Origin: Anaerocolumna sp. MB42-C2
Lineage (GTDB): Bacteria; Bacillota; Clostridia; Lachnospirales; Lachnospiraceae
Length of the DNA: 64,000 bases
Reading direction: 5' to 3'
NCBI RefSeq assembly: GCF_030913705.1
Contig: NZ_CP133190.1
Coordinates: forward strand, 5,481,501 to 5,545,500
The translations under genes and the position numbers were made by a program. Positions 1 through 64,000 of the stretch are shown piece after piece (the stretch's first letter is position 1; each line of letters opens with the position of its first letter). Below the pieces are notes generated by a model, which was given only the letters and a program-made list of their open reading frames with translations, had not been told where the DNA came from and searched no databases.

Positions 1-351
1 AGAGAATTAGAGAATAAAAAGACATTGAAGTGGTTTAAAAATCTACATAAAAAAGAAGCTATATACATTTCTATTGATAAAGATATATTAAGTCCGGAGA
101 CAGTAAAGACGAATTGGGATCAGGGAAATGTATCGTTAGAAACTTTGTCAAACTTATTAAGAATTGTGTTATATAATCAGAGAATTATCGGTATGGATAT
201 ATGCGGAGAATGTTCTGATGTATTACAAAACGGCAGGGATACTAAATTATTTCTGAATCATGATAAAGTTAACTTATTTTTATTAAAAGAATTCTTACAT
301 ATGGAACATCTGTATCAAATCAAAGAAAGCAGCGGTTATAATTCCAGATAA
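1..351 (+). CDS. Arginase/agmatinase (ureohydrolase) family protein, C-terminal part
   Basis: The reading frame is open from base 1, so the gene begins upstream of the window and only its last 116 or so codons are present. The visible part carries YISIDKDIL, which fits the S-x-D-x-D manganese-binding motif of the arginase/agmatinase/formimidoylglutamase fold, and later IIGMDICGE, which fits the last beta-strand motif (G-x-D-[IV]-x-E) near the end of these enzymes. Members hydrolyse guanidino or formimino groups in the cytoplasm using two manganese ions. The substrate cannot be told from this fragment. A TTG at position 25 could be mistaken for a start, but coding continues through it. Confidence 0.7.
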   Translation, partial: RELENKKTLKWFKNLHKKEAIYISIDKDILSPETVKTNWDQGNVSLETLSNLLRIVLYNQRIIGMDICGECSDVLQNGRDTKLFLNHDKVNLFLLKEFLHMEHLYQIKESSGYNSR

Positions 352-441
352 AGATAATTGTGAAACTAAATTGCAGTATATTATTAGTATATTTTAGGTT
401 ACGCAATTCCTGATTTAAATAAAATGAAGTGAGTGGTAGTG

Positions 442-1059
442 ATGGAAGTTAAAATAGAAAAAGTAATCTCCAATTTAAATAAAAATAATATGGCAGGATA
501 TTTTGTAAACAGCGCAAAAGAACTTTTTGTGCTGCTTACAAAATTGATTCCGGAAAGATCGACTGTAGGATGCGGAGATTCTGTTACATTAGAGGAATTA
601 GGAGTATATGATTTTCTTCGAAGAGAAAATTATATTTTTTATGATAAATTTGTACCTGCTTTAACTTCGGAAGAGAAGCGGCAGATTTATCTGAAAAACT
701 TTACTGCAGATACCTTTATGACAGGTACCAATGCAATTACTGCTGACGGTAAAATCTTTAATATTGACGGTAATGGAAGCCGTGTAGCGCCAATGTTATA
801 CGGACCGGAACAGGTGATTGTAATTGTTGGTATTAACAAGCTGGCAGAAGATGTGGATTCTGCTATAAAAAGAACAAGGCAGATAGCTGCTCCGTTTGAC
901 GCAAAAAGGCTGGGCAAGGAAACTCCATGTGTTACTTTGAACAGATGTATTGATTGCGGGCATAAGCAGCGTATCTGTAATGACTTTGTCTTAATTACCG
1001 GTCAGTTTATAAAAGATCGGATAAAGGTTATCCTAGTAAATGAGGATTTGGGATATTAG
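442..1059 (+). CDS. LUD-domain protein (LutC/YkgG-like, DUF162)
   Basis: A 205-residue cytoplasmic protein of the LUD family. Typical stretches are RSTVGCGDSVTLEELG near residue 40, TGTNAITADGKIFNIDGNG in the middle and PEQVIVIVGINKL after it. The family includes LutC of the LutABC L-lactate oxidation complex, but stand-alone clostridial copies like this one have no settled role. The C-terminal part holds several cysteines (CVTLNRCIDCGHKQRIC) that could bind a metal or an Fe-S centre. This is inference. The ATG at 442 was preferred because a GAGTGG site lies just before it. A GTG at 433 in the same frame is possible. No lutA or lutB neighbours are seen. Confidence 0.8.
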   Translation: MEVKIEKVISNLNKNNMAGYFVNSAKELFVLLTKLIPERSTVGCGDSVTLEELGVYDFLRRENYIFYDKFVPALTSEEKRQIYLKNFTADTFMTGTNAITADGKIFNIDGNGSRVAPMLYGPEQVIVIVGINKLAEDVDSAIKRTRQIAAPFDAKRLGKETPCVTLNRCIDCGHKQRICNDFVLITGQFIKDRIKVILVNEDLGY

Positions 1060-1088
1060 TTAAAGGGTGTAAATAGTCAAAAAATGGA

Positions 1089-1430
1089 TTAGGCTTTGTT
1101 CATATCCCGGAACAGGTGATACAGGATTGTAATAATAAATGCTGCCAGTAAAGAATTTAAAAATCCGTTCATATTTACATCTGATATAAAATGGTCAGCT
1201 ATCATTATAGTCCATGCATTTACAATAAAAGTGAATAAACCAAGGGTCAGGATGCTGAACGGCAGGGTAATTAACAGCAGTACCGGTTTAACTATTAAAT
1301 TAATGACTAATAAGACTAATCCCATAATCAGTAACGAGGAAATATCACCGATATATATACTATCTATTACGGTTGATAATAAATATATGGTTAATATAAT
1401 TGATAAATATTTAAAAAAAAGTTTTGACAT
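1089..1430 (-). CDS. yvlD: YvlD-like membrane protein (phage holin 4 superfamily)
   Basis: A 113-residue integral membrane protein with four hydrophobic segments. The central LVLLVINLIVKPVLLLITLP and the glycine-rich turn before FIVNAWTIMIADHF fit PF04020 (Phage_holin_4_2, YvlD). Despite the name it is a chromosomal housekeeping-type membrane protein; no phage genes lie nearby. It is the last gene of a leftward set with a small membrane protein, a SHOCT-like protein and a DUF2089 protein, an arrangement that recalls the Bacillus subtilis yvlABCD envelope-stress operon. An AGGAGG site precedes the ATG. The gene meets the LUD gene tail to tail with only 29 bp between them. Confidence 0.85.
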   Translation of the reverse strand: MSKLFFKYLSIILTIYLLSTVIDSIYIGDISSLLIMGLVLLVINLIVKPVLLLITLPFSILTLGLFTFIVNAWTIMIADHFISDVNMNGFLNSLLAAFIITILYHLFRDMNKA

Positions 1431-1453
1431 AATAACCTCCTGCGGAATAGTCT

Positions 1454-1762
1454 TTATCTGATTTTAATGGATACCCTCATACGATCAGCCGTGACGTCGA
1501 CAAGATCGTAAGGTTCACCATCAACTAGGGAATCCAGCAATATGATTATCATTTCCACAAGATTTTTTATTGTATATACGGAAACCGAGCTGGAACTTAT
1601 AAGTGACTTGGATACAAAAAGGCATATAACAGCCAACAAATCAAAGGTACAATCCAATATCTCAGTGAACATAAATAATGGAATGGGAAATGAAAACGCA
1701 ATATATGGATTTTTATCCATCTGTAGTTTAAACCATATAATCCGGAGATTTCTATTCCACAT
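1454..1762 (-). CDS. Small hypothetical membrane-associated protein in yvl-like operon
   Basis: A 102-residue protein that I do not recognise. Residues about 18-50 are hydrophobic (NPYIAFSFPIPLFMF then LLAVICLF), suggesting one or two membrane segments. The soluble tail ends VDGEPYDLVDVTADRMRVSI, which looks like a small beta-hairpin domain. Its ATG overlaps the end of the upstream SHOCT-like gene by 11 bp and has a GAAGG site about 9 bp before it, so translational coupling is likely. It lies 24 bp upstream of the YvlD-like gene in the same operon. An envelope-related role is inferred only from context. Confidence 0.65.
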   Translation of the reverse strand: MWNRNLRIIWFKLQMDKNPYIAFSFPIPLFMFTEILDCTFDLLAVICLFVSKSLISSSSVSVYTIKNLVEMIIILLDSLVDGEPYDLVDVTADRMRVSIKIR

Positions 1763-2189
1763 AGATATTAACCTTCACCATTGCTTTATGTGTTTCATCC
1801 CATGCTTCCACATCAACTATATTGGGATCGTCCAAAGTGCCGTTAATAATTTCCTCAATGATATGTGCAAAATCCATACTGGTAATATCTACACCTTTGG
1901 CGGCCATTTCCTTACGTGCGTCAGCAGGTACCATGGCGGTCATTTTATCTGCAATTTCGCCGATTGTAGTCAACAGGCGAAGAGGTACATTGACGTTGAC
2001 ATTGACCGTATGATTATCGGAAGTAACTTTTATTTTTAAATATTTATAGCTTCTTTTTACACTTGGTACCATAACCGCGGGTATTTCCGCTTCTTTATTT
2101 GCATTAAGTGCGTCTAATAATTCCAACCCCTCCGTGGCTGTAATCTGACCCTTTTCAATCATTTCTAATATTCTAAGTTGTTCATTCAT
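1752..2189 (-). CDS. SHOCT-like/YvlB N-terminal domain protein
   Basis: A 145-residue soluble protein. The first 35 residues (MNEQLRILEMIEKGQITATE and on to LLDAL) form the short two-helix SHOCT-like oligomerisation motif seen at the N terminus of YvlB and LiaX proteins. Next comes a beta-rich part (YLKIKVTSDNHTVNVNVNVP) and a helical segment repeating IGEIADKMTAMVP. It lacks the long DUF4097 adhesin-like domain of full YvlB. The start is uncertain: ATG 2189 gives the family-like beginning, while ATG 2201 (MVLFMNEQ) lies closer to the AGGAGAGG site. It follows DUF2089 by only a few bases. The protein may sense or bind an envelope partner; that is inference from family context. Confidence 0.75.
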   Translation of the reverse strand: MNEQLRILEMIEKGQITATEGLELLDALNANKEAEIPAVMVPSVKRSYKYLKIKVTSDNHTVNVNVNVPLRLLTTIGEIADKMTAMVPADARKEMAAKGVDITSMDFAHIIEEIINGTLDDPNIVDVEAWDETHKAMVKVNIYVE

Positions 2190-2208
2190 AAATAATACCA
2201 TACCTCTC

Positions 2209-2598
2209 CTATAAATTTTTAATTTTTTCTGTAGCTTCTTTTGGTGTAATCTCACCTTTTGATAACTGATCCAGGATTTCATTCCGCAGTGCTGCTTTAT
2301 CATCATTTTCTTTCGCAGTATCTTTCCCAGGTACTTCAAATCCAAGTCCTCTGATAACCGCATCTAATTTGCCGCGTACGGTAGGATATGAGATGCCAAG
2401 TTCTTTTTCTACATCTTTAATATTACCCCGGCATCGGATAAAGACTTTAACAAACTCAAGATCATCTTCCGGAAGTCGGCAGAATTCACAAGGTTGAAAG
2501 TCGCCTTCGATGGCTGTGGAACACCTGGGACAGCCCAGTTTTGTAATTGTCAGTTTCTCGCCGCATACCGGACATTTTCCTGGAGCTTTATATTTCAT
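2209..2598 (-). CDS. DUF2089 family zinc-ribbon/HTH regulator
   Basis: A 129-residue protein with an N-terminal zinc ribbon built of CPVCG, CPRC and CEFC cysteine pairs (residues about 9-41), followed by a helix-turn-helix-like part (IKDVEKELGISYPTVRGKLDAVIRGLGFEV, here split by its natural turn), and a C-terminal SHOCT-like tail (ILDQLSKGEITPKEATEKI). This matches DUF2089 (PF09862), whose HTH is close to that of sigma and Trp-repressor-like regulators. As first gene of the operon it is a good candidate for autoregulation through the AT-rich repeats upstream. AGGAGG lies 8 bp before the ATG. Confidence 0.88.
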   Translation of the reverse strand: MKYKAPGKCPVCGEKLTITKLGCPRCSTAIEGDFQPCEFCRLPEDDLEFVKVFIRCRGNIKDVEKELGISYPTVRGKLDAVIRGLGFEVPGKDTAKENDDKAALRNEILDQLSKGEITPKEATEKIKNL

Positions 2599-2631
2599 TA
2601 CTTTGGCCTCCTAATATATTTTGTTGGTATT

Positions 2632-2660
2632 AATATACTCCAAAAGATTAAAATTGTCAA
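2632..2660 (-). promoter_or_regulatory. Promoter of the DUF2089/yvl-like operon
   Basis: On the minus strand a perfect -35 TTGACA (2655-2660) and a -10 TATATT (2632-2637) are separated by exactly 17 bp, 34 bp before the DUF2089 start codon. This fits a strong vegetative sigma-A promoter. Confidence 0.8.
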
Positions 2661-2661
2661 T

Positions 2662-2740
2662 GATTAAATTAATATTTTTAATTAAAAAATTAATAATATT
2701 AATTTTGACATTAAAATAATTAATATTATTAATAAATGAT
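2662..2740. promoter_or_regulatory. Cluster of AATTAAT inverted repeats upstream of the DUF2089 promoter
   Basis: About 80 bp that are almost pure A/T hold three inverted repeats of the same half-site: AATTAA with TTAATT, AATTAAT-3-ATTAATT, and ATTAAT-3-ATTAAT. They sit immediately upstream of the -35 box of the DUF2089 promoter. They may be operator sites or simply an UP-element-like AT tract. The rest of 2741-2988 shows nothing recognisable. Confidence 0.45.
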
Positions 2741-2988
2741 GAAAATAATAAAAAAGCAAATAATAAAAAATAATAAAATAAGTTATAAAAGTGTAAGTTT
2801 CTAATGTAATTAAAATGATCGTTATATAAATGCTTAATTTCAGAAGCCGGAAGACAACGATTCAGCAGATGTTTCTTATATTGGTATATTGCGAATAGTT
2901 CAGCTGTTAGAACTAGAAATAAGGAATCTGATTTATAAGGTTTGTGTTCTTAAAAAAGTAGAAGAAATGGGTTAAGATATCATATTCT

Positions 2989-3687
2989 TTATTTGCATCC
3001 ACGAACAAATTCCTGGGGTGAACAGGAATTGACAATACGAAACACCTTGGAGAAATAGGAGACACTGCCAAATCCCAGCATATCTGCTACCTCGGATATG
3101 GAATAGCTATCTTCGTGAAGCATGCTCCTTGCTTCTCTGATTTTTTTATCCCTTACATAGTGGGTAAGGGATATTCCTGTTTCTGATTTGAATAAAGCTG
3201 ACAGGTAGCTGGGGGTTAATTTTATGGCGGCTGCAACATCCCTAAGACTGCAGGGTTCATAAAGGTGCTGATTAATATAACGAATCGCTCTTCGGACCGG
3301 CAATGTATGTGTTTCTTCTCTTCCGATATGTACCAATTCAGTATAATGATTCAAAATCTCATTCTGAAAATCATGCCAGTTATTAATATCTACGCCTGTC
3401 TCAATTTTATTTATATAATAATCGCTAAGCGCATAGCAGCGCTCATCATCTGCACCTAGATCGGCAGCGTAACGGCAAATTACTGCAACCATACATATCA
3501 TGCTGTTTTTTGCTGACCTCAGAGGCTGTGATGCCAGGGGAAATTCATGCATTGTCAAATCATGTAACGGGACATCGTTCCCTTGTAAAAATTCCGTGAT
3601 GATTTTGTGCTCATAAGATCTGGAATAATGTCCGTAACTGGACATCAGTATTTGTTTCACTGCTTTTTCTGTTTCTCTTCTACTCAT
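2989..3687 (-). CDS. AraC-family transcriptional regulator
   Basis: A 232-residue regulator. The C-terminal 100 residues hold the two helix-turn-helix units of AraC/XylS proteins (CSLRDVAAAIKLTPSYLSAL, then ISEVADMLGFGSVSYFSKVF and the closing SPQEFVRG). The N-terminal half is helical and lacks a recognisable cupin. The ATG at 3687 is 7 bp after GAGGTGG; the longer TTG-started frame at 3699 includes that site and is rejected. The gene diverges from the GH1-ROK operon, so it probably controls beta-glucoside use. Three ATTACAA repeats in the shared 150-bp promoter region are candidate binding sites. Confidence 0.88.
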   Translation of the reverse strand: MSRRETEKAVKQILMSSYGHYSRSYEHKIITEFLQGNDVPLHDLTMHEFPLASQPLRSAKNSMICMVAVICRYAADLGADDERCYALSDYYINKIETGVDINNWHDFQNEILNHYTELVHIGREETHTLPVRRAIRYINQHLYEPCSLRDVAAAIKLTPSYLSALFKSETGISLTHYVRDKKIREARSMLHEDSYSISEVADMLGFGSVSYFSKVFRIVNSCSPQEFVRGCK

Positions 3688-3703
3688 AAACCACCTCAAA
3701 ATA

Positions 3704-3760
3704 ATTACAATAATCTAAAAATATTACAACTATCATAGCAAAGAACCGCTACAATTACAA
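3704..3760. promoter_or_regulatory. Three ATTACAA repeats between araC-like gene and GH1 operon
   Basis: The heptamer ATTACAA occurs at 3704-3710, 3723-3729 and 3754-3760, all in the same orientation, in the divergent promoter region. Spacings are 19 and 31 bp. AraC-type regulators often bind direct repeats roughly two helical turns apart, so these are candidate operators. No clear sigma-A promoter was found here. Confidence 0.35.
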
Positions 3761-3840
3761 TAGAATAGTCAGTGTTGGTCTGATTAAAATAGCTAAGGGA
3801 CATTGACATATCTAAATCATAATCAGAAGGAGTGTTTTGT

Positions 3841-5214
3841 ATGGGTGTATTAGTAAAAGATTTTATGTGGGGTGGTTCTGTATCAAGCATGCAGACCGAG
3901 GGTGCCTGGAATATAGGCGGAAAAGGACTCACGGTTTATGATCTTCAGGAAAAGACTAAATCAGGGTCAGACTGGAAAGTAGCCATTGATTTTTATCACC
4001 GTTATAAAGAGGATATAGCTTTGTTTGCAAAGATGGGTTTTAATGCTTATCGTTTCTCACTAAGCTGGGCGCGAATACTTCCAGATGGAGAAGGTGAGAT
4101 TAACGAAGAGGGATTAGACTTTTATGATCAAGTAATTAATGAGCTTTTAAAATATAATATTGAACCGGTGGTATGCCTCTATCATTTTGATATGCCAGCT
4201 GCATTAATGAAGAAATACGGAGGCTGGACGGGAAGGAAAACCGTTGATGCATTCAAGAAATATTCTGAAATAGTAATAAGACGATTTGGAACCAGGGTAA
4301 AGTACTATATTCCGTTCAATGAGCAGAATGCAGCTCCTCTAATTTCTGCTATGAACCTGCCGGAAGATACACCGGAGCTTGATAAGAAACGCATCATTGC
4401 GGTTAATATGCATCATATGTTTTTAGCTTCCGCTTCAATCAGCCATATCCTGCGCAAATATGCCCCCCATGCCAAAGTAGGCGGGATGGTCAATTTCACA
4501 CCCTTTTATCCTGCCAGTTGCAGACCGGAGGATGTATTTGCTGCTCAAAAAGCAAACAGAGGGTACAACTATCAGACGCTTGATGTATTAGCAAAAGGCG
4601 AATACCCTGCGGACTTACTTCATGAATGGAAAACAACCGGAATAACACCTTCGTTTGAGTCAGGGGATATGGAATATATAAGACTTGGTAAAATGGATTT
4701 TCTCGCCCACAGCTATTACATGTCCGCACCGGTAAAGGCCGGAGATGAAAATGCGGGAATATCAATCATAATGAAATTGATTATGAACCCAATAAAAAAC
4801 AAATATCTGGAACAGACAGAATGGGGTTGGACCATAGATCCCGTTGGTATACGTCTGACAGTGAAGGAAATATACGATCGTTACCAGCTTCCGGTTTTTA
4901 CCATAGAATGCGGTATCGGTGTGAATGAGGAACTGAATGAGAAACAAACGGTAGAGGATGATTATCGTATTGAGTATTTCAAAAATCATTTGAATCAGCT
5001 TAAGCTGGCTGTTTCTGAGGATGGCGTCGACCTAATGGGATTCCTGACCTGGGGCCCCATTGATATTTTAAGTTCCCAAGGAGAGATGAAGAAGAGATAT
5101 GGTTTTATCTATGTCAATCGTACCGATACGGATCTTTTAGATCTTGCCCGTTATAAAAAGAAAAGCTTTGAATGGTTCAGAAATGTGATTGCCAGCAATG
5201 GGGAAGAATTATAA
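3841..5214 (+). CDS. Glycoside hydrolase family 1 (beta-glucosidase or 6-phospho-beta-glucosidase)
   Basis: A 457-residue cytoplasmic TIM-barrel enzyme. It starts with the GH1 signature FMWGGSVSSMQTEGAW, continues with YRFSLSWARILP and has the acid/base glutamate E161 in FNEQN and the nucleophile E356 in FTIECGIG. Family members hydrolyse beta-glucosides or their 6-phosphates with retention of configuration. No signal peptide is present. The ROK kinase 19 bp downstream suggests that a phosphorylated intermediate is made in the cytoplasm, which would favour 6-phospho-beta-glucosides as substrate, but no PTS genes are near. ATG 3841 was chosen because AGAAGGAG lies 9 bp upstream. FNEQ replaces the more common NEP, as in several 6-phospho-specific members. 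Confidence 0.9.
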   Translation: MGVLVKDFMWGGSVSSMQTEGAWNIGGKGLTVYDLQEKTKSGSDWKVAIDFYHRYKEDIALFAKMGFNAYRFSLSWARILPDGEGEINEEGLDFYDQVINELLKYNIEPVVCLYHFDMPAALMKKYGGWTGRKTVDAFKKYSEIVIRRFGTRVKYYIPFNEQNAAPLISAMNLPEDTPELDKKRIIAVNMHHMFLASASISHILRKYAPHAKVGGMVNFTPFYPASCRPEDVFAAQKANRGYNYQTLDVLAKGEYPADLLHEWKTTGITPSFESGDMEYIRLGKMDFLAHSYYMSAPVKAGDENAGISIIMKLIMNPIKNKYLEQTEWGWTIDPVGIRLTVKEIYDRYQLPVFTIECGIGVNEELNEKQTVEDDYRIEYFKNHLNQLKLAVSEDGVDLMGFLTWGPIDILSSQGEMKKRYGFIYVNRTDTDLLDLARYKKKSFEWFRNVIASNGEEL

Positions 5215-5233
5215 GGTGAGATGAGGTGCAGAC

Positions 5234-6160
5234 ATGAATAAACTGGTTTTGGATATTGGGGCAACAAATACAAAATTCGCATTAATGAGTACAGATGGTA
5301 AAATCCTTGAAAGAGAAAAGGTGCCTACCGTATATAGTTCTGTGGACGAATACTTTGATAATATGGTGGGTATCGTAACGAAATATAGTCATCAGGCTGA
5401 TGAGATTGCAATCAGTACTAATGGCAGGATGTGTACCGATGGAGACACCTATAGGGCTTATATTATGAAGCTGCTTCAGGGAATCAATCTGAAGAAAGAG
5501 ATGGAGTTAAGAACCGGACTTTCTGTAACCGTATTAAATGATGGGTTCTCAGCAGCCCTTGGAGAATGGTGGAAAGGTGCGGGAAAAGGAACTAAAAATC
5601 TTCTGGTAATAGTCCTTGGAAGCGGTATGGGAAGTGGTCTTATTCTTAACGGGAAACTCTATCAAGGCTCTAAGTTAAATGCAGCCATGGTGTTTGGTAT
5701 GATAAATACCTATGGCAGAGACAAATATGATATGGCAGGAATTACAACCGCTTTTGCACTGCTCCTATACAAGCTTTCTGCCATAAAACAGATACCTGTG
5801 GAAGAGATGACAGGACAGAGATTCTTCGATTTTATAGAGGAAGGCGACCCGATTGCTATTGGAATGCTTAATCAGTATTGCCAGAGCATTGCCGGAATTG
5901 TCTATAACTCTGCCATGCTTCTGGATTTGGACAGTATCGTTATTACCGGCGGACTATCCGCCCAGGGCATTATAATAGAGAACGTCAACAAAAAATTACT
6001 TGAGTTACCTCAAAAGATTATGCAAGGTCAAGAAGTTGCCAGATTGCTTAAGTTGGCTAATGTGGATGCCAGTGATTTTCAGATACAGGTAAAAAAAGGC
6101 GAGTTGGCTCTTGACGCAAATCTTTATGGGGCCTTATATTTCCTTCTTAATAAGGAATAA
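5234..6160 (+). CDS. ROK-family sugar kinase (possible beta-glucoside kinase)
   Basis: A 308-residue cytoplasmic kinase. The N-terminal phosphate loop LDIGATNTKFALM and the catalytic aspartate in VLNDGFSAALGE identify the ROK family, and LGSGMGSGLILNGKLYQG supplies the second phosphate-binding loop. The C-x-C-G-x-x-G-C zinc motif of typical glucokinases is absent; the corresponding region reads NAAMVFGMINTYG. Zinc-less ROK proteins include BglK-type kinases that phosphorylate cellobiose and other beta-glucosides using ATP. Paired with the upstream GH1 enzyme this gives a plausible PTS-independent route: kinase first, then 6-phospho-beta-glucosidase. This is inference. GAGGTG lies 6 bp before the ATG. 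Confidence 0.85.
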   Translation: MNKLVLDIGATNTKFALMSTDGKILEREKVPTVYSSVDEYFDNMVGIVTKYSHQADEIAISTNGRMCTDGDTYRAYIMKLLQGINLKKEMELRTGLSVTVLNDGFSAALGEWWKGAGKGTKNLLVIVLGSGMGSGLILNGKLYQGSKLNAAMVFGMINTYGRDKYDMAGITTAFALLLYKLSAIKQIPVEEMTGQRFFDFIEEGDPIAIGMLNQYCQSIAGIVYNSAMLLDLDSIVITGGLSAQGIIIENVNKKLLELPQKIMQGQEVARLLKLANVDASDFQIQVKKGELALDANLYGALYFLLNKE

Positions 6161-6261
6161 AATAATAGTGTAGTAGTATAGTGTTAGACTTTACGAACAA
6201 CTATGTTTATAAGCCATTCTTTCTAATAAGTACGTCATAATATGTTCCGCAAAAATAAAAA

Positions 6262-6300
6262 ACAGAGCAGGGTATACTTGTTCTATATACTCTGCTCTGT
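6262..6300. terminator. Hairpin terminator between convergent operons
   Basis: Arms 6262-6276 and 6286-6300 pair over 15 bp with one G-T wobble. On the minus strand the stem is followed by a T-rich run, so it best serves the leftward DNRLRE gene; it may also stop rightward ROK transcripts. Confidence 0.75.
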
Positions 6301-6371
6301 AAGAAGCATCTGTTCCTATGTCTTAATTAAAAGACATTGAACATTTTCATTTCTTTATTTATTAATAATAG

Positions 6372-7310
6372 TTAATCAGAATCGCTAATAACTGTTATGA
6401 TTGATATATTTGCCTGTACTGGTATATTAGCATATAGTATGCTTGCACCGGATTGATTTACCAGTGTAATGGTAACGGGTTCATCGGCAACGGTAAAAAA
6501 TCCGTCGCCATCCACCTGTCCGGTAACATTCGGTGAATTACCCAAAGCAATCGTGTTGCCGTTCGCAAGTAAAGCGAATACCATATTAGATGGGCCAGCC
6601 GAACCATCTGTTGTAACCCACCAGCTTATATAATAATTGCCGGGTTCTGAAATGGTAAATTCTCCGGTCTGAAGATTGTAAGAAATACTTTCAGACTGAT
6701 CGGTTATAGTAGTATCAAATATTACATTAGCTTCATTAGCAAGTATGACACCTGGGCTTTGCTGCAACTGTGCCTGGATTCCTGTCAATTCACCAGGCTC
6801 TTTTTGGCCATAGGTCACAACCAGCTGTGGTTCAAAATCAGCGCCGCTTAGTTTCCCGCCAAAAAGTACGGATGTTATTCCATCAGGATTAGTTAATGCT
6901 AAACCATAATTCGGGGCTGCTCCGGTAAGCCATTGATTTACCAGAGAAGTAACAGAAATTTCAATATATTTCAACTGTTCGTCAGATGATATTTCTGTCG
7001 TAATCCCAGTCGGTTCATAGGAAGGCTGGGTATTATACGTTACAGTATTTATATCGTAATTAGAGGTTACTCGATTTACCACAATTGGGCTGGGTGTTGC
7101 ACCGTCTTTTGTGAAAACGAATAAGCGAAGTGTGGCACTGGTTACAGGTGCAGAGGGTAAAGAGGATAAATCAAATTTAATAAAGCTTATACTGTTCTGA
7201 TAAACTGAATGAGTGCCGACTGCAATAACAGCACTTGCAGACAGATTATATTCTGCTAAAGCACTTGATACAAAAGTGGTACCAGTAGAAAGAAAGGTTT
7301 GGGTCGTCAA
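6372..7310 (-). CDS. DNRLRE-domain protein with BclA/C1q-like C-terminal domain
   Basis: A 312-residue protein. Residues 1-170 form a DNRLRE-type beta-sandwich found in surface proteins (SFIKFDLSSLPSAPVTSATL, then VTSLVNQWLTG, YGLALTNP and a closing PQLVVTYG). Residues about 180-312 look like the TNF/C1q-like trimer domain of Bacillus BclA exosporium proteins (FTISEPGNYYISWW, FALLANGNTIALG, and a closing NISIITV). There is no signal peptide, membrane segment or sorting motif, which would suit a spore-surface protein made in the mother cell. Start choice: TTG 7310 lies 9 bp after AAAGGAG, while the TTG at 7319 touches that site. It is the last gene of the leftward glycan locus and a candidate glycosylation target. 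Confidence 0.75.
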   Translation of the reverse strand: MTTQTFLSTGTTFVSSALAEYNLSASAVIAVGTHSVYQNSISFIKFDLSSLPSAPVTSATLRLFVFTKDGATPSPIVVNRVTSNYDINTVTYNTQPSYEPTGITTEISSDEQLKYIEISVTSLVNQWLTGAAPNYGLALTNPDGITSVLFGGKLSGADFEPQLVVTYGQKEPGELTGIQAQLQQSPGVILANEANVIFDTTITDQSESISYNLQTGEFTISEPGNYYISWWVTTDGSAGPSNMVFALLANGNTIALGNSPNVTGQVDGDGFFTVADEPVTITLVNQSGASILYANIPVQANISIITVISDSD

Positions 7311-7372
7311 AGTAGTCAACTCCTTTCTGGGACAATTTAGGGTAATCTACTTAATGTAAATAGTATATTACC

Positions 7373-7378
7373 ATTATA
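7373..7378 (-). promoter_or_regulatory. Possible -10 box for the DNRLRE gene
   Basis: TATAAT on the minus strand, about 60 bp before the TTG start of the DNRLRE gene. The matching -35 (TTTTTA, 17 bp upstream) is poor, so the assignment is weak. Confidence 0.35.
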
Positions 7379-7466
7379 ATATATTCGACAGTAGGTAAAA
7401 ATGTTCAGGTATGCTTATTTTATGGGTAAAAAGAATAGAGATGAAAAGAAAAAGGATTTTTTTGAT

Positions 7467-7494
7467 GCTTTCAGGTGGTTTCACACCTGAAAGC
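7467..7494. other. 11-bp perfect hairpin after the GT4-like gene
   Basis: GCTTTCAGGTG (7467-7477) and its complement (7484-7494) flank a 6-nt loop, 20 bp past the stop codon of the leftward GT4-like gene. No T-run follows directly on the minus strand (a T-rich stretch begins about 10 nt later), so it may be a weak terminator or an RNA-stability element. Confidence 0.5.
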
Positions 7495-7513
7495 TAAGAA
7501 ATGAGATTTAATT

Positions 7514-8614
7514 TTACAGGAATTGCTGTAATATAGCAGCTCTTTGCCCCATCTGTTTATTAAAGTCAAATACCTCTTTGAATTTAGCCTGGCCATTTGC
7601 TGATAACTGATATAATTTCTGTGGATCATAGTAATATTCCAGAATATTTGCTGTAATAGCATTCGGGTCAAGGTTAATAATGAACAAGTCTTTTCTATGC
7701 TCAAAATGGGCATTCTGGTTTAACGGATCAGTACAAAATACACCAACACCATTTAAACCGGCATCGATACAACAGCCAGTAGGAAAACCGTCAAAGTTTT
7801 TGCCCGGTATCAGGACAAAAGCAGCATTTGGTGACACGATAATATCCATTCCTGAGTAAAAACTCGGGAAGAAATTATGATCTTGTAAGCCGTAGAACGT
7901 AATTCTGTTTTCTAAACCGGTAATATCCAGATCCGTACGGTCGTAATTCCCCACTACATGGAACATAATATTCGGGGCTACCGCCGCCAGCTGTTTACAG
8001 GCGTTTATGAAAAGGGGATAGCCTTTATCAACGCCCTGAGCCATATATTTATGAGACACGAAACAGATATCAAAGGTTGCTTTTTCCGTACCATAATGTC
8101 TTTTTGGCGGTGTAGACAAAAAATACTGGGGATGGGTAACCAGACCATAAATATAAGCAATTTTATCCGGTGTTACAAACCCTCTGTTTAAAATAAAATC
8201 ATAAGTTGCTTTCTGGGTTATTATTACTTTTTTTAATAATGGTGATTGCAGGACTTTTATTAATTTTGCGTCAACTTCCGGGTCATTGAACCAGAAGGCT
8301 CCGCCAGGATACAATTCAAAAATAAATGGTTTTTGAAACATATCAAACATAAAGTAAAATGCATATGCATTATTTAAAAATACAGTATAAAATAATGAGG
8401 TAGATGCACCCGTCCAGTCGTATTGGGTTACAGGTTTAACCCTGTTCGCAAACTGCGGATAAGCAGCTACATACTTAGCATAATGCATATCATAATTAGT
8501 GGAGATTATTTCACTGGCAGGAAACCTCTCCAGATAATAATTAAACTCAGATACACGAAAACCTGTAGTCAAATTTGGGAAATAGTCGTCAAGTATTGTT
8601 AAATTACCGCTCAT
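7514..8614 (-). CDS. GT4-like glycosyltransferase
   Basis: A 366-residue cytoplasmic glycosyltransferase of GT-B type. The C-terminal donor-binding half contains the segments FHVVGNYDRTDLDI, a MDIIVSPNAAFVL strand, and DGFPTGCCIDAGLNGVGVF, which corresponds to the E-G-F/x-E-A donor site of GT4 enzymes, although the usual second glutamate reads D here. The N-terminal half has no familiar motif. It lies between a GT2 gene and the DNRLRE gene in the same direction, 82 bp below the GT2 stop. GGAGG lies 10 bp before the ATG. Donor and acceptor are unknown; a sugar chain on the neighbouring surface protein is a reasonable guess. Confidence 0.75.
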   Translation of the reverse strand: MSGNLTILDDYFPNLTTGFRVSEFNYYLERFPASEIISTNYDMHYAKYVAAYPQFANRVKPVTQYDWTGASTSLFYTVFLNNAYAFYFMFDMFQKPFIFELYPGGAFWFNDPEVDAKLIKVLQSPLLKKVIITQKATYDFILNRGFVTPDKIAYIYGLVTHPQYFLSTPPKRHYGTEKATFDICFVSHKYMAQGVDKGYPLFINACKQLAAVAPNIMFHVVGNYDRTDLDITGLENRITFYGLQDHNFFPSFYSGMDIIVSPNAAFVLIPGKNFDGFPTGCCIDAGLNGVGVFCTDPLNQNAHFEHRKDLFIINLDPNAITANILEYYYDPQKLYQLSANGQAKFKEVFDFNKQMGQRAAILQQFL

Positions 8615-8696
8615 TAAGTCTTATACCTCCATTCTTATTTATTCGATAAGTAAGGGCTGAGCCCTTGTTGCTTCTTTTTATAGGTTTTTTATTTTG

Positions 8697-9596
8697 TTAA
8701 TTCGCATTTTCTGCATAGTAATTGAAATTTTCTAAAGCCCAGTCTATATGATACAAATGAGTGGAATAAGACATGGGATCAAGGAGGGATGCGCAATAAA
8801 CGCTCCTTTTGCCCTGGTTTAGTTCATCAAAATATTCAAAATATTTCCAACGGTTAATTGTAGAAAAATCCAGATTTTTGTGTTTGTTATTACGGAGATC
8901 AAAACAGGTGTTAACGTCTCTATTCAGTTTACATAAATGAATTCCCTCGCAATTCTCACAAGGTATGGTCTGGGTCAGATCAATAGGAATATTGGTTGTA
9001 AGTCCTGCTTTAAAGGACGTATATTTATTAATTCTAATTGAAATTTCAGCATCACCATAGCAATTTTCTTCACACCAGTATCCTATGGTATCGATCAGTT
9101 CAGGTCTTAGACATTGACAATGTCCGGGTACGAAATCACGTATACTTCCTACTTCGTAATGTTTTAACTGATTATAACTTACACCATCTTTCTCTATGGT
9201 AACAACCTCCGGTTCATAACCTGGGAGAGGTATAGGTCTTGGAACTCCAAGGAGCCCTACTTCTGGAAAAGTTTCAAAAACCTTCATAAACCGGCTGATC
9301 CAGTCAGAAGCGTATAAGTAAACATCACTTTCCAATACGATAAAATACTGGTCAGGCCTTCTCCTGGTCAGATTCAGATTAATAGGGTAAATAGGCCCGA
9401 GATTTATAGGAAATCGAGTTCTCGATTTAATACGGCTGTCATTTAAACTTTGAATATACTCCCAGGTATCATCTTGTGAGTTGCTATCAATAATATGAAG
9501 CTCAAAATCGTCCGTAGTTTTTAATAATGAATTTAAGTTTCTGAAGGTTAAGCCCATTCTATGAAAAGTGGAATAACTGATTAAAGGTGGTGTCAT
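8697..9596 (-). CDS. GT2 glycosyltransferase with four-cysteine motif (copy 1)
   Basis: A 299-residue GT-A enzyme. The start PPLISYSTFHRMGL is followed by IIDSNSQDDTWEYIQSL, and ESD in FIVLESDVYLY takes the place of the metal-binding D-x-D. W-C-E-E-N-C-Y-G-D-A-E is the likely catalytic-side segment. After the GT domain comes C213-x2-C-x5-C-x8-C231, shared exactly by the two paralogues at 9833 and 12750, then a tail ending ALENFNYY. ATG 9596 was chosen because GGAGG lies 7 bp upstream; the frame extends to 9614 through that site. With this start, length and cysteine numbering equal those of copy 3. The gene probably has its own promoter below the terminator at 9720-9772. Confidence 0.85.
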   Translation of the reverse strand: MTPPLISYSTFHRMGLTFRNLNSLLKTTDDFELHIIDSNSQDDTWEYIQSLNDSRIKSRTRFPINLGPIYPINLNLTRRRPDQYFIVLESDVYLYASDWISRFMKVFETFPEVGLLGVPRPIPLPGYEPEVVTIEKDGVSYNQLKHYEVGSIRDFVPGHCQCLRPELIDTIGYWCEENCYGDAEISIRINKYTSFKAGLTTNIPIDLTQTIPCENCEGIHLCKLNRDVNTCFDLRNNKHKNLDFSTINRWKYFEYFDELNQGKRSVYCASLLDPMSYSTHLYHIDWALENFNYYAENAN

Positions 9597-9719
9597 AATA
9601 AACCTCCATTTCATTCCGGTAAGCTAAAAGTTAGTGTTCAGTATTGGTGTCTGGTATAATTATATAGTATGTGGCTCTAAGAGCCGTTGTTACAAAAAAA
9701 TACAAAAAACCACATAATA

Positions 9720-9772
9720 AAAACAACTTTCTCTTGGAATAAATACTACACGATTCAAGAGAAAGTTGTTTT
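9720..9772 (-). terminator. Strong terminator within the glycan locus
   Basis: Two perfectly complementary 17-nt arms (9720-9736 and 9756-9772) are followed on the minus strand by a T-run. It would end transcripts from the upper half of the leftward locus just past copy 2 of the GT2 genes. Confidence 0.85.
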
Positions 9773-9832
9773 GCCTTTATCAAATATAAGCAACCCCTTT
9801 TAACATAATTTAACGTTTCACAGTTTTTGCCG

Positions 9833-10882
9833 TTACTTCGGATTGGAATTCCTGATATAATAATCAAAATTTTCGGAAGCCCATATTTGATTATAATAAT
9901 GATTTTTCATTGATTCAGGATCATGAACAGAAGCACAATAGGCAGTCCTCTTTCCCGCTTCCAGCTCTTTAAAGGTTTCCTTGTATTTCCATCCGTGTTT
10001 TCTTACAAAGGATTCATTGTAATTGGCAGTTTTGCTGAGGGAAAAGCAGGTACGTACACTTTTGCTGAGTTTACAGAAATCTCTGGCCAGGCACTGGTTA
10101 CAGCCGATATATTGGTTCATATCAATCTCGACATTAGTCAGATATCCAACTTTATATTTAGTGTAATGAACAATTCTGGGAGATAACTCCGCATCACCGT
10201 AACCGTTTTCTTCACTCCAATATCCTATTTCTTCAATTAATTCCGGCCTTAGGCATTGTAATTGTCCGGGTACGAAATCAAGGTCTACTCCTACCGTAGC
10301 ATTTCTTAATTCCAGATAATTAACAGCTCCATTTTCTCTGGCAATAACAGGAGGCAGATATCTTGGATATGGTTTATCTCTCATAACACCAAGCATACCA
10401 ACTTCCGGAAAAGCATCAAAAACCTCCATAAATTTGGCTATCCAGTTTTTAGTTTTAATAAAGGTGTCACTGTCTACAGTAATAAAAAACTGCCCAGGTT
10501 TTCTCTTGGTAAGACTGTAATTTAAGGGGTATATGGGACCAAGATTTAAGGTAAACCGCGTCTTGGACTTTATTCGTTTGTCATTTAAACTCTGGATATA
10601 ATCCCAGGTATTATCTTTTGAATTACAATCAATGATGTGTAATTCGAAATCTTCTTCAGAATCAAGGATATTATTCAGATTTTTAATTGTAAGTCCCATT
10701 CTGTTAAACGTTACATAGTTTATAAAGGGAGGTATTTTAACGATTTCCGTTTTTTTCACTTTCTCGCTTTCCTCCGCCTCATAACATTCTACATAATCAT
10801 TGCTTTTGCTGAATAACTTTCCTTTTATATCTTTTACCGTATCGGTAAAGCGGTTGATATTATTGCCAAATGCTTGCTTCAA
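9833..10882 (-). CDS. GT2 glycosyltransferase with four-cysteine motif (copy 2, N-terminal extension)
   Basis: A 349-residue paralogue of the 299-residue GT2 enzymes, with about 48 extra N-terminal residues (NRFTDTVKDIKGKLF and a charged linker). The GT-A core shows IPPFINYVTFNRMGLTIKNL, the nucleotide-binding IIDCNSKDNTWDYI and the metal-binding DSD in FITVDSDTFI. The cysteine motif C261-x2-C-x5-C-x8-C279 is conserved. It starts with TTG at 10882, 9 bp after AAAGGA; no better ATG exists upstream of the conserved core. The stop codon is followed by a strong terminator. The extension may give this enzyme a different partner or place; no membrane segment is visible. Confidence 0.82.
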   Translation of the reverse strand: MKQAFGNNINRFTDTVKDIKGKLFSKSNDYVECYEAEESEKVKKTEIVKIPPFINYVTFNRMGLTIKNLNNILDSEEDFELHIIDCNSKDNTWDYIQSLNDKRIKSKTRFTLNLGPIYPLNYSLTKRKPGQFFITVDSDTFIKTKNWIAKFMEVFDAFPEVGMLGVMRDKPYPRYLPPVIARENGAVNYLELRNATVGVDLDFVPGQLQCLRPELIEEIGYWSEENGYGDAELSPRIVHYTKYKVGYLTNVEIDMNQYIGCNQCLARDFCKLSKSVRTCFSLSKTANYNESFVRKHGWKYKETFKELEAGKRTAYCASVHDPESMKNHYYNQIWASENFDYYIRNSNPK

Positions 10883-10931
10883 TGTCAGCAGTCCTTTCTA
10901 TCATTAATTAGCTGGTTATGGTTTCGGTTCT

Positions 10932-11567
10932 TTAAATGGTTCTCCCAGGTACTCCAACGGCAGTACAGTTTTCGGGCAGATCTCTTATGATAACTGCACC
11001 AGCGCCGATAATACTCCATTTCCCAACAGTCTTTTTTTGTATTACGATTGCTTTTGAGCCTATTTCACAACCTTCGTGAATACATACATTTCCGGATAAG
11101 GTAACATTCCAGTACAGAGAGGTGTAATCTTCTATGATAGTATCATGACCGATACCACAGCCTGGATTAATGCAAACGTGATTCCCTATCTTTGTATTTA
11201 CGGATATAAAAGAGTTGCAGCAAATGATGCAGCCAGATCCCAATTCACTATATTTATTAACTTTTGCATCAGGGTGTATTAATGTGGCATAATTAACAGG
11301 ATAAGCAGAAGCTTTTTGTATTATATTATATTTATCCCGCGGATTTCCAAGGGCACATACGGTCCATATTTTGTTTTTCCGGCTTTTTAGTAACCAGTCA
11401 AAACTTCCAAGTACCGGCGTGTCATTTATTACGGAACCCTGTTTTTCAACGGTCTCATCTATAAATCCTAATAAGTTCCATGTTTTTTTATCTTTATTTA
11501 TCTCTTTTATCAACTGGGCGACTTCTTTGCCTAAGCCGCCGGCACCAATGATAACAATGTCTTTCAT
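10932..11567 (-). CDS. NeuD/PglD-type sugar O/N-acetyltransferase
   Basis: A 211-residue enzyme. Residues 1-90 form a Rossmann-like part opening with IVIIGAGGLGKEVAQLI; the remainder is a left-handed beta-helix of hexapeptide repeats (KIGNHVCINPGCGIGHDTII and on to a closing GAGAVIIRDLPE). The histidine of GIGHDT is the likely catalytic base. NeuD and PglD proteins transfer acetyl groups from acetyl-CoA to sialic acid or to 4-amino sugars. The aminotransferase gene ends 4 bp upstream, so the pair very likely makes an acetamido sugar as in the PglE-PglD steps of bacillosamine synthesis. The sugar itself cannot be named. Confidence 0.85.
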   Translation of the reverse strand: MKDIVIIGAGGLGKEVAQLIKEINKDKKTWNLLGFIDETVEKQGSVINDTPVLGSFDWLLKSRKNKIWTVCALGNPRDKYNIIQKASAYPVNYATLIHPDAKVNKYSELGSGCIICCNSFISVNTKIGNHVCINPGCGIGHDTIIEDYTSLYWNVTLSGNVCIHEGCEIGSKAIVIQKKTVGKWSIIGAGAVIIRDLPENCTAVGVPGRTI

Positions 11568-11571
11568 AAAA

Positions 11572-12702
11572 TCAACCTTTTTGAATAGCTTTTATGATCG
11601 CACAGATTTTTTCTACGTCATTTTTTTGCATTCTGCCATGTAATGGAAGGGAAAGTACCATATCTGAGATTTTATTTGCTATTGGAAGATTTTCTTTCTG
11701 AGAGGAAGGAAAATCTTTATAACATTGAAAATTGCTGCAAAGAGGATAAAAATATTTTCTGGCAATTACGTTGTATTCTAATAATTTATCATAAAGTTCA
11801 TCGCGGGAAAGACCATATCCTGCTTTATCAACCCGGATAACGAAATAAGAATAGTTATGATCAACACCATCGATATCTTTACTGGTTATGATTCCTGGTA
11901 CCTCTTTTAACAGCTGACGGTATAGATTTGTTATTTCTTTTCTGCTTTCGATTTCGCTTTCTACCTGCTTTAACAGTAAAATACCCACAGCAGCCTGGAT
12001 TTCATTTAATTTTCCGTTGGTTCCGGGTTCCATTACATTTTCACCGTTCCGGATACCAAAGTTTCTTAAGGAATCTGCTCGTTCTTTCTGATACGGATCT
12101 TTAAAGGTTAAAGCTCCGCCCTCAATGGTATGGTATATCTTTGTTGCATGAAAACTAAACATGGATATGTCGCCAAAGTCCGCTATGGACTTACCATTCA
12201 CTTTAACTCCGAATGCATGAGCCGCATCGTACAATACTTTAAGACCATATTTATCTGCAATTTGCTGTATTTTTTCTACATTACAGGGGTAACCAAAAAC
12301 ATGAACAGGCATGATTGCAGTAGTGTTTTGTGTTATTAATGATTCTATTCGATCAGTATTCATATTAAAGGAATCTTCCTCAATATCACAAAAAACAGGT
12401 TTTATATTGTTCCAAGCCAGGGAATGGGCGGTAGCTGCGAAAGTGAAGGGAGTGGTGATTACTTCACCGGATAATCTTAAAACTTTACATGCTAATTGTA
12501 ATGCAACTGTCCCATTGGAAAAAACGGATAGGAAATCAGTGTTTAAGTAAGCTGATAAATCTTTTTCCAACTGTTTTACCATATTTCCGTTATTGCTTAA
12601 CTGTTTGCTTGCCCATATTACTTTAAGCATTTCATTCATTTCATCCATATCAGGCAGTAAGGGCTGAGTGATATAGAGAGGCTTTGCAAAAGGTTCTAAC
12701 AT
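11572..12702 (-). CDS. DegT/DnrJ/EryC1 sugar aminotransferase
   Basis: A 376-residue PLP enzyme of fold type I. It shows FSNGTVALQLACK near residue 61, VITTPFTFAATAHSLAWN, the PLP-ring aspartate in VLYDAAHAFGVKV and the Schiff-base lysine in MFSFHATKIYHTIEGG, followed by RNFGIRNGE and GTNGKLNEIQAA. Members transfer an amino group from glutamate to a nucleotide-linked keto sugar. With the PglD-like acetyltransferase next door it should provide an acetamido deoxy sugar for the glycan made by the local glycosyltransferases. No dehydratase gene that would make the keto sugar lies in the locus, so that step must be encoded elsewhere. Confidence 0.9.
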   Translation of the reverse strand: MLEPFAKPLYITQPLLPDMDEMNEMLKVIWASKQLSNNGNMVKQLEKDLSAYLNTDFLSVFSNGTVALQLACKVLRLSGEVITTPFTFAATAHSLAWNNIKPVFCDIEEDSFNMNTDRIESLITQNTTAIMPVHVFGYPCNVEKIQQIADKYGLKVLYDAAHAFGVKVNGKSIADFGDISMFSFHATKIYHTIEGGALTFKDPYQKERADSLRNFGIRNGENVMEPGTNGKLNEIQAAVGILLLKQVESEIESRKEITNLYRQLLKEVPGIITSKDIDGVDHNYSYFVIRVDKAGYGLSRDELYDKLLEYNVIARKYFYPLCSNFQCYKDFPSSQKENLPIANKISDMVLSLPLHGRMQKNDVEKICAIIKAIQKG

Positions 12703-12749
12703 CTTGTATTACACCTCCACGAGCCTGCAATTAAATTTATATAAATTAT

Positions 12750-13649
12750 TTAATTTGCATTATTAATATAGTAATTAAAATTTTCCATTGCCCATTCGCT
12801 GTTATATATATGATCTATTGAGGAAGCAATATCATTTGCCGAAGCACAGTATACCGGACGGGCGCCGCTATTAAGATCTGTTATGGTTTCTTCAAATTTC
12901 CACTTATAATTTCTTTTGAATTCTTCGTTTTTATACAGCTTATTGTAATTAGAAAAACAGGTTTCCGTAATTTTATTAAAGGTGCACTGAGAATTGTAGG
13001 GGCATGTGCTGCATTCCATTGTTTGAGGCATTTTAATACTTATATTTGTCATAAATCCGGATTTGAAAGAAGTATAATTATTGACACGATTGGATAATTC
13101 AATATCACCATAATAATTTTCTTCACACCAATATCCAATTTCATTAATAAGTTCAGGCCTTAAGCACATTAAACTGCCGGGTATATAATTCTGTTCTATG
13201 TTAGGGGTAGTATTATCCAGCTCTAAAAAAAAGACACTGTCTTTTACTTTAGGGGTAACCGGAGGAAGCTGGTCCGTATAAGGCAGCCCCCGTTGTACTC
13301 CAAGCAATCCCACTTCAGGAAAAGTTTCAAACACTTTAAGAAAACGGGATATCCAATCTTTTGTTTCAATATAAACATCATTATCGACCGTTATAAAATA
13401 CTGATCCGGTCTTCTTTTCAAGAGATTTATATTCAATGCATAAATTTGACCATAATTAAGAGTTATGCGTGCTTTTGACATAATACGGCTGTCTTTTAAA
13501 CTTTGGATATATTGCCATGTACCATCGGTTGAATTATTATCGATAATGTGCATTTCAAAATCATCACTGGATTCTAGAATTGAAGTTAAATTCTGAACAG
13601 TTAAACCTAAGCGGTTAAATGTAACATAACTTAAAAGCGGAGGTAACAT
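12750..13649 (-). CDS. GT2 glycosyltransferase with four-cysteine motif (copy 3)
   Basis: A 299-residue paralogue and first gene of the leftward glycan locus. It has PPLLSYVTFNRLGLTVQNL, IIDNNSTDGTWQYIQSL, the metal-binding DND in FITVDNDVYI, and C213-x2-C-x5-C-x8-C231. Two starts are possible: ATG 13649 after AAAGGT, or ATG 13676 six bases after AGAGG. The inner one is preferred because it makes length and cysteine numbering identical to copy 1. The three copies differ enough in sequence to have different donors or linkages. The gene diverges from the 590-residue repeat protein across about 180 bp. Confidence 0.83.
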   Translation of the reverse strand: MLPPLLSYVTFNRLGLTVQNLTSILESSDDFEMHIIDNNSTDGTWQYIQSLKDSRIMSKARITLNYGQIYALNINLLKRRPDQYFITVDNDVYIETKDWISRFLKVFETFPEVGLLGVQRGLPYTDQLPPVTPKVKDSVFFLELDNTTPNIEQNYIPGSLMCLRPELINEIGYWCEENYYGDIELSNRVNNYTSFKSGFMTNISIKMPQTMECSTCPYNSQCTFNKITETCFSNYNKLYKNEEFKRNYKWKFEETITDLNSGARPVYCASANDIASSIDHIYNSEWAMENFNYYINNAN

Positions 13650-13826
13650 AATAACCTGACCTTTCGTTATAAGCATATCATACCTCTATTTTATGTTAAT
13701 ACGTTTAAATTGCTACTGATTATGAATCTACTTTTTAAAACTGCCGCATATATTATAAATGTATAACTATACCTGCTGATATGAAATCTGAAATTATTTA
13801 TAAAAAATTATGATACGAGGTGATGG

Positions 13827-15599
13827 TTGGTGAAAATAAATAGTATTCGAATAGATAAATCAGCATATGAACCGAAAGCCTTTCAGAACAAGCTAAAAAC
13901 AGAACTGAAATTAAATGAGAAATCGGATACCGGCACAGAAAATAATAGTGGTTGTGTTATTGAAGAAGTAGACTGCGCAAGTTCTATTACCTGCCTTGCA
14001 ACTATGGAATACAAATATATAGTACAGAGTAAGCCAGTTAGGAAAAGATTAAAAGCCGATGACACGAAACATACAAGCACAGAGAAGAACTTAAAAAACG
14101 GCCCAGGGGCCGGGCAGACCAAAATGGGAGCAAACGGAGGTAATACAAATCAAAAGAAAGAGAATAAAGGAGCTCCGGATAAAAATACTACGAGTAATAG
14201 TAATACAAATAAAGGCGGTATGAGTATTGGCAATGCTAAAACAAGTCAAGTTAATACCAGTAGTAACAATACCCATAAAAGCATTAATAAGAGTAACACC
14301 AATAAGAGTAATATAAATAAGGGTAATGCCAATAAGAGTAACGCCAATAAGAGTAATACAAATAAGGGTAATACCAATAAGAGTAAAACAAATAAGAGTA
14401 ATGCCAATAAAAGTAATACCAATAAGAATAATATAAATAAGGATAATGCCAATAAGAGTAATATTAATAAGGGTAATACAAGCAAGAGTTATACAAGTCA
14501 AGGTAATACAAGTAAAAGTAATATTAATCAAGAAATCTCCGGTAAAGAAATTCTAAATAAAAATCCATTCAATGATGCCGGGAAAAACAATATTACCAAT
14601 GAAATCGGCAGCCAGGAATATGAAGATAAAGCTGTTGAAAATATTAATGCAAAAGAGACCTTGCCAGAAGAAAAGTGTGTTATCGAAGAAGTAGATTGTA
14701 AACTTTCTCTTATCGGTATCGGATATGAAGAGAAAGAGGATGAAATAGAGGATGAAATAAATGCAGAGGTAGTCGCAGCAGTAGGTAATGAAGAACCTGA
14801 AAAAGATGTTTATATGGATTTAACACCTGATATAAAAGATAGTGAAACCGATCAAAGCAGTAATACATCCATAGATAATATTCAGGAGACACCGGAGGAC
14901 CAAAAAATAATCAGTTCGGTTAATCCCGTAGATGAACAGGAAAAGCCTGATATCATCCAATATACCAGCAACAGTATTATTGATAAAATATTGGAATACC
15001 CGGAAGATAAAGAAGATACAAAAGCAGTACAGGAAGTGAAAGCAGTACAGGAAGAAAAAGCAGTGCAGGAAGAGAAAATAATACAGGATGAGAAAGCTGC
15101 TTTGGATACAAGTGTAAAGGAAGATGAAATAAGCGGGAATAAGAGTAATGATCTTATAGAAGAACTGCCAATGAAAGAAAATAAAGAGAAAAGCCACGAG
15201 TTAAGTAAAGACATGATAAAAGAAAATAGAATATTATTACGTATGAAACCATTACATAAAGAGAATATATTAGGGTATATAAGTCTCCTTGCTTTATTTG
15301 GATTATTTGGTATTTTTACCGAAAATAAAGTTTTCCTCGGTTTCTGGGCATTCGCTTATTACTTCAGGTTCTTTTATGTAAAATCGGGTGAAACTTTTAA
15401 AATTATTATTGCGAAAGCAGCAAATTTAGGCTTTATATCAGGAACGGCAGTTTCAATCCTTTCCATGGTGTTTTATGCAATACTTCATAATATACAGATA
15501 TATAATATTGGAATGACAATCGGAGTGATTGCCTCCATTCTGGTTTTTACTATTATGCAGGCATTTTATGAAAAAAAATTAAAGTCACATAAAAACTAG
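13827..15599 (+). CDS. Asn-Lys-Ser repeat protein with DUF3796-like membrane C terminus
   Basis: A 590-residue protein of unknown function with four parts. An N-terminal charged region contains CVIEEVDC at residues 43-50. Residues about 150-232 are a low-complexity array with a six-residue period (NKSNTN, NKGNAN and variants) rich in N-K-S. A second, exact CVIEEVDC stands at 284-291, followed by an acidic, Glu/Asp/Val-rich stretch. The last 110 residues hold three to four hydrophobic segments (ISLLALFGLFGIF, FLGFWAFAYYFRFF, FISGTAVSILSMVFYAIL, IGVIASILVFTIMQ) that resemble DUF3796 membrane proteins. There is no N-terminal signal, so the repeat part may stay inside unless it crosses with the tail. 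TTG 13827 or GTG 13830 follows GAGGTG. Confidence 0.75.
   Translation: MVKINSIRIDKSAYEPKAFQNKLKTELKLNEKSDTGTENNSGCVIEEVDCASSITCLATMEYKYIVQSKPVRKRLKADDTKHTSTEKNLKNGPGAGQTKMGANGGNTNQKKENKGAPDKNTTSNSNTNKGGMSIGNAKTSQVNTSSNNTHKSINKSNTNKSNINKGNANKSNANKSNTNKGNTNKSKTNKSNANKSNTNKNNINKDNANKSNINKGNTSKSYTSQGNTSKSNINQEISGKEILNKNPFNDAGKNNITNEIGSQEYEDKAVENINAKETLPEEKCVIEEVDCKLSLIGIGYEEKEDEIEDEINAEVVAAVGNEEPEKDVYMDLTPDIKDSETDQSSNTSIDNIQETPEDQKIISSVNPVDEQEKPDIIQYTSNSIIDKILEYPEDKEDTKAVQEVKAVQEEKAVQEEKIIQDEKAALDTSVKEDEISGNKSNDLIEELPMKENKEKSHELSKDMIKENRILLRMKPLHKENILGYISLLALFGLFGIFTENKVFLGFWAFAYYFRFFYVKSGETFKIIIAKAANLGFISGTAVSILSMVFYAILHNIQIYNIGMTIGVIASILVFTIMQAFYEKKLKSHKN
14281..14523 (+). repeat. 18-bp-period coding repeat (Asn-Lys-Ser/Gly array)
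   Basis: About 13 degenerate copies of an 18-bp unit, itself two 9-bp halves of the form AATAAGAGT-AATACC. Each unit encodes six residues such as N-K-S-N-T-N. The copies differ by single-base changes, as expected of slippage followed by drift. Confidence 0.9.
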
Positions 15600-15642
15600 C
15601 AATAAAAGCTTTTCACCGAAACGATTTTTATAATAAATAAAG

Positions 15643-15741
15643 AAAAAGGATGTTGTACATTTGAAGATTTGATGTACGAAACTTAAATGGAGTATTTAAG
15701 TTTCGCAGCTTATCGATTCTGATAATTACAATATCCTTTTT
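15643..15741 (+). other. Structured multi-hairpin element, possibly terminator
   Basis: A 15-bp outer stem (15643-15657 with 15727-15741, one mismatch) encloses a small TACAT/ATGTA hairpin (15656-15660 with 15672-15676, which would compete with two outer pairs) and a perfect 12-bp hairpin CGAAACTTAAAT (15677-15688 with 15694-15705). The outer 3' arm ends in a T-run. It lies 44 bp after the repeat-protein stop, so it can act as a terminator, but the branched fold is more than a terminator needs. Confidence 0.55.
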
Positions 15742-15881
15742 TATTGAGTATTGTAAGGTTAGGGTGTCTAAAGGTTATCAACCTGTATTTTATGAATATA
15801 TATACGCTGATATTATTCATTCAAAAAGCAAATTGATCTTTTGACATTCGAATCCATCGTAATTAAATAATAAATTTATAA

Positions 15882-15940
15882 TTGACAAATTAATAGATCG
15901 ACATTATAATGAGTGCAAAGTCAATGAGTAATTACTCATT
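15882..15940 (+). promoter_or_regulatory. Consensus promoter and TetR-type operator
   Basis: Perfect TTGACA (15882-15887) and perfect TATAAT (15905-15910) are spaced by 17 bp. Thirteen bases downstream lies the perfect 18-bp palindrome AATGAGTAATTACTCATT (15923-15940), which would overlap the start of the transcript. A TetR-family protein encoded second in the operon is its likely ligand, giving simple autorepression. Confidence 0.85.
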
Positions 15941-15961
15941 AAATGAATGGGTGGTATTATT

Positions 15962-16774
15962 ATGAAAGAAAGTACAGATATAATGAAAGAGATTACCCCA
16001 ATATTTAATAATCCGGAGAATTATGCAAAAATCGAAGAATATCTTTATATGAATTCTAATCTGCCGGGTCCAAGAGGAAATCTTACCCTTGCCGACAAAT
16101 TTGCCGGATTTTTTAAAACTGCTTCAGTCAGGCAGGAATTAATTGACTATTTATTTCTATGGGCGAACATATCGGAAGAAACGGCTCCTGTAAATGACCC
16201 GATAGAATATCTTCCTTTTTGTGCAATTCTGGCATTAGGTGCACATTATTATTATGCAGAGGATAACACCAAATTAAAAATCATGGAACAATTAAAAAAA
16301 GCTATGAGCGATAAGAGATGGAGGATACGTGAGGCCGTGGCAATGGGGTTTCAGTATATTGCAGAAATGGATTTTGAACCTGTCAGATTCTATTTCACGA
16401 GATGGTATACGGATTCCAATTACCTGGAAAAACGGACATTTCTTGCAGCTTTGGCACATCCACCCATACTTAAAGACAAAGACATTGTCCGGTTCAGTCT
16501 TAATATGAGTGATGCTATCTTAAAAGAACTAATATCCTCCGGCGATGAAAATCGTAAAACAGAGGAGTTTAGTGTGTTATCAAAAGGACTTCAATACTGC
16601 TTAAGTGTATTTGCTGCAGAATTACCGGAGGAGGGGTTTCAGTTATTGAAAAACTATGCAGATTATAAAGATAAGGCTATCAATAAAATAATAAAAGCGA
16701 ACCTCTTAAAAACCCGTTTAACAAAGAAATATCCTCAGAGAGTTAAAGAGATTTTGGAGGTGATTAATGAATAA
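15962..16774 (+). CDS. HEAT-repeat-like hypothetical protein in TetR operon
   Basis: A 270-residue, wholly helical protein without signal or membrane segments. Segments such as DKRWRIREAVAMGFQYIAE and FTRWYTDSNYLEKRTFLAAL have the length and spacing of HEAT-like repeats, as in DNA-alkylation-repair-like scaffolds, but no catalytic motif is visible. Its tail overlaps the TetR gene by 8 bp, so the two are co-translated and probably functionally linked. ATG 15962 was chosen over ATG 15947 because the weak GGGTGG site lies 8 bp before it. Function unknown; the tight regulation shows that it is made only when the repressor is released. Confidence 0.65.
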   Translation: MKESTDIMKEITPIFNNPENYAKIEEYLYMNSNLPGPRGNLTLADKFAGFFKTASVRQELIDYLFLWANISEETAPVNDPIEYLPFCAILALGAHYYYAEDNTKLKIMEQLKKAMSDKRWRIREAVAMGFQYIAEMDFEPVRFYFTRWYTDSNYLEKRTFLAALAHPPILKDKDIVRFSLNMSDAILKELISSGDENRKTEEFSVLSKGLQYCLSVFAAELPEEGFQLLKNYADYKDKAINKIIKANLLKTRLTKKYPQRVKEILEVINE

Positions 16775-17342
16775 AAGGCAGATGCAAAAAGAAGCTACCA
16801 GAAAATTGATATTAAAAGCAGCTTATCAGATTTATGCACAAGAAGGCTTTGGGGCATCAACTAAAACGATTGCCAAGGAAGCACAGATAGCACATGGTAG
16901 TATATTTGTACATTTTCCAACGGTGGATGAGCTTAAAATAAGTCTTTTAGAGCAGTTTGGCAGGGACATAAATACGCGTCTTCATGAGTTAGCAGCAGAT
17001 GGAAGCTGTCTTGAAGAGGTATTAAATGCTCATATTAATGTATTGAGTGAACATGAGGAATTTTATAAAAGGCTGATAACGGAAAGCAGTCAGCTGCCGG
17101 AACAGGTGAAATATGTGTATGTATCCATACAATCGACGGTGTCGTTTCACCTAAGCCAGGTGATCGAAAAATATCAAACAGACGGAAAAATTAAAAAACT
17201 TCCTATGTATTTTATATTTAATTCCTGGATAAGCCTTTTGCATTATTATCTCTCCAACCAGGATTTATTTGCACCGGAGGGTTCTGTTCTTATCAGGTAT
17301 CAGGAGGAACTGGTTCATAATTTCATAAAGATGCTGGAATAG
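16767..17342 (+). CDS. TetR-family transcriptional repressor
   Basis: A 191-residue regulator. The N-terminal HTH is clear: ATRKLILKAAYQIYAQEGFG, then STKTIAKEAQIAHGSIFVHF, with F-x-V-H-F-x-x-x-D-E-L-K ending the domain. The remaining residues form the helical ligand domain, for which no ligand can be proposed. It overlaps the upstream HEAT-like gene and presumably represses the operon from the palindrome at 15923-15940. A rightward VOC gene follows 83 bp later and may belong to the same transcript. Confidence 0.92.
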   Translation: MNKRQMQKEATRKLILKAAYQIYAQEGFGASTKTIAKEAQIAHGSIFVHFPTVDELKISLLEQFGRDINTRLHELAADGSCLEEVLNAHINVLSEHEEFYKRLITESSQLPEQVKYVYVSIQSTVSFHLSQVIEKYQTDGKIKKLPMYFIFNSWISLLHYYLSNQDLFAPEGSVLIRYQEELVHNFIKMLE

Positions 17343-17425
17343 AATACTAATAAGAGATTTGGTTTTGAATAGGATGATATGTGATTGTAAACAAATTATT
17401 GAGAGCTATAAGAAAGGAGATAAAG

Positions 17426-17776
17426 ATGAAGACATATGATAACTTTTTTGTACCTGTTAATAATCTGGTACAAGCAAAAGATTTTTATCAGAAAGTTCTT
17501 GGTCTTTCTTTGAAATTTGACTTTTCAGAGAAAGGTATGGTTGCTGTGCAGGTAGGTAATGAGGAACCTGCAATTATATTGAAAGATACACATCATTTTC
17601 CAGATGCAAAACCTGCTATTTGGTTTGAGGTAGATTGCGTGGAAGATAAATATCAATCTCTTAAAGAAAAAGGTGTAACTTTTTTAGGAGAGCCATACAA
17701 GATTGGTACGGGACATGCTGTCGAGTTCGAAGACATATTTGGTAATCGCCTTGGAATTACGGATTACCTTTTATGA
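17426..17776 (+). CDS. VOC-superfamily (glyoxalase/bleomycin resistance-like) protein
   Basis: A 116-residue single-domain protein of two beta-alpha-beta-beta-beta modules: VPVNNLVQAKDFYQKVLGLS at the start and GHAVEFEDIFGNRLGITDY at the end are typical VOC ends. The metal ligands normally placed near the start of module one and the end of module two are only partly present (E in VEFED). It may be a lyase, dioxygenase or drug-binding protein; the sequence does not decide. ATG 17426 follows AAAGGAG with 7 bp spacing; a longer GTG frame from 17381 has no site. Confidence 0.85.
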   Translation: MKTYDNFFVPVNNLVQAKDFYQKVLGLSLKFDFSEKGMVAVQVGNEEPAIILKDTHHFPDAKPAIWFEVDCVEDKYQSLKEKGVTFLGEPYKIGTGHAVEFEDIFGNRLGITDYLL

Positions 17777-17874
17777 TAGCAGTTTAATAAATATCTTATT
17801 AGGAAGTGAGTAACTTTTTAATGCTTAAATACTAAAAAGCGTTTCATAATTAAGAAAGTATTGGAGATAAAATA

Positions 17875-18117
17875 ATGAAAGTATGTATTTCTTGCGGTAT
17901 GCCATTGAAAAATGCGGAGGATTATCCTCTTAAAGATGAATCAAAGGATTATTGCGTTCATTGCGCCCATGCCGATGGTTCTATGCAGTCCTTTGAGGAA
18001 AAAAAGAGTAGTATGTCAGAATTTATTATGAAAACACAGGGACTGGATCGTGTTGTTGCCCATAAGGCAGCAGAAGAATTAATGCGAAAACTTCCGGCTT
18101 GGGAGAAGTATTTTTAG
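17875..18117 (+). CDS. Small zinc-ribbon protein
   Basis: An 80-residue protein with two cysteine pairs, CISCGMPL at residues 4-11 and CVHCAHADG at 27-35, which form a zinc ribbon of the type annotated as putative zinc ribbon domain (PF12674). The remainder is helical and ends in PAWEKYF. Such proteins are often encoded near regulators or VOC proteins and their function is not established. GGAG lies 9 bp before the ATG. A terminator follows at 18157. Confidence 0.82.
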   Translation: MKVCISCGMPLKNAEDYPLKDESKDYCVHCAHADGSMQSFEEKKSSMSEFIMKTQGLDRVVAHKAAEELMRKLPAWEKYF

Positions 18118-18156
18118 GATGGTATTTATTTAAATCATATGAAAGTTTATTATTAG

Positions 18157-18213
18157 GCTCTTGAATTTGGGATATATTACTTACTATCTCAATTCGGGAG
18201 CTTATTTTTATTT
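18157..18213 (+). terminator. Terminator after zinc-ribbon gene
   Basis: Arms GCTCTTGAATT (18157-18167) and AATTCGGGAGC (18191-18201) pair with two mismatches and are followed by TTATTTTTATTT. Confidence 0.6.
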
Positions 18214-18340
18214 CATAGGAAAGTTCTCCGAACTTCCCTATGAAATAAAAGCCCGAGCGGCGGGATGCGCATGACGCGCTATTGGAAGTTGTCACTAAAG
18301 TGACAGCGCGTCAGCGCTAGAGTCTGGCGAGCCAGACTCT
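18211..18340. repeat. GC-rich three-hairpin block with dispersed repeat motifs
   Basis: Three adjacent stems: 18211-18226 with 18230-18245 (16 bp, one mismatch); GACGCGCT 18273-18280 with 18305-18312 enclosing GTCACT/AGTGAC; and AGAGTCTGGC 18319-18328 with 18331-18340. The last motif recurs at 48225-48252, and CCGAGCGGCGGG (18253-18264) recurs with one change at 54266-54277. The block is far richer in GC than its surroundings. The remaining bases up to 18581 hold only the AGGAGG site of the GH92 gene; no clear promoter was found. Confidence 0.6.
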
Positions 18341-18581
18341 TCTTATGAATCATAAATTTACATTATATATAATGATTCGCCCGACAAAAGCCCTCTCAAA
18401 TTATATAACATGAAAGCAGGTAGGTATAATTTTTTCATTTACAAGAAATTTACCTCCTTACGACAAAAGAATTACGGAATTGTGATAGCAGGGGAGGGGG
18501 AATTTCTATAAACTTGAAATGCATTCCAATTATGTAATTAAAACACAATAAGATTGGCAATATGAAAAATAAGGAGGCATT

Positions 18582-21500
18582 ATGAAAAACAGGAAAGCTA
18601 GAATATTGGCTGGAGTAGTGGCGGCAATCATGCTGGTAACCAATGTGAATTTGGGCAGCTTTCAGTTAAACGAAACGTCTAAAGTGTATGCAGCAGGAGA
18701 TTCTTCCGATGAAGAAGACTATACGGCCTACGCCGACCCCTTTGTCGGAACGGACGTTGATTTTGGACAACTGTTTCCCGGAGCAGTCACTCCCAATGGA
18801 CTTGTAAAACTAAGTCCGGATACTTACCCTCATAATACGGATGATCATGCAGGATATGATTACAGCAAAACCCAGATAGAAGGATTTTCCCACACCAGAA
18901 TAGAAGGAGTCGGTGGACAGGGAGCAGGCGGGGACATTTTATTAACCCCGACCTATGTCCAGTATGACAGTAAACCAACGGCAGCTTCCAGGGCACAAAG
19001 CTACAGTCATAATAATGAGTCTGCCTCACCAGGGATTTATTCGGTAGAACTTACTCCAAAAACCGGGACGGGTACAAATTATAAAGATGATACCGGCATT
19101 GGTAAAATCAAGGTAGAGTTAACTGCCAATACGAGGACAGGTTATCATAAATATACCTTTCCTAAGGACGGGAGAGTCTCTTTAGTGGTAGACCTAAATT
19201 ATACCTATCACGGAACTGATATCAGGAATGCAGTGCTTAATGTGGAGCAGTCAGGCGGTATAACTGCTGTTTCAGGCAGATTCAGCGGAAGAAACGTCTC
19301 CGGACATGGTAAATACACTATGTATTTCTACATGGAGACAAGCCAGCCGGCAGCAGAAGTGAAAACCTGGCTTAATTCTGCTCTGACAGATGTACAAAGC
19401 CAGGAGGGAAACGATATTGGGGCCGTGTTGTCCTTTGATGCTAAGGCATCGACGCCACTTCAAATAAAGGTCGGTGTCTCACCGGTCAGCAGTGTGCAGG
19501 CGAAAAAAGATATGTATAAAGAAATGTCAGACTGGGATTTTGACGCAGTTTATAATAATGCCAAAGCAGCCTGGAATGATGTACTAGGAAAAGTAAAAAT
19601 AGAGAATTCTGCTGTCAGTGATCCGGACGGAAAGCTTAAGAAATTATTTTATACTCATTTGTATCATATGTTCACTACACCGGTGAATGCCACAAGTACT
19701 GACGATACTTTCCGGGCAACCGACTTAAAGGTTTACAAAGCAGATGATTATACCCATTATGATTCCTGGACCTTATGGGATGACTTCCGAAAATATCCCA
19801 TTATCGGTCTGGTCCTTCCGGAAGTGTATAAAGATTATATCCGTTCCATTGCCGATACCATGGAATACGGAATCGGTACATGGGGGTTGGATACCCAGAC
19901 GGTCCCGACAGTCCGGACCGAACATGCTGTCGCACTTTTAGCCGACGGAGTGGCGAAAGGGTTTGATGATATTGACAATTTGGAAAGTGCGTATGAAACG
20001 GCAAAAAATATAGCCGACGGTACGGTTGACAGTACAGCTGAGAGATTGGGATATATTAAGGGCAGAGTCGACAGAACCGTGGAAGCCTCTTATGATGACT
20101 GGGCGATTTCCCTATTGGCAAAAAATCTGGACAACGCAGAGGATTTTAATAAATATCTCGGACGCTCCTTTTTTTACAAGAATCTGTATAAAGAGGATGC
20201 AGTTACGGCCTCCGTTAATGGAACAGACACTAACATGGGGTTATTATGGCCAAAAGACGCGGCTGGTAATTTTATGAGCGCCAATCCGGAAGCCTACGGC
20301 GATAACAGTTTATATCAGGGAACACTATGGCAATATACCTGGTGGAATTCCAATGATGTAAACGGATTATTGGATTTAATCGGCAGTAAGGAAAAAATGG
20401 CCCGGGAATTGCATTATCTGTACGGAATGCAGGATCCGGGCAACGGAAGACGAATGTTACATACCAATTCCAATGAAATTGACCTGCACACACCATATTT
20501 ATTCAATTTTGTCGGGGAACCCTATAATACCCAGTACTGGGTAAGGCAGATCTATACGGGAAAGACATGGAACCGCTACAGCGGGACAGGGGAGTACAAT
20601 CCACCTGTCTATGACTATGTTTATAAATTGGATCCTCAGGGATTTTTAGAGACCATGGATGATGATGCCGGAACAATGGCTTCCATGTATGTAGCTGCCG
20701 CCATGGGATTATTTCCGATGGCACCGGGGGATACAACCTATCAGATTGGAACGCCTTTTTTTGATAAAGTAACGATTGACGTCGGGAACGGGAAACAATT
20801 TGTCATTGAAGCGGATAACGTATCTTCCGATAATTATTACATTCAGTCAGCTACCTTAAACGGAAAAAACTTTGATCGGACCTGGATCGACTATTCGGAA
20901 ATTATACGGGGTGGTACCTTGAAATTCCAGATGGGTTCTTCGTCTTCCGACTGGGCAGTGGAGGGGATAACAGCGTTATCTTCTTCCGACCTTACAGATA
21001 CGAAAGTCTATGATACCAAAGATATGCTCAGTTATTCCGCAACAACGATTTTTGAGTCTGACCGGAATGACGGCTCTGTTGATGATACCATTACCATATC
21101 CTTGCAAAATACGGATACAGTAATGGTGGGAGAAGAGAATGAAGATTTAATCTCCTCAGGAAGAGTGACGGTAAGTAATGTACCGGAAGGGCTTACGGCA
21201 AGTGCTGTAAAACTGGATGACACAAGCATTCGGATAAGTTTTTCGGGAAATGCGGTCAATCATAACAAGGATGACAGTATTGGAAATCTATCTGTCAGCC
21301 TGGATGATTCCTTATTCAGTAAAGTCATTATAAGTAAGCGGAAAGAAAAATCAAATATTAAAATCATGTTTCGGGATGATACCATTACCTTTGACACGGA
21401 CCGTTTGTATGAATCTGCCGACAATGACGGTACCTTAGAAGGAACTGTTATCGTTAGTTTATCGGGAAACGGTACATTTGATGGTGCTGACGGAGAAGAT

Positions 21501-24500
21501 TTTATTGCGGATGGGAAACTATATTTGTCGAATCTTCCGGACGGATTATCCGCCGGTGCGGTAAAAACAGGAGAGAAACAGCTTGAACTTACCATATCCG
21601 GACAAGCAAAAGAAAATGAGGCCGATGTGGATGATTTGGGGATCACCTTTGAAGATTCAGCATTTTCAGGGGCGGCGGCTTCTGAAATAAACGGTTCCAA
21701 TTATGGAGGTATGAAATCTCTTATACTCGATTTTGCTCCGAACTGGGAGGAACGCCTGGCGGAAATGATAGAGGAAGGCAGGCAAATCAACCCATCCGAT
21801 GTTACGGCCAACAGCTTTTCTGCTTTGAAGGAGGCTTTGGAAAACGGTCAGGAGATTCTTGATCAGGGCGGAGCAGCGGAAAGTGAATACCGGGATGCCT
21901 ATGAGACAATCATTTGGGCCCTGGATGGCCTTGTATACAGTCAGAGTGTCTTAAAACAGCTGGAAGCTGAACAATATACCATATGGTCGGGCGGAAATGA
22001 TTTAAAAACAGAAACCAGCCAGGATAGCAGCGGGATTTCCCTGGGCAATCTGGGAGGAACCTATGACGGAGCCTGGATCGGGTTTGAAAAACTAAACTTC
22101 GGAACCGGTAATATAGCTTCCTTTACCGTTCGTTATGTAAATAACAGCAGCCGCTGTGCCGCAGATTCCGCAATGGAAATTCACTTAGGGAGCCCGGATG
22201 GGGAACTGCTGCAGACAGTATCCTTAAGCCCCAGTGGAAGCAGCTGGAATGCGTATACCTCGAAAACGGTAGAACTGGATCACCCTGAAAAACTTACCGG
22301 AACCGTGGATGTTTATTTTGTATTAAAGGGCACCGGCGCGGTTGGGAGCGGCACTGGGCAGGTATTTGCCGCAAATCTGGACTGGATGAAATTTAATGCG
22401 GCCACTACTTATGGAATATATCAGGCGGAAAATTATTCTTCCTGGTCGGCAGGAAATCTGAAAACAGAAACCAGTACGACATATGAGGGTGAAAGTCTGT
22501 CTAATATCGGCGCTACCTACGACGGAGCTTGGATTTCCTATAATCAGGTATTATTCGGTGGGCAAGGACTTGGTAAAATTGCTATCCGTTATGCAGGAAA
22601 TACGGGAAGGTGCGGAGCAGATGCACGTATAGAACTTCATCTGGATTCACCGGGAGGAGAATTGATTGATACGATTCCCATTGCACCGACGAATCCTGAC
22701 TGGTCGCATTATGTTACCGCCGAGAAAGAACTGGCAGGTAAAGTAACCGGCTTGCATGATATATACCTTGTGATGCGTGCTGCGACAACAGGTTCCAAAC
22801 CATATGTAGCGAACCTTGACTGGTTTTCTTTGATAGAGGCGGAAAGCGACAGTGTGGACAAGTCAGAATTACAGTTCTTATATAATTTTTATGCAGACCT
22901 GTTAAATCAGGAAGACAAATATGAAGCTGCCTCCTTTACCGCTTTTAAAGAAGCAATGGTTCAAACAAAGAAAATACTGGATTCCGTTCAGGCTACGAAA
23001 GAAGAAGTGGAACAGATGACGGCTGTCTTACAGGAGAAGAAAGCGGCACTGATTGCTTTAAATTTACCGGGGGAACCGGCAATCACACCGGATCATGTCG
23101 TTTTCGACAAATATACGGGTTCCATAAACTATGGGGACAAAACAGTAATGATTACAGAAGGTGGTACCTTAACAGGCATTAATAACGGGTCGGATACTTT
23201 GTCCTCAGAATCCGATTATACGGTAACCGGCAGTGCGGTCACAATATATTCCCTATATTTAGAGACTTTGAAAACGGGTACCACGGAATTATCTTTTCAA
23301 TTTTCTGACGGAACTGCTAAAACATTAACAATTCTGGTGACAGATACCACACCGAGACAGGAAGAAGCGGATTCGGTTATCAGTCCGGTTACGGCAGTTT
23401 TTAATAAATATAAAAAATCTTCGGATCATAAAGATGTCGTTGTAACCATGACACTAAACGGTAATACTTTAACCAATATAAAAAACGGGACGGATATTTT
23501 AGCGGAAAGGGATGATTACACAGTAAGCGGCAGTGCGGTTACGGTTCATACGACATATTTGGATAGATTGAAAAAAGGTACGGCTTACTTAACCTTTACA
23601 TTCAGTTCAGGGAAAGACAGCAGTCTGTCTGTCAGGATTGTCGATACTAAACCTTCCTCCCCTTCCTCAGGTCATTCCTCGGGAGCTTCGGGTTCCGTTC
23701 CCTCAACGAGGGAATGGGAAATTCCCGTCGTAACTGACAACGGTACTTCTCAGTCAACGGCTGTACGGATTCCGGTATCCAGAACAACATCCAATGACGG
23801 AACGGTAAAGGATATAGTACAGCTTAAAGAAACACAGGCTGCCGGAATCATAAAAAATGCGCTGGAAACCAGGAGTACCATAGCGGTCATCGATTTAACC
23901 GGGACGTCTTCCGATAAAGCCGACAGTTCGCAGATACAGATTCTTAAGGCAGCGGCGACACTGTTCGGACAGAATAATATTGCATTTACTATTTTAACGG
24001 AACAGGCAGGTATGGTACTTCCGGCAAAAACAATGACAGAGATTGCCGGTCAGGATGTATCTCTTACGATTTCTGATGTTAAAGAGGAGTCACAGATAGC
24101 AAAAACGAAGGATTTAGCTTTACAGATGGGAGTGGAAAAGATGCTGCATTCTCCAATCCGAATCGAAACCAATTATGCTCTAAAAACACAGATAACACTT
24201 CCGATACAAAGCAGTGATCTTCCAACCGAAGGCAGTCAGCTTAAAGAATTTACATCTTCACTGGCAGTACTTGTGGAACACAGCGATGGGGAAATCAGAC
24301 TTAAAAAAGGAACCATCCAATATGATAAAACTGGAAAGCCGACGGGAATATCCGTCTGGGTGGATAAATTCAGTACCTTTACCCTGGTAAAAACTACGTT
24401 TGACGGAACTGTAAAAGTATTGAAAAATAAGCAGATGCCGGATAAAGAGCTGAATGTAAGGTTTGGCCAAAATCTGGATTCTGGGACCGTTTCGGAAGAT

Positions 24501-24995
24501 AATGTATATGTATTGGATTCTAAGGGAAATAAGATAGATGTGACCATAGCGTGTGAGAGAAACAGTATAAAAGTGATACCGGTAAACTATTATAACCCCG
24601 GGGAAACTTACACATTTTACATTACGAAAAATGTCCTGTATGAATCCGGTTTACCAATAATAGCACGAAAGTATGAATTTACCATTGGTAATATACTTCT
24701 TGGTGGTACGAAAATAAATACTTACCAAAATGTACCGGCAGATAAAATCTGGTCAATTAAATTAGATAAGAGGATAGACATCAAAACTTATAAAAACAAA
24801 TATGTTACGGTAGTTGACCAGTACTGTAACATTATAAAAGCGGTATCTTCTGTGGTTAAAGACAGCTATATAAAAGTGATACCCCAGGATAAATATAAAT
24901 CCGGAAATACCTATTACATAATTATTGACGGGTTAAACTTTGATGACGGTACTGCAATGGATAAAGCGGTATGGATTAAGTTTTCCATAAAATAA
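18582..24995 (+). CDS. Giant secreted GH92 alpha-mannosidase with CBM6-like, FIVAR and Ig-like domains
   Basis: A 2137-residue exported enzyme. A signal peptide (ILAGVVAAIMLVTNVNL) is followed by the GH92 domain at about 46-800, with YADPFVGTD, FPGAVTPNGLVKLSPDT, EGFSHTRIEG, DSWTLWDDFRKYP, DDWAI and YVAAAMGLFPM, all hallmarks of calcium-dependent exo-alpha-mannosidases. Then come two related beta domains (about 803-1045), a FIVAR-like helix pair, two CBM6-like domains (about 1126-1270 and 1280-1420), another FIVAR, two CBM_X2-like repeats (about 1500-1690), a Ser-rich linker, a unique domain, and two SbsA-like Ig domains at the end. It should trim terminal mannose from N-glycans or yeast mannan outside the cell. 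AGGAGG precedes the ATG. No sorting motif or SLH repeat is present. Confidence 0.93.
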   Translation: MKNRKARILAGVVAAIMLVTNVNLGSFQLNETSKVYAAGDSSDEEDYTAYADPFVGTDVDFGQLFPGAVTPNGLVKLSPDTYPHNTDDHAGYDYSKTQIEGFSHTRIEGVGGQGAGGDILLTPTYVQYDSKPTAASRAQSYSHNNESASPGIYSVELTPKTGTGTNYKDDTGIGKIKVELTANTRTGYHKYTFPKDGRVSLVVDLNYTYHGTDIRNAVLNVEQSGGITAVSGRFSGRNVSGHGKYTMYFYMETSQPAAEVKTWLNSALTDVQSQEGNDIGAVLSFDAKASTPLQIKVGVSPVSSVQAKKDMYKEMSDWDFDAVYNNAKAAWNDVLGKVKIENSAVSDPDGKLKKLFYTHLYHMFTTPVNATSTDDTFRATDLKVYKADDYTHYDSWTLWDDFRKYPIIGLVLPEVYKDYIRSIADTMEYGIGTWGLDTQTVPTVRTEHAVALLADGVAKGFDDIDNLESAYETAKNIADGTVDSTAERLGYIKGRVDRTVEASYDDWAISLLAKNLDNAEDFNKYLGRSFFYKNLYKEDAVTASVNGTDTNMGLLWPKDAAGNFMSANPEAYGDNSLYQGTLWQYTWWNSNDVNGLLDLIGSKEKMARELHYLYGMQDPGNGRRMLHTNSNEIDLHTPYLFNFVGEPYNTQYWVRQIYTGKTWNRYSGTGEYNPPVYDYVYKLDPQGFLETMDDDAGTMASMYVAAAMGLFPMAPGDTTYQIGTPFFDKVTIDVGNGKQFVIEADNVSSDNYYIQSATLNGKNFDRTWIDYSEIIRGGTLKFQMGSSSSDWAVEGITALSSSDLTDTKVYDTKDMLSYSATTIFESDRNDGSVDDTITISLQNTDTVMVGEENEDLISSGRVTVSNVPEGLTASAVKLDDTSIRISFSGNAVNHNKDDSIGNLSVSLDDSLFSKVIISKRKEKSNIKIMFRDDTITFDTDRLYESADNDGTLEGTVIVSLSGNGTFDGADGEDFIADGKLYLSNLPDGLSAGAVKTGEKQLELTISGQAKENEADVDDLGITFEDSAFSGAAASEINGSNYGGMKSLILDFAPNWEERLAEMIEEGRQINPSDVTANSFSALKEALENGQEILDQGGAAESEYRDAYETIIWALDGLVYSQSVLKQLEAEQYTIWSGGNDLKTETSQDSSGISLGNLGGTYDGAWIGFEKLNFGTGNIASFTVRYVNNSSRCAADSAMEIHLGSPDGELLQTVSLSPSGSSWNAYTSKTVELDHPEKLTGTVDVYFVLKGTGAVGSGTGQVFAANLDWMKFNAATTYGIYQAENYSSWSAGNLKTETSTTYEGESLSNIGATYDGAWISYNQVLFGGQGLGKIAIRYAGNTGRCGADARIELHLDSPGGELIDTIPIAPTNPDWSHYVTAEKELAGKVTGLHDIYLVMRAATTGSKPYVANLDWFSLIEAESDSVDKSELQFLYNFYADLLNQEDKYEAASFTAFKEAMVQTKKILDSVQATKEEVEQMTAVLQEKKAALIALNLPGEPAITPDHVVFDKYTGSINYGDKTVMITEGGTLTGINNGSDTLSSESDYTVTGSAVTIYSLYLETLKTGTTELSFQFSDGTAKTLTILVTDTTPRQEEADSVISPVTAVFNKYKKSSDHKDVVVTMTLNGNTLTNIKNGTDILAERDDYTVSGSAVTVHTTYLDRLKKGTAYLTFTFSSGKDSSLSVRIVDTKPSSPSSGHSSGASGSVPSTREWEIPVVTDNGTSQSTAVRIPVSRTTSNDGTVKDIVQLKETQAAGIIKNALETRSTIAVIDLTGTSSDKADSSQIQILKAAATLFGQNNIAFTILTEQAGMVLPAKTMTEIAGQDVSLTISDVKEESQIAKTKDLALQMGVEKMLHSPIRIETNYALKTQITLPIQSSDLPTEGSQLKEFTSSLAVLVEHSDGEIRLKKGTIQYDKTGKPTGISVWVDKFSTFTLVKTTFDGTVKVLKNKQMPDKELNVRFGQNLDSGTVSEDNVYVLDSKGNKIDVTIACERNSIKVIPVNYYNPGETYTFYITKNVLYESGLPIIARKYEFTIGNILLGGTKINTYQNVPADKIWSIKLDKRIDIKTYKNKYVTVVDQYCNIIKAVSSVVKDSYIKVIPQDKYKSGNTYYIIIDGLNFDDGTAMDKAVWIKFSIK

Positions 24996-25007
24996 ACAAA
25001 TAATGAT

Positions 25008-25056
25008 AAGGAGCTGTGACACCTGCCTTACCGGTTGGAGTGTAATGGCTCCTTTT
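25008..25056 (+). terminator. Terminator after GH92 gene
   Basis: AAGGAGC (25008-25014) pairs with GCTCCTT (25048-25054); the second arm runs into TTTT. Only 7 bp of perfect stem, so moderate support. Confidence 0.5.
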
Positions 25057-25186
25057 CATTGAGAATAAAATTTTACATAAAATAAATGCAAATATTACCA
25101 GAATATAATTCTTTATTTACTTTCACCTGATATACTCCATGTTATATTGAAGATGCAATGAAGCCCGGGAGGATGAAACGAAATAT

Positions 25187-26335
25187 ATGAGGTATAAAAG
25201 CAAAGGGATTCATATAGTAATAAACGCTGCTATAGTCTTGATAATTATAATTATAACTTGGGGGTTCCTGAATCAGGAAATTGGATATAGAAGATATGAA
25301 ACTGCAACCCGTTCCTATAATCAGGCTAAAGTACTGAAAATAGACAAGCAGGAACTGGTCATTGAAGGGTCAAATGAATATTTAACAGGGTATCAGGATA
25401 TTACGGTAAAGTTTATAAGCGGAAAAGAAAAGGGAAAAGAAATAAATATTGAAAATTCAGTGACAGCCACCCATAATATAGTGGCTAAAAACGGGCAGAC
25501 CTTGATTATCTGTTCTGATATTCCCGAAAATGCGGAGAGTTATTATACGGTATATAATTACTATCGTACGCCGCTTATATGGCTTATTAGCCTTATCTTT
25601 TTAGGAATTGTCGCTATGATTGGCGGTAAAAAAGGCATGAAAAGCGGGATAAGCCTTCTGTTTACACTTTTTGTAATCGTATGTTATTTGCTTCCGGCAA
25701 TGTACCGGGGAGATCCCCCTATATTTACAACGGTAATTGCAGCAGCGTTAAGTACGGCTGTGACCTTGTATTATTTAAACGGTTTGTCTTATAAAACCCT
25801 GATTGGAATTCTCTCAACTACTATGGGAATCATTATTGCCGGAATCCTGTTTTTTATCATATCAAAATTACTAATTATCAGCGGTTACCAGACGGATGAG
25901 GCAGAATCCCTGATTCTTATCTCTCAGTCAACAGGTTTACAGATAAAAGACATACTTTTTGCAGGGGTATTAATTGCTTCTTTAGGAGCGGTTATGGATG
26001 TTGCCGTATCAATAGGCTCATCCCTGTATGAAATTACCAGTCTGAATCCAGCTATCACCGGAAAGGAAATATTTAAATCCGGAATGAATATAGGGAAAGA
26101 TATGATTGGTACCATGACTAATACCCTGATCCTGGCCTACGCAGGAAGTTCCCTGATGACACTGCTGATATTTATCTCTTATGGCTTACAATATCAGCAA
26201 CTGCTATCGTCTGATTACCTGGCAATCGAACTGGGGCAGGCAATTGCCGGAAGTGCCGCGGTGGTGATTACGGTACCGGTAGCCTCTGCCTTCTGTTCCT
26301 TAGGTTACCCGCATTTTAACAAGAAAACCAGATAA
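25187..26335 (+). CDS. YibE/F-family membrane protein
   Basis: A 382-residue inner-membrane protein. One N-terminal membrane segment (VINAAIVLIIIIITWGF) is followed by an extracytoplasmic beta domain (residues about 45-125) and then seven or so membrane segments with GGKKGMKSGISLLFTLF, SLGAVMDVAVSIGSSLYEI and GKDMIGTMTNTLILAYAGS, which are the conserved stretches of PF07907 (YibE/F). The family has been described as multitransmembrane proteins possibly involved in transport; no substrate is proven. It sits between the GH92 and the metallophosphoesterase genes, 17 bp before the latter, so it is co-transcribed with it. A role in exporting or sensing products is only a guess. Confidence 0.87.
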   Translation: MRYKSKGIHIVINAAIVLIIIIITWGFLNQEIGYRRYETATRSYNQAKVLKIDKQELVIEGSNEYLTGYQDITVKFISGKEKGKEINIENSVTATHNIVAKNGQTLIICSDIPENAESYYTVYNYYRTPLIWLISLIFLGIVAMIGGKKGMKSGISLLFTLFVIVCYLLPAMYRGDPPIFTTVIAAALSTAVTLYYLNGLSYKTLIGILSTTMGIIIAGILFFIISKLLIISGYQTDEAESLILISQSTGLQIKDILFAGVLIASLGAVMDVAVSIGSSLYEITSLNPAITGKEIFKSGMNIGKDMIGTMTNTLILAYAGSSLMTLLIFISYGLQYQQLLSSDYLAIELGQAIAGSAAVVITVPVASAFCSLGYPHFNKKTR

Positions 26336-26352
26336 CATAATGGAGGATAATC

Positions 26353-29300
26353 ATGAAGAAAATGAAACAATTTCTTTCACTGGCAATGGCAACGATTATG
26401 ATATTTACACCACTATCTGTCCCGTCAGTGAAAACAAAAGCGGCAGTACAGGATAAAACCGTACTGGCAGGCAGTAATACTACATGGAAATATTTGGATG
26501 ACAACACAGATCCCGGAGAAGAAGAGAATCCTGCATCCTGGACATTAAATACTTATGATGACGGAAGTTGGAAAAGCGGAAAAGGAAGTTTTGGATCCAA
26601 AGGCGGCAGTTCCAAAGAACTTGGAGGCGGGTTTACAGCCGATAATCTTTTGCAACAGTATATGGAAGGAACCACAACGGATATCCCGGCTTATTTCTTC
26701 CGGACCACTTTTAACATTGACAGTTTGGATGATTTTAAAGAGCTGACCGGCGAACTGCAGTATGATGATGCTGCCATCGTATATATTAATGGCATCAAGG
26801 TTGCCGAGTTTGATGTTCCTGAGGGTGGATTTGATTCGAATATGTCCTATGGAGGTTCCAATGCTTCTAATCCAAGAACCGGTAATTTTACCATAACAAA
26901 TAATGATATAGCAACAGGGCCCGCCATTGTGACAGGTTCTGCTATAGAAGCAGGTTCGCCCATTCTGGTTGAGGGTGATAATGTAATGGCAGTAGAACTT
27001 CATCAGGGACGTGCAAACAGTTCTGATATATTCCTTAAGGTTAACAGTGTTGAACTTATCCGCAACGGTTTACTTACAGACGGATTTGATACTATGGAGG
27101 CGGAAAATTGTAGCTCCTGGTCAGCCGGGGGGCTGAAAACCGAGAACAGTACGGATTCTTCGGGAGGAACCCTGACAAATGTAGGAGGAACCTATGACAG
27201 TGCATGGCTTCAATATAATGACAGGTATTTTGAGGAAGAGCCCTCTTCCATAACTTTCCGTTATGTCAATAATTCCGGCAGGTGTGCTTCTGATGCCAGG
27301 ATGGAAATCAGACTGGACGGTACAGACGGTGAAGTGTTACAGACGGTAGAACTTCCGGCCACTGGCTCTAACTGGAACGCTTACTCTATAAAGACCGTAG
27401 ACCTTACCAACACAGATAGTTATTTAGGAAAACATACTTTATGTTTCGTTATGAGAGGAACAACCGGTACAAATCCCTATATCATGAACCTGGATTATAT
27501 TAAGTTTAATAAAACCGCTAAAACTGTAATTCAAAAGGCGGTTTCCTTAAATATTGGCGAGAATGAAACAGAAAGAAATATAACCTGGTATGCGGATGAT
27601 GCTGACCCCGGACATTTACAGCTGGCTTTAAAAAGTGATATGATAGGGGAGGAATTCCCGACTGAAAATTACAGGGAATTTACTGCCGGGGTACAGGCAG
27701 CCAATGACACAGGCTTTTACAGTAATCAGTTGACAATGGATGATCTTACGGCAAATACGGAATATGTTTACCGGCTGATAAACAAAAGTACAGTATCGGA
27801 AGTTTATAACTTTAAAACCGGAGCTTTAGGAGATTTTTCTTTTCTCCTTGCAGGTGATCCGCAGATAGGTGCCAGCGGATCCAGTGCAAATGACAGCAAT
27901 GGCTGGGAGAATACCCTGAGGAAAAGTCTAACCCAGTTCACAAATACGGATTTTATAATTAGTGCAGGAGATCAGGTAAATAGTGCAGCCGATGAATCTC
28001 AGTATGCCGGTTATTTGAATCATGACGCATTAAGTTCCGTCCCTGTTGCTACAGTAGTCGGCAACCATGATACGTCAAATGCCGCTTATAAGCAGCATTT
28101 TAATAATCCCAATGTCAGCTCATATGGAGCATCTACAGCAGGCAGTGATTATTGGTATACATATAACAATGTCCTTTTCTTAAATTTGAATTCCAATAAC
28201 TTAAGTACGGCAGAGCACAAAGCATTTATGGAAGAGGCAATCAACCTAAATCCGGATGTTACCTGGAAAGTAGTTGTATTTCATCATTCTATTTACAGCG
28301 TTGCTAATCATGCCGCAGAAAATGATATACTTCAAAGAAGAGAAGAATATGCGCCGGTATTTAAAGATCTGGGTATTGATGTTGTTCTGATGGGACATGA
28401 TCATGTTTATGTGAGAAGTTATATGATGGACGGTTTGACACCGGAAGTCGAAAGGAATGCAGACAATTCACCCCTTGCCAGTGTGACGGACCCCGACGGT
28501 ATTTTATATGTAACGGCTAACTCGGCAAGCGGCAGTAAATTCTATACCATTCAAAATCAGGTATTTCCATATTCTGCAGTACAGTCTCAGGAAAACGTAC
28601 CTAATATATCAAATATAGAAATATCGCCTACAAGTTTTAAAATAACCACATACCGTATAACCGACATGAGTGTGGTAGATACCTTTGAAATTCTTCACTC
28701 CAAGGTATTAACAGGAGTTATAACTCCGGAGAATATTACCGGCGTGGTAAACGGAACTGAAAAAACTGCCCAGGCTTTAGGCCTTCCGGAGACGGTTACT
28801 ATAACCACCGAGGAGGGAAATTTCCAGGCAGAGGTACAATGGGATGCAGCTTCCAGTTCTTATGATTCATCCAATCGGGAAGAACAGACTTTTACCGTAC
28901 AAGGTACCGTAATCCTTCCGGTTGGAGTAGGAAATCCGGGCAATATTAGTTTGGATGTTACTATAACTGTTACGGTAGGCAAGGCTTCGCAGGAGTTAAA
29001 GTCACTATTAAATATAAAGGAACCGGAGGCAGTAACAGGTATTAAGAATGGAACGGCCAAAACGGTAGAAGCTTTAAGGCTTCCAGGGATTGTAACTCTG
29101 GTAACGGACAAAGGAGAAGAGACAGCACAGGTTGTCTGGGATGTGGTTTCCAGTTCTTACGATCCATCCAATAAGGAAGAACAGACCTTTATGGTACAAG
29201 GTACCGTAATCCTTCCGGACGGGACAGGTAATCCAAACAATATCAGTTTGGATGTTACTATAACTGTTATGGTAAACAAAGCTTCACAGGAGTTAAATTC

Positions 29301-31083
29301 ATTATTAAGTATCAAGGAACCGGTAGCAATAACAGACATAAAGAATGGAACGGCCAAAACGGCAGAAGCGTTAAGGCTTCCAGAAACTGTAACTCTGGTA
29401 ACGGACAAAGGAGAAGAGACAGCACAGGTTATCTGGGATGTGGTTTCCAGTTCTTATGATCCGTCAAATAAATCATCACAGACATTTATTATTTACGGTG
29501 TTGTTACACTGCCGGCTGATGTAGTTAATACAAGTAATATAGATTTGAGTATTCCCATCAGTGTTACGGTAAAGAAAAAAACCAGCTCATCCGGTGGCAA
29601 CAGTAGTAATTCAAGCGGTAGTAAGGGGGGAAGTGATTCGGATAACAGTCATTCAGAAAATGAAACAAGACCTCAGAATCAGCCGCATAAACCTGTAACT
29701 GAAAATATTACCGTAAAAACCTCTGTAGATAAAAACGGTCTTGCAACAGCAGCGGTATCTGAAACAGCAGTTACAGATGCCATAACCAAGGCAGTATCAA
29801 CTGCAGGGGAGCAGGGCAAGACAGAGGATGGTATAGAAATTACACTAAGTGTAAGTACTCCGGACACAGCGAAATCTCTGGGAATTGTACTGACTCAGCC
29901 TGTTTTAAACAAAATTACCGCAAATAATGTACGAAAACTTAAGGTAGACGGAAAAATGGTTTCTTTAAATTTTGATAAGAAAGCCATAGATGAAATTAGA
30001 AAACAAAGTAACGGAAATGTCAATATTAATGTTAAACCGGCAGAGAATTTATCCGAAGAAGCGAAAGCTTATATCAAAGACAGGATTGTATATGACATTG
30101 ACATAACTTATGTGAAGAGTAAACAGACACAGGCAATCACCAGTCTGGAACAGGGAATGGTATCAATTAGCATACCATATACTCTGTCCGAGGGCAAAGA
30201 TGCCGGTAAACTGTTTGCAGCATATGTTAATGATAACGGCAAGGTTACTTTACTTACGAATTCAAGCTATGATGCCAATACCTCCAGTATTATTTTCACG
30301 ACAGGACACTTCTCAGTATATGGTGTGGCATATCAGAAAAAAGCCGGTTCATATACGGATATTGTGAATCACCCAGCCAAAGAGAGTATCGATTTTGTAG
30401 CAAGCAGGGATATCTTTAGCGGTCAAACCGATAGTATCTTTGGACCCGAAACAATATTGACCTATGGAACGCTTGCAAAAGCTTTCGCAAAATTAGACGG
30501 TGCCGATATCAGTAAATATAAGAGCAGCAGTTTTACAGACCTGGAAAATAATCAATATAAACCGTATATAGAATGGGCATATAAGAAAGGAATTATGACC
30601 GGTGAAGATACTAAACGGTTTGCGCCGGACAGGATTGTGACCCGCGAACAGTTTGCGGTTCTTTTGGAAAAGTATGTGAAAGCGTCAGGTTTTACTTTAA
30701 TAAAAAACAGGGATGCCATAAGCTTTCAGGATGCCGGAAGCATTTCAGGAAACGGACAGGAAGCAGTAAAGGCCATTTTGCAGGCTGGTATAATGGATAA
30801 GGAAGATAATAATCAGTTTTACCCATTAAAAGCAGTTACATATGCTGAGGCAGCCCTTGCTCTTCACCGCTATGCAAAACTGGCAATAGATCCTCAGACT
30901 GCACAGGGTTGGGCTTTAAATGATGCCTTTCAGAAAATGTATTATAAGGACGGCAAAATTCTGACCGGCTGGCAGAATCTGAATGATAACTGGTATTATT
31001 TTTATTCCGATGGTTCTTTGGCTGTTAATACTTGGATTGATATATATCAGGTAGATAATAACGGTAAAAGGGTTTCAAAATAA
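26353..31083 (+). CDS. SLH-anchored metallophosphoesterase with CBM6-like and Ig-like domains
   Basis: A 1576-residue surface enzyme. After a signal peptide come a galactose-binding-like domain (about 35-240), a CBM6-like domain (about 245-390) and a purple-acid-phosphatase-type fibronectin domain. The calcineurin-like phosphoesterase (about 493-730) has all metal motifs: GDPQ, GDQVN, GNHDT, FHHSIY and GHDHVY. Three tandem Ig-like (Big_4) repeats, a Ser/Gly linker, an unassigned domain, SLH repeats (about 1335-1500) and a choline-binding-like repeat (GWQNLNDNWYYFYSDGSLA) follow. SLH repeats hold proteins on the cell wall by pyruvylated polymers. The CBM6-like module resembles those of the GH92 enzyme, pointing to a shared, perhaps phosphomannan, substrate. 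GGAGG is 6 bp before the ATG. Confidence 0.92.
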   Translation: MKKMKQFLSLAMATIMIFTPLSVPSVKTKAAVQDKTVLAGSNTTWKYLDDNTDPGEEENPASWTLNTYDDGSWKSGKGSFGSKGGSSKELGGGFTADNLLQQYMEGTTTDIPAYFFRTTFNIDSLDDFKELTGELQYDDAAIVYINGIKVAEFDVPEGGFDSNMSYGGSNASNPRTGNFTITNNDIATGPAIVTGSAIEAGSPILVEGDNVMAVELHQGRANSSDIFLKVNSVELIRNGLLTDGFDTMEAENCSSWSAGGLKTENSTDSSGGTLTNVGGTYDSAWLQYNDRYFEEEPSSITFRYVNNSGRCASDARMEIRLDGTDGEVLQTVELPATGSNWNAYSIKTVDLTNTDSYLGKHTLCFVMRGTTGTNPYIMNLDYIKFNKTAKTVIQKAVSLNIGENETERNITWYADDADPGHLQLALKSDMIGEEFPTENYREFTAGVQAANDTGFYSNQLTMDDLTANTEYVYRLINKSTVSEVYNFKTGALGDFSFLLAGDPQIGASGSSANDSNGWENTLRKSLTQFTNTDFIISAGDQVNSAADESQYAGYLNHDALSSVPVATVVGNHDTSNAAYKQHFNNPNVSSYGASTAGSDYWYTYNNVLFLNLNSNNLSTAEHKAFMEEAINLNPDVTWKVVVFHHSIYSVANHAAENDILQRREEYAPVFKDLGIDVVLMGHDHVYVRSYMMDGLTPEVERNADNSPLASVTDPDGILYVTANSASGSKFYTIQNQVFPYSAVQSQENVPNISNIEISPTSFKITTYRITDMSVVDTFEILHSKVLTGVITPENITGVVNGTEKTAQALGLPETVTITTEEGNFQAEVQWDAASSSYDSSNREEQTFTVQGTVILPVGVGNPGNISLDVTITVTVGKASQELKSLLNIKEPEAVTGIKNGTAKTVEALRLPGIVTLVTDKGEETAQVVWDVVSSSYDPSNKEEQTFMVQGTVILPDGTGNPNNISLDVTITVMVNKASQELNSLLSIKEPVAITDIKNGTAKTAEALRLPETVTLVTDKGEETAQVIWDVVSSSYDPSNKSSQTFIIYGVVTLPADVVNTSNIDLSIPISVTVKKKTSSSGGNSSNSSGSKGGSDSDNSHSENETRPQNQPHKPVTENITVKTSVDKNGLATAAVSETAVTDAITKAVSTAGEQGKTEDGIEITLSVSTPDTAKSLGIVLTQPVLNKITANNVRKLKVDGKMVSLNFDKKAIDEIRKQSNGNVNINVKPAENLSEEAKAYIKDRIVYDIDITYVKSKQTQAITSLEQGMVSISIPYTLSEGKDAGKLFAAYVNDNGKVTLLTNSSYDANTSSIIFTTGHFSVYGVAYQKKAGSYTDIVNHPAKESIDFVASRDIFSGQTDSIFGPETILTYGTLAKAFAKLDGADISKYKSSSFTDLENNQYKPYIEWAYKKGIMTGEDTKRFAPDRIVTREQFAVLLEKYVKASGFTLIKNRDAISFQDAGSISGNGQEAVKAILQAGIMDKEDNNQFYPLKAVTYAEAALALHRYAKLAIDPQTAQGWALNDAFQKMYYKDGKILTGWQNLNDNWYYFYSDGSLAVNTWIDIYQVDNNGKRVSK
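28687..29577 (+). repeat. Three 297-bp tandem repeats encoding Ig-like domains
   Basis: Units beginning near 28687, 28984 and 29281 each encode 99 residues of the type A-L-x-L-P-E-T-V-T, then V-x-W-D, then S-S-Y-D-x-S-N. Parts of neighbouring units are nearly identical in DNA, for example the run around GGTACCGTAATCCTTCC in units one and two. Confidence 0.88.
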
Positions 31084-31134
31084 TTTCTGTAAGTAATCAG
31101 CTCATCAATACTGAAATAAAGTAAAAAGAGTCAG

Positions 31135-31178
31135 ACCGTTTTAAATGGAAATAAAGGGGAGTTTCCGTTTAAAACGGT
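31135..31178. other. Perfect 11-bp hairpin after SLH enzyme gene
   Basis: ACCGTTTTAAA (31135-31145) pairs with 31168-31178; GAAA and TTTC extend the stem after a small bulge. It lacks a T-run and precedes the true terminator. Confidence 0.55.
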
Positions 31179-31209
31179 TTAAATATAAGTTAATTATATC
31201 CAAGAATCC

Positions 31210-31247
31210 AAAACTGCCCGGTTACCCAAAACCGTGGCAGTTTTTTT
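31210..31247 (+). terminator. Terminator of the GH92/phosphoesterase region
   Basis: AAAACTGCC (31210-31218) pairs with GGCAGTTTT (31236-31244), with CGGTT/AACCG pairing inside, and seven T residues end the element. The remaining bases to 31462 show only the AAAGAGG site of the next gene. Confidence 0.88.
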
Positions 31248-31462
31248 AGTTCGACCATACAACAAAGGTAAAATATTACAATAATTAACAAATTATGTAT
31301 TGAAATATTTGAACTACCGAAATATAATTTTATCAGGGAATAGAACAAATTTTAAACATTAGGGGAGACTAATTTTAGGAGGAGGTTGAAAGCAAAATCT
31401 TCTTTTCAACTTCGGATTAACGAATATCCAATTAAAGATGGTTATTCAGGAAAGAGGTTATT

Positions 31463-33076
31463 ATGATAAAAATATTTCTTGTAGAAGATGAAATTGTTGT
31501 GAGGGAAGGAATAAAGAATAATATCAACTGGGTAGAGAATGGGTTCTTATTTTGCGGAGAGGCAAGTGACGGAGAATTGGCATACCCTCTGATTCAGAAA
31601 GCAAAACCAGACATTGTGATTACGGACATTCGCATGCCGTTTATGGACGGGTTGGAGCTTAGCCGTTTGATTAAAAAAGAAATGCCTATGGTTAAAATCA
31701 TTATATTAAGCGGATACGGAGAATTTGATTATGCCAAGGAAGCAATTAATATCGGTATAACGGAATACCTTTTGAAACCAATCAATGGAGCTAACTTATT
31801 ATCCAGTGTAAAAGGGATAGCGGAAATTATAAAAAAAGAACAGGAAGAAAAAGAAAATTACAATAAATTCTTAAAAGATATAAAGGAAAATGAGATAGAA
31901 GAAAAATGGCGGTTATTTCATGATCTGGTAAGCAATTCGGATTCGCTTGCTTCTATTCTGGAAAGGGGAAGGGAACTAAATCTGGAATTAACGGCACCGT
32001 TTTATAATATAATCCTGCTCCAGATTGGGATTGTCAGAGGAGGCAAAAAGGAACGGGAAACTTATCCGCAAATATGGCAGGAAATTAATGATCTGGCAGA
32101 GCTAAAGGGAGATGCCATTTTATTTGACTGCTCCATCGAGGGTAAAGCCATATTATTAAAAGGCAGCAGCCTGGATGAGCTTAATAAAATTCAGGATTAT
32201 TATATCCGTAGACTCAGAGAAATTTTAGATAGGGCTAACCCGATTTCCTATTTTGGCGGAATAGGGAAAGCTGTAGGACGTCTGGGAGAACTTAGCATGT
32301 CCTACTATGAAGCCAGCCGTGCTTTTGCATACCGGTATATCTGGGATATTAATGAAATACTTGACTATGAAACCATACCGAATGGGTATGGTGGTGCCGC
32401 ACAGGCAATCGATTTTAACATGGAAAATATAAGTCAGTTGGATAAGCGGAAAGTAGAAGCATTTTTAAAAAGCGGTGAAATAGAAGAAGTACATTTTTTT
32501 GTAGGAGAATATTTAAAAAGTTTGGGAAATGAGTGTAGAAATTCAATCCTGTTCAGACAATACCTGGTGATGGACATGTATTTTATCGTTACAGGATTTT
32601 TGGAGGATTTGGGATATGGAACAGAGGTGATTGATAAACCTTTTAAGGACAGCAGAGAAATGAATATCCAGATTTCATCTCTGGAATTAACCAAAGGATA
32701 TATCGAGAATATTTTTCTTGAGGCTATGGAAATCAGGAATGAGGTAGCTGACAAACATTACAATGGTATTATTAAGAGGGCAAAGGAATATATCATGGAG
32801 CATTATGCCGAGGAGGATTTATCCTTGAATCAGGTGGCAGCCAGAGTTTACATAAGTCCCAGTCATTTTAGTACGGTCTTCAGTCAGAAAACAGGCCGGA
32901 CTTTTGTGAAATATCTTACGGACATACGTATGAATAAGGCTAAGGAACTGTTAAAATGTACGGATTTAAAAACTTCGGAAATCGGTTATATGGTAGGGTA
33001 TAAAGATCCTCATTATTTTTCTTATCTTTTCAAAAAAACACAGAATTGTACACCAAAGCAATATCGTTTTTTGTAA
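31463..33076 (+). CDS. YesN-type response regulator with AraC DNA-binding domain
   Basis: A 537-residue cytoplasmic response regulator. Residues 1-125 are a receiver with the acidic pair E8-D9, phospho-acceptor D55 in ITDIRMPFMDG and the lysine of YLLKPI. The long middle part is the helical linker usual in YesN proteins, and the last 100 residues are an AraC-type double HTH (LSLNQVAARVYISPSHFSTV and SEIGYMVGYKDPHYFSYLF). It is followed 83 bp later by its partner kinase and then by a sugar importer, which it very probably activates. AAAGAGG lies 6 bp before the ATG. Confidence 0.93.
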   Translation: MIKIFLVEDEIVVREGIKNNINWVENGFLFCGEASDGELAYPLIQKAKPDIVITDIRMPFMDGLELSRLIKKEMPMVKIIILSGYGEFDYAKEAINIGITEYLLKPINGANLLSSVKGIAEIIKKEQEEKENYNKFLKDIKENEIEEKWRLFHDLVSNSDSLASILERGRELNLELTAPFYNIILLQIGIVRGGKKERETYPQIWQEINDLAELKGDAILFDCSIEGKAILLKGSSLDELNKIQDYYIRRLREILDRANPISYFGGIGKAVGRLGELSMSYYEASRAFAYRYIWDINEILDYETIPNGYGGAAQAIDFNMENISQLDKRKVEAFLKSGEIEEVHFFVGEYLKSLGNECRNSILFRQYLVMDMYFIVTGFLEDLGYGTEVIDKPFKDSREMNIQISSLELTKGYIENIFLEAMEIRNEVADKHYNGIIKRAKEYIMEHYAEEDLSLNQVAARVYISPSHFSTVFSQKTGRTFVKYLTDIRMNKAKELLKCTDLKTSEIGYMVGYKDPHYFSYLFKKTQNCTPKQYRFL

Positions 33077-33158
33077 TGATAATTTGAAATTATATACTAA
33101 AAGCGGGGTGATGGCACCAAGTGGATGCAAAAACCCCTTTTTAAGAACGGAGAAACAT

Positions 33159-34631
33159 ATGAAAGGATTCTTTATAAAAACTTTTGGGGACCTGAAACTG
33201 AATGTAAAGATTCGTTTATATTTTGCAGGAATTATAGCGCAGTTCTGTCTGGTTGCCCTGTTATTATTTACCAACCTGATAAAATATAACCAGGAATATA
33301 ATCAGATTGTACAGAGCGCAACGACAGCCAGCGGTTTCAGCATCGATTTTAAAAGTGATTTTGACTACAAAATGTATCGAATCATCATAGGAAGTGAAGC
33401 TTTTAAGAAGGCAAAACCTTATGAGGATATTGATGCCGCCCAGAGGGTTGCCTTGGATTTACAGCTTGCTGCAAGAACTTCGGGTAATAAGGACCGGGCA
33501 GAGGGGATACATAAATTTCTGAATAATTTAAAAAAGCATGTGCATAAAATTGAAGACAATCTAAAAGAAACAGGACACTATGATGAGAACATCCTAATTT
33601 TGGATAATGACATCAGGGTACTAACCTCTTTGATACAGGATACAGTGTTGGAATACATATATTATGATACTCTGGATATGGAATCAGTCAGGGTTACCAT
33701 GGAAAAACAGACGCTTAAAACAGTGGAACTCAGTGTCATTATGCTAACAATTATGATAGGAGGAGCATTGTTTTTTTCAGTTATTATATCAAACAGTATA
33801 TCCAGACCAATTAAGGAATTAAGCGGTATTACAGGTCAGGTTGCAAAAGGGGATTTATCGGTGCGGTCCCATATTAAAAATGGTGCAGAGGTAAAAGTTC
33901 TAAGTGATTCTTTAAATATAATGATCGGAAAATTAAGCGATCTTATCGAAACTGTTAAAATTGAACAGGCAAATTTAAGGGAGGCAGAATTAAAACTATT
34001 GCAAGCACAGATCAATCCTCATTTTCTATATAATACCCTGGATACTATTATCTGGCTGGCAGAAGCGGATAAAGGAGAGGATGTTGTGGATATGGTAGGA
34101 GCATTATCCAATTATTTCAGAACCTCATTAAGTAAAGGTAACGACAAAATCAGTTTAAAAGAAGAAGAACTGCACGTTCAAAGTTACCTTCAGATACAGC
34201 AGTCCAGATATAAAGATATCTTAGAGTACGAAATTGACATACCCGTTGAGTTAGGGGATCACCTTGTTCCTAAGATTACCTTGCAGCCACTGGTTGAAAA
34301 TGCACTTTACCATGGAATTAAAAATAAAAGGGGTAAAGGGAAGATAATTATAACCGGTGATCAGGATGGCAGAAATATAAGATTATCGGTTAAAGATAAT
34401 GGTTTAGGTATGTCAGAGGAAAGGCTGAAACAGGTGATCAAAGCATTAAGTAAGAAAGAGAAGGAATCAGAGAAAAATTTTTATGGCTTATATAATGTGA
34501 ATGAAAGAATCCAGCTATATTACGGAAAGGAATACGGACTTAAAATAAAAAGCATCTATCAGGCAGGTACGGAAGTTGAGGTTATACTGCCGGTTGATTA
34601 TAAAGTCGCTGCAGAAGCAGTCATAGATTAA
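33159..34631 (+). CDS. YesM-type sensor histidine kinase
   Basis: A 490-residue membrane kinase. Two membrane segments (FAGIIAQFCLVALLLF and LSVIMLTIMIGGALFFSVII) flank an extracellular sensor of about 140 residues. A HAMP domain (SNSISRPIKELSGITGQVAKG) leads to the His_kinase domain (PF06580) with phospho-acceptor H288 in AQINPHFLYNTLD and an ATPase domain with LQPLVENALYHGI (N box) and VKDNGLGMS (G1 box). The sensed ligand is probably a sugar or sugar-bound lipoprotein. ATG 33159 has GGAG 7 bp upstream; the frame is open further back to 33084 but without a good site. Confidence 0.92.
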   Translation: MKGFFIKTFGDLKLNVKIRLYFAGIIAQFCLVALLLFTNLIKYNQEYNQIVQSATTASGFSIDFKSDFDYKMYRIIIGSEAFKKAKPYEDIDAAQRVALDLQLAARTSGNKDRAEGIHKFLNNLKKHVHKIEDNLKETGHYDENILILDNDIRVLTSLIQDTVLEYIYYDTLDMESVRVTMEKQTLKTVELSVIMLTIMIGGALFFSVIISNSISRPIKELSGITGQVAKGDLSVRSHIKNGAEVKVLSDSLNIMIGKLSDLIETVKIEQANLREAELKLLQAQINPHFLYNTLDTIIWLAEADKGEDVVDMVGALSNYFRTSLSKGNDKISLKEEELHVQSYLQIQQSRYKDILEYEIDIPVELGDHLVPKITLQPLVENALYHGIKNKRGKGKIIITGDQDGRNIRLSVKDNGLGMSEERLKQVIKALSKKEKESEKNFYGLYNVNERIQLYYGKEYGLKIKSIYQAGTEVEVILPVDYKVAAEAVID

Positions 34632-34691
34632 ATTTTTTAGTTTTTATTAATGTATTTTATTAAATTAAAGCTAATCAGAAAAGGCAAAAAT

Positions 34692-34785
34692 TTCGTAAAA
34701 AAATATAATTTATTCGTAAAAAAATGAATCTTTTCCCTAGATAATTATTTGCGCTTCAAGATAACAAAAAATTATAAAATTTCGT
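34692..34785 (+). promoter_or_regulatory. TTCGTMAAA direct repeats upstream of the sugar importer
   Basis: TTCGTAAAAAAAT occurs at 34692-34704 and again at 34713-34725, exactly 21 bp (two helical turns) apart; a third, TTCGTCAAAA, begins at 34781. Same-orientation repeats of this spacing are typical of AraC-type DNA-binding domains, so the YesN-like regulator encoded upstream is the likely ligand. Confidence 0.5.
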
Positions 34786-34799
34786 CAAAAGATAATGAA

Positions 34800-34827
34800 T
34801 TGTATTCTTTATGAAACTTTGTATAAA
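34800..34827 (+). promoter_or_regulatory. Possible promoter of ytfQ-like operon
   Basis: TTGTAT (34800-34805) and TATAAA (34822-34827) with 16 bp between, just downstream of the TTCGT repeats. A weak -35 fits a promoter that needs an activator. Confidence 0.45.
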
Positions 34828-34925
34828 TATAACTGTAACAATAAATCTAGAAGATACATAGATTCCTAACTTAGTTCATATTAAATGGAATTATTTATTT
34901 TCTTAATAAGGTGGAGGTATTTTGT

Positions 34926-35957
34926 ATGAAGAGGTTTAAAAAAGTATTAACAGTTTTACTGGCAGGAGTTCTTACCATGTCATTATGGGGCTGCGGGGGG
35001 GCTGCAAAACAAACGGCATCAGAACCTGCAACAGAAAGTAATCAGGATAAGACGGCTGGGGATAAGGATCTGATCGTAGTGGGCTATGCTCAGGTTGGGG
35101 CAGAGTCGGATTGGCGTACAGCAAATACGAAATCATTTCAGACTACTTTTGTAGAAAAAAACGGATATAAGCTGATATTTGATGATGCCCAGCAAAAACA
35201 GGAAAATCAGATTAAGGCTATCCGGAATTTTATTCAGCAGGATGTGGATTATATCGTATTGGCACCGGTTGTGGAAACTGGCTGGGAAACTGTATTGGGT
35301 GAAGCAAAAGAAGCCGGAATTCCGGTCATATTGTCCGACCGTATGATTGATGTATCCGATGATTCCCTTTATACCTGCTGGGTCGGCGGTAATTTTATAA
35401 AAGAAGGAGAGGACGCAGTAGCCTGGCTCTCCGATTACCTGGATAAACAGGGCAGAAGTGATGAACAGATTAACATAGTTACCTTACAGGGTACCATTGG
35501 CTCTTCTGCACAGGTAGGTCGGACGAAAGGTGTTGAGGATAAAATGCCTGAACATAAAAACTGGACCATGCTTGACAGACAAACCGGAGAATTTACTCAA
35601 TCCAAAGGGCAGGAAGTTATGGAATCGTTCTTAAAATCTTATGATGATATTGATGTTGTAATTGCTGAAAATGATAATATGGCTTTTGGCGCAATTGATG
35701 CTATAAAAGCAGCCGGTAAGGTTCCGGGTAAAGATATTATTATTGTTTCCTTTGATGCAGTAAAAGCGGCATTTGAAGCAATGATAGCCGGTGATATGAA
35801 TGTTTCAGTGGAATGTAATCCGTTACATGGTCCCCGTGTAGCTGAAATTATTCAGAAACTGGAAAAAGGCGAATCAGTTGAAAAGATAGCTTATGTAGAT
35901 GAGGGTGTATTCCCTGCCGAAACTGCAGCAGATCTGATTGGTTCTCGTTTATACTAA
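34926..35957 (+). CDS. ytfQ: Sugar ABC transporter substrate-binding lipoprotein, YtfQ-like
   Basis: A 343-residue lipoprotein. The signal peptide ends in the lipobox LWGC, after which a Ser/Thr/Glu-rich linker leads to a periplasmic-binding-protein fold of the ribose/galactose type (PF13407). VGAESDWRTANTKS at the start of the mature domain is characteristic of YtfQ, the galactofuranose binder of Escherichia coli, and VLAPVVETGWETVL and IAENDNMAFGAIDAIKAAG are family stretches. The gene order binding protein, ATPase, permease, permease equals ytfQRT-yjfF. ATG 34926 has GGAGG 8 bp upstream; the frame open to 34911 runs through that site. Substrate assignment to galactofuranose or a similar hexose is by family. 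Confidence 0.9.
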   Translation: MKRFKKVLTVLLAGVLTMSLWGCGGAAKQTASEPATESNQDKTAGDKDLIVVGYAQVGAESDWRTANTKSFQTTFVEKNGYKLIFDDAQQKQENQIKAIRNFIQQDVDYIVLAPVVETGWETVLGEAKEAGIPVILSDRMIDVSDDSLYTCWVGGNFIKEGEDAVAWLSDYLDKQGRSDEQINIVTLQGTIGSSAQVGRTKGVEDKMPEHKNWTMLDRQTGEFTQSKGQEVMESFLKSYDDIDVVIAENDNMAFGAIDAIKAAGKVPGKDIIIVSFDAVKAAFEAMIAGDMNVSVECNPLHGPRVAEIIQKLEKGESVEKIAYVDEGVFPAETAADLIGSRLY

Positions 35958-36098
35958 AATAATTACGATATAATTTTAGATTATATAGTTAACACGCAGG
36001 GCTGCGGCAAATGATTCCTTAAAAGCACCTGATAGCTGCTTTCAATAGATTAAGGACTTTTGTGCGGCCCTTATTATAGGTCTTGGGAGGTATTTCAT

Positions 36099-37703
36099 GT
36101 GAACGGTCAGAAAACAATATTAACTATGAGGCATATAGAGAAACATTTCCCGGGAGTTGTTGCACTCTCTGACGTGGATTTCACTTTAAGAGCCGGAGAA
36201 ATTCATGCGCTCATGGGGGAAAACGGTGCCGGTAAATCTACCCTGATTAAAGTTCTGACCGGTGCTTACGAATTTGAAACCGGAGAAATTAGAATAGATG
36301 GGATAGAACATGGGATTATAAATAATTCGCCACAGGAAGCGCAGATGAACGGAATCAGTACGGTTTACCAGGAGGTAAATCTTTGTTCCAATCTGTCAGT
36401 GGCCGAGAACATATTTATCGGCCGGGAACCGAAGAAAAATGGACGGATAGCCTGGAAGACCATATACATCAAAGCGGATGAAATTCTTAAGAGCTTAAAT
36501 ATAAATCTGGATGTTACGAAACCACTGGAGAATTATTCGGTCGCCATACAGCAGATGGTAGCTATTGCAAGGGCGGTGGATATTTCTGCTAAAGTTCTGA
36601 TTCTGGATGAACCAACCTCCAGTCTGGATGAGTCTGAGGTAGCTAAATTATTTTCCATCATGCGTAAGTTAAAGGAAAAAGGGTTAGGTATTATTTTTGT
36701 AACTCATTTTTTAGAACAGGTATATGAAATCTGCGACCGGATTACTGTACTTCGAAACGGCAGACTGGTAGGAGAGTATGAAATTGCTAATTTACCAAGG
36801 GTACAGCTGGTGGCTAAGATGCTTGGCAAGGAATTTGATGATCTGGCAGTAATTAAGAATAAGGATAAAAGTGTTGAAAATGAGAAGAAAAAGGATTCTC
36901 TTTTAGAAGCGGAGGGTTTGGGTCATATCGGTACCATAAAACCTTTCAATCTGTCTATTCATAAAGGAGAAGTTATTGGTTTATCCGGTCTTTTGGGGTC
37001 TGGACGGTCGGAACTGGCCCGCGTTTTATATGGGGCCGATAAACCTGACAGAGGTGAGTTAAAGATAAATGGAAAAAAAACGGTAATCAATGCTCCGATT
37101 GATGCCATGAAAGCCGGAATGGCTTATCTTCCGGAGAATCGTATCGTAGAGGGAATTATAGCAGATTTATCGGTAAGGGAGAATATAATCATTGCGCTTC
37201 AGGCCAGGAGAGGTTTGTTCAAGTTGATTAAAAAAAGCAACCAGGATGCATTTACGGATAAATACATAGAGTTGTTAAACATTAAAACCGCTGACAGAGA
37301 AGTTCCGGTTAAGAAGCTTAGCGGCGGGAACCAGCAGAAAGTAATACTTGGAAGGTGGCTGTTGACGAATCCGGAATTTCTGATTCTGGATGAACCGACC
37401 AGAGGTATTGATGTAGGTACAAAAACAGAAATTCAAAAGTTAGTACTTTCCCTGGCAGTGGAGGGTAAGGCGGTTATGTTTATTTCTTCCGAAATCGAAG
37501 AAATGTTACGTATCTGCTCCAGAATGGCAATTTTACGGGATGGCAGTAAAGTGGGTGAATTGAGAGAGGAATTACTTAATCAGGATGAGATTATGAAAGC
37601 GATAGCCGGCGGCGGAACCACAGAAGCAGATAAACCAAATACCATAGCAAGTAAACAATCCGGCAGTTCCATGAAAGGAAAGTCAGGAGGAAAGCATGAA
37701 TAA
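36099..37703 (+). CDS. ytfR: Sugar ABC transporter ATPase with two nucleotide-binding domains, YtfR-like
   Basis: A 534-residue ATPase with two tandem ABC domains. The first has Walker A GENGAGKST, the degenerate signature region YSVAIQQMVAIARAV and Walker B ILDEPTSSLDE. The second has the divergent Walker A GLLGSGRSE, the signature LSGGNQQKVILGRWL and Walker B ILDEPTRGIDVG. This asymmetry is normal in RbsA/MglA/YtfR proteins. It starts with GTG at 36099, 8 bp after GGGAGG; an ATG two bases earlier is out of frame and stops at once. The 3' end overlaps the next permease gene by 8 bp. Confidence 0.93.
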   Translation: MNGQKTILTMRHIEKHFPGVVALSDVDFTLRAGEIHALMGENGAGKSTLIKVLTGAYEFETGEIRIDGIEHGIINNSPQEAQMNGISTVYQEVNLCSNLSVAENIFIGREPKKNGRIAWKTIYIKADEILKSLNINLDVTKPLENYSVAIQQMVAIARAVDISAKVLILDEPTSSLDESEVAKLFSIMRKLKEKGLGIIFVTHFLEQVYEICDRITVLRNGRLVGEYEIANLPRVQLVAKMLGKEFDDLAVIKNKDKSVENEKKKDSLLEAEGLGHIGTIKPFNLSIHKGEVIGLSGLLGSGRSELARVLYGADKPDRGELKINGKKTVINAPIDAMKAGMAYLPENRIVEGIIADLSVRENIIIALQARRGLFKLIKKSNQDAFTDKYIELLNIKTADREVPVKKLSGGNQQKVILGRWLLTNPEFLILDEPTRGIDVGTKTEIQKLVLSLAVEGKAVMFISSEIEEMLRICSRMAILRDGSKVGELREELLNQDEIMKAIAGGGTTEADKPNTIASKQSGSSMKGKSGGKHE

Positions 37704-38760
37704 TATAAAATCAATATGGAAAAAAGTAACCGGTTACCGCTTGTTTTTACCTATTTTTTGTTTGATCATAGTATTAATCATTAACTTAATAAAAACCCCT
37801 GCTTTTTTTCAAATCACTATAAAAAACGGAATTTTATACGGTTATATTATAGATATAATTAACCGGTCCAGTGAGCTTATTGTATTGGCGGTCGGTATGA
37901 CGTTTGTAGTAGCTGCATCCGCCGGCACGGATATATCAGTGGGAGCGGTCAGTGCCCTATCCGGTGCGGTGTGTGTATATGCTCTGGTAGGCAGTGCCAG
38001 TGCTTCGGAATACCGGATGCCCTATTTTGCAGCATTATTATTAGCTGCCCTGACAGGAATCCTATGCGGAGCCTGGAATGGTTTTCTGGTCGCGAAGCTA
38101 AAGATCCAGCCTATGGTGGCAACTTTGATTTTATTTACAGCCGGAAGAGGGATTGCCCAGGTGTTGACTCAGGGATTTATTCTGTATGTAAGAACCGATC
38201 AGTTTAAGTATTTAGGTAATTCCATACCTGGGGTACCATTACCTACGCCTATCTTTATAGCAATAATCGTAGTGGCAGTTACTGCATTTGTAGTAAAAAA
38301 GACGGCCCTGGGACTTTATATACAGACGGTAGGTATTAATGCGAAAGCCGCCAGACTGGTAGGACTCAACTCATCGTTTATTCAGTTTTTATCCTATACC
38401 TTTTGTGGTTTATGTGCGGGTATCGCCGGTATGATTATAACTTCAAGGGTATATTCCATTGATGCCAACAATGCCGGGCTGAATATCGAATTGGATGCAA
38501 TTCTTGCGGTTGCAATCGGCGGGAATAGTCTGGGCGGCGGAAAATTCTCCTTAACCGGCAGTGTCATCGGTGCCATTACCATTCAGGCATTAACAACCTC
38601 TCTCTATGCAATGAAAGTTACTGCAGATCAGCTGCCTGTCTATAAGGCAGTAGTCGTTATCATTATAGTAGCGCTCCAGTCACCGGAATTAAAGAGAATG
38701 TATCTGAAATTAAAAAACAGAGGTGTTATAGGAGATTCAGGAAGGAAGGTGGCAGAATGA
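37696..38760 (+). CDS. ytfT: Sugar ABC transporter permease, YtfT-like
   Basis: A 354-residue membrane permease of the BPD_transp_2 family with about ten hydrophobic segments. VGMTFVVAASAGTDISVGAV near residue 75 and AVAIGGNSLGGGKFSLTGSV near 275 are the conserved stretches. It forms a heteromeric channel with the next gene product. Its ATG overlaps the ATPase gene and its stop overlaps the next start (ATGA), so all three are translationally coupled. AGGAGG lies just before the start. Confidence 0.92.
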   Translation: MNNIKSIWKKVTGYRLFLPIFCLIIVLIINLIKTPAFFQITIKNGILYGYIIDIINRSSELIVLAVGMTFVVAASAGTDISVGAVSALSGAVCVYALVGSASASEYRMPYFAALLLAALTGILCGAWNGFLVAKLKIQPMVATLILFTAGRGIAQVLTQGFILYVRTDQFKYLGNSIPGVPLPTPIFIAIIVVAVTAFVVKKTALGLYIQTVGINAKAARLVGLNSSFIQFLSYTFCGLCAGIAGMIITSRVYSIDANNAGLNIELDAILAVAIGGNSLGGGKFSLTGSVIGAITIQALTTSLYAMKVTADQLPVYKAVVVIIIVALQSPELKRMYLKLKNRGVIGDSGRKVAE

Positions 38761-39779
38761 AATTGAGACGTAAACTGGATTCCAATACCTTTTTATTGTT
38801 TATTACTATTACCTTGTTTATCTTGATGTATGGTACGGGAATTATTATTTTCAGGGATAAGAACTTTGGTAATTTACAGGTGTTTTTAAACCTGTTTATC
38901 AGTAACGCAGGGCTTATCGTTGCTGCAGTGGGTATGACGATCGTGTTGATTACGGGAGGTATTGATATATCCATTGGTTCCGTGGTGGCAATGACCTGTA
39001 TGCTTCTGGCCTGGATGATGGAAAAGAAAGGGATAGGTGCAATAACAGCCATCTTTATTGTATTAGTTACCGGTATTGTTTTTGGATTGATTCAGGGCTG
39101 GCTGATTGCATATCTTAATATCCAGCCCTTTATAGTCACTCTGGCGGGGATGTTTTTTGCCAGAGGTATGACTGCAGTTATCAGTACGGAGATGATAACC
39201 ATAAAAAATGAGACGTTCTTAGCTATGTCCAAGGCCAAAATATATCTCCCGTTTGGCGGAACTGTCAACCGGAAAGGAATTTTAATACAGCCATATCTCT
39301 ATCCCAGTGTGGTAATTGGACTGCTGGTGCTGGTAACAGTTTATTTATTATTAAAGTATACAAGATTCGGCCGATCCATTTATGCCGTAGGCGGAAATGA
39401 ACAGTCTGCCTTATTAATGGGCTTAAATGTAAAAAAGACAAAATTGAAAGTCTATGTTTTAAACGGTTTTCTGGCTGCTTTGGCTGGTTTTGTATTCTGT
39501 TTAAATACCAGCGGCGGTTTTGTGGAACAGGCAAAGGGGTTTGAAATGGAAGCGATTGCTTCTGCAGTAATCGGCGGTACCCTGTTAACAGGCGGTGTGG
39601 GCAATGTAATCGGAAGTTTATTCGGGGTATTAATTAAAGGAACGATTGAAACTTTTATTACTTTTCAGGGAACCTTATCTTCCTGGTGGACTAAAATTGT
39701 TATTGCTGCCTTACTTTGTTTCTTTATTGTACTTCAAAGTGTGTTTGTAGCGGCAAAAGATAAATTACGGGTAAAATAA
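38757..39779 (+). CDS. yjfF: Sugar ABC transporter permease, YjfF-like
   Basis: A 340-residue permease of the same family. VGMTIVLITGGIDISIGSVV and SAVIGGTLLTGGVGNVIGSL are diagnostic, and the length equals YjfF. Having two different permeases rather than one homodimer distinguishes ytf-type importers from ribose importers. It overlaps the upstream permease by 4 bp and is followed by a terminator, so it closes the operon. Confidence 0.92.
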   Translation: MKLRRKLDSNTFLLFITITLFILMYGTGIIIFRDKNFGNLQVFLNLFISNAGLIVAAVGMTIVLITGGIDISIGSVVAMTCMLLAWMMEKKGIGAITAIFIVLVTGIVFGLIQGWLIAYLNIQPFIVTLAGMFFARGMTAVISTEMITIKNETFLAMSKAKIYLPFGGTVNRKGILIQPYLYPSVVIGLLVLVTVYLLLKYTRFGRSIYAVGGNEQSALLMGLNVKKTKLKVYVLNGFLAALAGFVFCLNTSGGFVEQAKGFEMEAIASAVIGGTLLTGGVGNVIGSLFGVLIKGTIETFITFQGTLSSWWTKIVIAALLCFFIVLQSVFVAAKDKLRVK

Positions 39780-39830
39780 GAATAATAAACTAAAACTTGC
39801 TAATAGAAATCAAAGCAGGGGCAATGAAAT

Positions 39831-39878
39831 ACACCTTTAAACTTAGAACAATTAATCTAACGTTTTGAGGTGTTTTTA
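39831..39878 (+). terminator. Terminator of the sugar importer operon
   Basis: ACACCT (39831-39836) and AAAC pair with GTTT and AGGTGT (39868-39873) across a long loop, followed by TTTTT. Confidence 0.6.
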
Positions 39879-39986
39879 TTGTAAAATTCAATACATCAGT
39901 GATATAATGATTAATAATTAACCTTAATACAGAATAGGATTAGGGTGTCAAATCCTATTAATACATGATTACAAAAGGAGATTTCT

Positions 39987-40748
39987 ATGGATATTAATCT
40001 AAAGGGCAAAAAAGCAATCGTAACAGGCGGCTCCGGTCAATTAGGACGCTGTATCGTACGTTCCTTAGCCGAGTGTGGTGCAGACGTTGCCATTCATTAT
40101 CATAAGAATTCGGAAAAAGCGGAAGAGTTGGCGGCAAAACTGAAAGCAATGGGAAGAAAATCCGGTGCGTTTCAGGCTGATATCACGAGGGAACAAAGCA
40201 TTTATGATATGCGGGATATGGTATATGAGCAGTTTGGCAAACCGGATATTATTATAAATAATGCGGTAATACAGTATACCTGGAAAGATATTCTTAAACA
40301 GGATACTGCAGATTTCTTCAGCCAGTTTGAAAGTTGTGTGATGCATAATGTATACATGAATAAGGCATTTGTACCGCATTTAATAGAACAGCAATATGGC
40401 AGGATTGTTGTTATGAATACGGAATGTGCAGCTCTTTCCGATGCCGGGAGTGCCGCATATGTAGCAGGCAAGAGGGGATTAGATGGCATCGTCCGCTGCC
40501 TGGCAAAAGAGATAGGCAAATATAACATAACTGTGAATCAGGTGGCACCGGGTTGGACAATCAGTGACAGAGCCCGTACGGAGCATACGGAAGTTCAACC
40601 GGATTATGATAGAACGGTACCGCTTGGACATCGCGGAACGGATCAGGATATTGCTAATATGGTGTGTTTCCTTGCATCTGATCTGGCTGCATTTACAACA
40701 GGAGCTTATATACCCGTATGCGGCGGCAGGGTAATGGGGGCAATCTAA
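39987..40748 (+). CDS. Short-chain dehydrogenase/reductase (SDR)
   Basis: A 253-residue classical SDR. The cofactor loop TGGSGQLGRCI, the NNA motif in IIINNAVIQ, and the catalytic pair Y158/K162 in AAYVAGKRG are all present, and the cofactor region A-I-H-Y-H-K-N-S suggests NADP(H). It resembles 3-oxoacyl-ACP-reductase-like sugar or polyol dehydrogenases. The position after a sugar importer hints at oxidation or reduction of the imported sugar, but a terminator separates them. AAAGGAG precedes the ATG by 8 bp. Confidence 0.88.
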   Translation: MDINLKGKKAIVTGGSGQLGRCIVRSLAECGADVAIHYHKNSEKAEELAAKLKAMGRKSGAFQADITREQSIYDMRDMVYEQFGKPDIIINNAVIQYTWKDILKQDTADFFSQFESCVMHNVYMNKAFVPHLIEQQYGRIVVMNTECAALSDAGSAAYVAGKRGLDGIVRCLAKEIGKYNITVNQVAPGWTISDRARTEHTEVQPDYDRTVPLGHRGTDQDIANMVCFLASDLAAFTTGAYIPVCGGRVMGAI

Positions 40749-41050
40749 CGAAATCGAGGGTAAAACATGGGAGTTATGATTACATCAAGGTCTGGTACCT
40801 GATGCAGAATATATTAGACGAAGATGTGGCATACATAGCAGATATCCGCTTGGATGAGGCTGAAAGAGGTAAAGGTTATGGAAGAAAGATTCTGCAATTT
40901 TTCGAAGAGGAAGCCAAAGAAAAGGGATATAAAGTCTTAGGGCTCAATGTATTTAAAGATAATCCCGGCGCATTACATTTATATAAAAGTGAAGATTATG
41001 AAACTGCCGCAGACAGTGGCGGCAGTATGTATATGATAAAACGGATTTGA
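40718..41050 (+). pseudogene. GNAT acetyltransferase fragment
   Basis: The last 70 or so codons encode the C-terminal half of a GNAT domain: VAYIADIRLDEAERGKGYG contains the R-G-x-G-x-G acetyl-CoA loop, followed by LGLNVFKDNPGALHLYKSEDY. The N-terminal half of the usual 150-residue domain is absent; the frame instead starts inside the SDR gene with residues that make no family sense. No ribosome site precedes the internal ATG at 40802. It is best read as a decayed remnant, although a short coupled product cannot be excluded. Confidence 0.55.
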
Positions 41051-41121
41051 AACAGTAATCTGATCGTAACAGGTTTAGCGGCATTTATCAGCACAGTTAA
41101 TTATTATGAATTGAGGAACTT

Positions 41122-41826
41122 ATGGAATATCAATACGGTAATGACAAGAATTATGAAGATTTCGCCAGCGGTAGAGTACTACATAATTATAAGGGAATTA
41201 CTAATTTCCCGGCTAGGCTTGCTCAGGAGATTTTTGGACGATGTCTTAAGTATTCCCATAAAAAAAGTGATATCTGTCTATATGATTGCTGCTGTGGCGG
41301 CGGATATATGCTTACGGTTTTAGGGTTTATGAATGTTCAAATCATCTCTGAAATAATTGGTAGCGATATCAATCCGGATGCGGTGTATAAAGCACAAAAT
41401 AATTTGGAATTATTACATACAGACGGACTTAATAAACGTATGGAACAGATTCGGGAATTATCCAGGGAATACGGGAAAGAATCACATGAAGAAGCACTGC
41501 AAAGTGCCATTAAACTTCATAAGAAGCTGGAGGGCAGCAATATTATTACCCGCGTTTTTACAGCGAATGTTTTCGAAAATCTTATTTTAAATAAGACACC
41601 GGACATTATTATTACGGATGTACCTTATGGGGAGATTGTTACCTGGGAGGGAGCCGATAACGGAAATATAGATTTGTTATTGGACAGTCTGTATTCAATT
41701 TGCAATAATGAAACGGTTATTGGAATTTGTATGGACAAATCCCAAAAGAATACTAATGATAAATTTCAACGTTTAGAAAAGCAGCAGATCGGAAAACGGA
41801 GGTTTGAGATACTAAAAAGAAGGTAG
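41122..41826 (+). CDS. AviRa-like 23S rRNA methyltransferase
   Basis: A 234-residue class I SAM-dependent methyltransferase. It matches the avilamycin-resistance enzyme AviRa over its whole length as I recall that protein: RVLHNYKGITNFPARLAQEIF, the SAM loop LYDCCCGGGYMLTVLG, IIGSDINPDAV, and the catalytic D-V-P-Y-G-E followed by TWEG (AviRa has DLPYGE and HWEG). AviRa methylates a guanine of 23S rRNA (G2535) and protects ribosomes from orthosomycins. Here the natural role may be resistance or ordinary rRNA modification. GAGGA lies 5 bp before the ATG. A solid terminator follows. Confidence 0.85.
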   Translation: MEYQYGNDKNYEDFASGRVLHNYKGITNFPARLAQEIFGRCLKYSHKKSDICLYDCCCGGGYMLTVLGFMNVQIISEIIGSDINPDAVYKAQNNLELLHTDGLNKRMEQIRELSREYGKESHEEALQSAIKLHKKLEGSNIITRVFTANVFENLILNKTPDIIITDVPYGEIVTWEGADNGNIDLLLDSLYSICNNETVIGICMDKSQKNTNDKFQRLEKQQIGKRRFEILKRR

Positions 41827-41854
41827 TACCAGTAATTGAATCGTTATAAAATAT

Positions 41855-41918
41855 AAGCTGATAAAAAATGCCTGAATCAACTTCCGAAAGTTTATTTGGA
41901 TATTTTTCATCAGCTTTT
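41855..41918 (+). terminator. Terminator after AviRa-like gene
   Basis: Arms 41855-41869 and 41902-41916 pair over 15 bp with one mismatch (AAGCTGAT against ATCAGCTT at the base), ending in TTTTAATTTT. Confidence 0.75.
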
Positions 41919-42038
41919 AATTTTGTCCTGATTTAATATGGAATAATAAATCGTCATAAGCAAACACTAAGAGTGCCATGAATTTTAGTATCTGCTTTTC
42001 GGTTGTTTATTATTTATCATAGAAGAATGGAGTTTATC

Positions 42039-43514
42039 ATGATGGAGAAAAATGAAAAGAACCCATATGGATGGAATTTCGATAATAGTTATGCCAGGTT
42101 ACCAGAAACATTTTTTTCAAAACTTAGTCCCATGCCGGTAATATTACCAAAGTTAGTGATTCTAAATCTTTCACTTTCAGAAGAATTGGGGTTATACCCC
42201 AAAGCACTGCAAAAGGACGGTGGTGTCGCGGTATTTGCCGGAAATAAACTTCCGGAGGGTTCTGAACCTTTAGCTCAGGCATATGCCGGGCATCAATATG
42301 GTTATTTTAATATGTTAGGTGACGGACGTGTTTTGCTTCTTGGCGAACAAATAACACCTGAGGGAAAGCGGGTTGATATTCAGTTAAAAGGTTCAGGACC
42401 GACACCCTATTCAAGAGGAGGTGACGGCAGGGCAGCCCTTGGGCCTATGCTAAGGGAATATTTAATAAGTGAAGCTATGTATGCTCTGGGTATTCCGACA
42501 ACACGAAGCTTAGCAGTGGTAACAACAGGTGAAGCTGTAATCAGAGAAGCAAAACTTCCAGGGGCAGTACTAACCCGTGTCGCAGCCAGTCATATTCGCG
42601 TTGCCACTTTTCAATATGCAGCACATTGGGGTACCTTAAATGAACTCAAATCACTGGCAGATTATACTATTAAAAGACATTTTAAAGGAGTACTGGATTT
42701 CCCTAACCCTTATCTCCACCTGCTTAAGGAAGTAGTAAAATCCCAAGCTGCACTAATTGCAAAATGGCAGCTGGTTGGATTTATTCACGGAGTAATGAAT
42801 ACCGATAATATGGCAATCAGCGGTGAGACTATAGATTATGGGCCTTGTGCATTTATGGATACTTATGATCCCGGGACGGTATTTAGTTCCATCGATACAC
42901 GAGGAAGATATGCTTATGGAAATCAGCCCAAAATCGGAGAGTGGAACCTTTACCGGTTTGCAGAAACTTTATTGCCCCTGCTTCATGAGAAGGAAGAAGA
43001 AGCTGTTGGTATTGCACAGAATGCCGTCACAGAATATACTAAACTTTACACTGAAAACTGGATTACCGGGATGAGAACGAAGCTCGGATTAATTACAAAA
43101 GAAGTACAGGATAAAAGTTTGATTGAAGAACTATTAGATTTAATGAAAAAATATGAAGCAGATTATACCAATACATTTGTGGCATTAACTTTTCATAATT
43201 GTGCAGGTACACCTTTATTTGACAGTACGGAGTTCTCTGATTGGTATAAGCAGTGGCAGACCAGACTAAACAGTCAGAATGAACCCGAAGCAGCCGTAAG
43301 GAAGCTGATGATGGATTCCAATCCTGCGGTGATTCCACGAAATCATCGCGTAGAAGAGGCGTTGAAAGCGGCAGTGGATGATGGTGATTACAGCGTGATG
43401 AATCGGTTTTTAAAGGTTCTTGCTACTCCCTATGCCCATACAATTATACAGGCAGAATATGCAAAACTTCCTGAGAAACCATCCTGTCCATACAAAACTT
43501 TCTGCGGTACATGA
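42039..43514 (+). CDS. selO: Protein adenylyltransferase SelO (YdiU/UPF0061)
   Basis: A 491-residue pseudokinase-fold enzyme that transfers AMP to proteins. Conserved stretches are [61 protein letters not shown] and the active-site [13 protein letters not shown] with DYGPCAFMD. The C terminus has two cysteines (CPYKTFC) in the place where animal SelO carries selenocysteine; this copy uses ordinary codons. SelO is linked to redox control in bacteria and mitochondria. ATG 42039 was chosen because GGAG lies 7 bp before it; the frame is open further upstream. Confidence 0.95.
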
Positions 43515-43628
43515 TAGAATTACAGGAAAAATCCATGATGTAAGTAAAATTATTCTGTATTAAGAAGTTCTGATATGTATAGATAAAAAATAGTATAAAA
43601 GATAAAAATATATAAAAAATATAAAAAG

Positions 43629-43664
43629 AATCCTTCTTTACTCAATGTAAGAGAAAGAAGGATT
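43629..43664 (+). terminator. Terminator after selO
   Basis: AATCCTTCTTT (43629-43639) pairs perfectly with AAAGAAGGATT (43654-43664). Flanking T- and A-rich sequence allows it to work on either strand. Confidence 0.65.
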
Positions 43665-43667
43665 TAA

Positions 43668-43878
43668 ACATTTCTTATTTATTTGACTTAAGAACTTTTC
43701 TATAGCAGTTTGAGTTACAATTAACTGATCTTCGGTAATTGTGCCGTCAGTAACCAGACTTTCAAGGATTAGTATGTCTTCTGAATGAATCGTCAGTATC
43801 TTTACTCTTTATATCTTTATTCTTTGTATGGGTACCTCTAGACGGCATAAAACCGGTACTTGCTTCTTGTGAGATAAC
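43668..43878 (-). pseudogene. Frameshifted remnant of a small leftward gene
   Basis: On the minus strand two overlapping frames read like one broken peptide. The first gives MPSRGTHTKNKDIKSKDTDD, running in from a preceding SQEASTGF. The second, beginning at the same place, gives EDILILESLVTDGTITEDQ and on to a lysine-rich end. Neither has a ribosome site. The second half recalls the short G-T-I-T-x-x-Q helical motif of many secreted clostridial proteins. It may be a decayed gene, or chance. Nothing else recognisable lies between selO and the next promoter. Confidence 0.35.
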
Positions 43879-43893
43879 TCCCTAAAAAAATAA

Positions 43894-43944
43894 AAAGGTA
43901 CCTTTAAAAAAGTATTGACAAATATATAAAGGTACCTGTATAAT
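43894..43944 (+). promoter_or_regulatory. Promoter with two GGTACC palindromes (MarR operator)
   Basis: TTGACA (43915-43920) and TATAAT (43939-43944), 18 bp apart, are both perfect. The palindrome AAAGGTACCTTT (43894-43905) lies upstream of the -35 and AAAGGTACCTGT (43928-43939) fills the spacer and touches the -10. The MarR protein of this operon is the likely repressor. Confidence 0.8.
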
Positions 43945-44042
43945 TAAGAAAACCTAATTAATTACAAAACATAAGGTATATTTAGACAACGAAATAGTTT
44001 AGGAATTGCTTGAATTAACGTATAAATGAAAGGAGGATTTTT

Positions 44043-44753
44043 ATGTTGAAATTATCAAAAGACAGGCTCGAGACATTCAGCGACGGAGTTATAGCCATTA
44101 TAATAACAATAATGGTTTTAGATATTCCGCTGCCGGATAAATTTAATTTTGATGATATTATGAGATTACTGGCATCAATCTTAATATTTTTCGTAAGTTT
44201 TTTTGTAGTTGGAGCCCAGTGGTGCAAACATCATCAATTATTTATTAATATGAAAGAGGTAACTAATAGAATTATGTGGAGAAACCTGCTTTTTCTGTTT
44301 TTTCTGTCTCTTATTCCTATCTTTGCAAAATGGGTTATGTTAAATCCGGGTCAGGTAGCTCCGGCAATTGGATATGATATTGTATTTCTATTAGTAAATA
44401 GCAGTTATTTATTTATATGGCATAGTATTATCCATGATAATGGAGATGAGGAAAGGTATAAAGCGGTCCGAGAGTTAAAAACAGCTAGAAGAGATCCCTG
44501 GCTGCGTTTTGCAATGATGGCCGGTATTATTGCTCTTATTATTATACTATCCTTTTTTTATCCGACGATTTCCTTAATTATGTTTATCGGATTACCTGTA
44601 GTTACATCTCTATTTAACCTAATATTTGATGATAGCAAAACCAATAAGAAGATTCTTCTTAATAAACCGAATAATATAAATTCACTGAATGAAAGCAGAA
44701 ATCGGTGGATTTGGATTCTTTTAAACAGACAGATTGGAGAAAAATATGAATGA
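44043..44753 (+). CDS. TMEM175-family potassium channel-like protein (DUF1211)
   Basis: A 236-residue membrane protein. RLETFSDGVIAIIITIMVLDI near the N terminus is the R-x-x-x-F-S-D signature and first pore helix of the TMEM175 family, followed by five further hydrophobic segments. Bacterial members form tetrameric potassium-permeable channels with six segments per subunit. The C-terminal 40 residues are charged and probably cytoplasmic. AGGAGG precedes the ATG. It is co-transcribed with a MarR gene, whose start overlaps its end by 8 bp, so channel production is repressor-controlled. Confidence 0.9.
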   Translation: MLKLSKDRLETFSDGVIAIIITIMVLDIPLPDKFNFDDIMRLLASILIFFVSFFVVGAQWCKHHQLFINMKEVTNRIMWRNLLFLFFLSLIPIFAKWVMLNPGQVAPAIGYDIVFLLVNSSYLFIWHSIIHDNGDEERYKAVRELKTARRDPWLRFAMMAGIIALIIILSFFYPTISLIMFIGLPVVTSLFNLIFDDSKTNKKILLNKPNNINSLNESRNRWIWILLNRQIGEKYE

Positions 44754-45444
44754 AAATGTAAATGATTTATACGAATTATTTGTACGTTTGGAATGGTTAC
44801 TTAGAAAGTTCCAGCTGCAAAACCTCAGAACTTTTGGTCCCATGGCGGATGTACATCGGGGACAGGGCAGAGTTTTAGCTTTATTAAAATTAAAACCGGA
44901 GATGAGTCAGAAAGAATTATCTAACATCCTGGATATCAGATCACAATCGTTAGGAGAATTACTGGCTAAGCTGGAACGGAACGGATATATAACCCGTAAA
45001 CCATCTGAAGCTGACCGCAGGGTAATGATGATAAGTCTTACGGATGCCGGAAGAGAAGCCGCCAATCAGAAAGAACGGCAAACGGAAAACAAGAACTTAT
45101 TCGGTTGTCTGACTGAAGAAGAACAGAACAGATTACGAGACTATTTAAAGCGTATTATTCTGGAACTGGAACAGCAATTTGGTGAAGAAGATATAGAATT
45201 CGGAAGAAGAGGCCATCATGGCCGTCCGCCGTTTGATGATGAAATGATTAGGCGGCTGCATGAAAAGTTCGGCGGTCACAGGTACTTTGGCGGAAGAAGA
45301 TTCGAAGAAGAATATAGAGAAGACTTAAGAAATGAGTTTCACAAAGAATTTAATATGGAGAAAGGTAATATAAATGGAAAAGAACATGGGGAAAAAGAAC
45401 ATACGAAAAGGAATGATATGAAGGATGACCAGAGTGAAGAATAA
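44746..45444 (+). CDS. MarR-family regulator with long charged tail
   Basis: A 232-residue regulator. The winged HTH is clear: ALLKLKPEMSQKELSNILDI, QSLGELLAKLERNGYITRK and the wing SEADRRVMMISLTDAG. After residue 150 it has an unusual tail rich in Arg, His, Gly and Glu (FGRRGHHGRPPFDDEMIRRL and on), longer than the typical 140-160-residue family size. The His-rich tail might bind metal. ATG 44746 has GGAG 7 bp upstream; the earlier ATG at 44734 lies inside the site region. Autorepression from the GGTACC palindromes is likely. Confidence 0.9.
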   Translation: MNENVNDLYELFVRLEWLLRKFQLQNLRTFGPMADVHRGQGRVLALLKLKPEMSQKELSNILDIRSQSLGELLAKLERNGYITRKPSEADRRVMMISLTDAGREAANQKERQTENKNLFGCLTEEEQNRLRDYLKRIILELEQQFGEEDIEFGRRGHHGRPPFDDEMIRRLHEKFGGHRYFGGRRFEEEYREDLRNEFHKEFNMEKGNINGKEHGEKEHTKRNDMKDDQSEE

Positions 45445-45594
45445 CAGTTTTTGAATAGTTCCTAAAAACTTGGTTTTTATATTAATGAATCAGTCAGAGT
45501 ATGAGCTGCTGGCTGATACGGCCAAAGAAGTAATAAAAAAATCAGCAGATTTAATAAATTATAAATTATTAGTTTTAATACAAAATATCATATA

Positions 45595-45703
45595 TTTTTA
45601 TAGTCAAAGAGGGTTGTTGAATCATTTTTCAACAACCCTCTTTGACTATAAAACCAAATATATCAGCATTTTATGGCTGCTGGATATTTCTCCATAAAAT
45701 GCT
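45595..45703. repeat. Two long perfect hairpins in the gap after the MarR gene
   Basis: The first stem pairs 45599-45621 with 45628-45650 without a mismatch (23 bp, 26 with the flanking TTT/AAA) around a 6-nt loop. The second, 14 bp later, pairs AGCATTTTATGG (45665-45676) with 45692-45703. Neither has a T-run directly after it in either direction. No gene is seen in 45445-45781. Confidence 0.7.
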
Positions 45704-45781
45704 AATTTATATGTAATAAATCAGCAAGATATATCATATTAATTCTAATAGTCGAAAAAATCTAGTCAGGTGGGACGATGC

Positions 45782-46396
45782 ATGGGACGTTCTGTGTCAT
45801 ACGATAAAACTGGGAAAAAGCAAAACTATTATACACTTCAATATATCCTGGATACTTTTAAAGCTTTGGTAGATGCTATTATTCCACGGACACCCGGGCT
45901 TGCCGAAGAATATGGAAAAATACAATATTATGGAGCCCTGAACTTACATATAGATGAGTACATGGTATATACGCTGAATTATTATTCTGTCCCGTTGGCA
46001 GAACCTACTGCACTAATGCTGGATCTGGCAGCTGACCAACTGATATTTAACGGTGAGAACACCAGATTATTGGACTTTACCAGATTCCCTGTTGGAGGGA
46101 CCTTTGCTGCGCTTGCACCTATAGACCGGTTCCGTGCTTTAACCCTATTGGAACAGCTTAAGGTGTACCTTTTAGATTTACCCGCACCTTATAAAGGCAA
46201 TTCGGGATTAACCTTGATTATAACCGGTGTGTTAGACAGGTATACCATGATGGGATATTATTCGGAGTGGTCAGGTTACGGTTCAACCCGCTTGGAATCA
46301 CCAGGTAACCGTAAATTAGAGTTTTATCCATTAAGTTGGGAACAGGTTGGGTATCCGGGTCCATCCCTGGGATATCGTGCTTTAAGAGATGAATAA
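45782..46396 (+). CDS. Small partner subunit of GMC oxidoreductase (gluconate 2-dehydrogenase subunit 3-like)
   Basis: A 204-residue soluble protein. The stretch LQYILDTFKALVDAIIPRTPG is like the start of gluconate 2-dehydrogenase subunit 3 proteins, which act as small partner or chaperone of GMC-type flavoenzymes. The rest is helical with no cofactor motif. It lies 61 bp upstream of the GMC gene in the same direction. Unlike classical subunit 3 proteins it has no twin-arginine signal, so the complex should be cytoplasmic or spore-associated. ATG 45782 has AGGTGG 8 bp upstream; a GTG at 45770 overlaps that site. Confidence 0.65.
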   Translation: MGRSVSYDKTGKKQNYYTLQYILDTFKALVDAIIPRTPGLAEEYGKIQYYGALNLHIDEYMVYTLNYYSVPLAEPTALMLDLAADQLIFNGENTRLLDFTRFPVGGTFAALAPIDRFRALTLLEQLKVYLLDLPAPYKGNSGLTLIITGVLDRYTMMGYYSEWSGYGSTRLESPGNRKLEFYPLSWEQVGYPGPSLGYRALRDE

Positions 46397-46457
46397 TTAA
46401 TTATGAAAGAAATATCCGATTGTTTATTTGCTATGGATCGGGTAGTTGGGAGTTAAA

Positions 46458-48164
46458 ATGAATAAGGATGCAGATGTTATTGTTATAGGGGCAGGAGGCG
46501 GCGGAGCGGTTGCTGCCAGAGAACTTGGTGAGAAAGGAATCAAAGTCCTTCTACTGGAGGCAGGGCCGTGGTATGGAAATAAAAAATGGCCGAAACCTAA
46601 TGCCGAAAAGGGGGGGATAAGCAGCGCAAGTGCAGATGATTTGAGTATTGAAATCCTAAAAGAAAATTTTACAGATCTAGAAGACGATATGAATGATTTT
46701 GTTACGGGCAAATTCCGTTGGGGACCGGCAGACAGGAACCGAGGTGCCTGGAATAGAATTATAACCACAGGAGGTTATACCTGGCAAAATTCGGGAGTAG
46801 GAGGCAGTACACTGCATTATTTCGGAAATTCACCCCGTGCTTTCCCACAAGCGGTTAATAATGTATGGCCTATTACTTATGAAGAATTGATTCCGTACTA
46901 TGAAAGGGCAGAGCAGACATTACCTGTGAGACCGGCTCCAACTACTGCCAAGGAAGAGTTATTCTATATCGGTGCCGGAAAAGCCGGATGGCAGCTCTTA
47001 GATACACCGGATTTAACCGGTCCGGGTTACAGACCCCAGCCCAATGCGATTCTGCGCCCAAATCCCTCTCTTAATGACCCGGATTTTGATTTTCAAACCA
47101 ATACTTCGACAGGCTGTACTCTTAGAGGCCATTGTGTCAATGGATGCCATATTGGGCCCACAGTAGAGGGAGTTGCCAAAAGGTCTACTTTAGTAAGTTA
47201 CATACCCCGTGGGCTTCGCACCGGTAATGTTGAAGTAAGGCCAAATACATTTGTTACAAAGATAATTACGGAGGAAGATACATCGGAGGGTTTACGTGCT
47301 GTTGGGGTATTGTACAGAGATACCTGGACCGGAGAGACAGGTCAGTTAAGCTCGGATGTGGTTATCATGGCTGCAGGCGGCGTGGAAACACCGAGACTTT
47401 GGCTGAATTCTGCATTGCCGGAAAATGAGTGGGTTGGCAGAGGTTTAATAAATCATTGGTTTGATAGTGTATCGGGTATTTTTGAGGAAGAGGTATTAAT
47501 GGATCGGCTGGGGGTTTCCGATATTAAACCTTATGTTGGCCAAAATGCCGCAGCCAGGTTTGATTACCCGGGACTCGGTGTAATAGAAACATATGGTATG
47601 AGTCCCGGATTATATTCGGGATTGTTATATGGAACCAGCAATATGGGATATCATATTTTAAATAAAACCGATTCACAGAACCCCTGGGATATTGAGGGAC
47701 GTGTGGTCGGAGAACAGCTGAAGAAATTTATGCGGGATTACCGGAGGACATTAAGTGTACTAATATTTACAGATGACGACGTAAATCAAAGTAATTCCAT
47801 CACCTTGGATCCTGAATTAAAAGATGAGAATGGATATATACCGGTTATTAATTATCAGCCAAGCAGGATTGATATGGAAAAAAGGGATAAACTTGCTGTT
47901 ATAGCATCTGATATTTTCAGGAAAGCAGGAGCTAAGACGGTTATTCGTTCCAATTGGCCGCCGGGAATCTTTATTCATATTCAGTGTACTATGCGTATGG
48001 GTTATGTGACGGATATCAATTGTGAGGCAAATCAGGTCAAAAGACTTTATATAGCTGACAACAGTGTATTATATAATGGTTTAGGCGGACCCAATCCCAC
48101 ACTTACCACCCAGGCATTAGCAACACGGACCGCAGAAAAGATTGTAGATAAATATTTCAGTTAA
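46458..48164 (+). CDS. GMC-family FAD oxidoreductase
   Basis: A 568-residue flavoenzyme. DVIVIGAGGGGAVAARELGE and LLLEAGPWY form the FAD-binding Rossmann motif, GVGGSTLHYFGNSPRAF is the second flavin contact, VVIMAAGGVETPRLWL is the GMC signature, and HIQCTMRMG with GLGGPNPTLTTQALATRTAE is the C-terminal active-site block. A cysteine cluster C-x6-C-x3-C (TLRGHCVNGCHIG) resembles that of gluconate-dehydrogenase-like members. Substrates are alcohols or aldoses; electrons might go to the partner subunit or a carrier. No secretion signal is present. ATG 46458 has GGGAG 6 bp upstream. Confidence 0.9.
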   Translation: MNKDADVIVIGAGGGGAVAARELGEKGIKVLLLEAGPWYGNKKWPKPNAEKGGISSASADDLSIEILKENFTDLEDDMNDFVTGKFRWGPADRNRGAWNRIITTGGYTWQNSGVGGSTLHYFGNSPRAFPQAVNNVWPITYEELIPYYERAEQTLPVRPAPTTAKEELFYIGAGKAGWQLLDTPDLTGPGYRPQPNAILRPNPSLNDPDFDFQTNTSTGCTLRGHCVNGCHIGPTVEGVAKRSTLVSYIPRGLRTGNVEVRPNTFVTKIITEEDTSEGLRAVGVLYRDTWTGETGQLSSDVVIMAAGGVETPRLWLNSALPENEWVGRGLINHWFDSVSGIFEEEVLMDRLGVSDIKPYVGQNAAARFDYPGLGVIETYGMSPGLYSGLLYGTSNMGYHILNKTDSQNPWDIEGRVVGEQLKKFMRDYRRTLSVLIFTDDDVNQSNSITLDPELKDENGYIPVINYQPSRIDMEKRDKLAVIASDIFRKAGAKTVIRSNWPPGIFIHIQCTMRMGYVTDINCEANQVKRLYIADNSVLYNGLGGPNPTLTTQALATRTAEKIVDKYFS

Positions 48165-48224
48165 TTAAAAACCACCGGCTCAACAAGTTTATACGGACTT
48201 GTCCGTTTTGTTATCTGATAGGCA

Positions 48225-48252
48225 GTTAGAGTCTGGCTAGCCGGACTCTAAC
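48225..48252. repeat. Dispersed AGAGTCTGGC hairpin, second copy
   Basis: GTTAGAGTCTGGC (48225-48237) and its partner (48240-48252) form a 13-bp stem with one wobble and a 2-nt loop. The core equals the hairpin at 18319-18340. Confidence 0.7.
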
Positions 48253-48283
48253 TTGTGATAATGGTAAACAATAAGAATGGCTT

Positions 48284-48318
48284 CTCCGTTTTCCTTAGCC
48301 GGTGAACGGAGTTTTTTT
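48284..48318 (+). terminator. Terminator of GMC operon
   Basis: CTCCGTT (48284-48290) pairs with AACGGAG (48305-48311), followed by seven T residues. Confidence 0.85.
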
Positions 48319-48354
48319 GCGGGTTTTCATCGGAAGTAAGAAAAAAGTTTTAAT

Positions 48355-49452
48355 TTAGTATATTACCAGTCCTTGAGCACCTAATTGGGGTAAGCGATCA
48401 CATCCTACACTTTGCCGGTAAGAAAGATTTCCATTATTTTCGATTCTAAATACGGATATGGTGCCTTTGTTTCCGTTTAGTACATAAAAATACTGTCCAT
48501 CACCGCTTACACCATTGTCAATAGGGGCGGCCATAGCATCAAGAGTGCTATATAAACTGGTTAAGATAGACAGAGTACCATTCCGGTTTATACGGTAGAC
48601 GGAAATTGTTCCATTACCTGCATTTGAGGTATAAGCATAAGCACCATTTGGCGTGGATACAACCCAGCATGTAGCCATCTGGCCATTTCCTGCTGAACCA
48701 CTGATAACAGCAAGTTCTCCGCTTTGTGTTGGTCTGTAAGAAGATACAGCATTTTCACCTGCTTCAGCAACTAATAAGAGTCCGGAACGGGTAAAATATG
48801 ACCCGAATGGGCCAGCGCCATTGGAGGCGTTTACGTACAATTCCGAAAGGGTTCCATTAGAATTAACTTCAAATATATTTAAACGACTTGTTGTTAATTC
48901 AGATACTATAAGCTGGCTGCCGTCCGGGCTGAATAAAACCCGCGCCGGTTGTGCATTTGGTGTACTCAGGGAATGGGTAGAGACTGGTATTGTGTTAAAG
49001 GTTCCATTATTTTCTACATAAAAACCTGTAATATTAGAGCTGAAATTATTTTCAGGGCTCCCGGCATTTGCAACATAAAGGAGATTATTATAAACATCCA
49101 AACTATTCGGCTGTAATCCGCCGGATGGAATTATGTCTGCAAAGATAAGCTCACCGTTGTAATCCACCCGGAAGCTGGAAATATTATTACTACCGGCATT
49201 CACAGCAAATAGATAATGTTTGTCAGAGGATAGGGCAATGGAACCTTGTGAAGCCAGGGTATCAATTCCGTCCTCCGGTGTAGCAGAGGAAATTTCCCTT
49301 GTTCCGGTACCCATACCGTGTGTTTCATATAAATCTACAAAAGTAAGATCTCCATTGGGATGCCTTCTAAAAGCAGCGATTTGATTGCCCTCGGCAGAAT
49401 TGGTCATAACATAAACCATCCCTAAAGGAGTGTTATTTCTAAAAGTCAACAT
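48355..49452 (-). CDS. Lactonase-family seven-bladed beta-propeller protein
   Basis: A 365-residue protein built of repeating blades (LFAVNAGSNNISSFRVDYNG, LYVANAGSPENN, AYTSNAGNGTISVYRINRNG and FYVLNGNKGTISVFRIENNG). This is PF10282, the 6-phosphogluconolactonase-like lactonases. No signal peptide is seen. It lies tail to tail with the GMC oxidoreductase gene; an oxidase producing a lactone and a lactonase hydrolysing it would fit, but the pair is on opposite strands. ATG 49452 follows GGAG by 6 bp; a TTG at 49464 includes that site and is rejected. An insertion sequence has landed about 75 bp before its start. Confidence 0.87.
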   Translation of the reverse strand: MLTFRNNTPLGMVYVMTNSAEGNQIAAFRRHPNGDLTFVDLYETHGMGTGTREISSATPEDGIDTLASQGSIALSSDKHYLFAVNAGSNNISSFRVDYNGELIFADIIPSGGLQPNSLDVYNNLLYVANAGSPENNFSSNITGFYVENNGTFNTIPVSTHSLSTPNAQPARVLFSPDGSQLIVSELTTSRLNIFEVNSNGTLSELYVNASNGAGPFGSYFTRSGLLLVAEAGENAVSSYRPTQSGELAVISGSAGNGQMATCWVVSTPNGAYAYTSNAGNGTISVYRINRNGTLSILTSLYSTLDAMAAPIDNGVSGDGQYFYVLNGNKGTISVFRIENNGNLSYRQSVGCDRLPQLGAQGLVIY

Positions 49453-49525
49453 AAGATACTCCAATAATCATTATATTATATTTTATGTTTCTATCACTTC
49501 TTTGTGAAAAATATAATATTTTTCG

Positions 49526-49552
49526 ATAATACTGGTATAATTAATTGTAAGT
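49526..49552. repeat. Target-site duplication of the insertion sequence, left copy
   Basis: 27 bp identical, base for base, to 51197-51223. It directly borders the left end of the insertion sequence. Confidence 0.9.
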
Positions 49553-49591
49553 GTCAACCGTTTTTGAAAATGTCCTCAAAAAGTTTAAACA

Positions 49592-49615
49592 TAAGCACCA
49601 GATTTCTGGTGCTTA
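49592..49615 (-). terminator. Hairpin at the transposase end of the IS
   Basis: TAAGCACCAGA (49592-49602) pairs perfectly with 49605-49615 around a 2-nt loop, 86 bp past the transposase stop. On the minus strand it is followed by a T-rich run. Confidence 0.6.
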
Positions 49616-49700
49616 GTTTTAAATAGTACTTTAGGAGAAAATCCATAGCTCAGTCGGTATTTGGATAACCTTAATAAACCTACAGACTTCGAAATATCAG

Positions 49701-51068
49701 TTAAGCTACATCTTTTCTATGTAATTGACTTTTAGCGTACTTTTCAAATGATGCCTGCTTCCAAGGATGGTTCATAGGAGGTATGTATTTCTTTTTTGGT
49801 AATTCCGGAATGGTCGCTAAATCAAATGCTTTTGAAGAAAGCTTGTGTTCCGGAAGTAACTCAAGTGCATAAACCTGCTCACCAATACAACTAAAAAGTT
49901 CACCATTGAATGATCTAATTACCATTGCTGTGGTGCCCTTACGATGGTGTACAGCGATTCCTTGACTGTTTACAGGAAGATAGTATTCATTTTGATATTT
50001 CAGGCAACTTCCGTTATCTATCTTTCTAGAAGATAATACCGCCAACGTCAGATTGATTTTATCACTATCTGGTTGCATTTCGAACACAGATTTGATACTA
50101 TCAATAGGTAAAGCGAACTGCTTATTAAATTTCTTTATATAGGTGTGGAGAAATTGATTGGCTTGCTGAATGCTGGTTACATTCGCAAGTCGGAGTTCAA
50201 CAGGAAGGCGGGATTGAAGAGTGCCAAACATTCTTTCAACCCGCCCTTTTGCTTGTGCAACGCTGGAAGTACGAATGTCGATTCCTAATTGTTTGCAGGC
50301 ATAACCAAACTGAGTAAAGGTATCTTTCTCTAAAGAGGTTTCATGCTTCTTTTTATACTCAAATACAGTTCGGTTGTCAGTAAAAAATTGATATGGAATG
50401 CCATAATTACTAAGAACCTGATAGAGAACATGATAATAGCCATTTAATGTTTCTTGTTCATCAAAGTAGGCGCCAACAATCTGCCCTGTGGCATCATCAA
50501 CGGCGATGTGGAGTTGTGTTTTGAATTGCCCAAACCAAAGGTGTAGGGACGCATCCATTTGAAGCATTTCACCGAAATACGCGCATCTAGGATGCCTAGG
50601 ATGCGAATCCTCCAGATCCATGATGGAACTTTGAATAATAGCTGCTTTCTTTTTAGACTTAGTCTTTGATTGAATAGCCTTTAGTGCTTTTTTTACCGCT
50701 TTCTTGGAAGAACGGTTTGCTTTAGGAGAAAGGATGTATTCCTTTCTAAGAATAGAAGTAATGGCACTGACAGATACACTGATATGTTCTTTTTCTTTGA
50801 GAAGTTCAGAGTAATGGGTCAGATTGCAGTCACTGTACTTGGTACGATATAAGTCCAAGATTAACTGTTTTGTATCTGTAGGAAGAGTAATGGCCGGCTG
50901 TCGCCCTCGGTTACCATGAATAAAGAAAGACTTACCTTGTTCTTGATAGCCCTTTATTAAGCGATTGATGTGTCGATCTGAACAACCTATTTTAAGAGCA
51001 GCTGTTTTCTTATTACCATTTGTGTCTACGAGTTTTTTAATGACCTCGTACTTTTGGTTTTCGTCCAT
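49701..51068 (-). CDS. DDE transposase of IS1202-type element
   Basis: A 455-residue transposase. The N terminus has an HTH (KKTAALKIGCSDRHINRLIK), followed by a second helical domain and a retroviral-integrase-type core with catalytic D in LQMDASLHLWFG, D in FFTDNRTVFEYK and E in AKGRVERMFGTLQ. It appears complete, with no stop or frameshift. ATG 51068 gives the family-like beginning MDENQKYEVIKKLV; the frame stays open to a GTG at 51098, which sits too close to its GAGG. Confidence 0.92.
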   Translation of the reverse strand: MDENQKYEVIKKLVDTNGNKKTAALKIGCSDRHINRLIKGYQEQGKSFFIHGNRGRQPAITLPTDTKQLILDLYRTKYSDCNLTHYSELLKEKEHISVSVSAITSILRKEYILSPKANRSSKKAVKKALKAIQSKTKSKKKAAIIQSSIMDLEDSHPRHPRCAYFGEMLQMDASLHLWFGQFKTQLHIAVDDATGQIVGAYFDEQETLNGYYHVLYQVLSNYGIPYQFFTDNRTVFEYKKKHETSLEKDTFTQFGYACKQLGIDIRTSSVAQAKGRVERMFGTLQSRLPVELRLANVTSIQQANQFLHTYIKKFNKQFALPIDSIKSVFEMQPDSDKINLTLAVLSSRKIDNGSCLKYQNEYYLPVNSQGIAVHHRKGTTAMVIRSFNGELFSCIGEQVYALELLPEHKLSSKAFDLATIPELPKKKYIPPMNHPWKQASFEKYAKSQLHRKDVA

Positions 51069-51196
51069 TGTTAGTAATACCTTTCTGATTGTGTCCACCT
51101 CATTTCTAAGTCATGAGGTTCTATTATAATATATGAACGACTAATTGGGACATAATCATTTGTGGTACACTAAGACATTATCATAAATGAATCATA

Positions 51197-51223
51197 ATAA
51201 TACTGGTATAATTAATTGTAAGT
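51197..51223. repeat. Target-site duplication of the insertion sequence, right copy
   Basis: Identical to 49526-49552 over 27 bp; together they show the uninterrupted pre-insertion sequence. Confidence 0.9.
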
Positions 51224-51441
51224 TGACAGTAAAAGTTTATCATAATATACTTTATATATAAAATTCAGGCTGATGCCATACATTTGATTTTTGTTTCCGG
51301 CTTCAGGTGCCCTCTGGGCAGGATTCAGCCTTAAAATTGTATGAATTGCATTACTTTTGGCCCCGGCATCATGACATATAGATAAAATATGTGGGTTTTG
51401 CAATTACCTAAAATAAACTGAAATAATTATAAGGAGAAGAC

Positions 51442-51825
51442 GTGGAAAAAAATCAATATACTACAATCGATGAATATATCAGTGTATGTCCGAACGAAAT
51501 TCAGGATGAACTTAAAACACTCAGAAAAGTAATAAAAGAGGCAGCACCGGATGCAAAAGAGAAAATTAGCTGGCAAATGCCTACTTTTGCATTACATGGC
51601 AATCTGGTACACTTTGCCGCACATAAAAATCATATTGGATTTTATCCCGGTGCAGAAGGGATTGAAGCATTCAAAGAAGAATTAGCAGGGTATAAAAATT
51701 CAAAAGGAGCCGTACAGTTTCCAAATGGTAAACCTCTGCCATATGATATTATATCAAAAATCGTAAAATACAGAGTGGAAGAGAATAGGAAAGCAGCAGA
51801 AAGCAAGCAAAAAAAGAAAATATAA
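51442..51825 (+). CDS. DUF1801 (YdhG/iron-chaperone-like) protein
   Basis: A 127-residue protein. TIDEYISVCPNEIQDELKTL, then ISWQMPTFALHGNLVHFAAHKNHIGFYP and a closing lysine-rich tail match DUF1801 (PF08818), which shares the frataxin-like fold of YdhG/Fra iron chaperones. The biochemical role of most members is unproven. It starts with GTG, with AAGGAG 5 bp upstream. It lies alone, downstream of the insertion sequence and tail to tail with an AraC gene. Confidence 0.87.
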   Translation: MEKNQYTTIDEYISVCPNEIQDELKTLRKVIKEAAPDAKEKISWQMPTFALHGNLVHFAAHKNHIGFYPGAEGIEAFKEELAGYKNSKGAVQFPNGKPLPYDIISKIVKYRVEENRKAAESKQKKKI

Positions 51826-51836
51826 AATAATCCTTG

Positions 51837-52727
51837 TTAAGGCATAGCATTTAACTTAAATTGTTTGGGAGACTGACTGTTATACCGCTTAAATTGTTCG
51901 ATAAAATAACTGGAATTGGAGAAACCAACTTTTAAAGCTACTTCCGTAATATTGAATTCCGTGGTCAGAAGCAGCTTTTTGGCTTCGGTGATCCGAATAT
52001 AATTCAAATATTCTACAAAGGTTTTATGCATAATTTTCTTAAAAAAGCGGGAGAAGTAACAATAACTCATGTTACACATTTTGGCCATATCCTGAACGGA
52101 AATGTCCTCGTTATAATGCAGATCAAGGTAATCTAACAGATGCTGCAGTTTATTTATATCAATCTGCTTTGGGCCGGTTTCCTGGGTATATTTAAGACCC
52201 TCGCTTTCCCATTTTCTGATAGACCATAAGAACAGGGTGCCTATATTGATTCTAACAGCAAGTTCATATCCATATTTTTTACTCCTGTACTCCTCATAAA
52301 TTTCTGATACCAGAATTTTAAGGGGAGTATTTTTTATTTCATTTTCTTTAAAAACTTTTTTATAGTTATGCTGTGACATGGTAAAGGGCAGGATATATTT
52401 TGCTTCAAAGACGGATTTTGCAGAGGAATACAGGATATCCACATCAAATTTAATAACAATGTACCGGGTATTTACACCCTCATAACTGTTAATAGAATGC
52501 ACCTCTCTGGAATTAACGATTATAAAATCTCCTGCAGATACCTGGTTTCGTTCATTTCCCAGGATTATAACAGCACTGCCTTCAAGAAAATATAATAATT
52601 CAATATAATAATGCCAATGTGGGTCAACAATGAATTTATGTCCTCCGGTATTTGCAATAAAGGTATGAAAAGGATAACGCTCTCCGTTTACAACCGGCAT
52701 TTGTTCTTCATAATAAGGTTTTGGCAT
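51837..52727 (-). CDS. AraC-family regulator with cupin sensor domain
   Basis: A 296-residue regulator. The N-terminal half is a cupin (IVDPHWHYYIELLYFLEGSA and GDFIIVNSREVHSI), which in this family binds sugars or uronates. The C-terminal AraC HTH has ISVQDMAKMCNMSYCYFSRF and ITEVALKVGFSNSSYFIEQF. It diverges from the mannonate dehydratase gene, so it probably controls hexuronate use. ATG 52727 was chosen because AAAGG lies 11 bp upstream; a TTG at 52760 is an alternative without a site. Confidence 0.9.
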   Translation of the reverse strand: MPKPYYEEQMPVVNGERYPFHTFIANTGGHKFIVDPHWHYYIELLYFLEGSAVIILGNERNQVSAGDFIIVNSREVHSINSYEGVNTRYIVIKFDVDILYSSAKSVFEAKYILPFTMSQHNYKKVFKENEIKNTPLKILVSEIYEEYRSKKYGYELAVRINIGTLFLWSIRKWESEGLKYTQETGPKQIDINKLQHLLDYLDLHYNEDISVQDMAKMCNMSYCYFSRFFKKIMHKTFVEYLNYIRITEAKKLLLTTEFNITEVALKVGFSNSSYFIEQFKRYNSQSPKQFKLNAMP

Positions 52728-52756
52728 GGGATATTTACCTTTCGTATTAATATATG

Positions 52757-52857
52757 ACAAATTTGTTATACTTTTTTATATTTTAATTATATAACAAAGA
52801 TCAGGAAAAGTGTATGTTATTTTAGATAAGAAACTTAATATCCAATAACAAATTGGT
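52757..52857. promoter_or_regulatory. Repeated ACAAATT motif between AraC gene and uxuA
   Basis: The 10-bp palindrome ACAAATTTGT stands at 52757-52766, and the near copy ACAAATTGGT at 52848-52857, in the divergent promoter region. They are candidate operator sites; spacing is about 91 bp. Confidence 0.3.
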
Positions 52858-52943
52858 AAAATTAATGAAGTGGGTTAATAGTTCTGACAATATGTGTGTT
52901 ACACAATTAACTCATGCATTACAGAAGGAGAAAGGAGTTTAGA

Positions 52944-53924
52944 ATGAAATTAGCATTATCTTACTTTTTTGACACCAGTGATACCAAAATCATTCAATCC
53001 CAGCAGATGGGTGTTGAATATGCAGTAATTGGAAGCCATGGCGATGTAGAAACCGAAGAGGAAAAGCCTTGGGATTATATGCCCATGCTTCGAATGAGAA
53101 ACCGTTATTTAGCTCTTGGTGTTAAACCGCTTGTTGTAGAGGGACCGCCGCCGATGGATAAAATAAAACTTGGCCTTCCGGGAAGAGAAGAGGAATTAAA
53201 AGAAGTAATTACCCTGATTGAAAATATGGGCAAATTAGGTATAGAAGTATTGTGTTACAACTGGATGCCGGTTATCAGCTGGTTTCGTACTTCCTTTGCA
53301 GGAAGAACCAGGGGTGGTGCTTTAGCTACGGTATTTAATTATGATGATATTAAGGATGCTCCCCTGACCTGGGCAGGAGAAGTAAGTGAAGATAGACTTT
53401 GGGACAATCTAAAATGGTTTATCGAAAGAATTGTTCCGGTTGCGGAAAAAAATAACGTTAGACTTGCCATACATCCGGATGATCCGCCGATAACTCCAAT
53501 CCGAGGTATATCCAGAATATTAATTAATCCGGAAGCATTTCAAAGAGTAATCGATATGTATCCGTCACCTAATAATGGAATTACTCTCTGCCAGGGATCT
53601 TTCAGAGCCCAGGGTGCGGATGTTATTGAGGTCATCAAACAATTTGTTCCCCAGAACAAAGTATTCTTTGTGCATTTTAGAGATGTGGAGGGGGAAAAGA
53701 ATCATTTTAAAGAAGTTTTTCATGATGACGGCCCTACTGACATGTACCAATGTATGAAATTATATTCGAAGCTTGGATTTGACGGACCGATCAGACCGGA
53801 TCATGTACCGACCATGGAAGGGGATAAACACGATCATCCGGGTTATACCCTGTATGGCAACTTTTATGCGGTCGGATATATGAAAGGATTAATGGAAGCT
53901 GTTGAACGTGAACTAAATAAGTAA
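52944..53924 (+). CDS. uxuA: Mannonate dehydratase
   Basis: A 326-residue TIM-barrel enzyme that dehydrates D-mannonate to 2-keto-3-deoxygluconate in hexuronate breakdown. Conserved stretches are VLCYNWMPVISWFRT, LAIHPDDPPITPIRGISRI, CQGSFRAQG, FFVHFRDVEG and RPDHVPTM, where His, Cys and Asp residues bind the metal. It is about 30 residues shorter than the Escherichia coli form, as in many Bacillota. No uxuB, uxaC or kdg genes are in the window. ATG 52944 has GGAG 6 bp upstream. Confidence 0.92.
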   Translation: MKLALSYFFDTSDTKIIQSQQMGVEYAVIGSHGDVETEEEKPWDYMPMLRMRNRYLALGVKPLVVEGPPPMDKIKLGLPGREEELKEVITLIENMGKLGIEVLCYNWMPVISWFRTSFAGRTRGGALATVFNYDDIKDAPLTWAGEVSEDRLWDNLKWFIERIVPVAEKNNVRLAIHPDDPPITPIRGISRILINPEAFQRVIDMYPSPNNGITLCQGSFRAQGADVIEVIKQFVPQNKVFFVHFRDVEGEKNHFKEVFHDDGPTDMYQCMKLYSKLGFDGPIRPDHVPTMEGDKHDHPGYTLYGNFYAVGYMKGLMEAVERELNK

Positions 53925-53944
53925 TTGTAGATAAACAAACAAAG

Positions 53945-53972
53945 AAAGGGCTGCAAAATGCAACCCTTTTTT
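53945..53972 (+). terminator. Terminator after uxuA
   Basis: GGG-TGCA pairs with TGCA-CCC around a short loop, each arm with a single bulged base, followed by TTTTTT. Confidence 0.75.
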
Positions 53973-54173
53973 CAATCCATATGGTTAAACACTCTTGTAA
54001 CAATACTCATTGACTCATTATGAAGATGTGTTATGCTTTAGAGTTCTCATTTAAATACTTCTTCAGAGATATTAGATGAGCTTAGAAGGCCCATGATGTT
54101 ACTGATATCAGCAAGAAAAAATAGGCAAAGCAGAGTTTAATATAGTACAATTTAAATAATATCCGTAGAGTTG

Positions 54174-54232
54174 CTGTAAAATAGAAAATTTATAACTAGT
54201 CAAAAGGTTGATCTATTTTACAGTATTTTTTT
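54174..54232 (+). terminator. Second terminator-like hairpin downstream of uxuA
   Basis: CTGTAAAATAGA (54174-54185) pairs perfectly with 54212-54223 and is followed by TATTTTTTT. It lies 200 bp after the first terminator with no gene seen between, so it may end a small RNA or a transcript of unknown origin. Confidence 0.65.
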
Positions 54233-54265
54233 ATCTTTTTATATTGGGTCATGTAAAGAAAAAGT

Positions 54266-54336
54266 CCGACCGGCGGGTGCACATGAAAATGATGTTAGAT
54301 TAGTTTTTCGACACCCATGTGCAATATTACACATGG
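54266..54336. repeat. Degenerate copy of GC-rich repeat with CATGTG hairpin
   Basis: CCGACCGGCGGG (54266-54277) and the following TGCACATGA match the block at 18253-18274 with two differences. Downstream, CCATGTG (54315-54321) pairs with CACATGG (54330-54336). The remaining bases up to the LacI gene show no recognised feature. Confidence 0.5.
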
Positions 54337-54499
54337 ACACGCGACCACATATAAGTGAATTGCACATAATGTTCAAATGTATTATTATTATATCATAAAA
54401 CACATCAATTACTACAAAATTGATAAGAAAATGCGCATTATATAGTCAAAATTGTCTATTGGAAATCAAAGACAAATAAAAAGTAGTATAGGAGGAAAT

Positions 54500-55579
54500 A
54501 TGGCTACCAGAAAAGATATTGCAAACCGGGCCGGCGTATCTGTTTCAGTAGTTTCCAGAGCGCTGAACAACAGTGGCTATGTTGACAATGACAAAAAAGA
54601 AAAAATATTAAAAATCGCTGAAGAACTAGGATATTATCCGCATCCAGTGGCTATGTCCCTGCAAAAGCGAAGAACAAAACAAATATTATTTTATTGTAAG
54701 GATTTACAGAATTCATTTAATATCGAAATGTATCAGGGTATGATGGAAACGGCAAAAGACCGGGGATATATGGTTGTATTCAACGGTTCACTGGATTTTA
54801 ACAGCATTAAAGAAACAATGATAGACGGTATTATTATGCCAAATGAAAATGCGGCACAGTGGTATCTGGAATCCTCCGGAAAAAATTATTTTTTACCGGT
54901 TGTAACAGCCAGTTACGGTAATCCGGTCTGTTTCTCCAAAGCTGCACCCAGGGTAGAAATTGATATGTACAAAGCAACAAAGATTGCCGTTCAATATCTA
55001 AGGGACAACGGACATGAAAAAATTGCACTTGGAATGCCGTATGAGTATAATTCAGCCAATGCCAGAATGTATGGTTATCTGGAAGAATTAAGACCTGTAT
55101 TGAAAGAAGATATTAAAAGATATGTTTTGGGGATACACAAAAAAGATATGGGTGAGGATGAACGCCTCCTGCGGTTTATTGAGGAGCAGACAGGAAATAA
55201 TTTCACAGTGGAAGAGAGTTTTTATGGAAAAGGAGAGGTGGCTGCACAACTATTTTTGGAACGAAATCTAGATGCTACGGCAATTCTTTGTTTTAACGAT
55301 GTATTCGCTTTTGGTGTCTGCAATCAATTCATAAGGATGGGGGTAAGGGTGCCCGAAGATATTTCTATTATGGGATTTGACGGTACTTTTGCAAGACGTT
55401 ATACTTCCCCACTAATGACCACCGTAGACCTTTCCGCGAAAAAGCAGGGGGGTAAGTGCGCTGAACTATTATTAGATATGCTGGAGGGGAAAAAAGTGAA
55501 AAGAGTCATTCACTTGCCCGTTAAGATCATGCCGGGTGAAAGTGTGAAGAATCTTCACACTGGAAGAAGTCCGAAATGA
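54500..55579 (+). CDS. LacI-family transcriptional regulator
   Basis: A 359-residue repressor. Residues 1-50 are the LacI HTH (TRKDIANRAGVSVSVVSRAL and the hinge helix region HPVAMSLQKRRT). The rest is a periplasmic-binding-protein-like sugar sensor with ILCFNDVFAFGVCNQ, DISIMGFDGTFARRY and a closing LPVKIMPGESV. It precedes a sugar ABC importer and two beta-galactosidases that it probably controls. ATG 54500 has AGGAGG 5 bp upstream; the frame extends to 54452 without a site. Confidence 0.93.
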   Translation: MATRKDIANRAGVSVSVVSRALNNSGYVDNDKKEKILKIAEELGYYPHPVAMSLQKRRTKQILFYCKDLQNSFNIEMYQGMMETAKDRGYMVVFNGSLDFNSIKETMIDGIIMPNENAAQWYLESSGKNYFLPVVTASYGNPVCFSKAAPRVEIDMYKATKIAVQYLRDNGHEKIALGMPYEYNSANARMYGYLEELRPVLKEDIKRYVLGIHKKDMGEDERLLRFIEEQTGNNFTVEESFYGKGEVAAQLFLERNLDATAILCFNDVFAFGVCNQFIRMGVRVPEDISIMGFDGTFARRYTSPLMTTVDLSAKKQGGKCAELLLDMLEGKKVKRVIHLPVKIMPGESVKNLHTGRSPK

Positions 55580-55641
55580 GCACGGAGGGTGCTAATTCCA
55601 GACTTCTTCCTCATTTATTTGAGATGCCGTTATGCGGCATC
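55562..55641 (+). terminator. Hairpins between lacI-like gene and ABC operon
   Basis: GGAAGAAGTC (55562-55571) pairs with 55601-55610, with AGCAC/GTGCT pairing inside; GATGCCG (55623-55629) then pairs with 55635-55641. The first overlaps the end of the lacI-like coding region and may act as a partial terminator that lowers read-through. Confidence 0.5.
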
Positions 55642-55763
55642 ATGTTTGGAAGTGTAAAGAATATTCGGGGGAATAATACAAAACAGTAACCGGAGAGATA
55701 AGGAGAAGCATATTCCTAATCCTTAGCGAGATTGCCCGTTTTAACGGGAGATGGGAGAAAACT

Positions 55764-57122
55764 ATGAAAAATAATAGGAGAAGAATTACAGCAATACTAT
55801 TTACAATTATATTAGTCATGTCATCTTTCACAGGATGTAAAAGTTCAGACAGTAAAAGTACCGGCGGTACATCGGATGGTAAGATTTCAGGTACGATAAC
55901 CGTTGGAGGTTGGCCATCCGGTGATGATGCTTTTAAAGCTGCTATGGCAGGATTTAATGAACAATATCCGGATATTAAAGTTGAATTACAATTTACCGAT
56001 ACCACCAGTCATCATCAGGCATTGCAGACTGCCCTGGCAGCCGGAACCGATGCTCCGGATGTTGCCATGGTTGAGGGAGCTTACATAGCACAATACAGAG
56101 ATTCCTCCGCATTGACGAATCTTTTGGAAGAACCCTATAACGCAGGTGATTTAAAGGATGACTTTGTTGCTTATAAATGGGAGCAGGCAAATTCTTCCGA
56201 CGGAAGCAGGTTTGTTGCGATTCCCTGGGATATTGGTCCCTGCAGTTATTTCTACCGTACCGATGTATTTAAAGAAGCCGGTTTGCCTACCAATCCGGAT
56301 GAAGTCGCTAAATTAATGAGTACCTGGGACGGTGTTTTAAAGGTCGCTGAGGCAGTTAATATACCGGGAAAAAGATGGCTTATTCCGGATGCTTCCTATC
56401 TGTATTTTGAATTATTCTGCAACCGTGATTATTACGATAAAGATTTAAATCTTCAAATCCAACGAGACGGAGACCTGGATTGCCTTAATGCAGTCATAAA
56501 AATGAGACAGAATAAATGGGATATGAATGTAGATATGTGGAGCAGCGAGGCTTATGCAGGATATGCTGCAGGTACCTGTGCTTCCGTATTTACCGGAGCC
56601 TGGTTCGGTGGATTTTTAAAGACCGATATTGATCCGGACGGAGCTGGGCATTGGGCAGTAACTACCTTACCCGGTGCTGTAAAGAGTTCCAACTGGGGCG
56701 GTTCATTCTTGGTTATTCCAAAACAAAGCAAAAACAAAGACGCTGCCTGGGCATTTATTAAATATATGTTAGCAACTGCAAAAGGTCAGAACGACATGTT
56801 TCAAGCAGTGGATTATTATCCGGCATATAAACCGGCTTGGGATGATAAAACAATTTATGATGCAGAAGACCCTTATTTCGGCGGTGAAAAGACAAAAGCA
56901 CTTTGGGCAAAAATCGCAAGTGAATTACAGCCTGTAAATACAACTATGATGGATACCACTGCGGAGGGCTGTATCTACAGTTCAGTAAATGCAGGGTTGG
57001 AACAGGGACTTAGTGCAGAGCAGATTCGTGACCTGGTAGCTTCTGATATTGAGAAAGCAACGGCTGAAGTAAAACAACAGCAGATTCAGGTACTCAAAGA
57101 TGCCGGATTATGGGATAAATAA
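55764..57122 (+). CDS. Carbohydrate ABC transporter substrate-binding lipoprotein
   Basis: A 452-residue lipoprotein of the solute-binding family 1 (PF01547 type). The signal ends in the lipobox SFTGC near residue 24. Mature-domain stretches include FNEQYPDIKVELQF, DAPDVAMVEG, IPWDIGPCSYFYRTDVFKEAG and NWGGSFLVIPKQSKNKDAAW. Together with two permease genes it forms an oligosaccharide importer that lacks its own ATPase and probably shares an MsmK-type one. Given the GH42 genes downstream, the cargo is likely a galacto-oligosaccharide. GGGAG lies 8 bp before the ATG. Confidence 0.92.
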   Translation: MKNNRRRITAILFTIILVMSSFTGCKSSDSKSTGGTSDGKISGTITVGGWPSGDDAFKAAMAGFNEQYPDIKVELQFTDTTSHHQALQTALAAGTDAPDVAMVEGAYIAQYRDSSALTNLLEEPYNAGDLKDDFVAYKWEQANSSDGSRFVAIPWDIGPCSYFYRTDVFKEAGLPTNPDEVAKLMSTWDGVLKVAEAVNIPGKRWLIPDASYLYFELFCNRDYYDKDLNLQIQRDGDLDCLNAVIKMRQNKWDMNVDMWSSEAYAGYAAGTCASVFTGAWFGGFLKTDIDPDGAGHWAVTTLPGAVKSSNWGGSFLVIPKQSKNKDAAWAFIKYMLATAKGQNDMFQAVDYYPAYKPAWDDKTIYDAEDPYFGGEKTKALWAKIASELQPVNTTMMDTTAEGCIYSSVNAGLEQGLSAEQIRDLVASDIEKATAEVKQQQIQVLKDAGLWDK

Positions 57123-57214
57123 CAGATAGCTCATTAATTGGGAGCATATGGTTGCTGCAAAGATAAATTAAATATTTGCAGCAACCATTTCTAATAAAGA
57201 GGAGGATATATCCT

Positions 57215-58162
57215 ATGGCAAAAGTAAAAACAGTTAGGGCAAAATATAACAGATGGGCAGAAATTAAGCGTTATAAAGTTGCTTATGCTTATATAGCACC
57301 TTTTTATATTTTATTTGCAGTTTTTGGAATATTTCCAATCGCTGCAGGTTTTTATATCAGTTTTTTCAGGTGGGATGGTTTATCCGCCATGCATTTTATC
57401 GGCATTGACAATTATCTGAATCTATTTAAGGATACCTTGTTTTGGAAAGCGTTGAGTAATACACTGATAATTGGAATTATAGCACATATTCCGATTCTAT
57501 TAGGCGGCCTGGCGCTTGCTTATATATTAAATTCCAAAATCGTAAAAGGTGAGAATATATTTAAAACCATTTATTTTATGCCTATGGTTACCAGTTCTGT
57601 TGCGATTACGATTATCTTCCAGAATTTATTCGGTAACAATTACGGGCTTATTAATTATATCTTGAGTTTCTTTGGAGAAGAGCCGGTCAACTGGCTCGGA
57701 GGTAACGGGTCATTAATAAAAGTTGCGGTAATTGTCATGTTCGCATGGAAATGGATTGGCTGGAATATGGTTATTTATCTGGCAGGAATGCAGGGCATCA
57801 GCAATGATATTTATGAAGCTGCCAAAATCGACGGTGCAAGTCATTTCAGAGTATTTTTTAATATTTCGGTACCGCTTCTTAAGCCAATTATCGTTTTTAC
57901 TATTATCCAATCCAGTATCGGTATGTTTAACCTGTTTACGGAGCCGTTTATATTAACCAATTCCAGCTGGACCGGCGGCCAGAATAACGGCGGTCTGACT
58001 TTGATGATGTATTTACTGAATAAAGCACCTCAGGGCGGTACCGCATATGGATACGCCTCAGCCGTTGCTTATGTAATAACTATGTTGATTATATTGATTT
58101 CTATAGGTGTTTACAGAGTCACGGGTGAAAAAGACACGGTAAAAAGGAGGAAAATAAAATGA
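57215..58162 (+). CDS. Carbohydrate ABC permease, MalF/UgpA-like
   Basis: A 315-residue membrane protein with six main segments. The permease EAA loop reads YEAAKIDGASHFRVFFNISVPLLKP near residue 195, split here by the helix turn. It starts at ATG 57215 with GGAGG 9 bp upstream; the frame open to 57176 runs through that site. The stop overlaps the next ATG by 4 bp. Confidence 0.92.
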   Translation: MAKVKTVRAKYNRWAEIKRYKVAYAYIAPFYILFAVFGIFPIAAGFYISFFRWDGLSAMHFIGIDNYLNLFKDTLFWKALSNTLIIGIIAHIPILLGGLALAYILNSKIVKGENIFKTIYFMPMVTSSVAITIIFQNLFGNNYGLINYILSFFGEEPVNWLGGNGSLIKVAVIVMFAWKWIGWNMVIYLAGMQGISNDIYEAAKIDGASHFRVFFNISVPLLKPIIVFTIIQSSIGMFNLFTEPFILTNSSWTGGQNNGGLTLMMYLLNKAPQGGTAYGYASAVAYVITMLIILISIGVYRVTGEKDTVKRRKIK

Positions 58163-59043
58163 TAACATTGCTGATTCTTATTTTAATTACCGTTGTTGTA
58201 TTAATTGCAATTGCTAAATTTATTCCAGGCGGCAGGAAATTTTCCACATATTTTATATTAGGCTGTATTGCATTAATAATGCTCATTCCCTTTTATATGA
58301 TGTTTGTAATGTCAACACATACAACCAGTGAAATTTATTCTTTCCCGCCGGCTGTCTGGTTCGGGCAGAGTTTAGGAGAGAATTTTAAGAATATGACAGC
58401 AGCCGTAAATATACCCCGGGCTTTTATAAACAGTTGTATTATTACCATTTCCTATACCACATTGGTTTTGTTATTCTGCTCCATGGGCGGGTATGCATTT
58501 GCCGTATATGATTTTCCCGGAAGAAAGAAATTATTTGCCATTCTTTTGGCAACCATGATGATTCCTTGGACAGCCGGGATTATTCCCTGGTTTATTATGA
58601 TGTCCAGATTCGGCTGGATAAACGATTTTAAGGCTTTGATTATCCCTGGCTGTGCCAATGCCTTTGGTATCTTCTGGATGCGCCAGTATTGTCAGAATAA
58701 TGTACCTACCTCCCTTATGGAAGCGGCCAGAATTGACGGCTGCAGTGAATGGACTATCTTTTTCCGTGTCATTGCACCTGTACTTCTGCCGGCTTATGCA
58801 TCCCTGGGAATTATGCAATTCGTTAATGTATGGAATGACTTTATGCAGCCCTTAATGATTCTTCGTAAGGAGGAGTTACAGACATTACCGTTGTTATTAA
58901 AAACAATGGTCAGCGACCGCGGCACGGACTATGGTGCCATGATGCTGGCAAGTACTTGTGCGGTACTGCCGCTGTTAATCGCTTTCTTATGTGCATCCAA
59001 GTTCTTTATGTCCGGACTTACTGCGGGTGCTGTTAAAGAATAG
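58159..59043 (+). CDS. Carbohydrate ABC permease, MalG/UgpE-like
   Basis: A 294-residue membrane protein, partner of the upstream permease. The EAA loop is MEAARIDGCSEWTIFFRVIA; six membrane segments are visible, including an N-terminal one (ITLLILILITVVVLIAIAKF) that is longer than usual. It is translationally coupled to the upstream gene (ATGA overlap) and ends 102 bp before the first GH42 gene. Confidence 0.92.
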   Translation: MITLLILILITVVVLIAIAKFIPGGRKFSTYFILGCIALIMLIPFYMMFVMSTHTTSEIYSFPPAVWFGQSLGENFKNMTAAVNIPRAFINSCIITISYTTLVLLFCSMGGYAFAVYDFPGRKKLFAILLATMMIPWTAGIIPWFIMMSRFGWINDFKALIIPGCANAFGIFWMRQYCQNNVPTSLMEAARIDGCSEWTIFFRVIAPVLLPAYASLGIMQFVNVWNDFMQPLMILRKEELQTLPLLLKTMVSDRGTDYGAMMLASTCAVLPLLIAFLCASKFFMSGLTAGAVKE

Positions 59044-59145
59044 AATGTATATACTATTTTATAAAGGAGCAGGGGATTGTGATAACAGTGTACTAGCTGT
59101 GACCCAACTCCCGGGAGAAAAAGACAAGAAAGGAAGATAATTATA

Positions 59146-61200
59146 ATGAATAAAGCATTAAAAGCAGACAGGTTATCTCTTGGCACCTGTTATTATCCGG
59201 AACACTGGGATAAAAGCCTATGGAGGGAAGATTTGCTTCGTATGTTAGAGAATGGTATCGAAACCATTCGTATAGCGGAATTTGCCTGGAGTAAAGTAGA
59301 ACCGACGGAGGGAAATTTTACTTTCGAATTCTTTGATGAATTTCTAGAAATAGCGAAAGAAACCGGTATGAAAGTAATTTTCGGTACCCCCACAGCAACC
59401 CCGCCGGCCTGGCTTACTACGAAATATCCGGAGAGTTTAAATGCAACTATGGATGGAGTGTTATACCGCCATGGTGCCAGAAGACACTACAATTACAATT
59501 CAAAAATATATCAGGAACTATCTAAAAGAATTGTAGAGAAAATCGCTGAACATTATGCACCTCATGAAAGTATTATCGGCTGGCAGATCGATAATGAACT
59601 TAACTGCGAGAAAAATGAATTTTATTCTGAAAGCGATACGATTGCTTTCCGTGAATTTCTTAAAAATAAATATCAAACCCTGGAAGCCTTAAATCAAGCC
59701 TGGGGGACCACATTCTGGAATCAGACGTATACAGCCTGGGAGGAAATCTTTGTTCCCAGAACAACCATAAGTAATGCGACCAATCCACATGAAGTACTGG
59801 ATTACACCAGATTTGTTTCCGACAGTGCCTGCAGGTTTGCCGGAATGCAAAGTGAAATTATTAAAAAGTACATTAAGAGGGATGATTTTATCACGACCAA
59901 CGGTCTCTTCGGGAATCTGGATAATCACCGAATGACGGAAGAAAGTCTTGATTTTATGACGTATGATTCTTATCCCAACTTTGCATATTGTATGGGAACG
60001 GATCCGGAACACGGGACAGACCTAAATGATAGAAAGTGGAGCAGAAATTTAACGGAAGTCCGTTCCATTTCTCCTACGTTTGGTATTATGGAACAGCAGT
60101 CCGGAGCCAATGGCTGGAATACGGCGATGGAAGCACCTACGCCAAGACCGGGACAGATGACCTTATGGACTATGCAGAGTGTTGCACACGGTGCGGATTA
60201 TATCAGTTATTTCCGGTGGAGAACCTGTACTATGGGAACGGAAATATACTGGCATGGTATATTGGATTATTCAGGACGTGATAATCGTCGGCTAAGGGAA
60301 GTAAAAGAAATTTATGAAAAAATGAAAAAACTAAAAGATGTAGCCGGTTCTGTATATGAAGCTGCCTTTGGTGTTATAAAAGATTATGATAATATCTGGG
60401 ATTCACAGTTGGATGTGTGGCATAAAAGTGTGGAAAAAACAAGTCAGGAGGGTATCTTTAAAGCCTCCCAGCTTACCCATACCCCTATGGATTATATCTA
60501 TCTGAGGGAAACGACAAGAGTCGAAGAGTTAGCTAAATACCCGGTATTATTTTATCCTCATGCTACCATACTAACAGATCAAAAAGTAAAGTTACTGGAA
60601 GAATATGTTTCTTACGGGGGATGTCTGGTATTAGGATGCCGTACAGGGTATAAAGATGAGACAGGTAAATGTGTTTTGTTAAAATTACCGGGATTATTAC
60701 AGCCCCTGACAGGAACTGATGTTACGGAGTATTCCTTTATAGCTCCGGATGAGGGTAAAGTATATATAGACTGGGACGGAGTCAAAGTGGAAGCGGCAGT
60801 ATTTAATGATTTATTGCAGCCTTTAGGAGCAGATGCTAAAACAGTTGGAACTTATGTATCAAGTTATTATGCGGGGTGCCCCGGATTAATCGAAAACAGG
60901 TACGGTAAGGGCAAAGTATATTATTTTGGCGGAGCATTTACGGAAGAAACAGCGAAAGTCTTTCTGGAGTTTTTAGGTATTGCTGCTCCATATAAAGAAA
61001 TTATATCCGTTCCCAAGGAGTGTGAAATAACTGTTAGAAGTAAAAACGGAAAGAAATATCTGTTCGTACTTAATTATACAAAGAAACCGGTTGCGATTTT
61101 GTTAAAGCAAACCCTTAATAACTTATATGAGGACAAAGAAGAAAAAGGTGAAATAGAAATCGAACCATACGGCACCAGAGTTTATGAAATAAAGAAATGA
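59146..61200 (+). CDS. GH42 beta-galactosidase (first copy)
   Basis: A 684-residue cytoplasmic enzyme. Domain 1 is a TIM barrel with LGTCYYPEHWDKSLWREDL, the acid/base E151 in GWQIDNEL and the nucleophile E316 in GIMEQQSGANGW. Domain 2 (about 395-600) is the trimerisation Rossmann-like fold and a short beta domain ends the protein. GH42 enzymes release galactose from beta-galactosides such as galacto-oligosaccharides or galactan fragments. Its substrate should come through the importer encoded just before it. AAAGGAAG precedes the ATG. Confidence 0.94.
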   Translation: MNKALKADRLSLGTCYYPEHWDKSLWREDLLRMLENGIETIRIAEFAWSKVEPTEGNFTFEFFDEFLEIAKETGMKVIFGTPTATPPAWLTTKYPESLNATMDGVLYRHGARRHYNYNSKIYQELSKRIVEKIAEHYAPHESIIGWQIDNELNCEKNEFYSESDTIAFREFLKNKYQTLEALNQAWGTTFWNQTYTAWEEIFVPRTTISNATNPHEVLDYTRFVSDSACRFAGMQSEIIKKYIKRDDFITTNGLFGNLDNHRMTEESLDFMTYDSYPNFAYCMGTDPEHGTDLNDRKWSRNLTEVRSISPTFGIMEQQSGANGWNTAMEAPTPRPGQMTLWTMQSVAHGADYISYFRWRTCTMGTEIYWHGILDYSGRDNRRLREVKEIYEKMKKLKDVAGSVYEAAFGVIKDYDNIWDSQLDVWHKSVEKTSQEGIFKASQLTHTPMDYIYLRETTRVEELAKYPVLFYPHATILTDQKVKLLEEYVSYGGCLVLGCRTGYKDETGKCVLLKLPGLLQPLTGTDVTEYSFIAPDEGKVYIDWDGVKVEAAVFNDLLQPLGADAKTVGTYVSSYYAGCPGLIENRYGKGKVYYFGGAFTEETAKVFLEFLGIAAPYKEIISVPKECEITVRSKNGKKYLFVLNYTKKPVAILLKQTLNNLYEDKEEKGEIEIEPYGTRVYEIKK

Positions 61201-61232
61201 CTTAAAATAACAAATGTATGAAATATGGAATG

Positions 61233-61275
61233 AATGAAATAAAGAACAAATGAAATAAAGAACAAATGAAATAAG
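61233..61275 (+). repeat. 16-bp tandem repeat between the GH42 genes
   Basis: AATGAAATAAAGAACA stands at 61233-61248 and 61249-61264, and a partial third copy at 61265-61275. The whole 118-bp gap is A/G-rich and shows no promoter or terminator. Confidence 0.8.
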
Positions 61276-61318
61276 AAATGAATGATAGAAAGAAAGCATA
61301 AACGACCAGGAGGATGAA

Positions 61319-63340
61319 TTGGAGAAGTTATTATACGGAGCAGCATATTATGATGAATATATGCCATATGAAAGATTAGAAGAAGATATAAAAATGATGA
61401 AAAACGCAGGAATTAATGTGGTACGTATCGCCGAGTCAACCTGGAGTACTCATGAGCCGCAGGATGGCGTTTTTGATTTTAGTTCCGTCAACAGAGTATT
61501 GGATGCTATGGAGGAAGCAGGTATTGATGTGATCATCGGCACACCAACCTATGCAATTCCCGCCTGGTTAGCCAAAGCATATCCTGAAATTATGGTTACC
61601 GACCGTACCGGCAGGCGTCTTTACGGCGCCAGACAGATTATGGATATCACCCATTCTGCCTACCGGTATTATGCGGAGCGGATAATCCGCAAGTTAATGA
61701 AAGAGACCTGCTGCAGAAAAAACGTAATCGGATATCAGCTGGATAATGAAACGAAACATTACGGTACATCCTCTGTAAATGTACAGCAGGCCTTTGTAAA
61801 ATATATCAGGACGAAATTTAAGGATAATATTAAGACTTTTAATCATGAGTTCGGTTTAGATTACTGGAGTAACCGGATTAATACCTGGGAGGATTTTCCG
61901 GATGTAAGAGGGACGATTAACGGAAGCCTGGGATGTGAATTTGAAAAATTTCAACGAGGTTTAGTGGAAGAATTTATATCCTGGCAGGCAGATATTGTTA
62001 GTGAATATAAAAGAGAGGATCAATTTATTACCCATAATTTTGATTATGAGTGGAGAAATCAAACTTTTGGTGTTCAGCCCTCCCTGGATCATTTTAAAAC
62101 CGCTAAGGCTTTAACCATATCCGGCTGTGATATATATCATCCCACTCAGGATTTCTTAACCGGTAAAGAGATTGCCTTTGGAGGAGATTTAATCCGGTCG
62201 ACGAAAAAGGATAATTATTATATCCTTGAAACGCAGGCTCAGGGTTTCCCGGGTTGGGTACCTTATGAGGGCCAGCTTAGACTGCAGGCTTTCAGTCATC
62301 TTGCAAGCGGTGCGGATTCGGTTATGTACTGGCATTGGCATTCCATACATAATTCCTTTGAGACCTACTGGAAAGGATTATTAAGCCATGATTTTAAGGA
62401 AAATGATACTTATCTTGAGGCCGTAAGCATAGGACGGGAATTTGCGGCGTTGAGTAATCATCTGGTTCATCTTAAGAAAAAAAATGCTGTTGCTATTATG
62501 GTAAGTAACGAAGCGTTATCTGCCCTTAACTGGTTTAAAATAGAGGCAGGAGCCAGAGAAAATACCGGATGCAATTATAATGACATTGTAAGGTGGATTT
62601 ATGATGCTTTGTACGAAATGAACATAGAATGTGATTTTATTTCCGCAGATGATGCAGTGCTTTCAGGTTATCAAATGATTGTAATGCCTGCATTGTATGC
62701 CATAAACAGGGAAGCTTTGGAACGGTTAAATCAATATGTAGAAAATGGAGGCTGCCTTGTCGCCACCTTTAAAACAGCATTTACCAATGAAAATGTTAAA
62801 GTCTGGTCAGAAGAACAGCCGGGGGTTTTAAGTAAATGCCTGGGAGTTACTTATAACCAATTTACTTTTCCCGTTGCTGTGAGATTAAAAGGGGATAACT
62901 TTTTCTTATCTGAAGAAGAACGAAAAGCGGAACTTTTTATGGAACTGTTAAAACCACAGGAAGCAGAAGTAATTTCCAGGTATGATCATTATAACTGGAA
63001 GAAATATGCAGCTGTAACCGTTAATTTTTACGGAAAAGGAAGGGCAGTTTATATCGGTTGTAAAACCAGTACGGCTTATTTAAAAGAGTTATTTACCAAA
63101 ATATTAAAAGAAATCGGATTATGGAGTGCGGACCAGAAAGCAGCTTTCCCGGTTATTATCCGTAAAGGTATAAATACAAAAGGAAAAAAAGTTATTTATT
63201 ATTTGAATTATTCCAAGGAAGAACAAAAGGTTCGTTATTCCCATACGGAAGGTCAGGAGCTACTTACGAATACTGAGGTAAAGGAAGGAGATATCTTAAC
63301 GATTAAACCTTGGAATCTATGTATTATTGAAGAAAAATAA
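61319..63340 (+). CDS. GH42 beta-galactosidase-like (second copy)
   Basis: A 673-residue paralogue. The barrel opens with LYGAAYYDEYMPYERLEEDI and carries E144 in GYQLDNETKH and E304 in ILETQAQGFPGW as catalytic pair. Its sequence is clearly different from the first copy (for example YYDEY in place of YYPEHW), so the two probably act on different linkages. It starts with TTG at 61319, 5 bp after AGGAGG; an ATG four bases earlier is in another frame. Catalysis is expected to be intact. It is the last gene of the operon. Confidence 0.9.
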   Translation: MEKLLYGAAYYDEYMPYERLEEDIKMMKNAGINVVRIAESTWSTHEPQDGVFDFSSVNRVLDAMEEAGIDVIIGTPTYAIPAWLAKAYPEIMVTDRTGRRLYGARQIMDITHSAYRYYAERIIRKLMKETCCRKNVIGYQLDNETKHYGTSSVNVQQAFVKYIRTKFKDNIKTFNHEFGLDYWSNRINTWEDFPDVRGTINGSLGCEFEKFQRGLVEEFISWQADIVSEYKREDQFITHNFDYEWRNQTFGVQPSLDHFKTAKALTISGCDIYHPTQDFLTGKEIAFGGDLIRSTKKDNYYILETQAQGFPGWVPYEGQLRLQAFSHLASGADSVMYWHWHSIHNSFETYWKGLLSHDFKENDTYLEAVSIGREFAALSNHLVHLKKKNAVAIMVSNEALSALNWFKIEAGARENTGCNYNDIVRWIYDALYEMNIECDFISADDAVLSGYQMIVMPALYAINREALERLNQYVENGGCLVATFKTAFTNENVKVWSEEQPGVLSKCLGVTYNQFTFPVAVRLKGDNFFLSEEERKAELFMELLKPQEAEVISRYDHYNWKKYAAVTVNFYGKGRAVYIGCKTSTAYLKELFTKILKEIGLWSADQKAAFPVIIRKGINTKGKKVIYYLNYSKEEQKVRYSHTEGQELLTNTEVKEGDILTIKPWNLCIIEEK

Positions 63341-63352
63341 AAGACATTAAAG

Positions 63353-63391
63353 GGCTATTGACTTTGAAAAACACTTTAAAGTACAATAGCC
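63353..63391 (+). other. Hairpin after the GH42 operon
   Basis: GGCTATTG (63353-63360) pairs with CAATAGCC (63384-63391), and ACTTT with AAAGT inside. No T-run follows, so it is at best a weak terminator. A smaller hairpin CAGAC/GTCTG lies at 63429-63443. Nothing else is seen up to 63567. Confidence 0.5.
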
Positions 63392-63567
63392 TATGATACA
63401 TTGGAATAATCCACTTTTTGGCAGATTTCAGACTTATGGTCTGCTATGTCTTAAAGGCGCAATCTGCCGGAAATTCATCCCTTACTTCTGATATGAATAA
63501 TTCCGCGAAAAAAGGAAGTATCTGATTTTATCACATAATTACCCGGCTTCATATGGAGAGTATGATT

Positions 63568-63999
63568 TTATTCTTTGTCTATTGCAGAGGAGTTATATAT
63601 TTCATCTTTTGTGTCTTTATTAAGAAAAGATATTGATATAGCACCATTATCTTTTTTAACATATAAATCAAAATCACGCTCCTTCTCTATAGAAAAACTA
63701 AAATTCTGATTGCCACAGTTCCCAATTTTTACTTATATATCCTTAATGGTTTTAAGATAATATTCATCAGGAAGGTTTATTCACTCAATGGGCAAATCCT
63801 CATCATTCAGTGCCTGGGAATTATCATTATACCGATCATCCATTTGCTCAAAGCCAAACCATTGTGGGGTGGGTTCAAAGGTAATAGTTATAAGTTTGTT
63901 GCTGTACTGTTTAGCAAAGTCCTTCAATTTTGCAATCATGTCGTCCTTGCTCATGCTTAAAAGCTCATTTATGCCTGCTCCATCCCAAAACTTCTGGAT
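63568..63999 (-). pseudogene. Hypothetical gene interrupted by two in-frame stops (partial)
   Basis: Leftward coding sequence that enters from beyond the window's right edge. One single frame reads WDGAGINELLSMSKDDMIA and LITITFEPTPQWFGFEQMDD, reaches TGA at 63781-63783 after LPIE, resumes with INLPDEYYLKTIKDI, meets TAA at 63733-63735, and resumes again with VKIGNCGNQNFSFSIEKERD to a final stop at 63568-63570. The sequence stays protein-like across both stops, as in a recently dead gene. The TGA probably replaced a TGG tryptophan codon. I do not recognise the family. Confidence 0.7.
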
Positions 64000-64000
64000 A

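Follow-up and report, generated by a model that had tools for sequence, protein, structure and literature searches.

A putative sigma-K-type glycosylation cassette with a BclA/C1q-type protein in Anaerocolumna sp. MB42-C2

What is made, and when in the life of the cell, by a gene cluster that joins three paralogous glycosyltransferases and two sugar-modifying enzymes to a protein with a BclA-like head? The question is raised by positions 6372-13649 (minus strand) of a 64,000-nucleotide stretch of the Anaerocolumna sp. MB42-C2 genome, hereafter the window. A first-pass annotation had described three GT2 paralogues, a GT4-like enzyme, an aminotransferase-acetyltransferase pair and a protein combining a DNRLRE domain with a BclA/C1q-like domain, and ORFs together with family matches bear out all of them: the seven genes are present with open frames, in the 3' to 5' order DNRLRE/BclA-type, GT4-like, GT2, GT2, acetyltransferase, aminotransferase, GT2 (Table 1). 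We consider it likely that the locus is a late-sporulation mother-cell (sigma-K) cassette which glycosylates the spore surface, BclA-like in its logic; the gene set, its conservation, a BclA-like fold, promoter enrichment at GT2 genes and a bias towards spore formers support this in silico.

Table 1. Features of the cluster and its flank, in window coordinates
Feature	Position	Strand	Remarks
DNRLRE (CBM96) + BclA/C1q-type protein	6372..7310	-	312 aa, TTG start, without collagen repeats
DNRLRE/CBM96 beta-sandwich module	6810..7310	-	family matches; top Foldseek match 8wab
BclA C-terminal/C1q-type jelly-roll domain	6375..6803	-	family matches and Foldseek 9h38, 1wck
AATATATTA block, AC 17 bp upstream	7375..7383	-	possible promoter, no clear sigma-K site
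GT4-like glycosyltransferase	7514..8614	-	366 aa; Glyco_trans_1_4
GT2 subtype c	8697..9596	-	homology-placed start 9596; ORF reaches 9614
Sigma-K-like -10 box CATACTATA, AC 14 and 17 bp upstream	9663..9671	-	precedes GT2 subtype c; weak by trained matrix
Terminator-like 15-bp perfect hairpin + T-run	9722..9770	-	sequence reading
GT2 subtype d, N-terminal extension	9833..10882	-	349 aa, TTG start
VioB/NeuD-type sugar N-acetyltransferase	10932..11567	-	family and PDB matches
DesI-like nucleotide-sugar 4-aminotransferase	11572..12702	-	family and PDB matches
GT2 subtype g	12750..13649	-	299 aa from ATG 13649
Sigma-K-like -10 box CATAAAATA	13687..13695	-	precedes GT2 subtype g; same sequence in four orthologous loci
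Divergent membrane protein	13827..15599	+	590 aa; Asn/Lys/Ser-rich middle

The starts at 7310, 9596 and 13649 were set by eye from homology and ribosome-binding sites; the longest ORF of the DNRLRE/BclA-type gene comprises 315 aa and extends to 7319. A hairpin with a T-run separates the GT2 gene at 9833 from that at 8697, i.e. the two halves of the cluster, and because of this terminator-like element (9770-9722) the seven genes need not form one operon. The hairpin is absent from the listing of our terminator scan, in which loops were limited to 8; that scan was near chance (6 vs 5.3), as was a sigma-70 scan (40 vs 32.1). The divergent membrane protein adjoins the cassette in the window and in three related loci (L022, L023, L029).

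The protein at the 3' end of the cluster begins with its DNRLRE/CBM96 module from the first residues (CBM96, 82.4 bits; NCBIfam DNRLRE, 124.6 bits), a module that resembles carbohydrate-binding modules in structure (8wab, 7vbo), with a chondroitin-sulfate-binding CBM as its top Foldseek match (8wab, TM by target 0.78). The C-terminal domain exceeds the Pfam C1q cut-off (25.7 vs 23.7 bits) and matches BclA_C with 25 bits, under the cut-off of 38. Structure prediction, proposed earlier as a check against BclA, yielded a head that matches the crystal structures of F-BclA (9h38, TM by target 0.70-0.77, the best-scoring BclA-type match) and of BclA (1wck, 0.73); a BclA/C1q-type fold, which may form trimers, is thereby predicted for this domain. 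In agreement with the first-pass annotation, an N-terminal signal sequence is not visible by eye. Gly-X-Y collagen repeats were not found in the protein, which rules out filing it as BclA. Two collagen-like proteins encoded elsewhere in the same genome begin with a DNRLRE module; the DNRLRE paralogues L018 and L019 contain collagen repeats, and L018 combines DNRLRE, collagen and a BclA_C-like domain (33.7 bits, under the BclA_C cut-off). Because of these DNRLRE-collagen proteins, and of GPT-rich collagen ORFs near GT2-family members in L036, L041 and L051, protein acceptors are available. The DNRLRE protein of the window is a candidate acceptor whose role as such is not supported, the protein having no collagen repeats and its gene no clear sigma-K site; BclA glycans, as described in PMC10050317, sit on collagen repeats.

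Which sugar might be transferred? The aminotransferase (DegT, 331 bits) has DesI as its best solved match (2po3, 1e-63), above the other six aminotransferases listed, and scores 310 bits against the DesI equivalog, below the cut-off of 650. The acetyltransferase carries a PglD_N domain and exceeds the cut-off of TIGR03570 (NeuD/PglB/VioB; 219 vs 160.8 bits); its best solved match is VioB (7txp, 1e-33), followed by a pilin glycosylation protein (4m98, 1.6e-25), with UDP-N-acetylbacillosamine N-acetyltransferase far behind VioB (3bss, 3e-11). The NeuD/PglB/VioB subfamily also includes UDP-sugar enzymes. With DesI and VioB ranking first, the pair appears by sequence to resemble these more than PglE and PglD, to which it had been likened. 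RmlA and RmlB are encoded in the same genome away from the cassette (L069, both over cut-off); in L024 and L027 RmlA-long and RmlB lie divergent from it (equivalogs over cut-off), and similar pairs were recognized by eye at L028, L036 and L041. Since DesI/VioB-like enzymes are combined with RmlA/RmlB beside the cassette in some relatives, a dTDP-4-acylamino-4,6-dideoxyhexose is the probable product, with the type of chemistry seen in the anthrose of BclA. Anthrose is described as viosamine with an N-4 acyl group and methylated at O-2 (PMC9614988), made by antABCD and terminal on the BclA glycan GalNAc-Rha-Rha-Rha-Ant (PMC10050317). The earlier remark that the enzymes differ from those of Bacillus is half right, as judged by chemistry, since a sugar of the viosamine/anthrose type is predicted here. 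Neither a nonulosonic acid synthase nor a CMP transferase was found among the cluster ORFs.

The three GT2s of the window are mutually 52-54% identical and all exceed the Pfam cut-off for Glycos_transf_2; the predicted model of subtype g (pLDDT 94) has structural matches to GT-A enzymes, TarS and SpsA among them. Four cysteines, in the pattern CxxC-x5-C-x8-C, are kept in all 57 GT2s of a selective alignment, which omits split, cut-off and near-duplicate copies (e.g. GT2d of L022, L026 and L044) as well as the orphan GT2s L016 and L017. These orphan loci have no adjoining sugar-nucleotide genes by eye. At an E threshold of 0.01 the GT2 profile matches a single PDB sequence, SpsA of B. subtilis (E 2.7e-4), whose structure was solved with dTDP; the match spans profile positions 16-131 only, so that SpsA does not visibly share the C-terminal cysteine module. 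In Pfam and NCBIfam the cysteine-bearing family falls under plain GT2, with no model of its own. The GT4-like enzyme lies just over the Glyco_trans_1_4 cut-off (27.1 vs 27 bits) and has relatives at L022, L023, L029, L037 and L049.

A survey of gene neighbourhoods, as had been suggested, covered 34 related clostridial loci in 22 genomes. The order GT2g-aminotransferase-acetyltransferase-GT2d recurs in 11 of them (L022-L025, L027-L029, L032, L035, L039, L044), and L052 has the same order with a shortened GT2g. The aminotransferase and GT2d frames are split in L022, and L027 has an additional acetyltransferase. A DNRLRE protein lies downstream in 6/34 loci, immediately after the cassette in L022, L023, L039, L046 and L047 and about 6 kb further on in L045; L029 matches the window order through the GT4 gene, with no DNRLRE match in the next 3 kb.

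The genome under study possesses SpoIVA and a sigma-K match over cut-off. In the sigma-K family search the B. subtilis control failed the cut-off; in that species an inserted element interrupts the sigma-K gene. Counting one locus per genome, SpoIVA is present in 21 of the 22 carrier genomes vs 278 of 391 Clostridia, two carriers (G402, G404) sharing SpoIVA coordinates with members of the larger set (G261, G159) and being counted in both. It had been stated that homologous loci common in non-sporulating species would speak against a spore role; this is not the case here, as the GT2 family (E 1e-30) occurs in none of the 113 SpoIVA-negative and in five of the 278 SpoIVA-positive Clostridia genomes. 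The family is rare in Clostridia (5/391) and SpoIVA is common there. Five SpoIVA-positive carriers alone are too few for significance.

Timing was addressed through promoters, with a sigma-K consensus (-10 CATATAAT, -35 AC) checked against the account in PMC3789822. Sigma-K-like promoters are commoner at GT2 genes than at neighbouring genes. Where the next ORF is 120 bp or more away, 28/38 GT2 first genes have the -10 box CATAnnnTA upstream, compared with 59/278 other genes (Fisher p 2.7e-10); the full motif, with AC 14-18 bp upstream of the box, precedes 19/38 and 22/278, respectively (p 1.4e-9). The 'other' genes are mechanical ORFs of at least 100 aa, among which possible false genes would lower the motif rate; GT2 starts were shifted by script to the Met ahead of a conserved PP, and only genes with 200 bp or more of sequence upstream were kept. 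Spacing excluded 26 of 64 GT2 genes (3 boxes, 2 full motifs) and 235 of 513 others (13 boxes, 6 full motifs). When 160 bp upstream were compared by species (18 species; 260 of the 278 other genes, from species holding both kinds), the box was more frequent at GT2 genes in 13 and less frequent in 4 (p 8e-4), the full motif in 11 and 2, respectively (p 1.5e-3). The box is missing within 250 bp in 10/38 GT2 first genes. Since a whole-window scan for AC-N16-CATAnnnTA was not enriched (4 found vs 2.97 expected), the promoter claim depends solely on the location of the motifs ahead of GT2 genes.

Four orthologous loci share a conserved promoter island; the window copy of the box at 13687..13695 has no AC at 14-18 bp. 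By a matrix trained on 14 sites from other loci, the held-out GT2 genes (14 listed) have tails of 0.000-0.147, the weakest being GT2c of the window (0.147, a score reached by 15% of other genes). A sigma-K-like motif also lies upstream of the gene for the divergent membrane protein. The full motif precedes 0/10 DNRLRE genes and the -10 box 2/10, and no sigma-K promoter could be assigned to the DNRLRE gene, 25-97% of other genes scoring as high by the trained matrix. An AC-N16/17-AATATAnTA block before this gene is kept in three Anaerocolumna orthologues.

Among known systems, the sps set of B. subtilis differs in its nonulosonic acid synthase and cytidylyltransferase, neither of which occurs in the window cassette; its SpsC we take to be an aminotransferase. 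As described in PMC7439481, it likewise comprises SpsA, a GT2, along with the acetyltransferase SpsD, works from within the mother cell on the surface of the spore, and makes legionaminic acid via UDP-linked sugars with the help of the cytidylyltransferase. In C. difficile, a glycosyltransferase encoded by bclA3-sgtA modifies a BclA-like spore protein (PMC7157674) and bclA1-3 are sigma-K-controlled (PMC3789822); there, with SgtA compared by description, a single glycosyltransferase stands in place of the four, plus two sugar-making enzymes, found here. F-BclA, the tip fibrillum of F-ENA, shares the C-terminal domain type, in contrast to its N-terminal docking motif for F-ENA (PMC11952670). Identity of the window protein with an F-ENA tip fibrillum was rejected, as a search of the genome at E 0.001 gave no DUF4183/F-ENA match. 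BclA of the Bacillus cereus group has the same C1q/TNF-type head, and its system shares the late mother-cell timing of the glycosylation genes and the 4-acylamino-4,6-dideoxyhexose that are predicted here, a likeness judged by chemistry; the window protein, like BclA, shows no visible export signal. It differs in its exosporium leader, where the linked protein has a DNRLRE/CBM96 N-terminus, and in its collagen region; and the three GT2s of the window are members of a cysteine-bearing family that in our searches was confined to Clostridia-type Bacillota. The earlier BclA-like spore-glycosylation reading is supported by the BclA/C1q head, the DNRLRE-collagen paralogues, the GT2 promoters and the lack of the GT2 family in SpoIVA-negative genomes; its PglE/PglD assignment is not supported.

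The gene content permits other readings. It is unlikely, if worth serious consideration, that the product of the cassette is a spore-coat or crust polysaccharide like that of sps, with the DNRLRE protein as a glycan-binding part or mere neighbour and no acceptor. SpsA as the sole PDB match of the GT2 profile, the likeness of DNRLRE/CBM96 to carbohydrate-binding modules, the lack of collagen repeats and the DNRLRE linkage in just 6/34 loci would all suit it, whereas the missing synthase and cytidylyltransferase and the availability of protein acceptors argue against it. Vegetative surface-glycan clusters, for their part, often contain GT2, GT4, aminotransferase and acetyltransferase genes, so that the locus might pass for a vegetative cell-surface polysaccharide or S-layer glycan cluster with no spore role; yet a priming transferase, a flippase, a polymerase and an exported acceptor are all missing from its seven genes, sigma-K-like promoters precede GT2 genes and the GT2 family (E 1e-30) is absent from the 113 SpoIVA-negative genomes, and we regard this reading as highly improbable.

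General protein glycosylation with UDP-N,N'-diacetylbacillosamine, of the PglE/PglD type, is very unlikely: VioB ranks ahead of 4m98 and far ahead of 3bss, DesI ahead of the other six aminotransferases listed, relatives bear RmlA/RmlB, and the cassette genes include no oligosaccharyltransferase or flippase. The subfamily and PglD_N domain of the acetyltransferase do point that way, and because 4m98 is its second-best match an N-acetyl-bacillosamine-type substrate is possible.

For the spore-surface glycosylation cassette that we prefer, we infer the exact sugar, acceptor, order of transfer and location on the spore as follows. RmlA and RmlB, encoded elsewhere in the genome, would supply dTDP-4-keto-6-deoxyglucose; the DesI-like enzyme would aminate C4 and the VioB-like enzyme N-acetylate the product to dTDP-4-acetamido-4,6-dideoxyhexose (viosamine/anthrose class). 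The three GT2s, of one cysteine-containing family, and the GT4-like enzyme would then assemble a short glycan in the mother-cell cytoplasm, to be placed on spore-surface proteins, i.e. the neighbouring DNRLRE-BclA-head protein and/or the collagen-bearing DNRLRE paralogues. As such acceptors are proposed to be assembled from the mother cell, they would need no export signal. Against this reading weigh the DNRLRE genes with no clear sigma-K site, the GT2 first genes that lack the -10 box, the weak GT2c site, the missing collagen repeats, the DesI score under its cut-off, the second-ranking 4m98 match, the DNRLRE linkage in just 6/34 loci, and the rarity of the GT2 family in Clostridia, among which SpoIVA is common. 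A more speculative and improbable extension would make the DNRLRE module a lectin reading the glycan of its linked enzymes. Contacts between protein and sugar would then hold the BclA-type heads of clostridial spores on a viosamine-type coat glycan that the spores themselves make, and the CxxC-x5-C-x8-C GT2s would constitute a new glycosyltransferase family dedicated to it; if true, this tethering would be unlike the Bacillus peptide leader or the Clostridium CsxA lattice.

Spore-surface glycans shape adhesion, hydrophilicity and persistence, and outside Bacillus and C. difficile the clostridial routes to them seem little known. For such clostridia the cassette offers a testable pathway with its sugar, enzymes, timing and candidate acceptors; it connects a named sugar chemistry with candidate spore proteins that bear a DNRLRE module, and it points to a GT2 family whose cysteine cluster is invariant. 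It also raises the prospect that 4-acylamino-sugar glycans accompany BclA-type heads far outside the Bacillus cereus group.

Seven genes make up the sugar and glycosyltransferase cassette (see table), which lies in a genome assembled as a single contig of 6.44 Mb. The starts at 13649, 9596 and 7310 were set by homology, each internal to the longest ORF, and because homology places the starts there, the 312 residues that the first-pass annotation gave for the DNRLRE protein prove correct, as does its end coordinate for the locus. A hairpin with a T-run separates the glycosyltransferase genes GT2d and GT2c, which suggests that the genes are read as at least two transcripts. The divergent 590-aa protein encoded next to the cassette carries two CVIEEVDC motifs, a variable middle rich in Asn, Lys, Ser and Thr, and a C-terminal membrane part with a DUF3796 match just under the cut-off; it also adjoins the cassette in L022, L023 and L029. 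Upstream of its gene, all four of these loci, the window's included, carry CATATATTA, and three of them carry the full sigma-K-like motif. The 2137-aa protein further along presumably resembles a GH92-type glycosidase with further domains.

Cassette and neighbouring features in the window
Feature	Position	Strand	Remark
GT2g, aminotransferase, acetyltransferase, GT2d, GT2c, GT4-like enzyme, DNRLRE + BclA/C1q-type protein (gene order 5' to 3')	13649-6372	-	
15-bp hairpin + T-run	9770-9722		between GT2d and GT2c; seen in sequence
590-aa protein	13827-15599	+	divergent
2137-aa protein	18582-24995	+	signal-like N-terminus

The best solved match of the aminotransferase is DesI (2po3, 1e-63), and that of the acetyltransferase is VioB (7txp, 1e-33); for the latter enzyme 4m98, a pilin glycosylation protein, comes next at 2e-25, and 3bss, the UDP-N-acetylbacillosamine N-acetyltransferase, reaches 3e-11. 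Among NCBIfam models, TIGR03570 is above cut-off for the acetyltransferase and the DesI model reaches 310/650 bits for the aminotransferase. In L024 and L027, genes for RmlA-long and RmlB, both above equivalog cut-offs, are divergent from the cassette; similar RmlA/RmlB pairs were recognized by eye in L028, L036 and L041, and an RmlA-like gene in L045. The genome studied here has RmlA and RmlB above cut-off away from the cassette, at L069, with RmlC- and RmlD-like genes, as judged by eye, between them. From these matches the product is likely a dTDP-4-acetamido-4,6-dideoxyhexose, and probably of the viosamine type. BclA glycans end in anthrose, which is described as a viosamine that is N-acylated and O-methylated (PMC9614988; PMC10050317).

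In a tree of 57 chosen sequences (quick search, SH-aLRT support, no bootstrap), the subtypes GT2g (12 rows, SH-aLRT 100), GT2d (16 rows, 100), GT2c (9 rows, 99) and an orphan subtype (7 rows, 99) form separate groups, each of which mixes families; on this evidence the three paralogues of the window diverged into distinct enzymes long ago rather than arising by recent duplication. Four cysteines (CxxC-x5-C-x8-C) are kept in all 57 aligned sequences. The GT2g model has a GT-A fold (pLDDT 94), and since TM by query is about 0.44-0.53 among the 50 matches listed, none of these evidently covers the C-terminal part with the cysteines.

The GT2 family was sought in 84,980 species genomes with the GT2 alignment, by way of two short peptide patterns, for which reason its absence from other genomes is weak evidence. 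The 34 loci that the scan returned are spread over 22 genomes, each of them Bacillota by title or taxonomy; among them are Anaerocolumna, which holds the closest relatives of the cassette, Ruminiclostridium, Sporobacter, Formimonas, Gracilibacter, Syntrophomonas and Peptococcaceae. The order GT2g-aminotransferase-acetyltransferase-GT2d is kept in 11 of the 34 loci, and in one more with a shortened GT2g; several of the remainder are truncated at a contig end or are additional (second or third) loci in genomes already represented. A DNRLRE protein follows the cassette in six of the 34, immediately in five and at a distance of about 6 kb in L045; L029 has the same gene order as the window as far as the GT4 gene, but no DNRLRE protein was found in the 3 kb beyond it. 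Family members in L036, L041 and L051 have collagen-like ORFs nearby, with an NTTRR-F1 head in L036 and L051. In Anaerocolumna sedimenticola CBA3638, like Anaerocolumna sp. AGMB13025 a culturable carrier of the cassette, the frames of the aminotransferase (L022:11116-12245) and GT2d (L022:13002-14044) are each split into two ORFs, by either sequencing error or decay. A small conserved protein is encoded directly 3' of GT2d in three distant genomes (L024:13722-14189, L027:14633-15106, L045:10909-11355); the sole Pfam match of the L024 copy is TIR_2, below cut-off, and our guess would be a nucleoside-2-deoxyribosyltransferase-like fold. In L053, two family members sit among mutually similar proteins, which we take to resemble CgeB-type spore maturation proteins.

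The spore-formation marker SpoIVA is present in 21 of the 22 carrier genomes, the exception being a 3.2-Mb metagenome bin. Among 391 Clostridia genomes, 278 of them SpoIVA-positive, the GT2 family was found at E 1e-30 in five, all SpoIVA-positive, a restriction that with five cases is not significant alone. The genome studied here has SpoIVA and a sigma-K match above cut-off. In C. difficile, bclA1-3 are reported to be under sigma-K control, and a sigma-K promoter of that species is described as having CATATAAT and AC boxes (PMC3789822). Of 38 GT2 first genes, 28 have a CATAnnnTA -10 box in the 250 bp before them, compared with 59 of 278 other genes in these loci (p 2.7e-10); the full motif, which adds an AC 14-18 bp upstream of the box, is found before 19 of the GT2 first genes and 22 of the others (p 1.4e-9). 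As related sequences are not independent, the comparison was also paired by species, within 160 bp: for the -10 box, the rate of GT2 genes exceeded that of the others in 13 of 18 species and fell below it in four (p 8e-4), and for the full motif it was higher in 11 and lower in two (p 1.5e-3). The site upstream of GT2g belongs to an island conserved across four orthologous loci. Against sigma-K timing count the ten GT2 first genes with no -10 box upstream and the weak rating (tail 0.147) that a trained site matrix gives the window's GT2c site. Also against it, the full motif precedes none of ten DNRLRE genes and the -10 box two, and the matrix found nothing convincing on DNRLRE genes.

The DNRLRE protein was modelled from seven sequences with a mean pLDDT of 76.8, and the predicted structure matches two structure sets, one per half. 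Carbohydrate-binding modules are what the N-terminal half resembles (8wab, with a TM by target of 0.78); the C-terminal half resembles C1q domains, the F-BclA head 9h38 (0.70-0.77) and BclA 1wck (0.73), which supports the BclA/C1q-like domain named in the first-pass annotation. By sequence search, the C1q match is above the Pfam cut-off and the BclA_C match below. The same DNRLRE module heads three further proteins of this genome: two collagen-like proteins, L018 and L019, with no export signal visible, and a beta-helix protein, L020, whose gene adjoins a LysM-GH18 gene and lies three genes before a DUF6385 gene. L018 has an end that is BclA_C-like, at 33.7 bits against a cut-off of 38. At E 1e-15 the DNRLRE module, as modelled here, is matched in 20 of the 391 Clostridia genomes, of which 19 are SpoIVA-positive. 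Judged from sequence, the joining of DNRLRE to a BclA head is a recurrent design, at times adjoining sugar-nucleotide genes, because DNRLRE is followed by BclA_C above the Pfam cut-off at two loci, with 50.1 bits in L047 and 53.6 bits in L074, the latter gene divergent from a GDP-mannose 4,6-dehydratase-family gene; the clostridial loci L076 and L077 appear similar by eye, including this divergent pair (of L074, L076 and L077, Pfam was run on the first). These three loci are perhaps a second sugar pathway tied to the module. Two further proteins (L021:6972-7958 and L045:17087-18205) have in common, by eye, a C-terminal domain (roughly CF..AQL.H.L) with no Pfam match; one of the two combines it with a BclA-like domain, the other with DNRLRE.

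With late mother-cell expression, the amino-sugar donor and the transferases would be present in the cytoplasm, where surface proteins lacking a signal would be modified ahead of their assembly on the spore. The acceptor could be the cassette-linked DNRLRE protein, the GPT-rich DNRLRE-collagen proteins L018 and L019, a further collagen protein (L112, with a BclA_C-like end of 31.1 bits, below cut-off) or a coat polysaccharide. Because the linked protein is without collagen and its DNRLRE fold resembles a carbohydrate-binding module, it may bind the glycan rather than carry it.

A search of titles and abstract beginnings, with most subscription journals outside it, found no spore paper on the DNRLRE domain; DNRLRE together with spores gave phage work only, and the papers found on exosporium or spore glycosylation mostly concern C. 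difficile, C. sporogenes and Bacillus. As a kind of system, the glycosylation of spore-surface proteins or of the crust is already known; the apparent novelty lies in the enzyme set, in the DNRLRE module and in the lineage.
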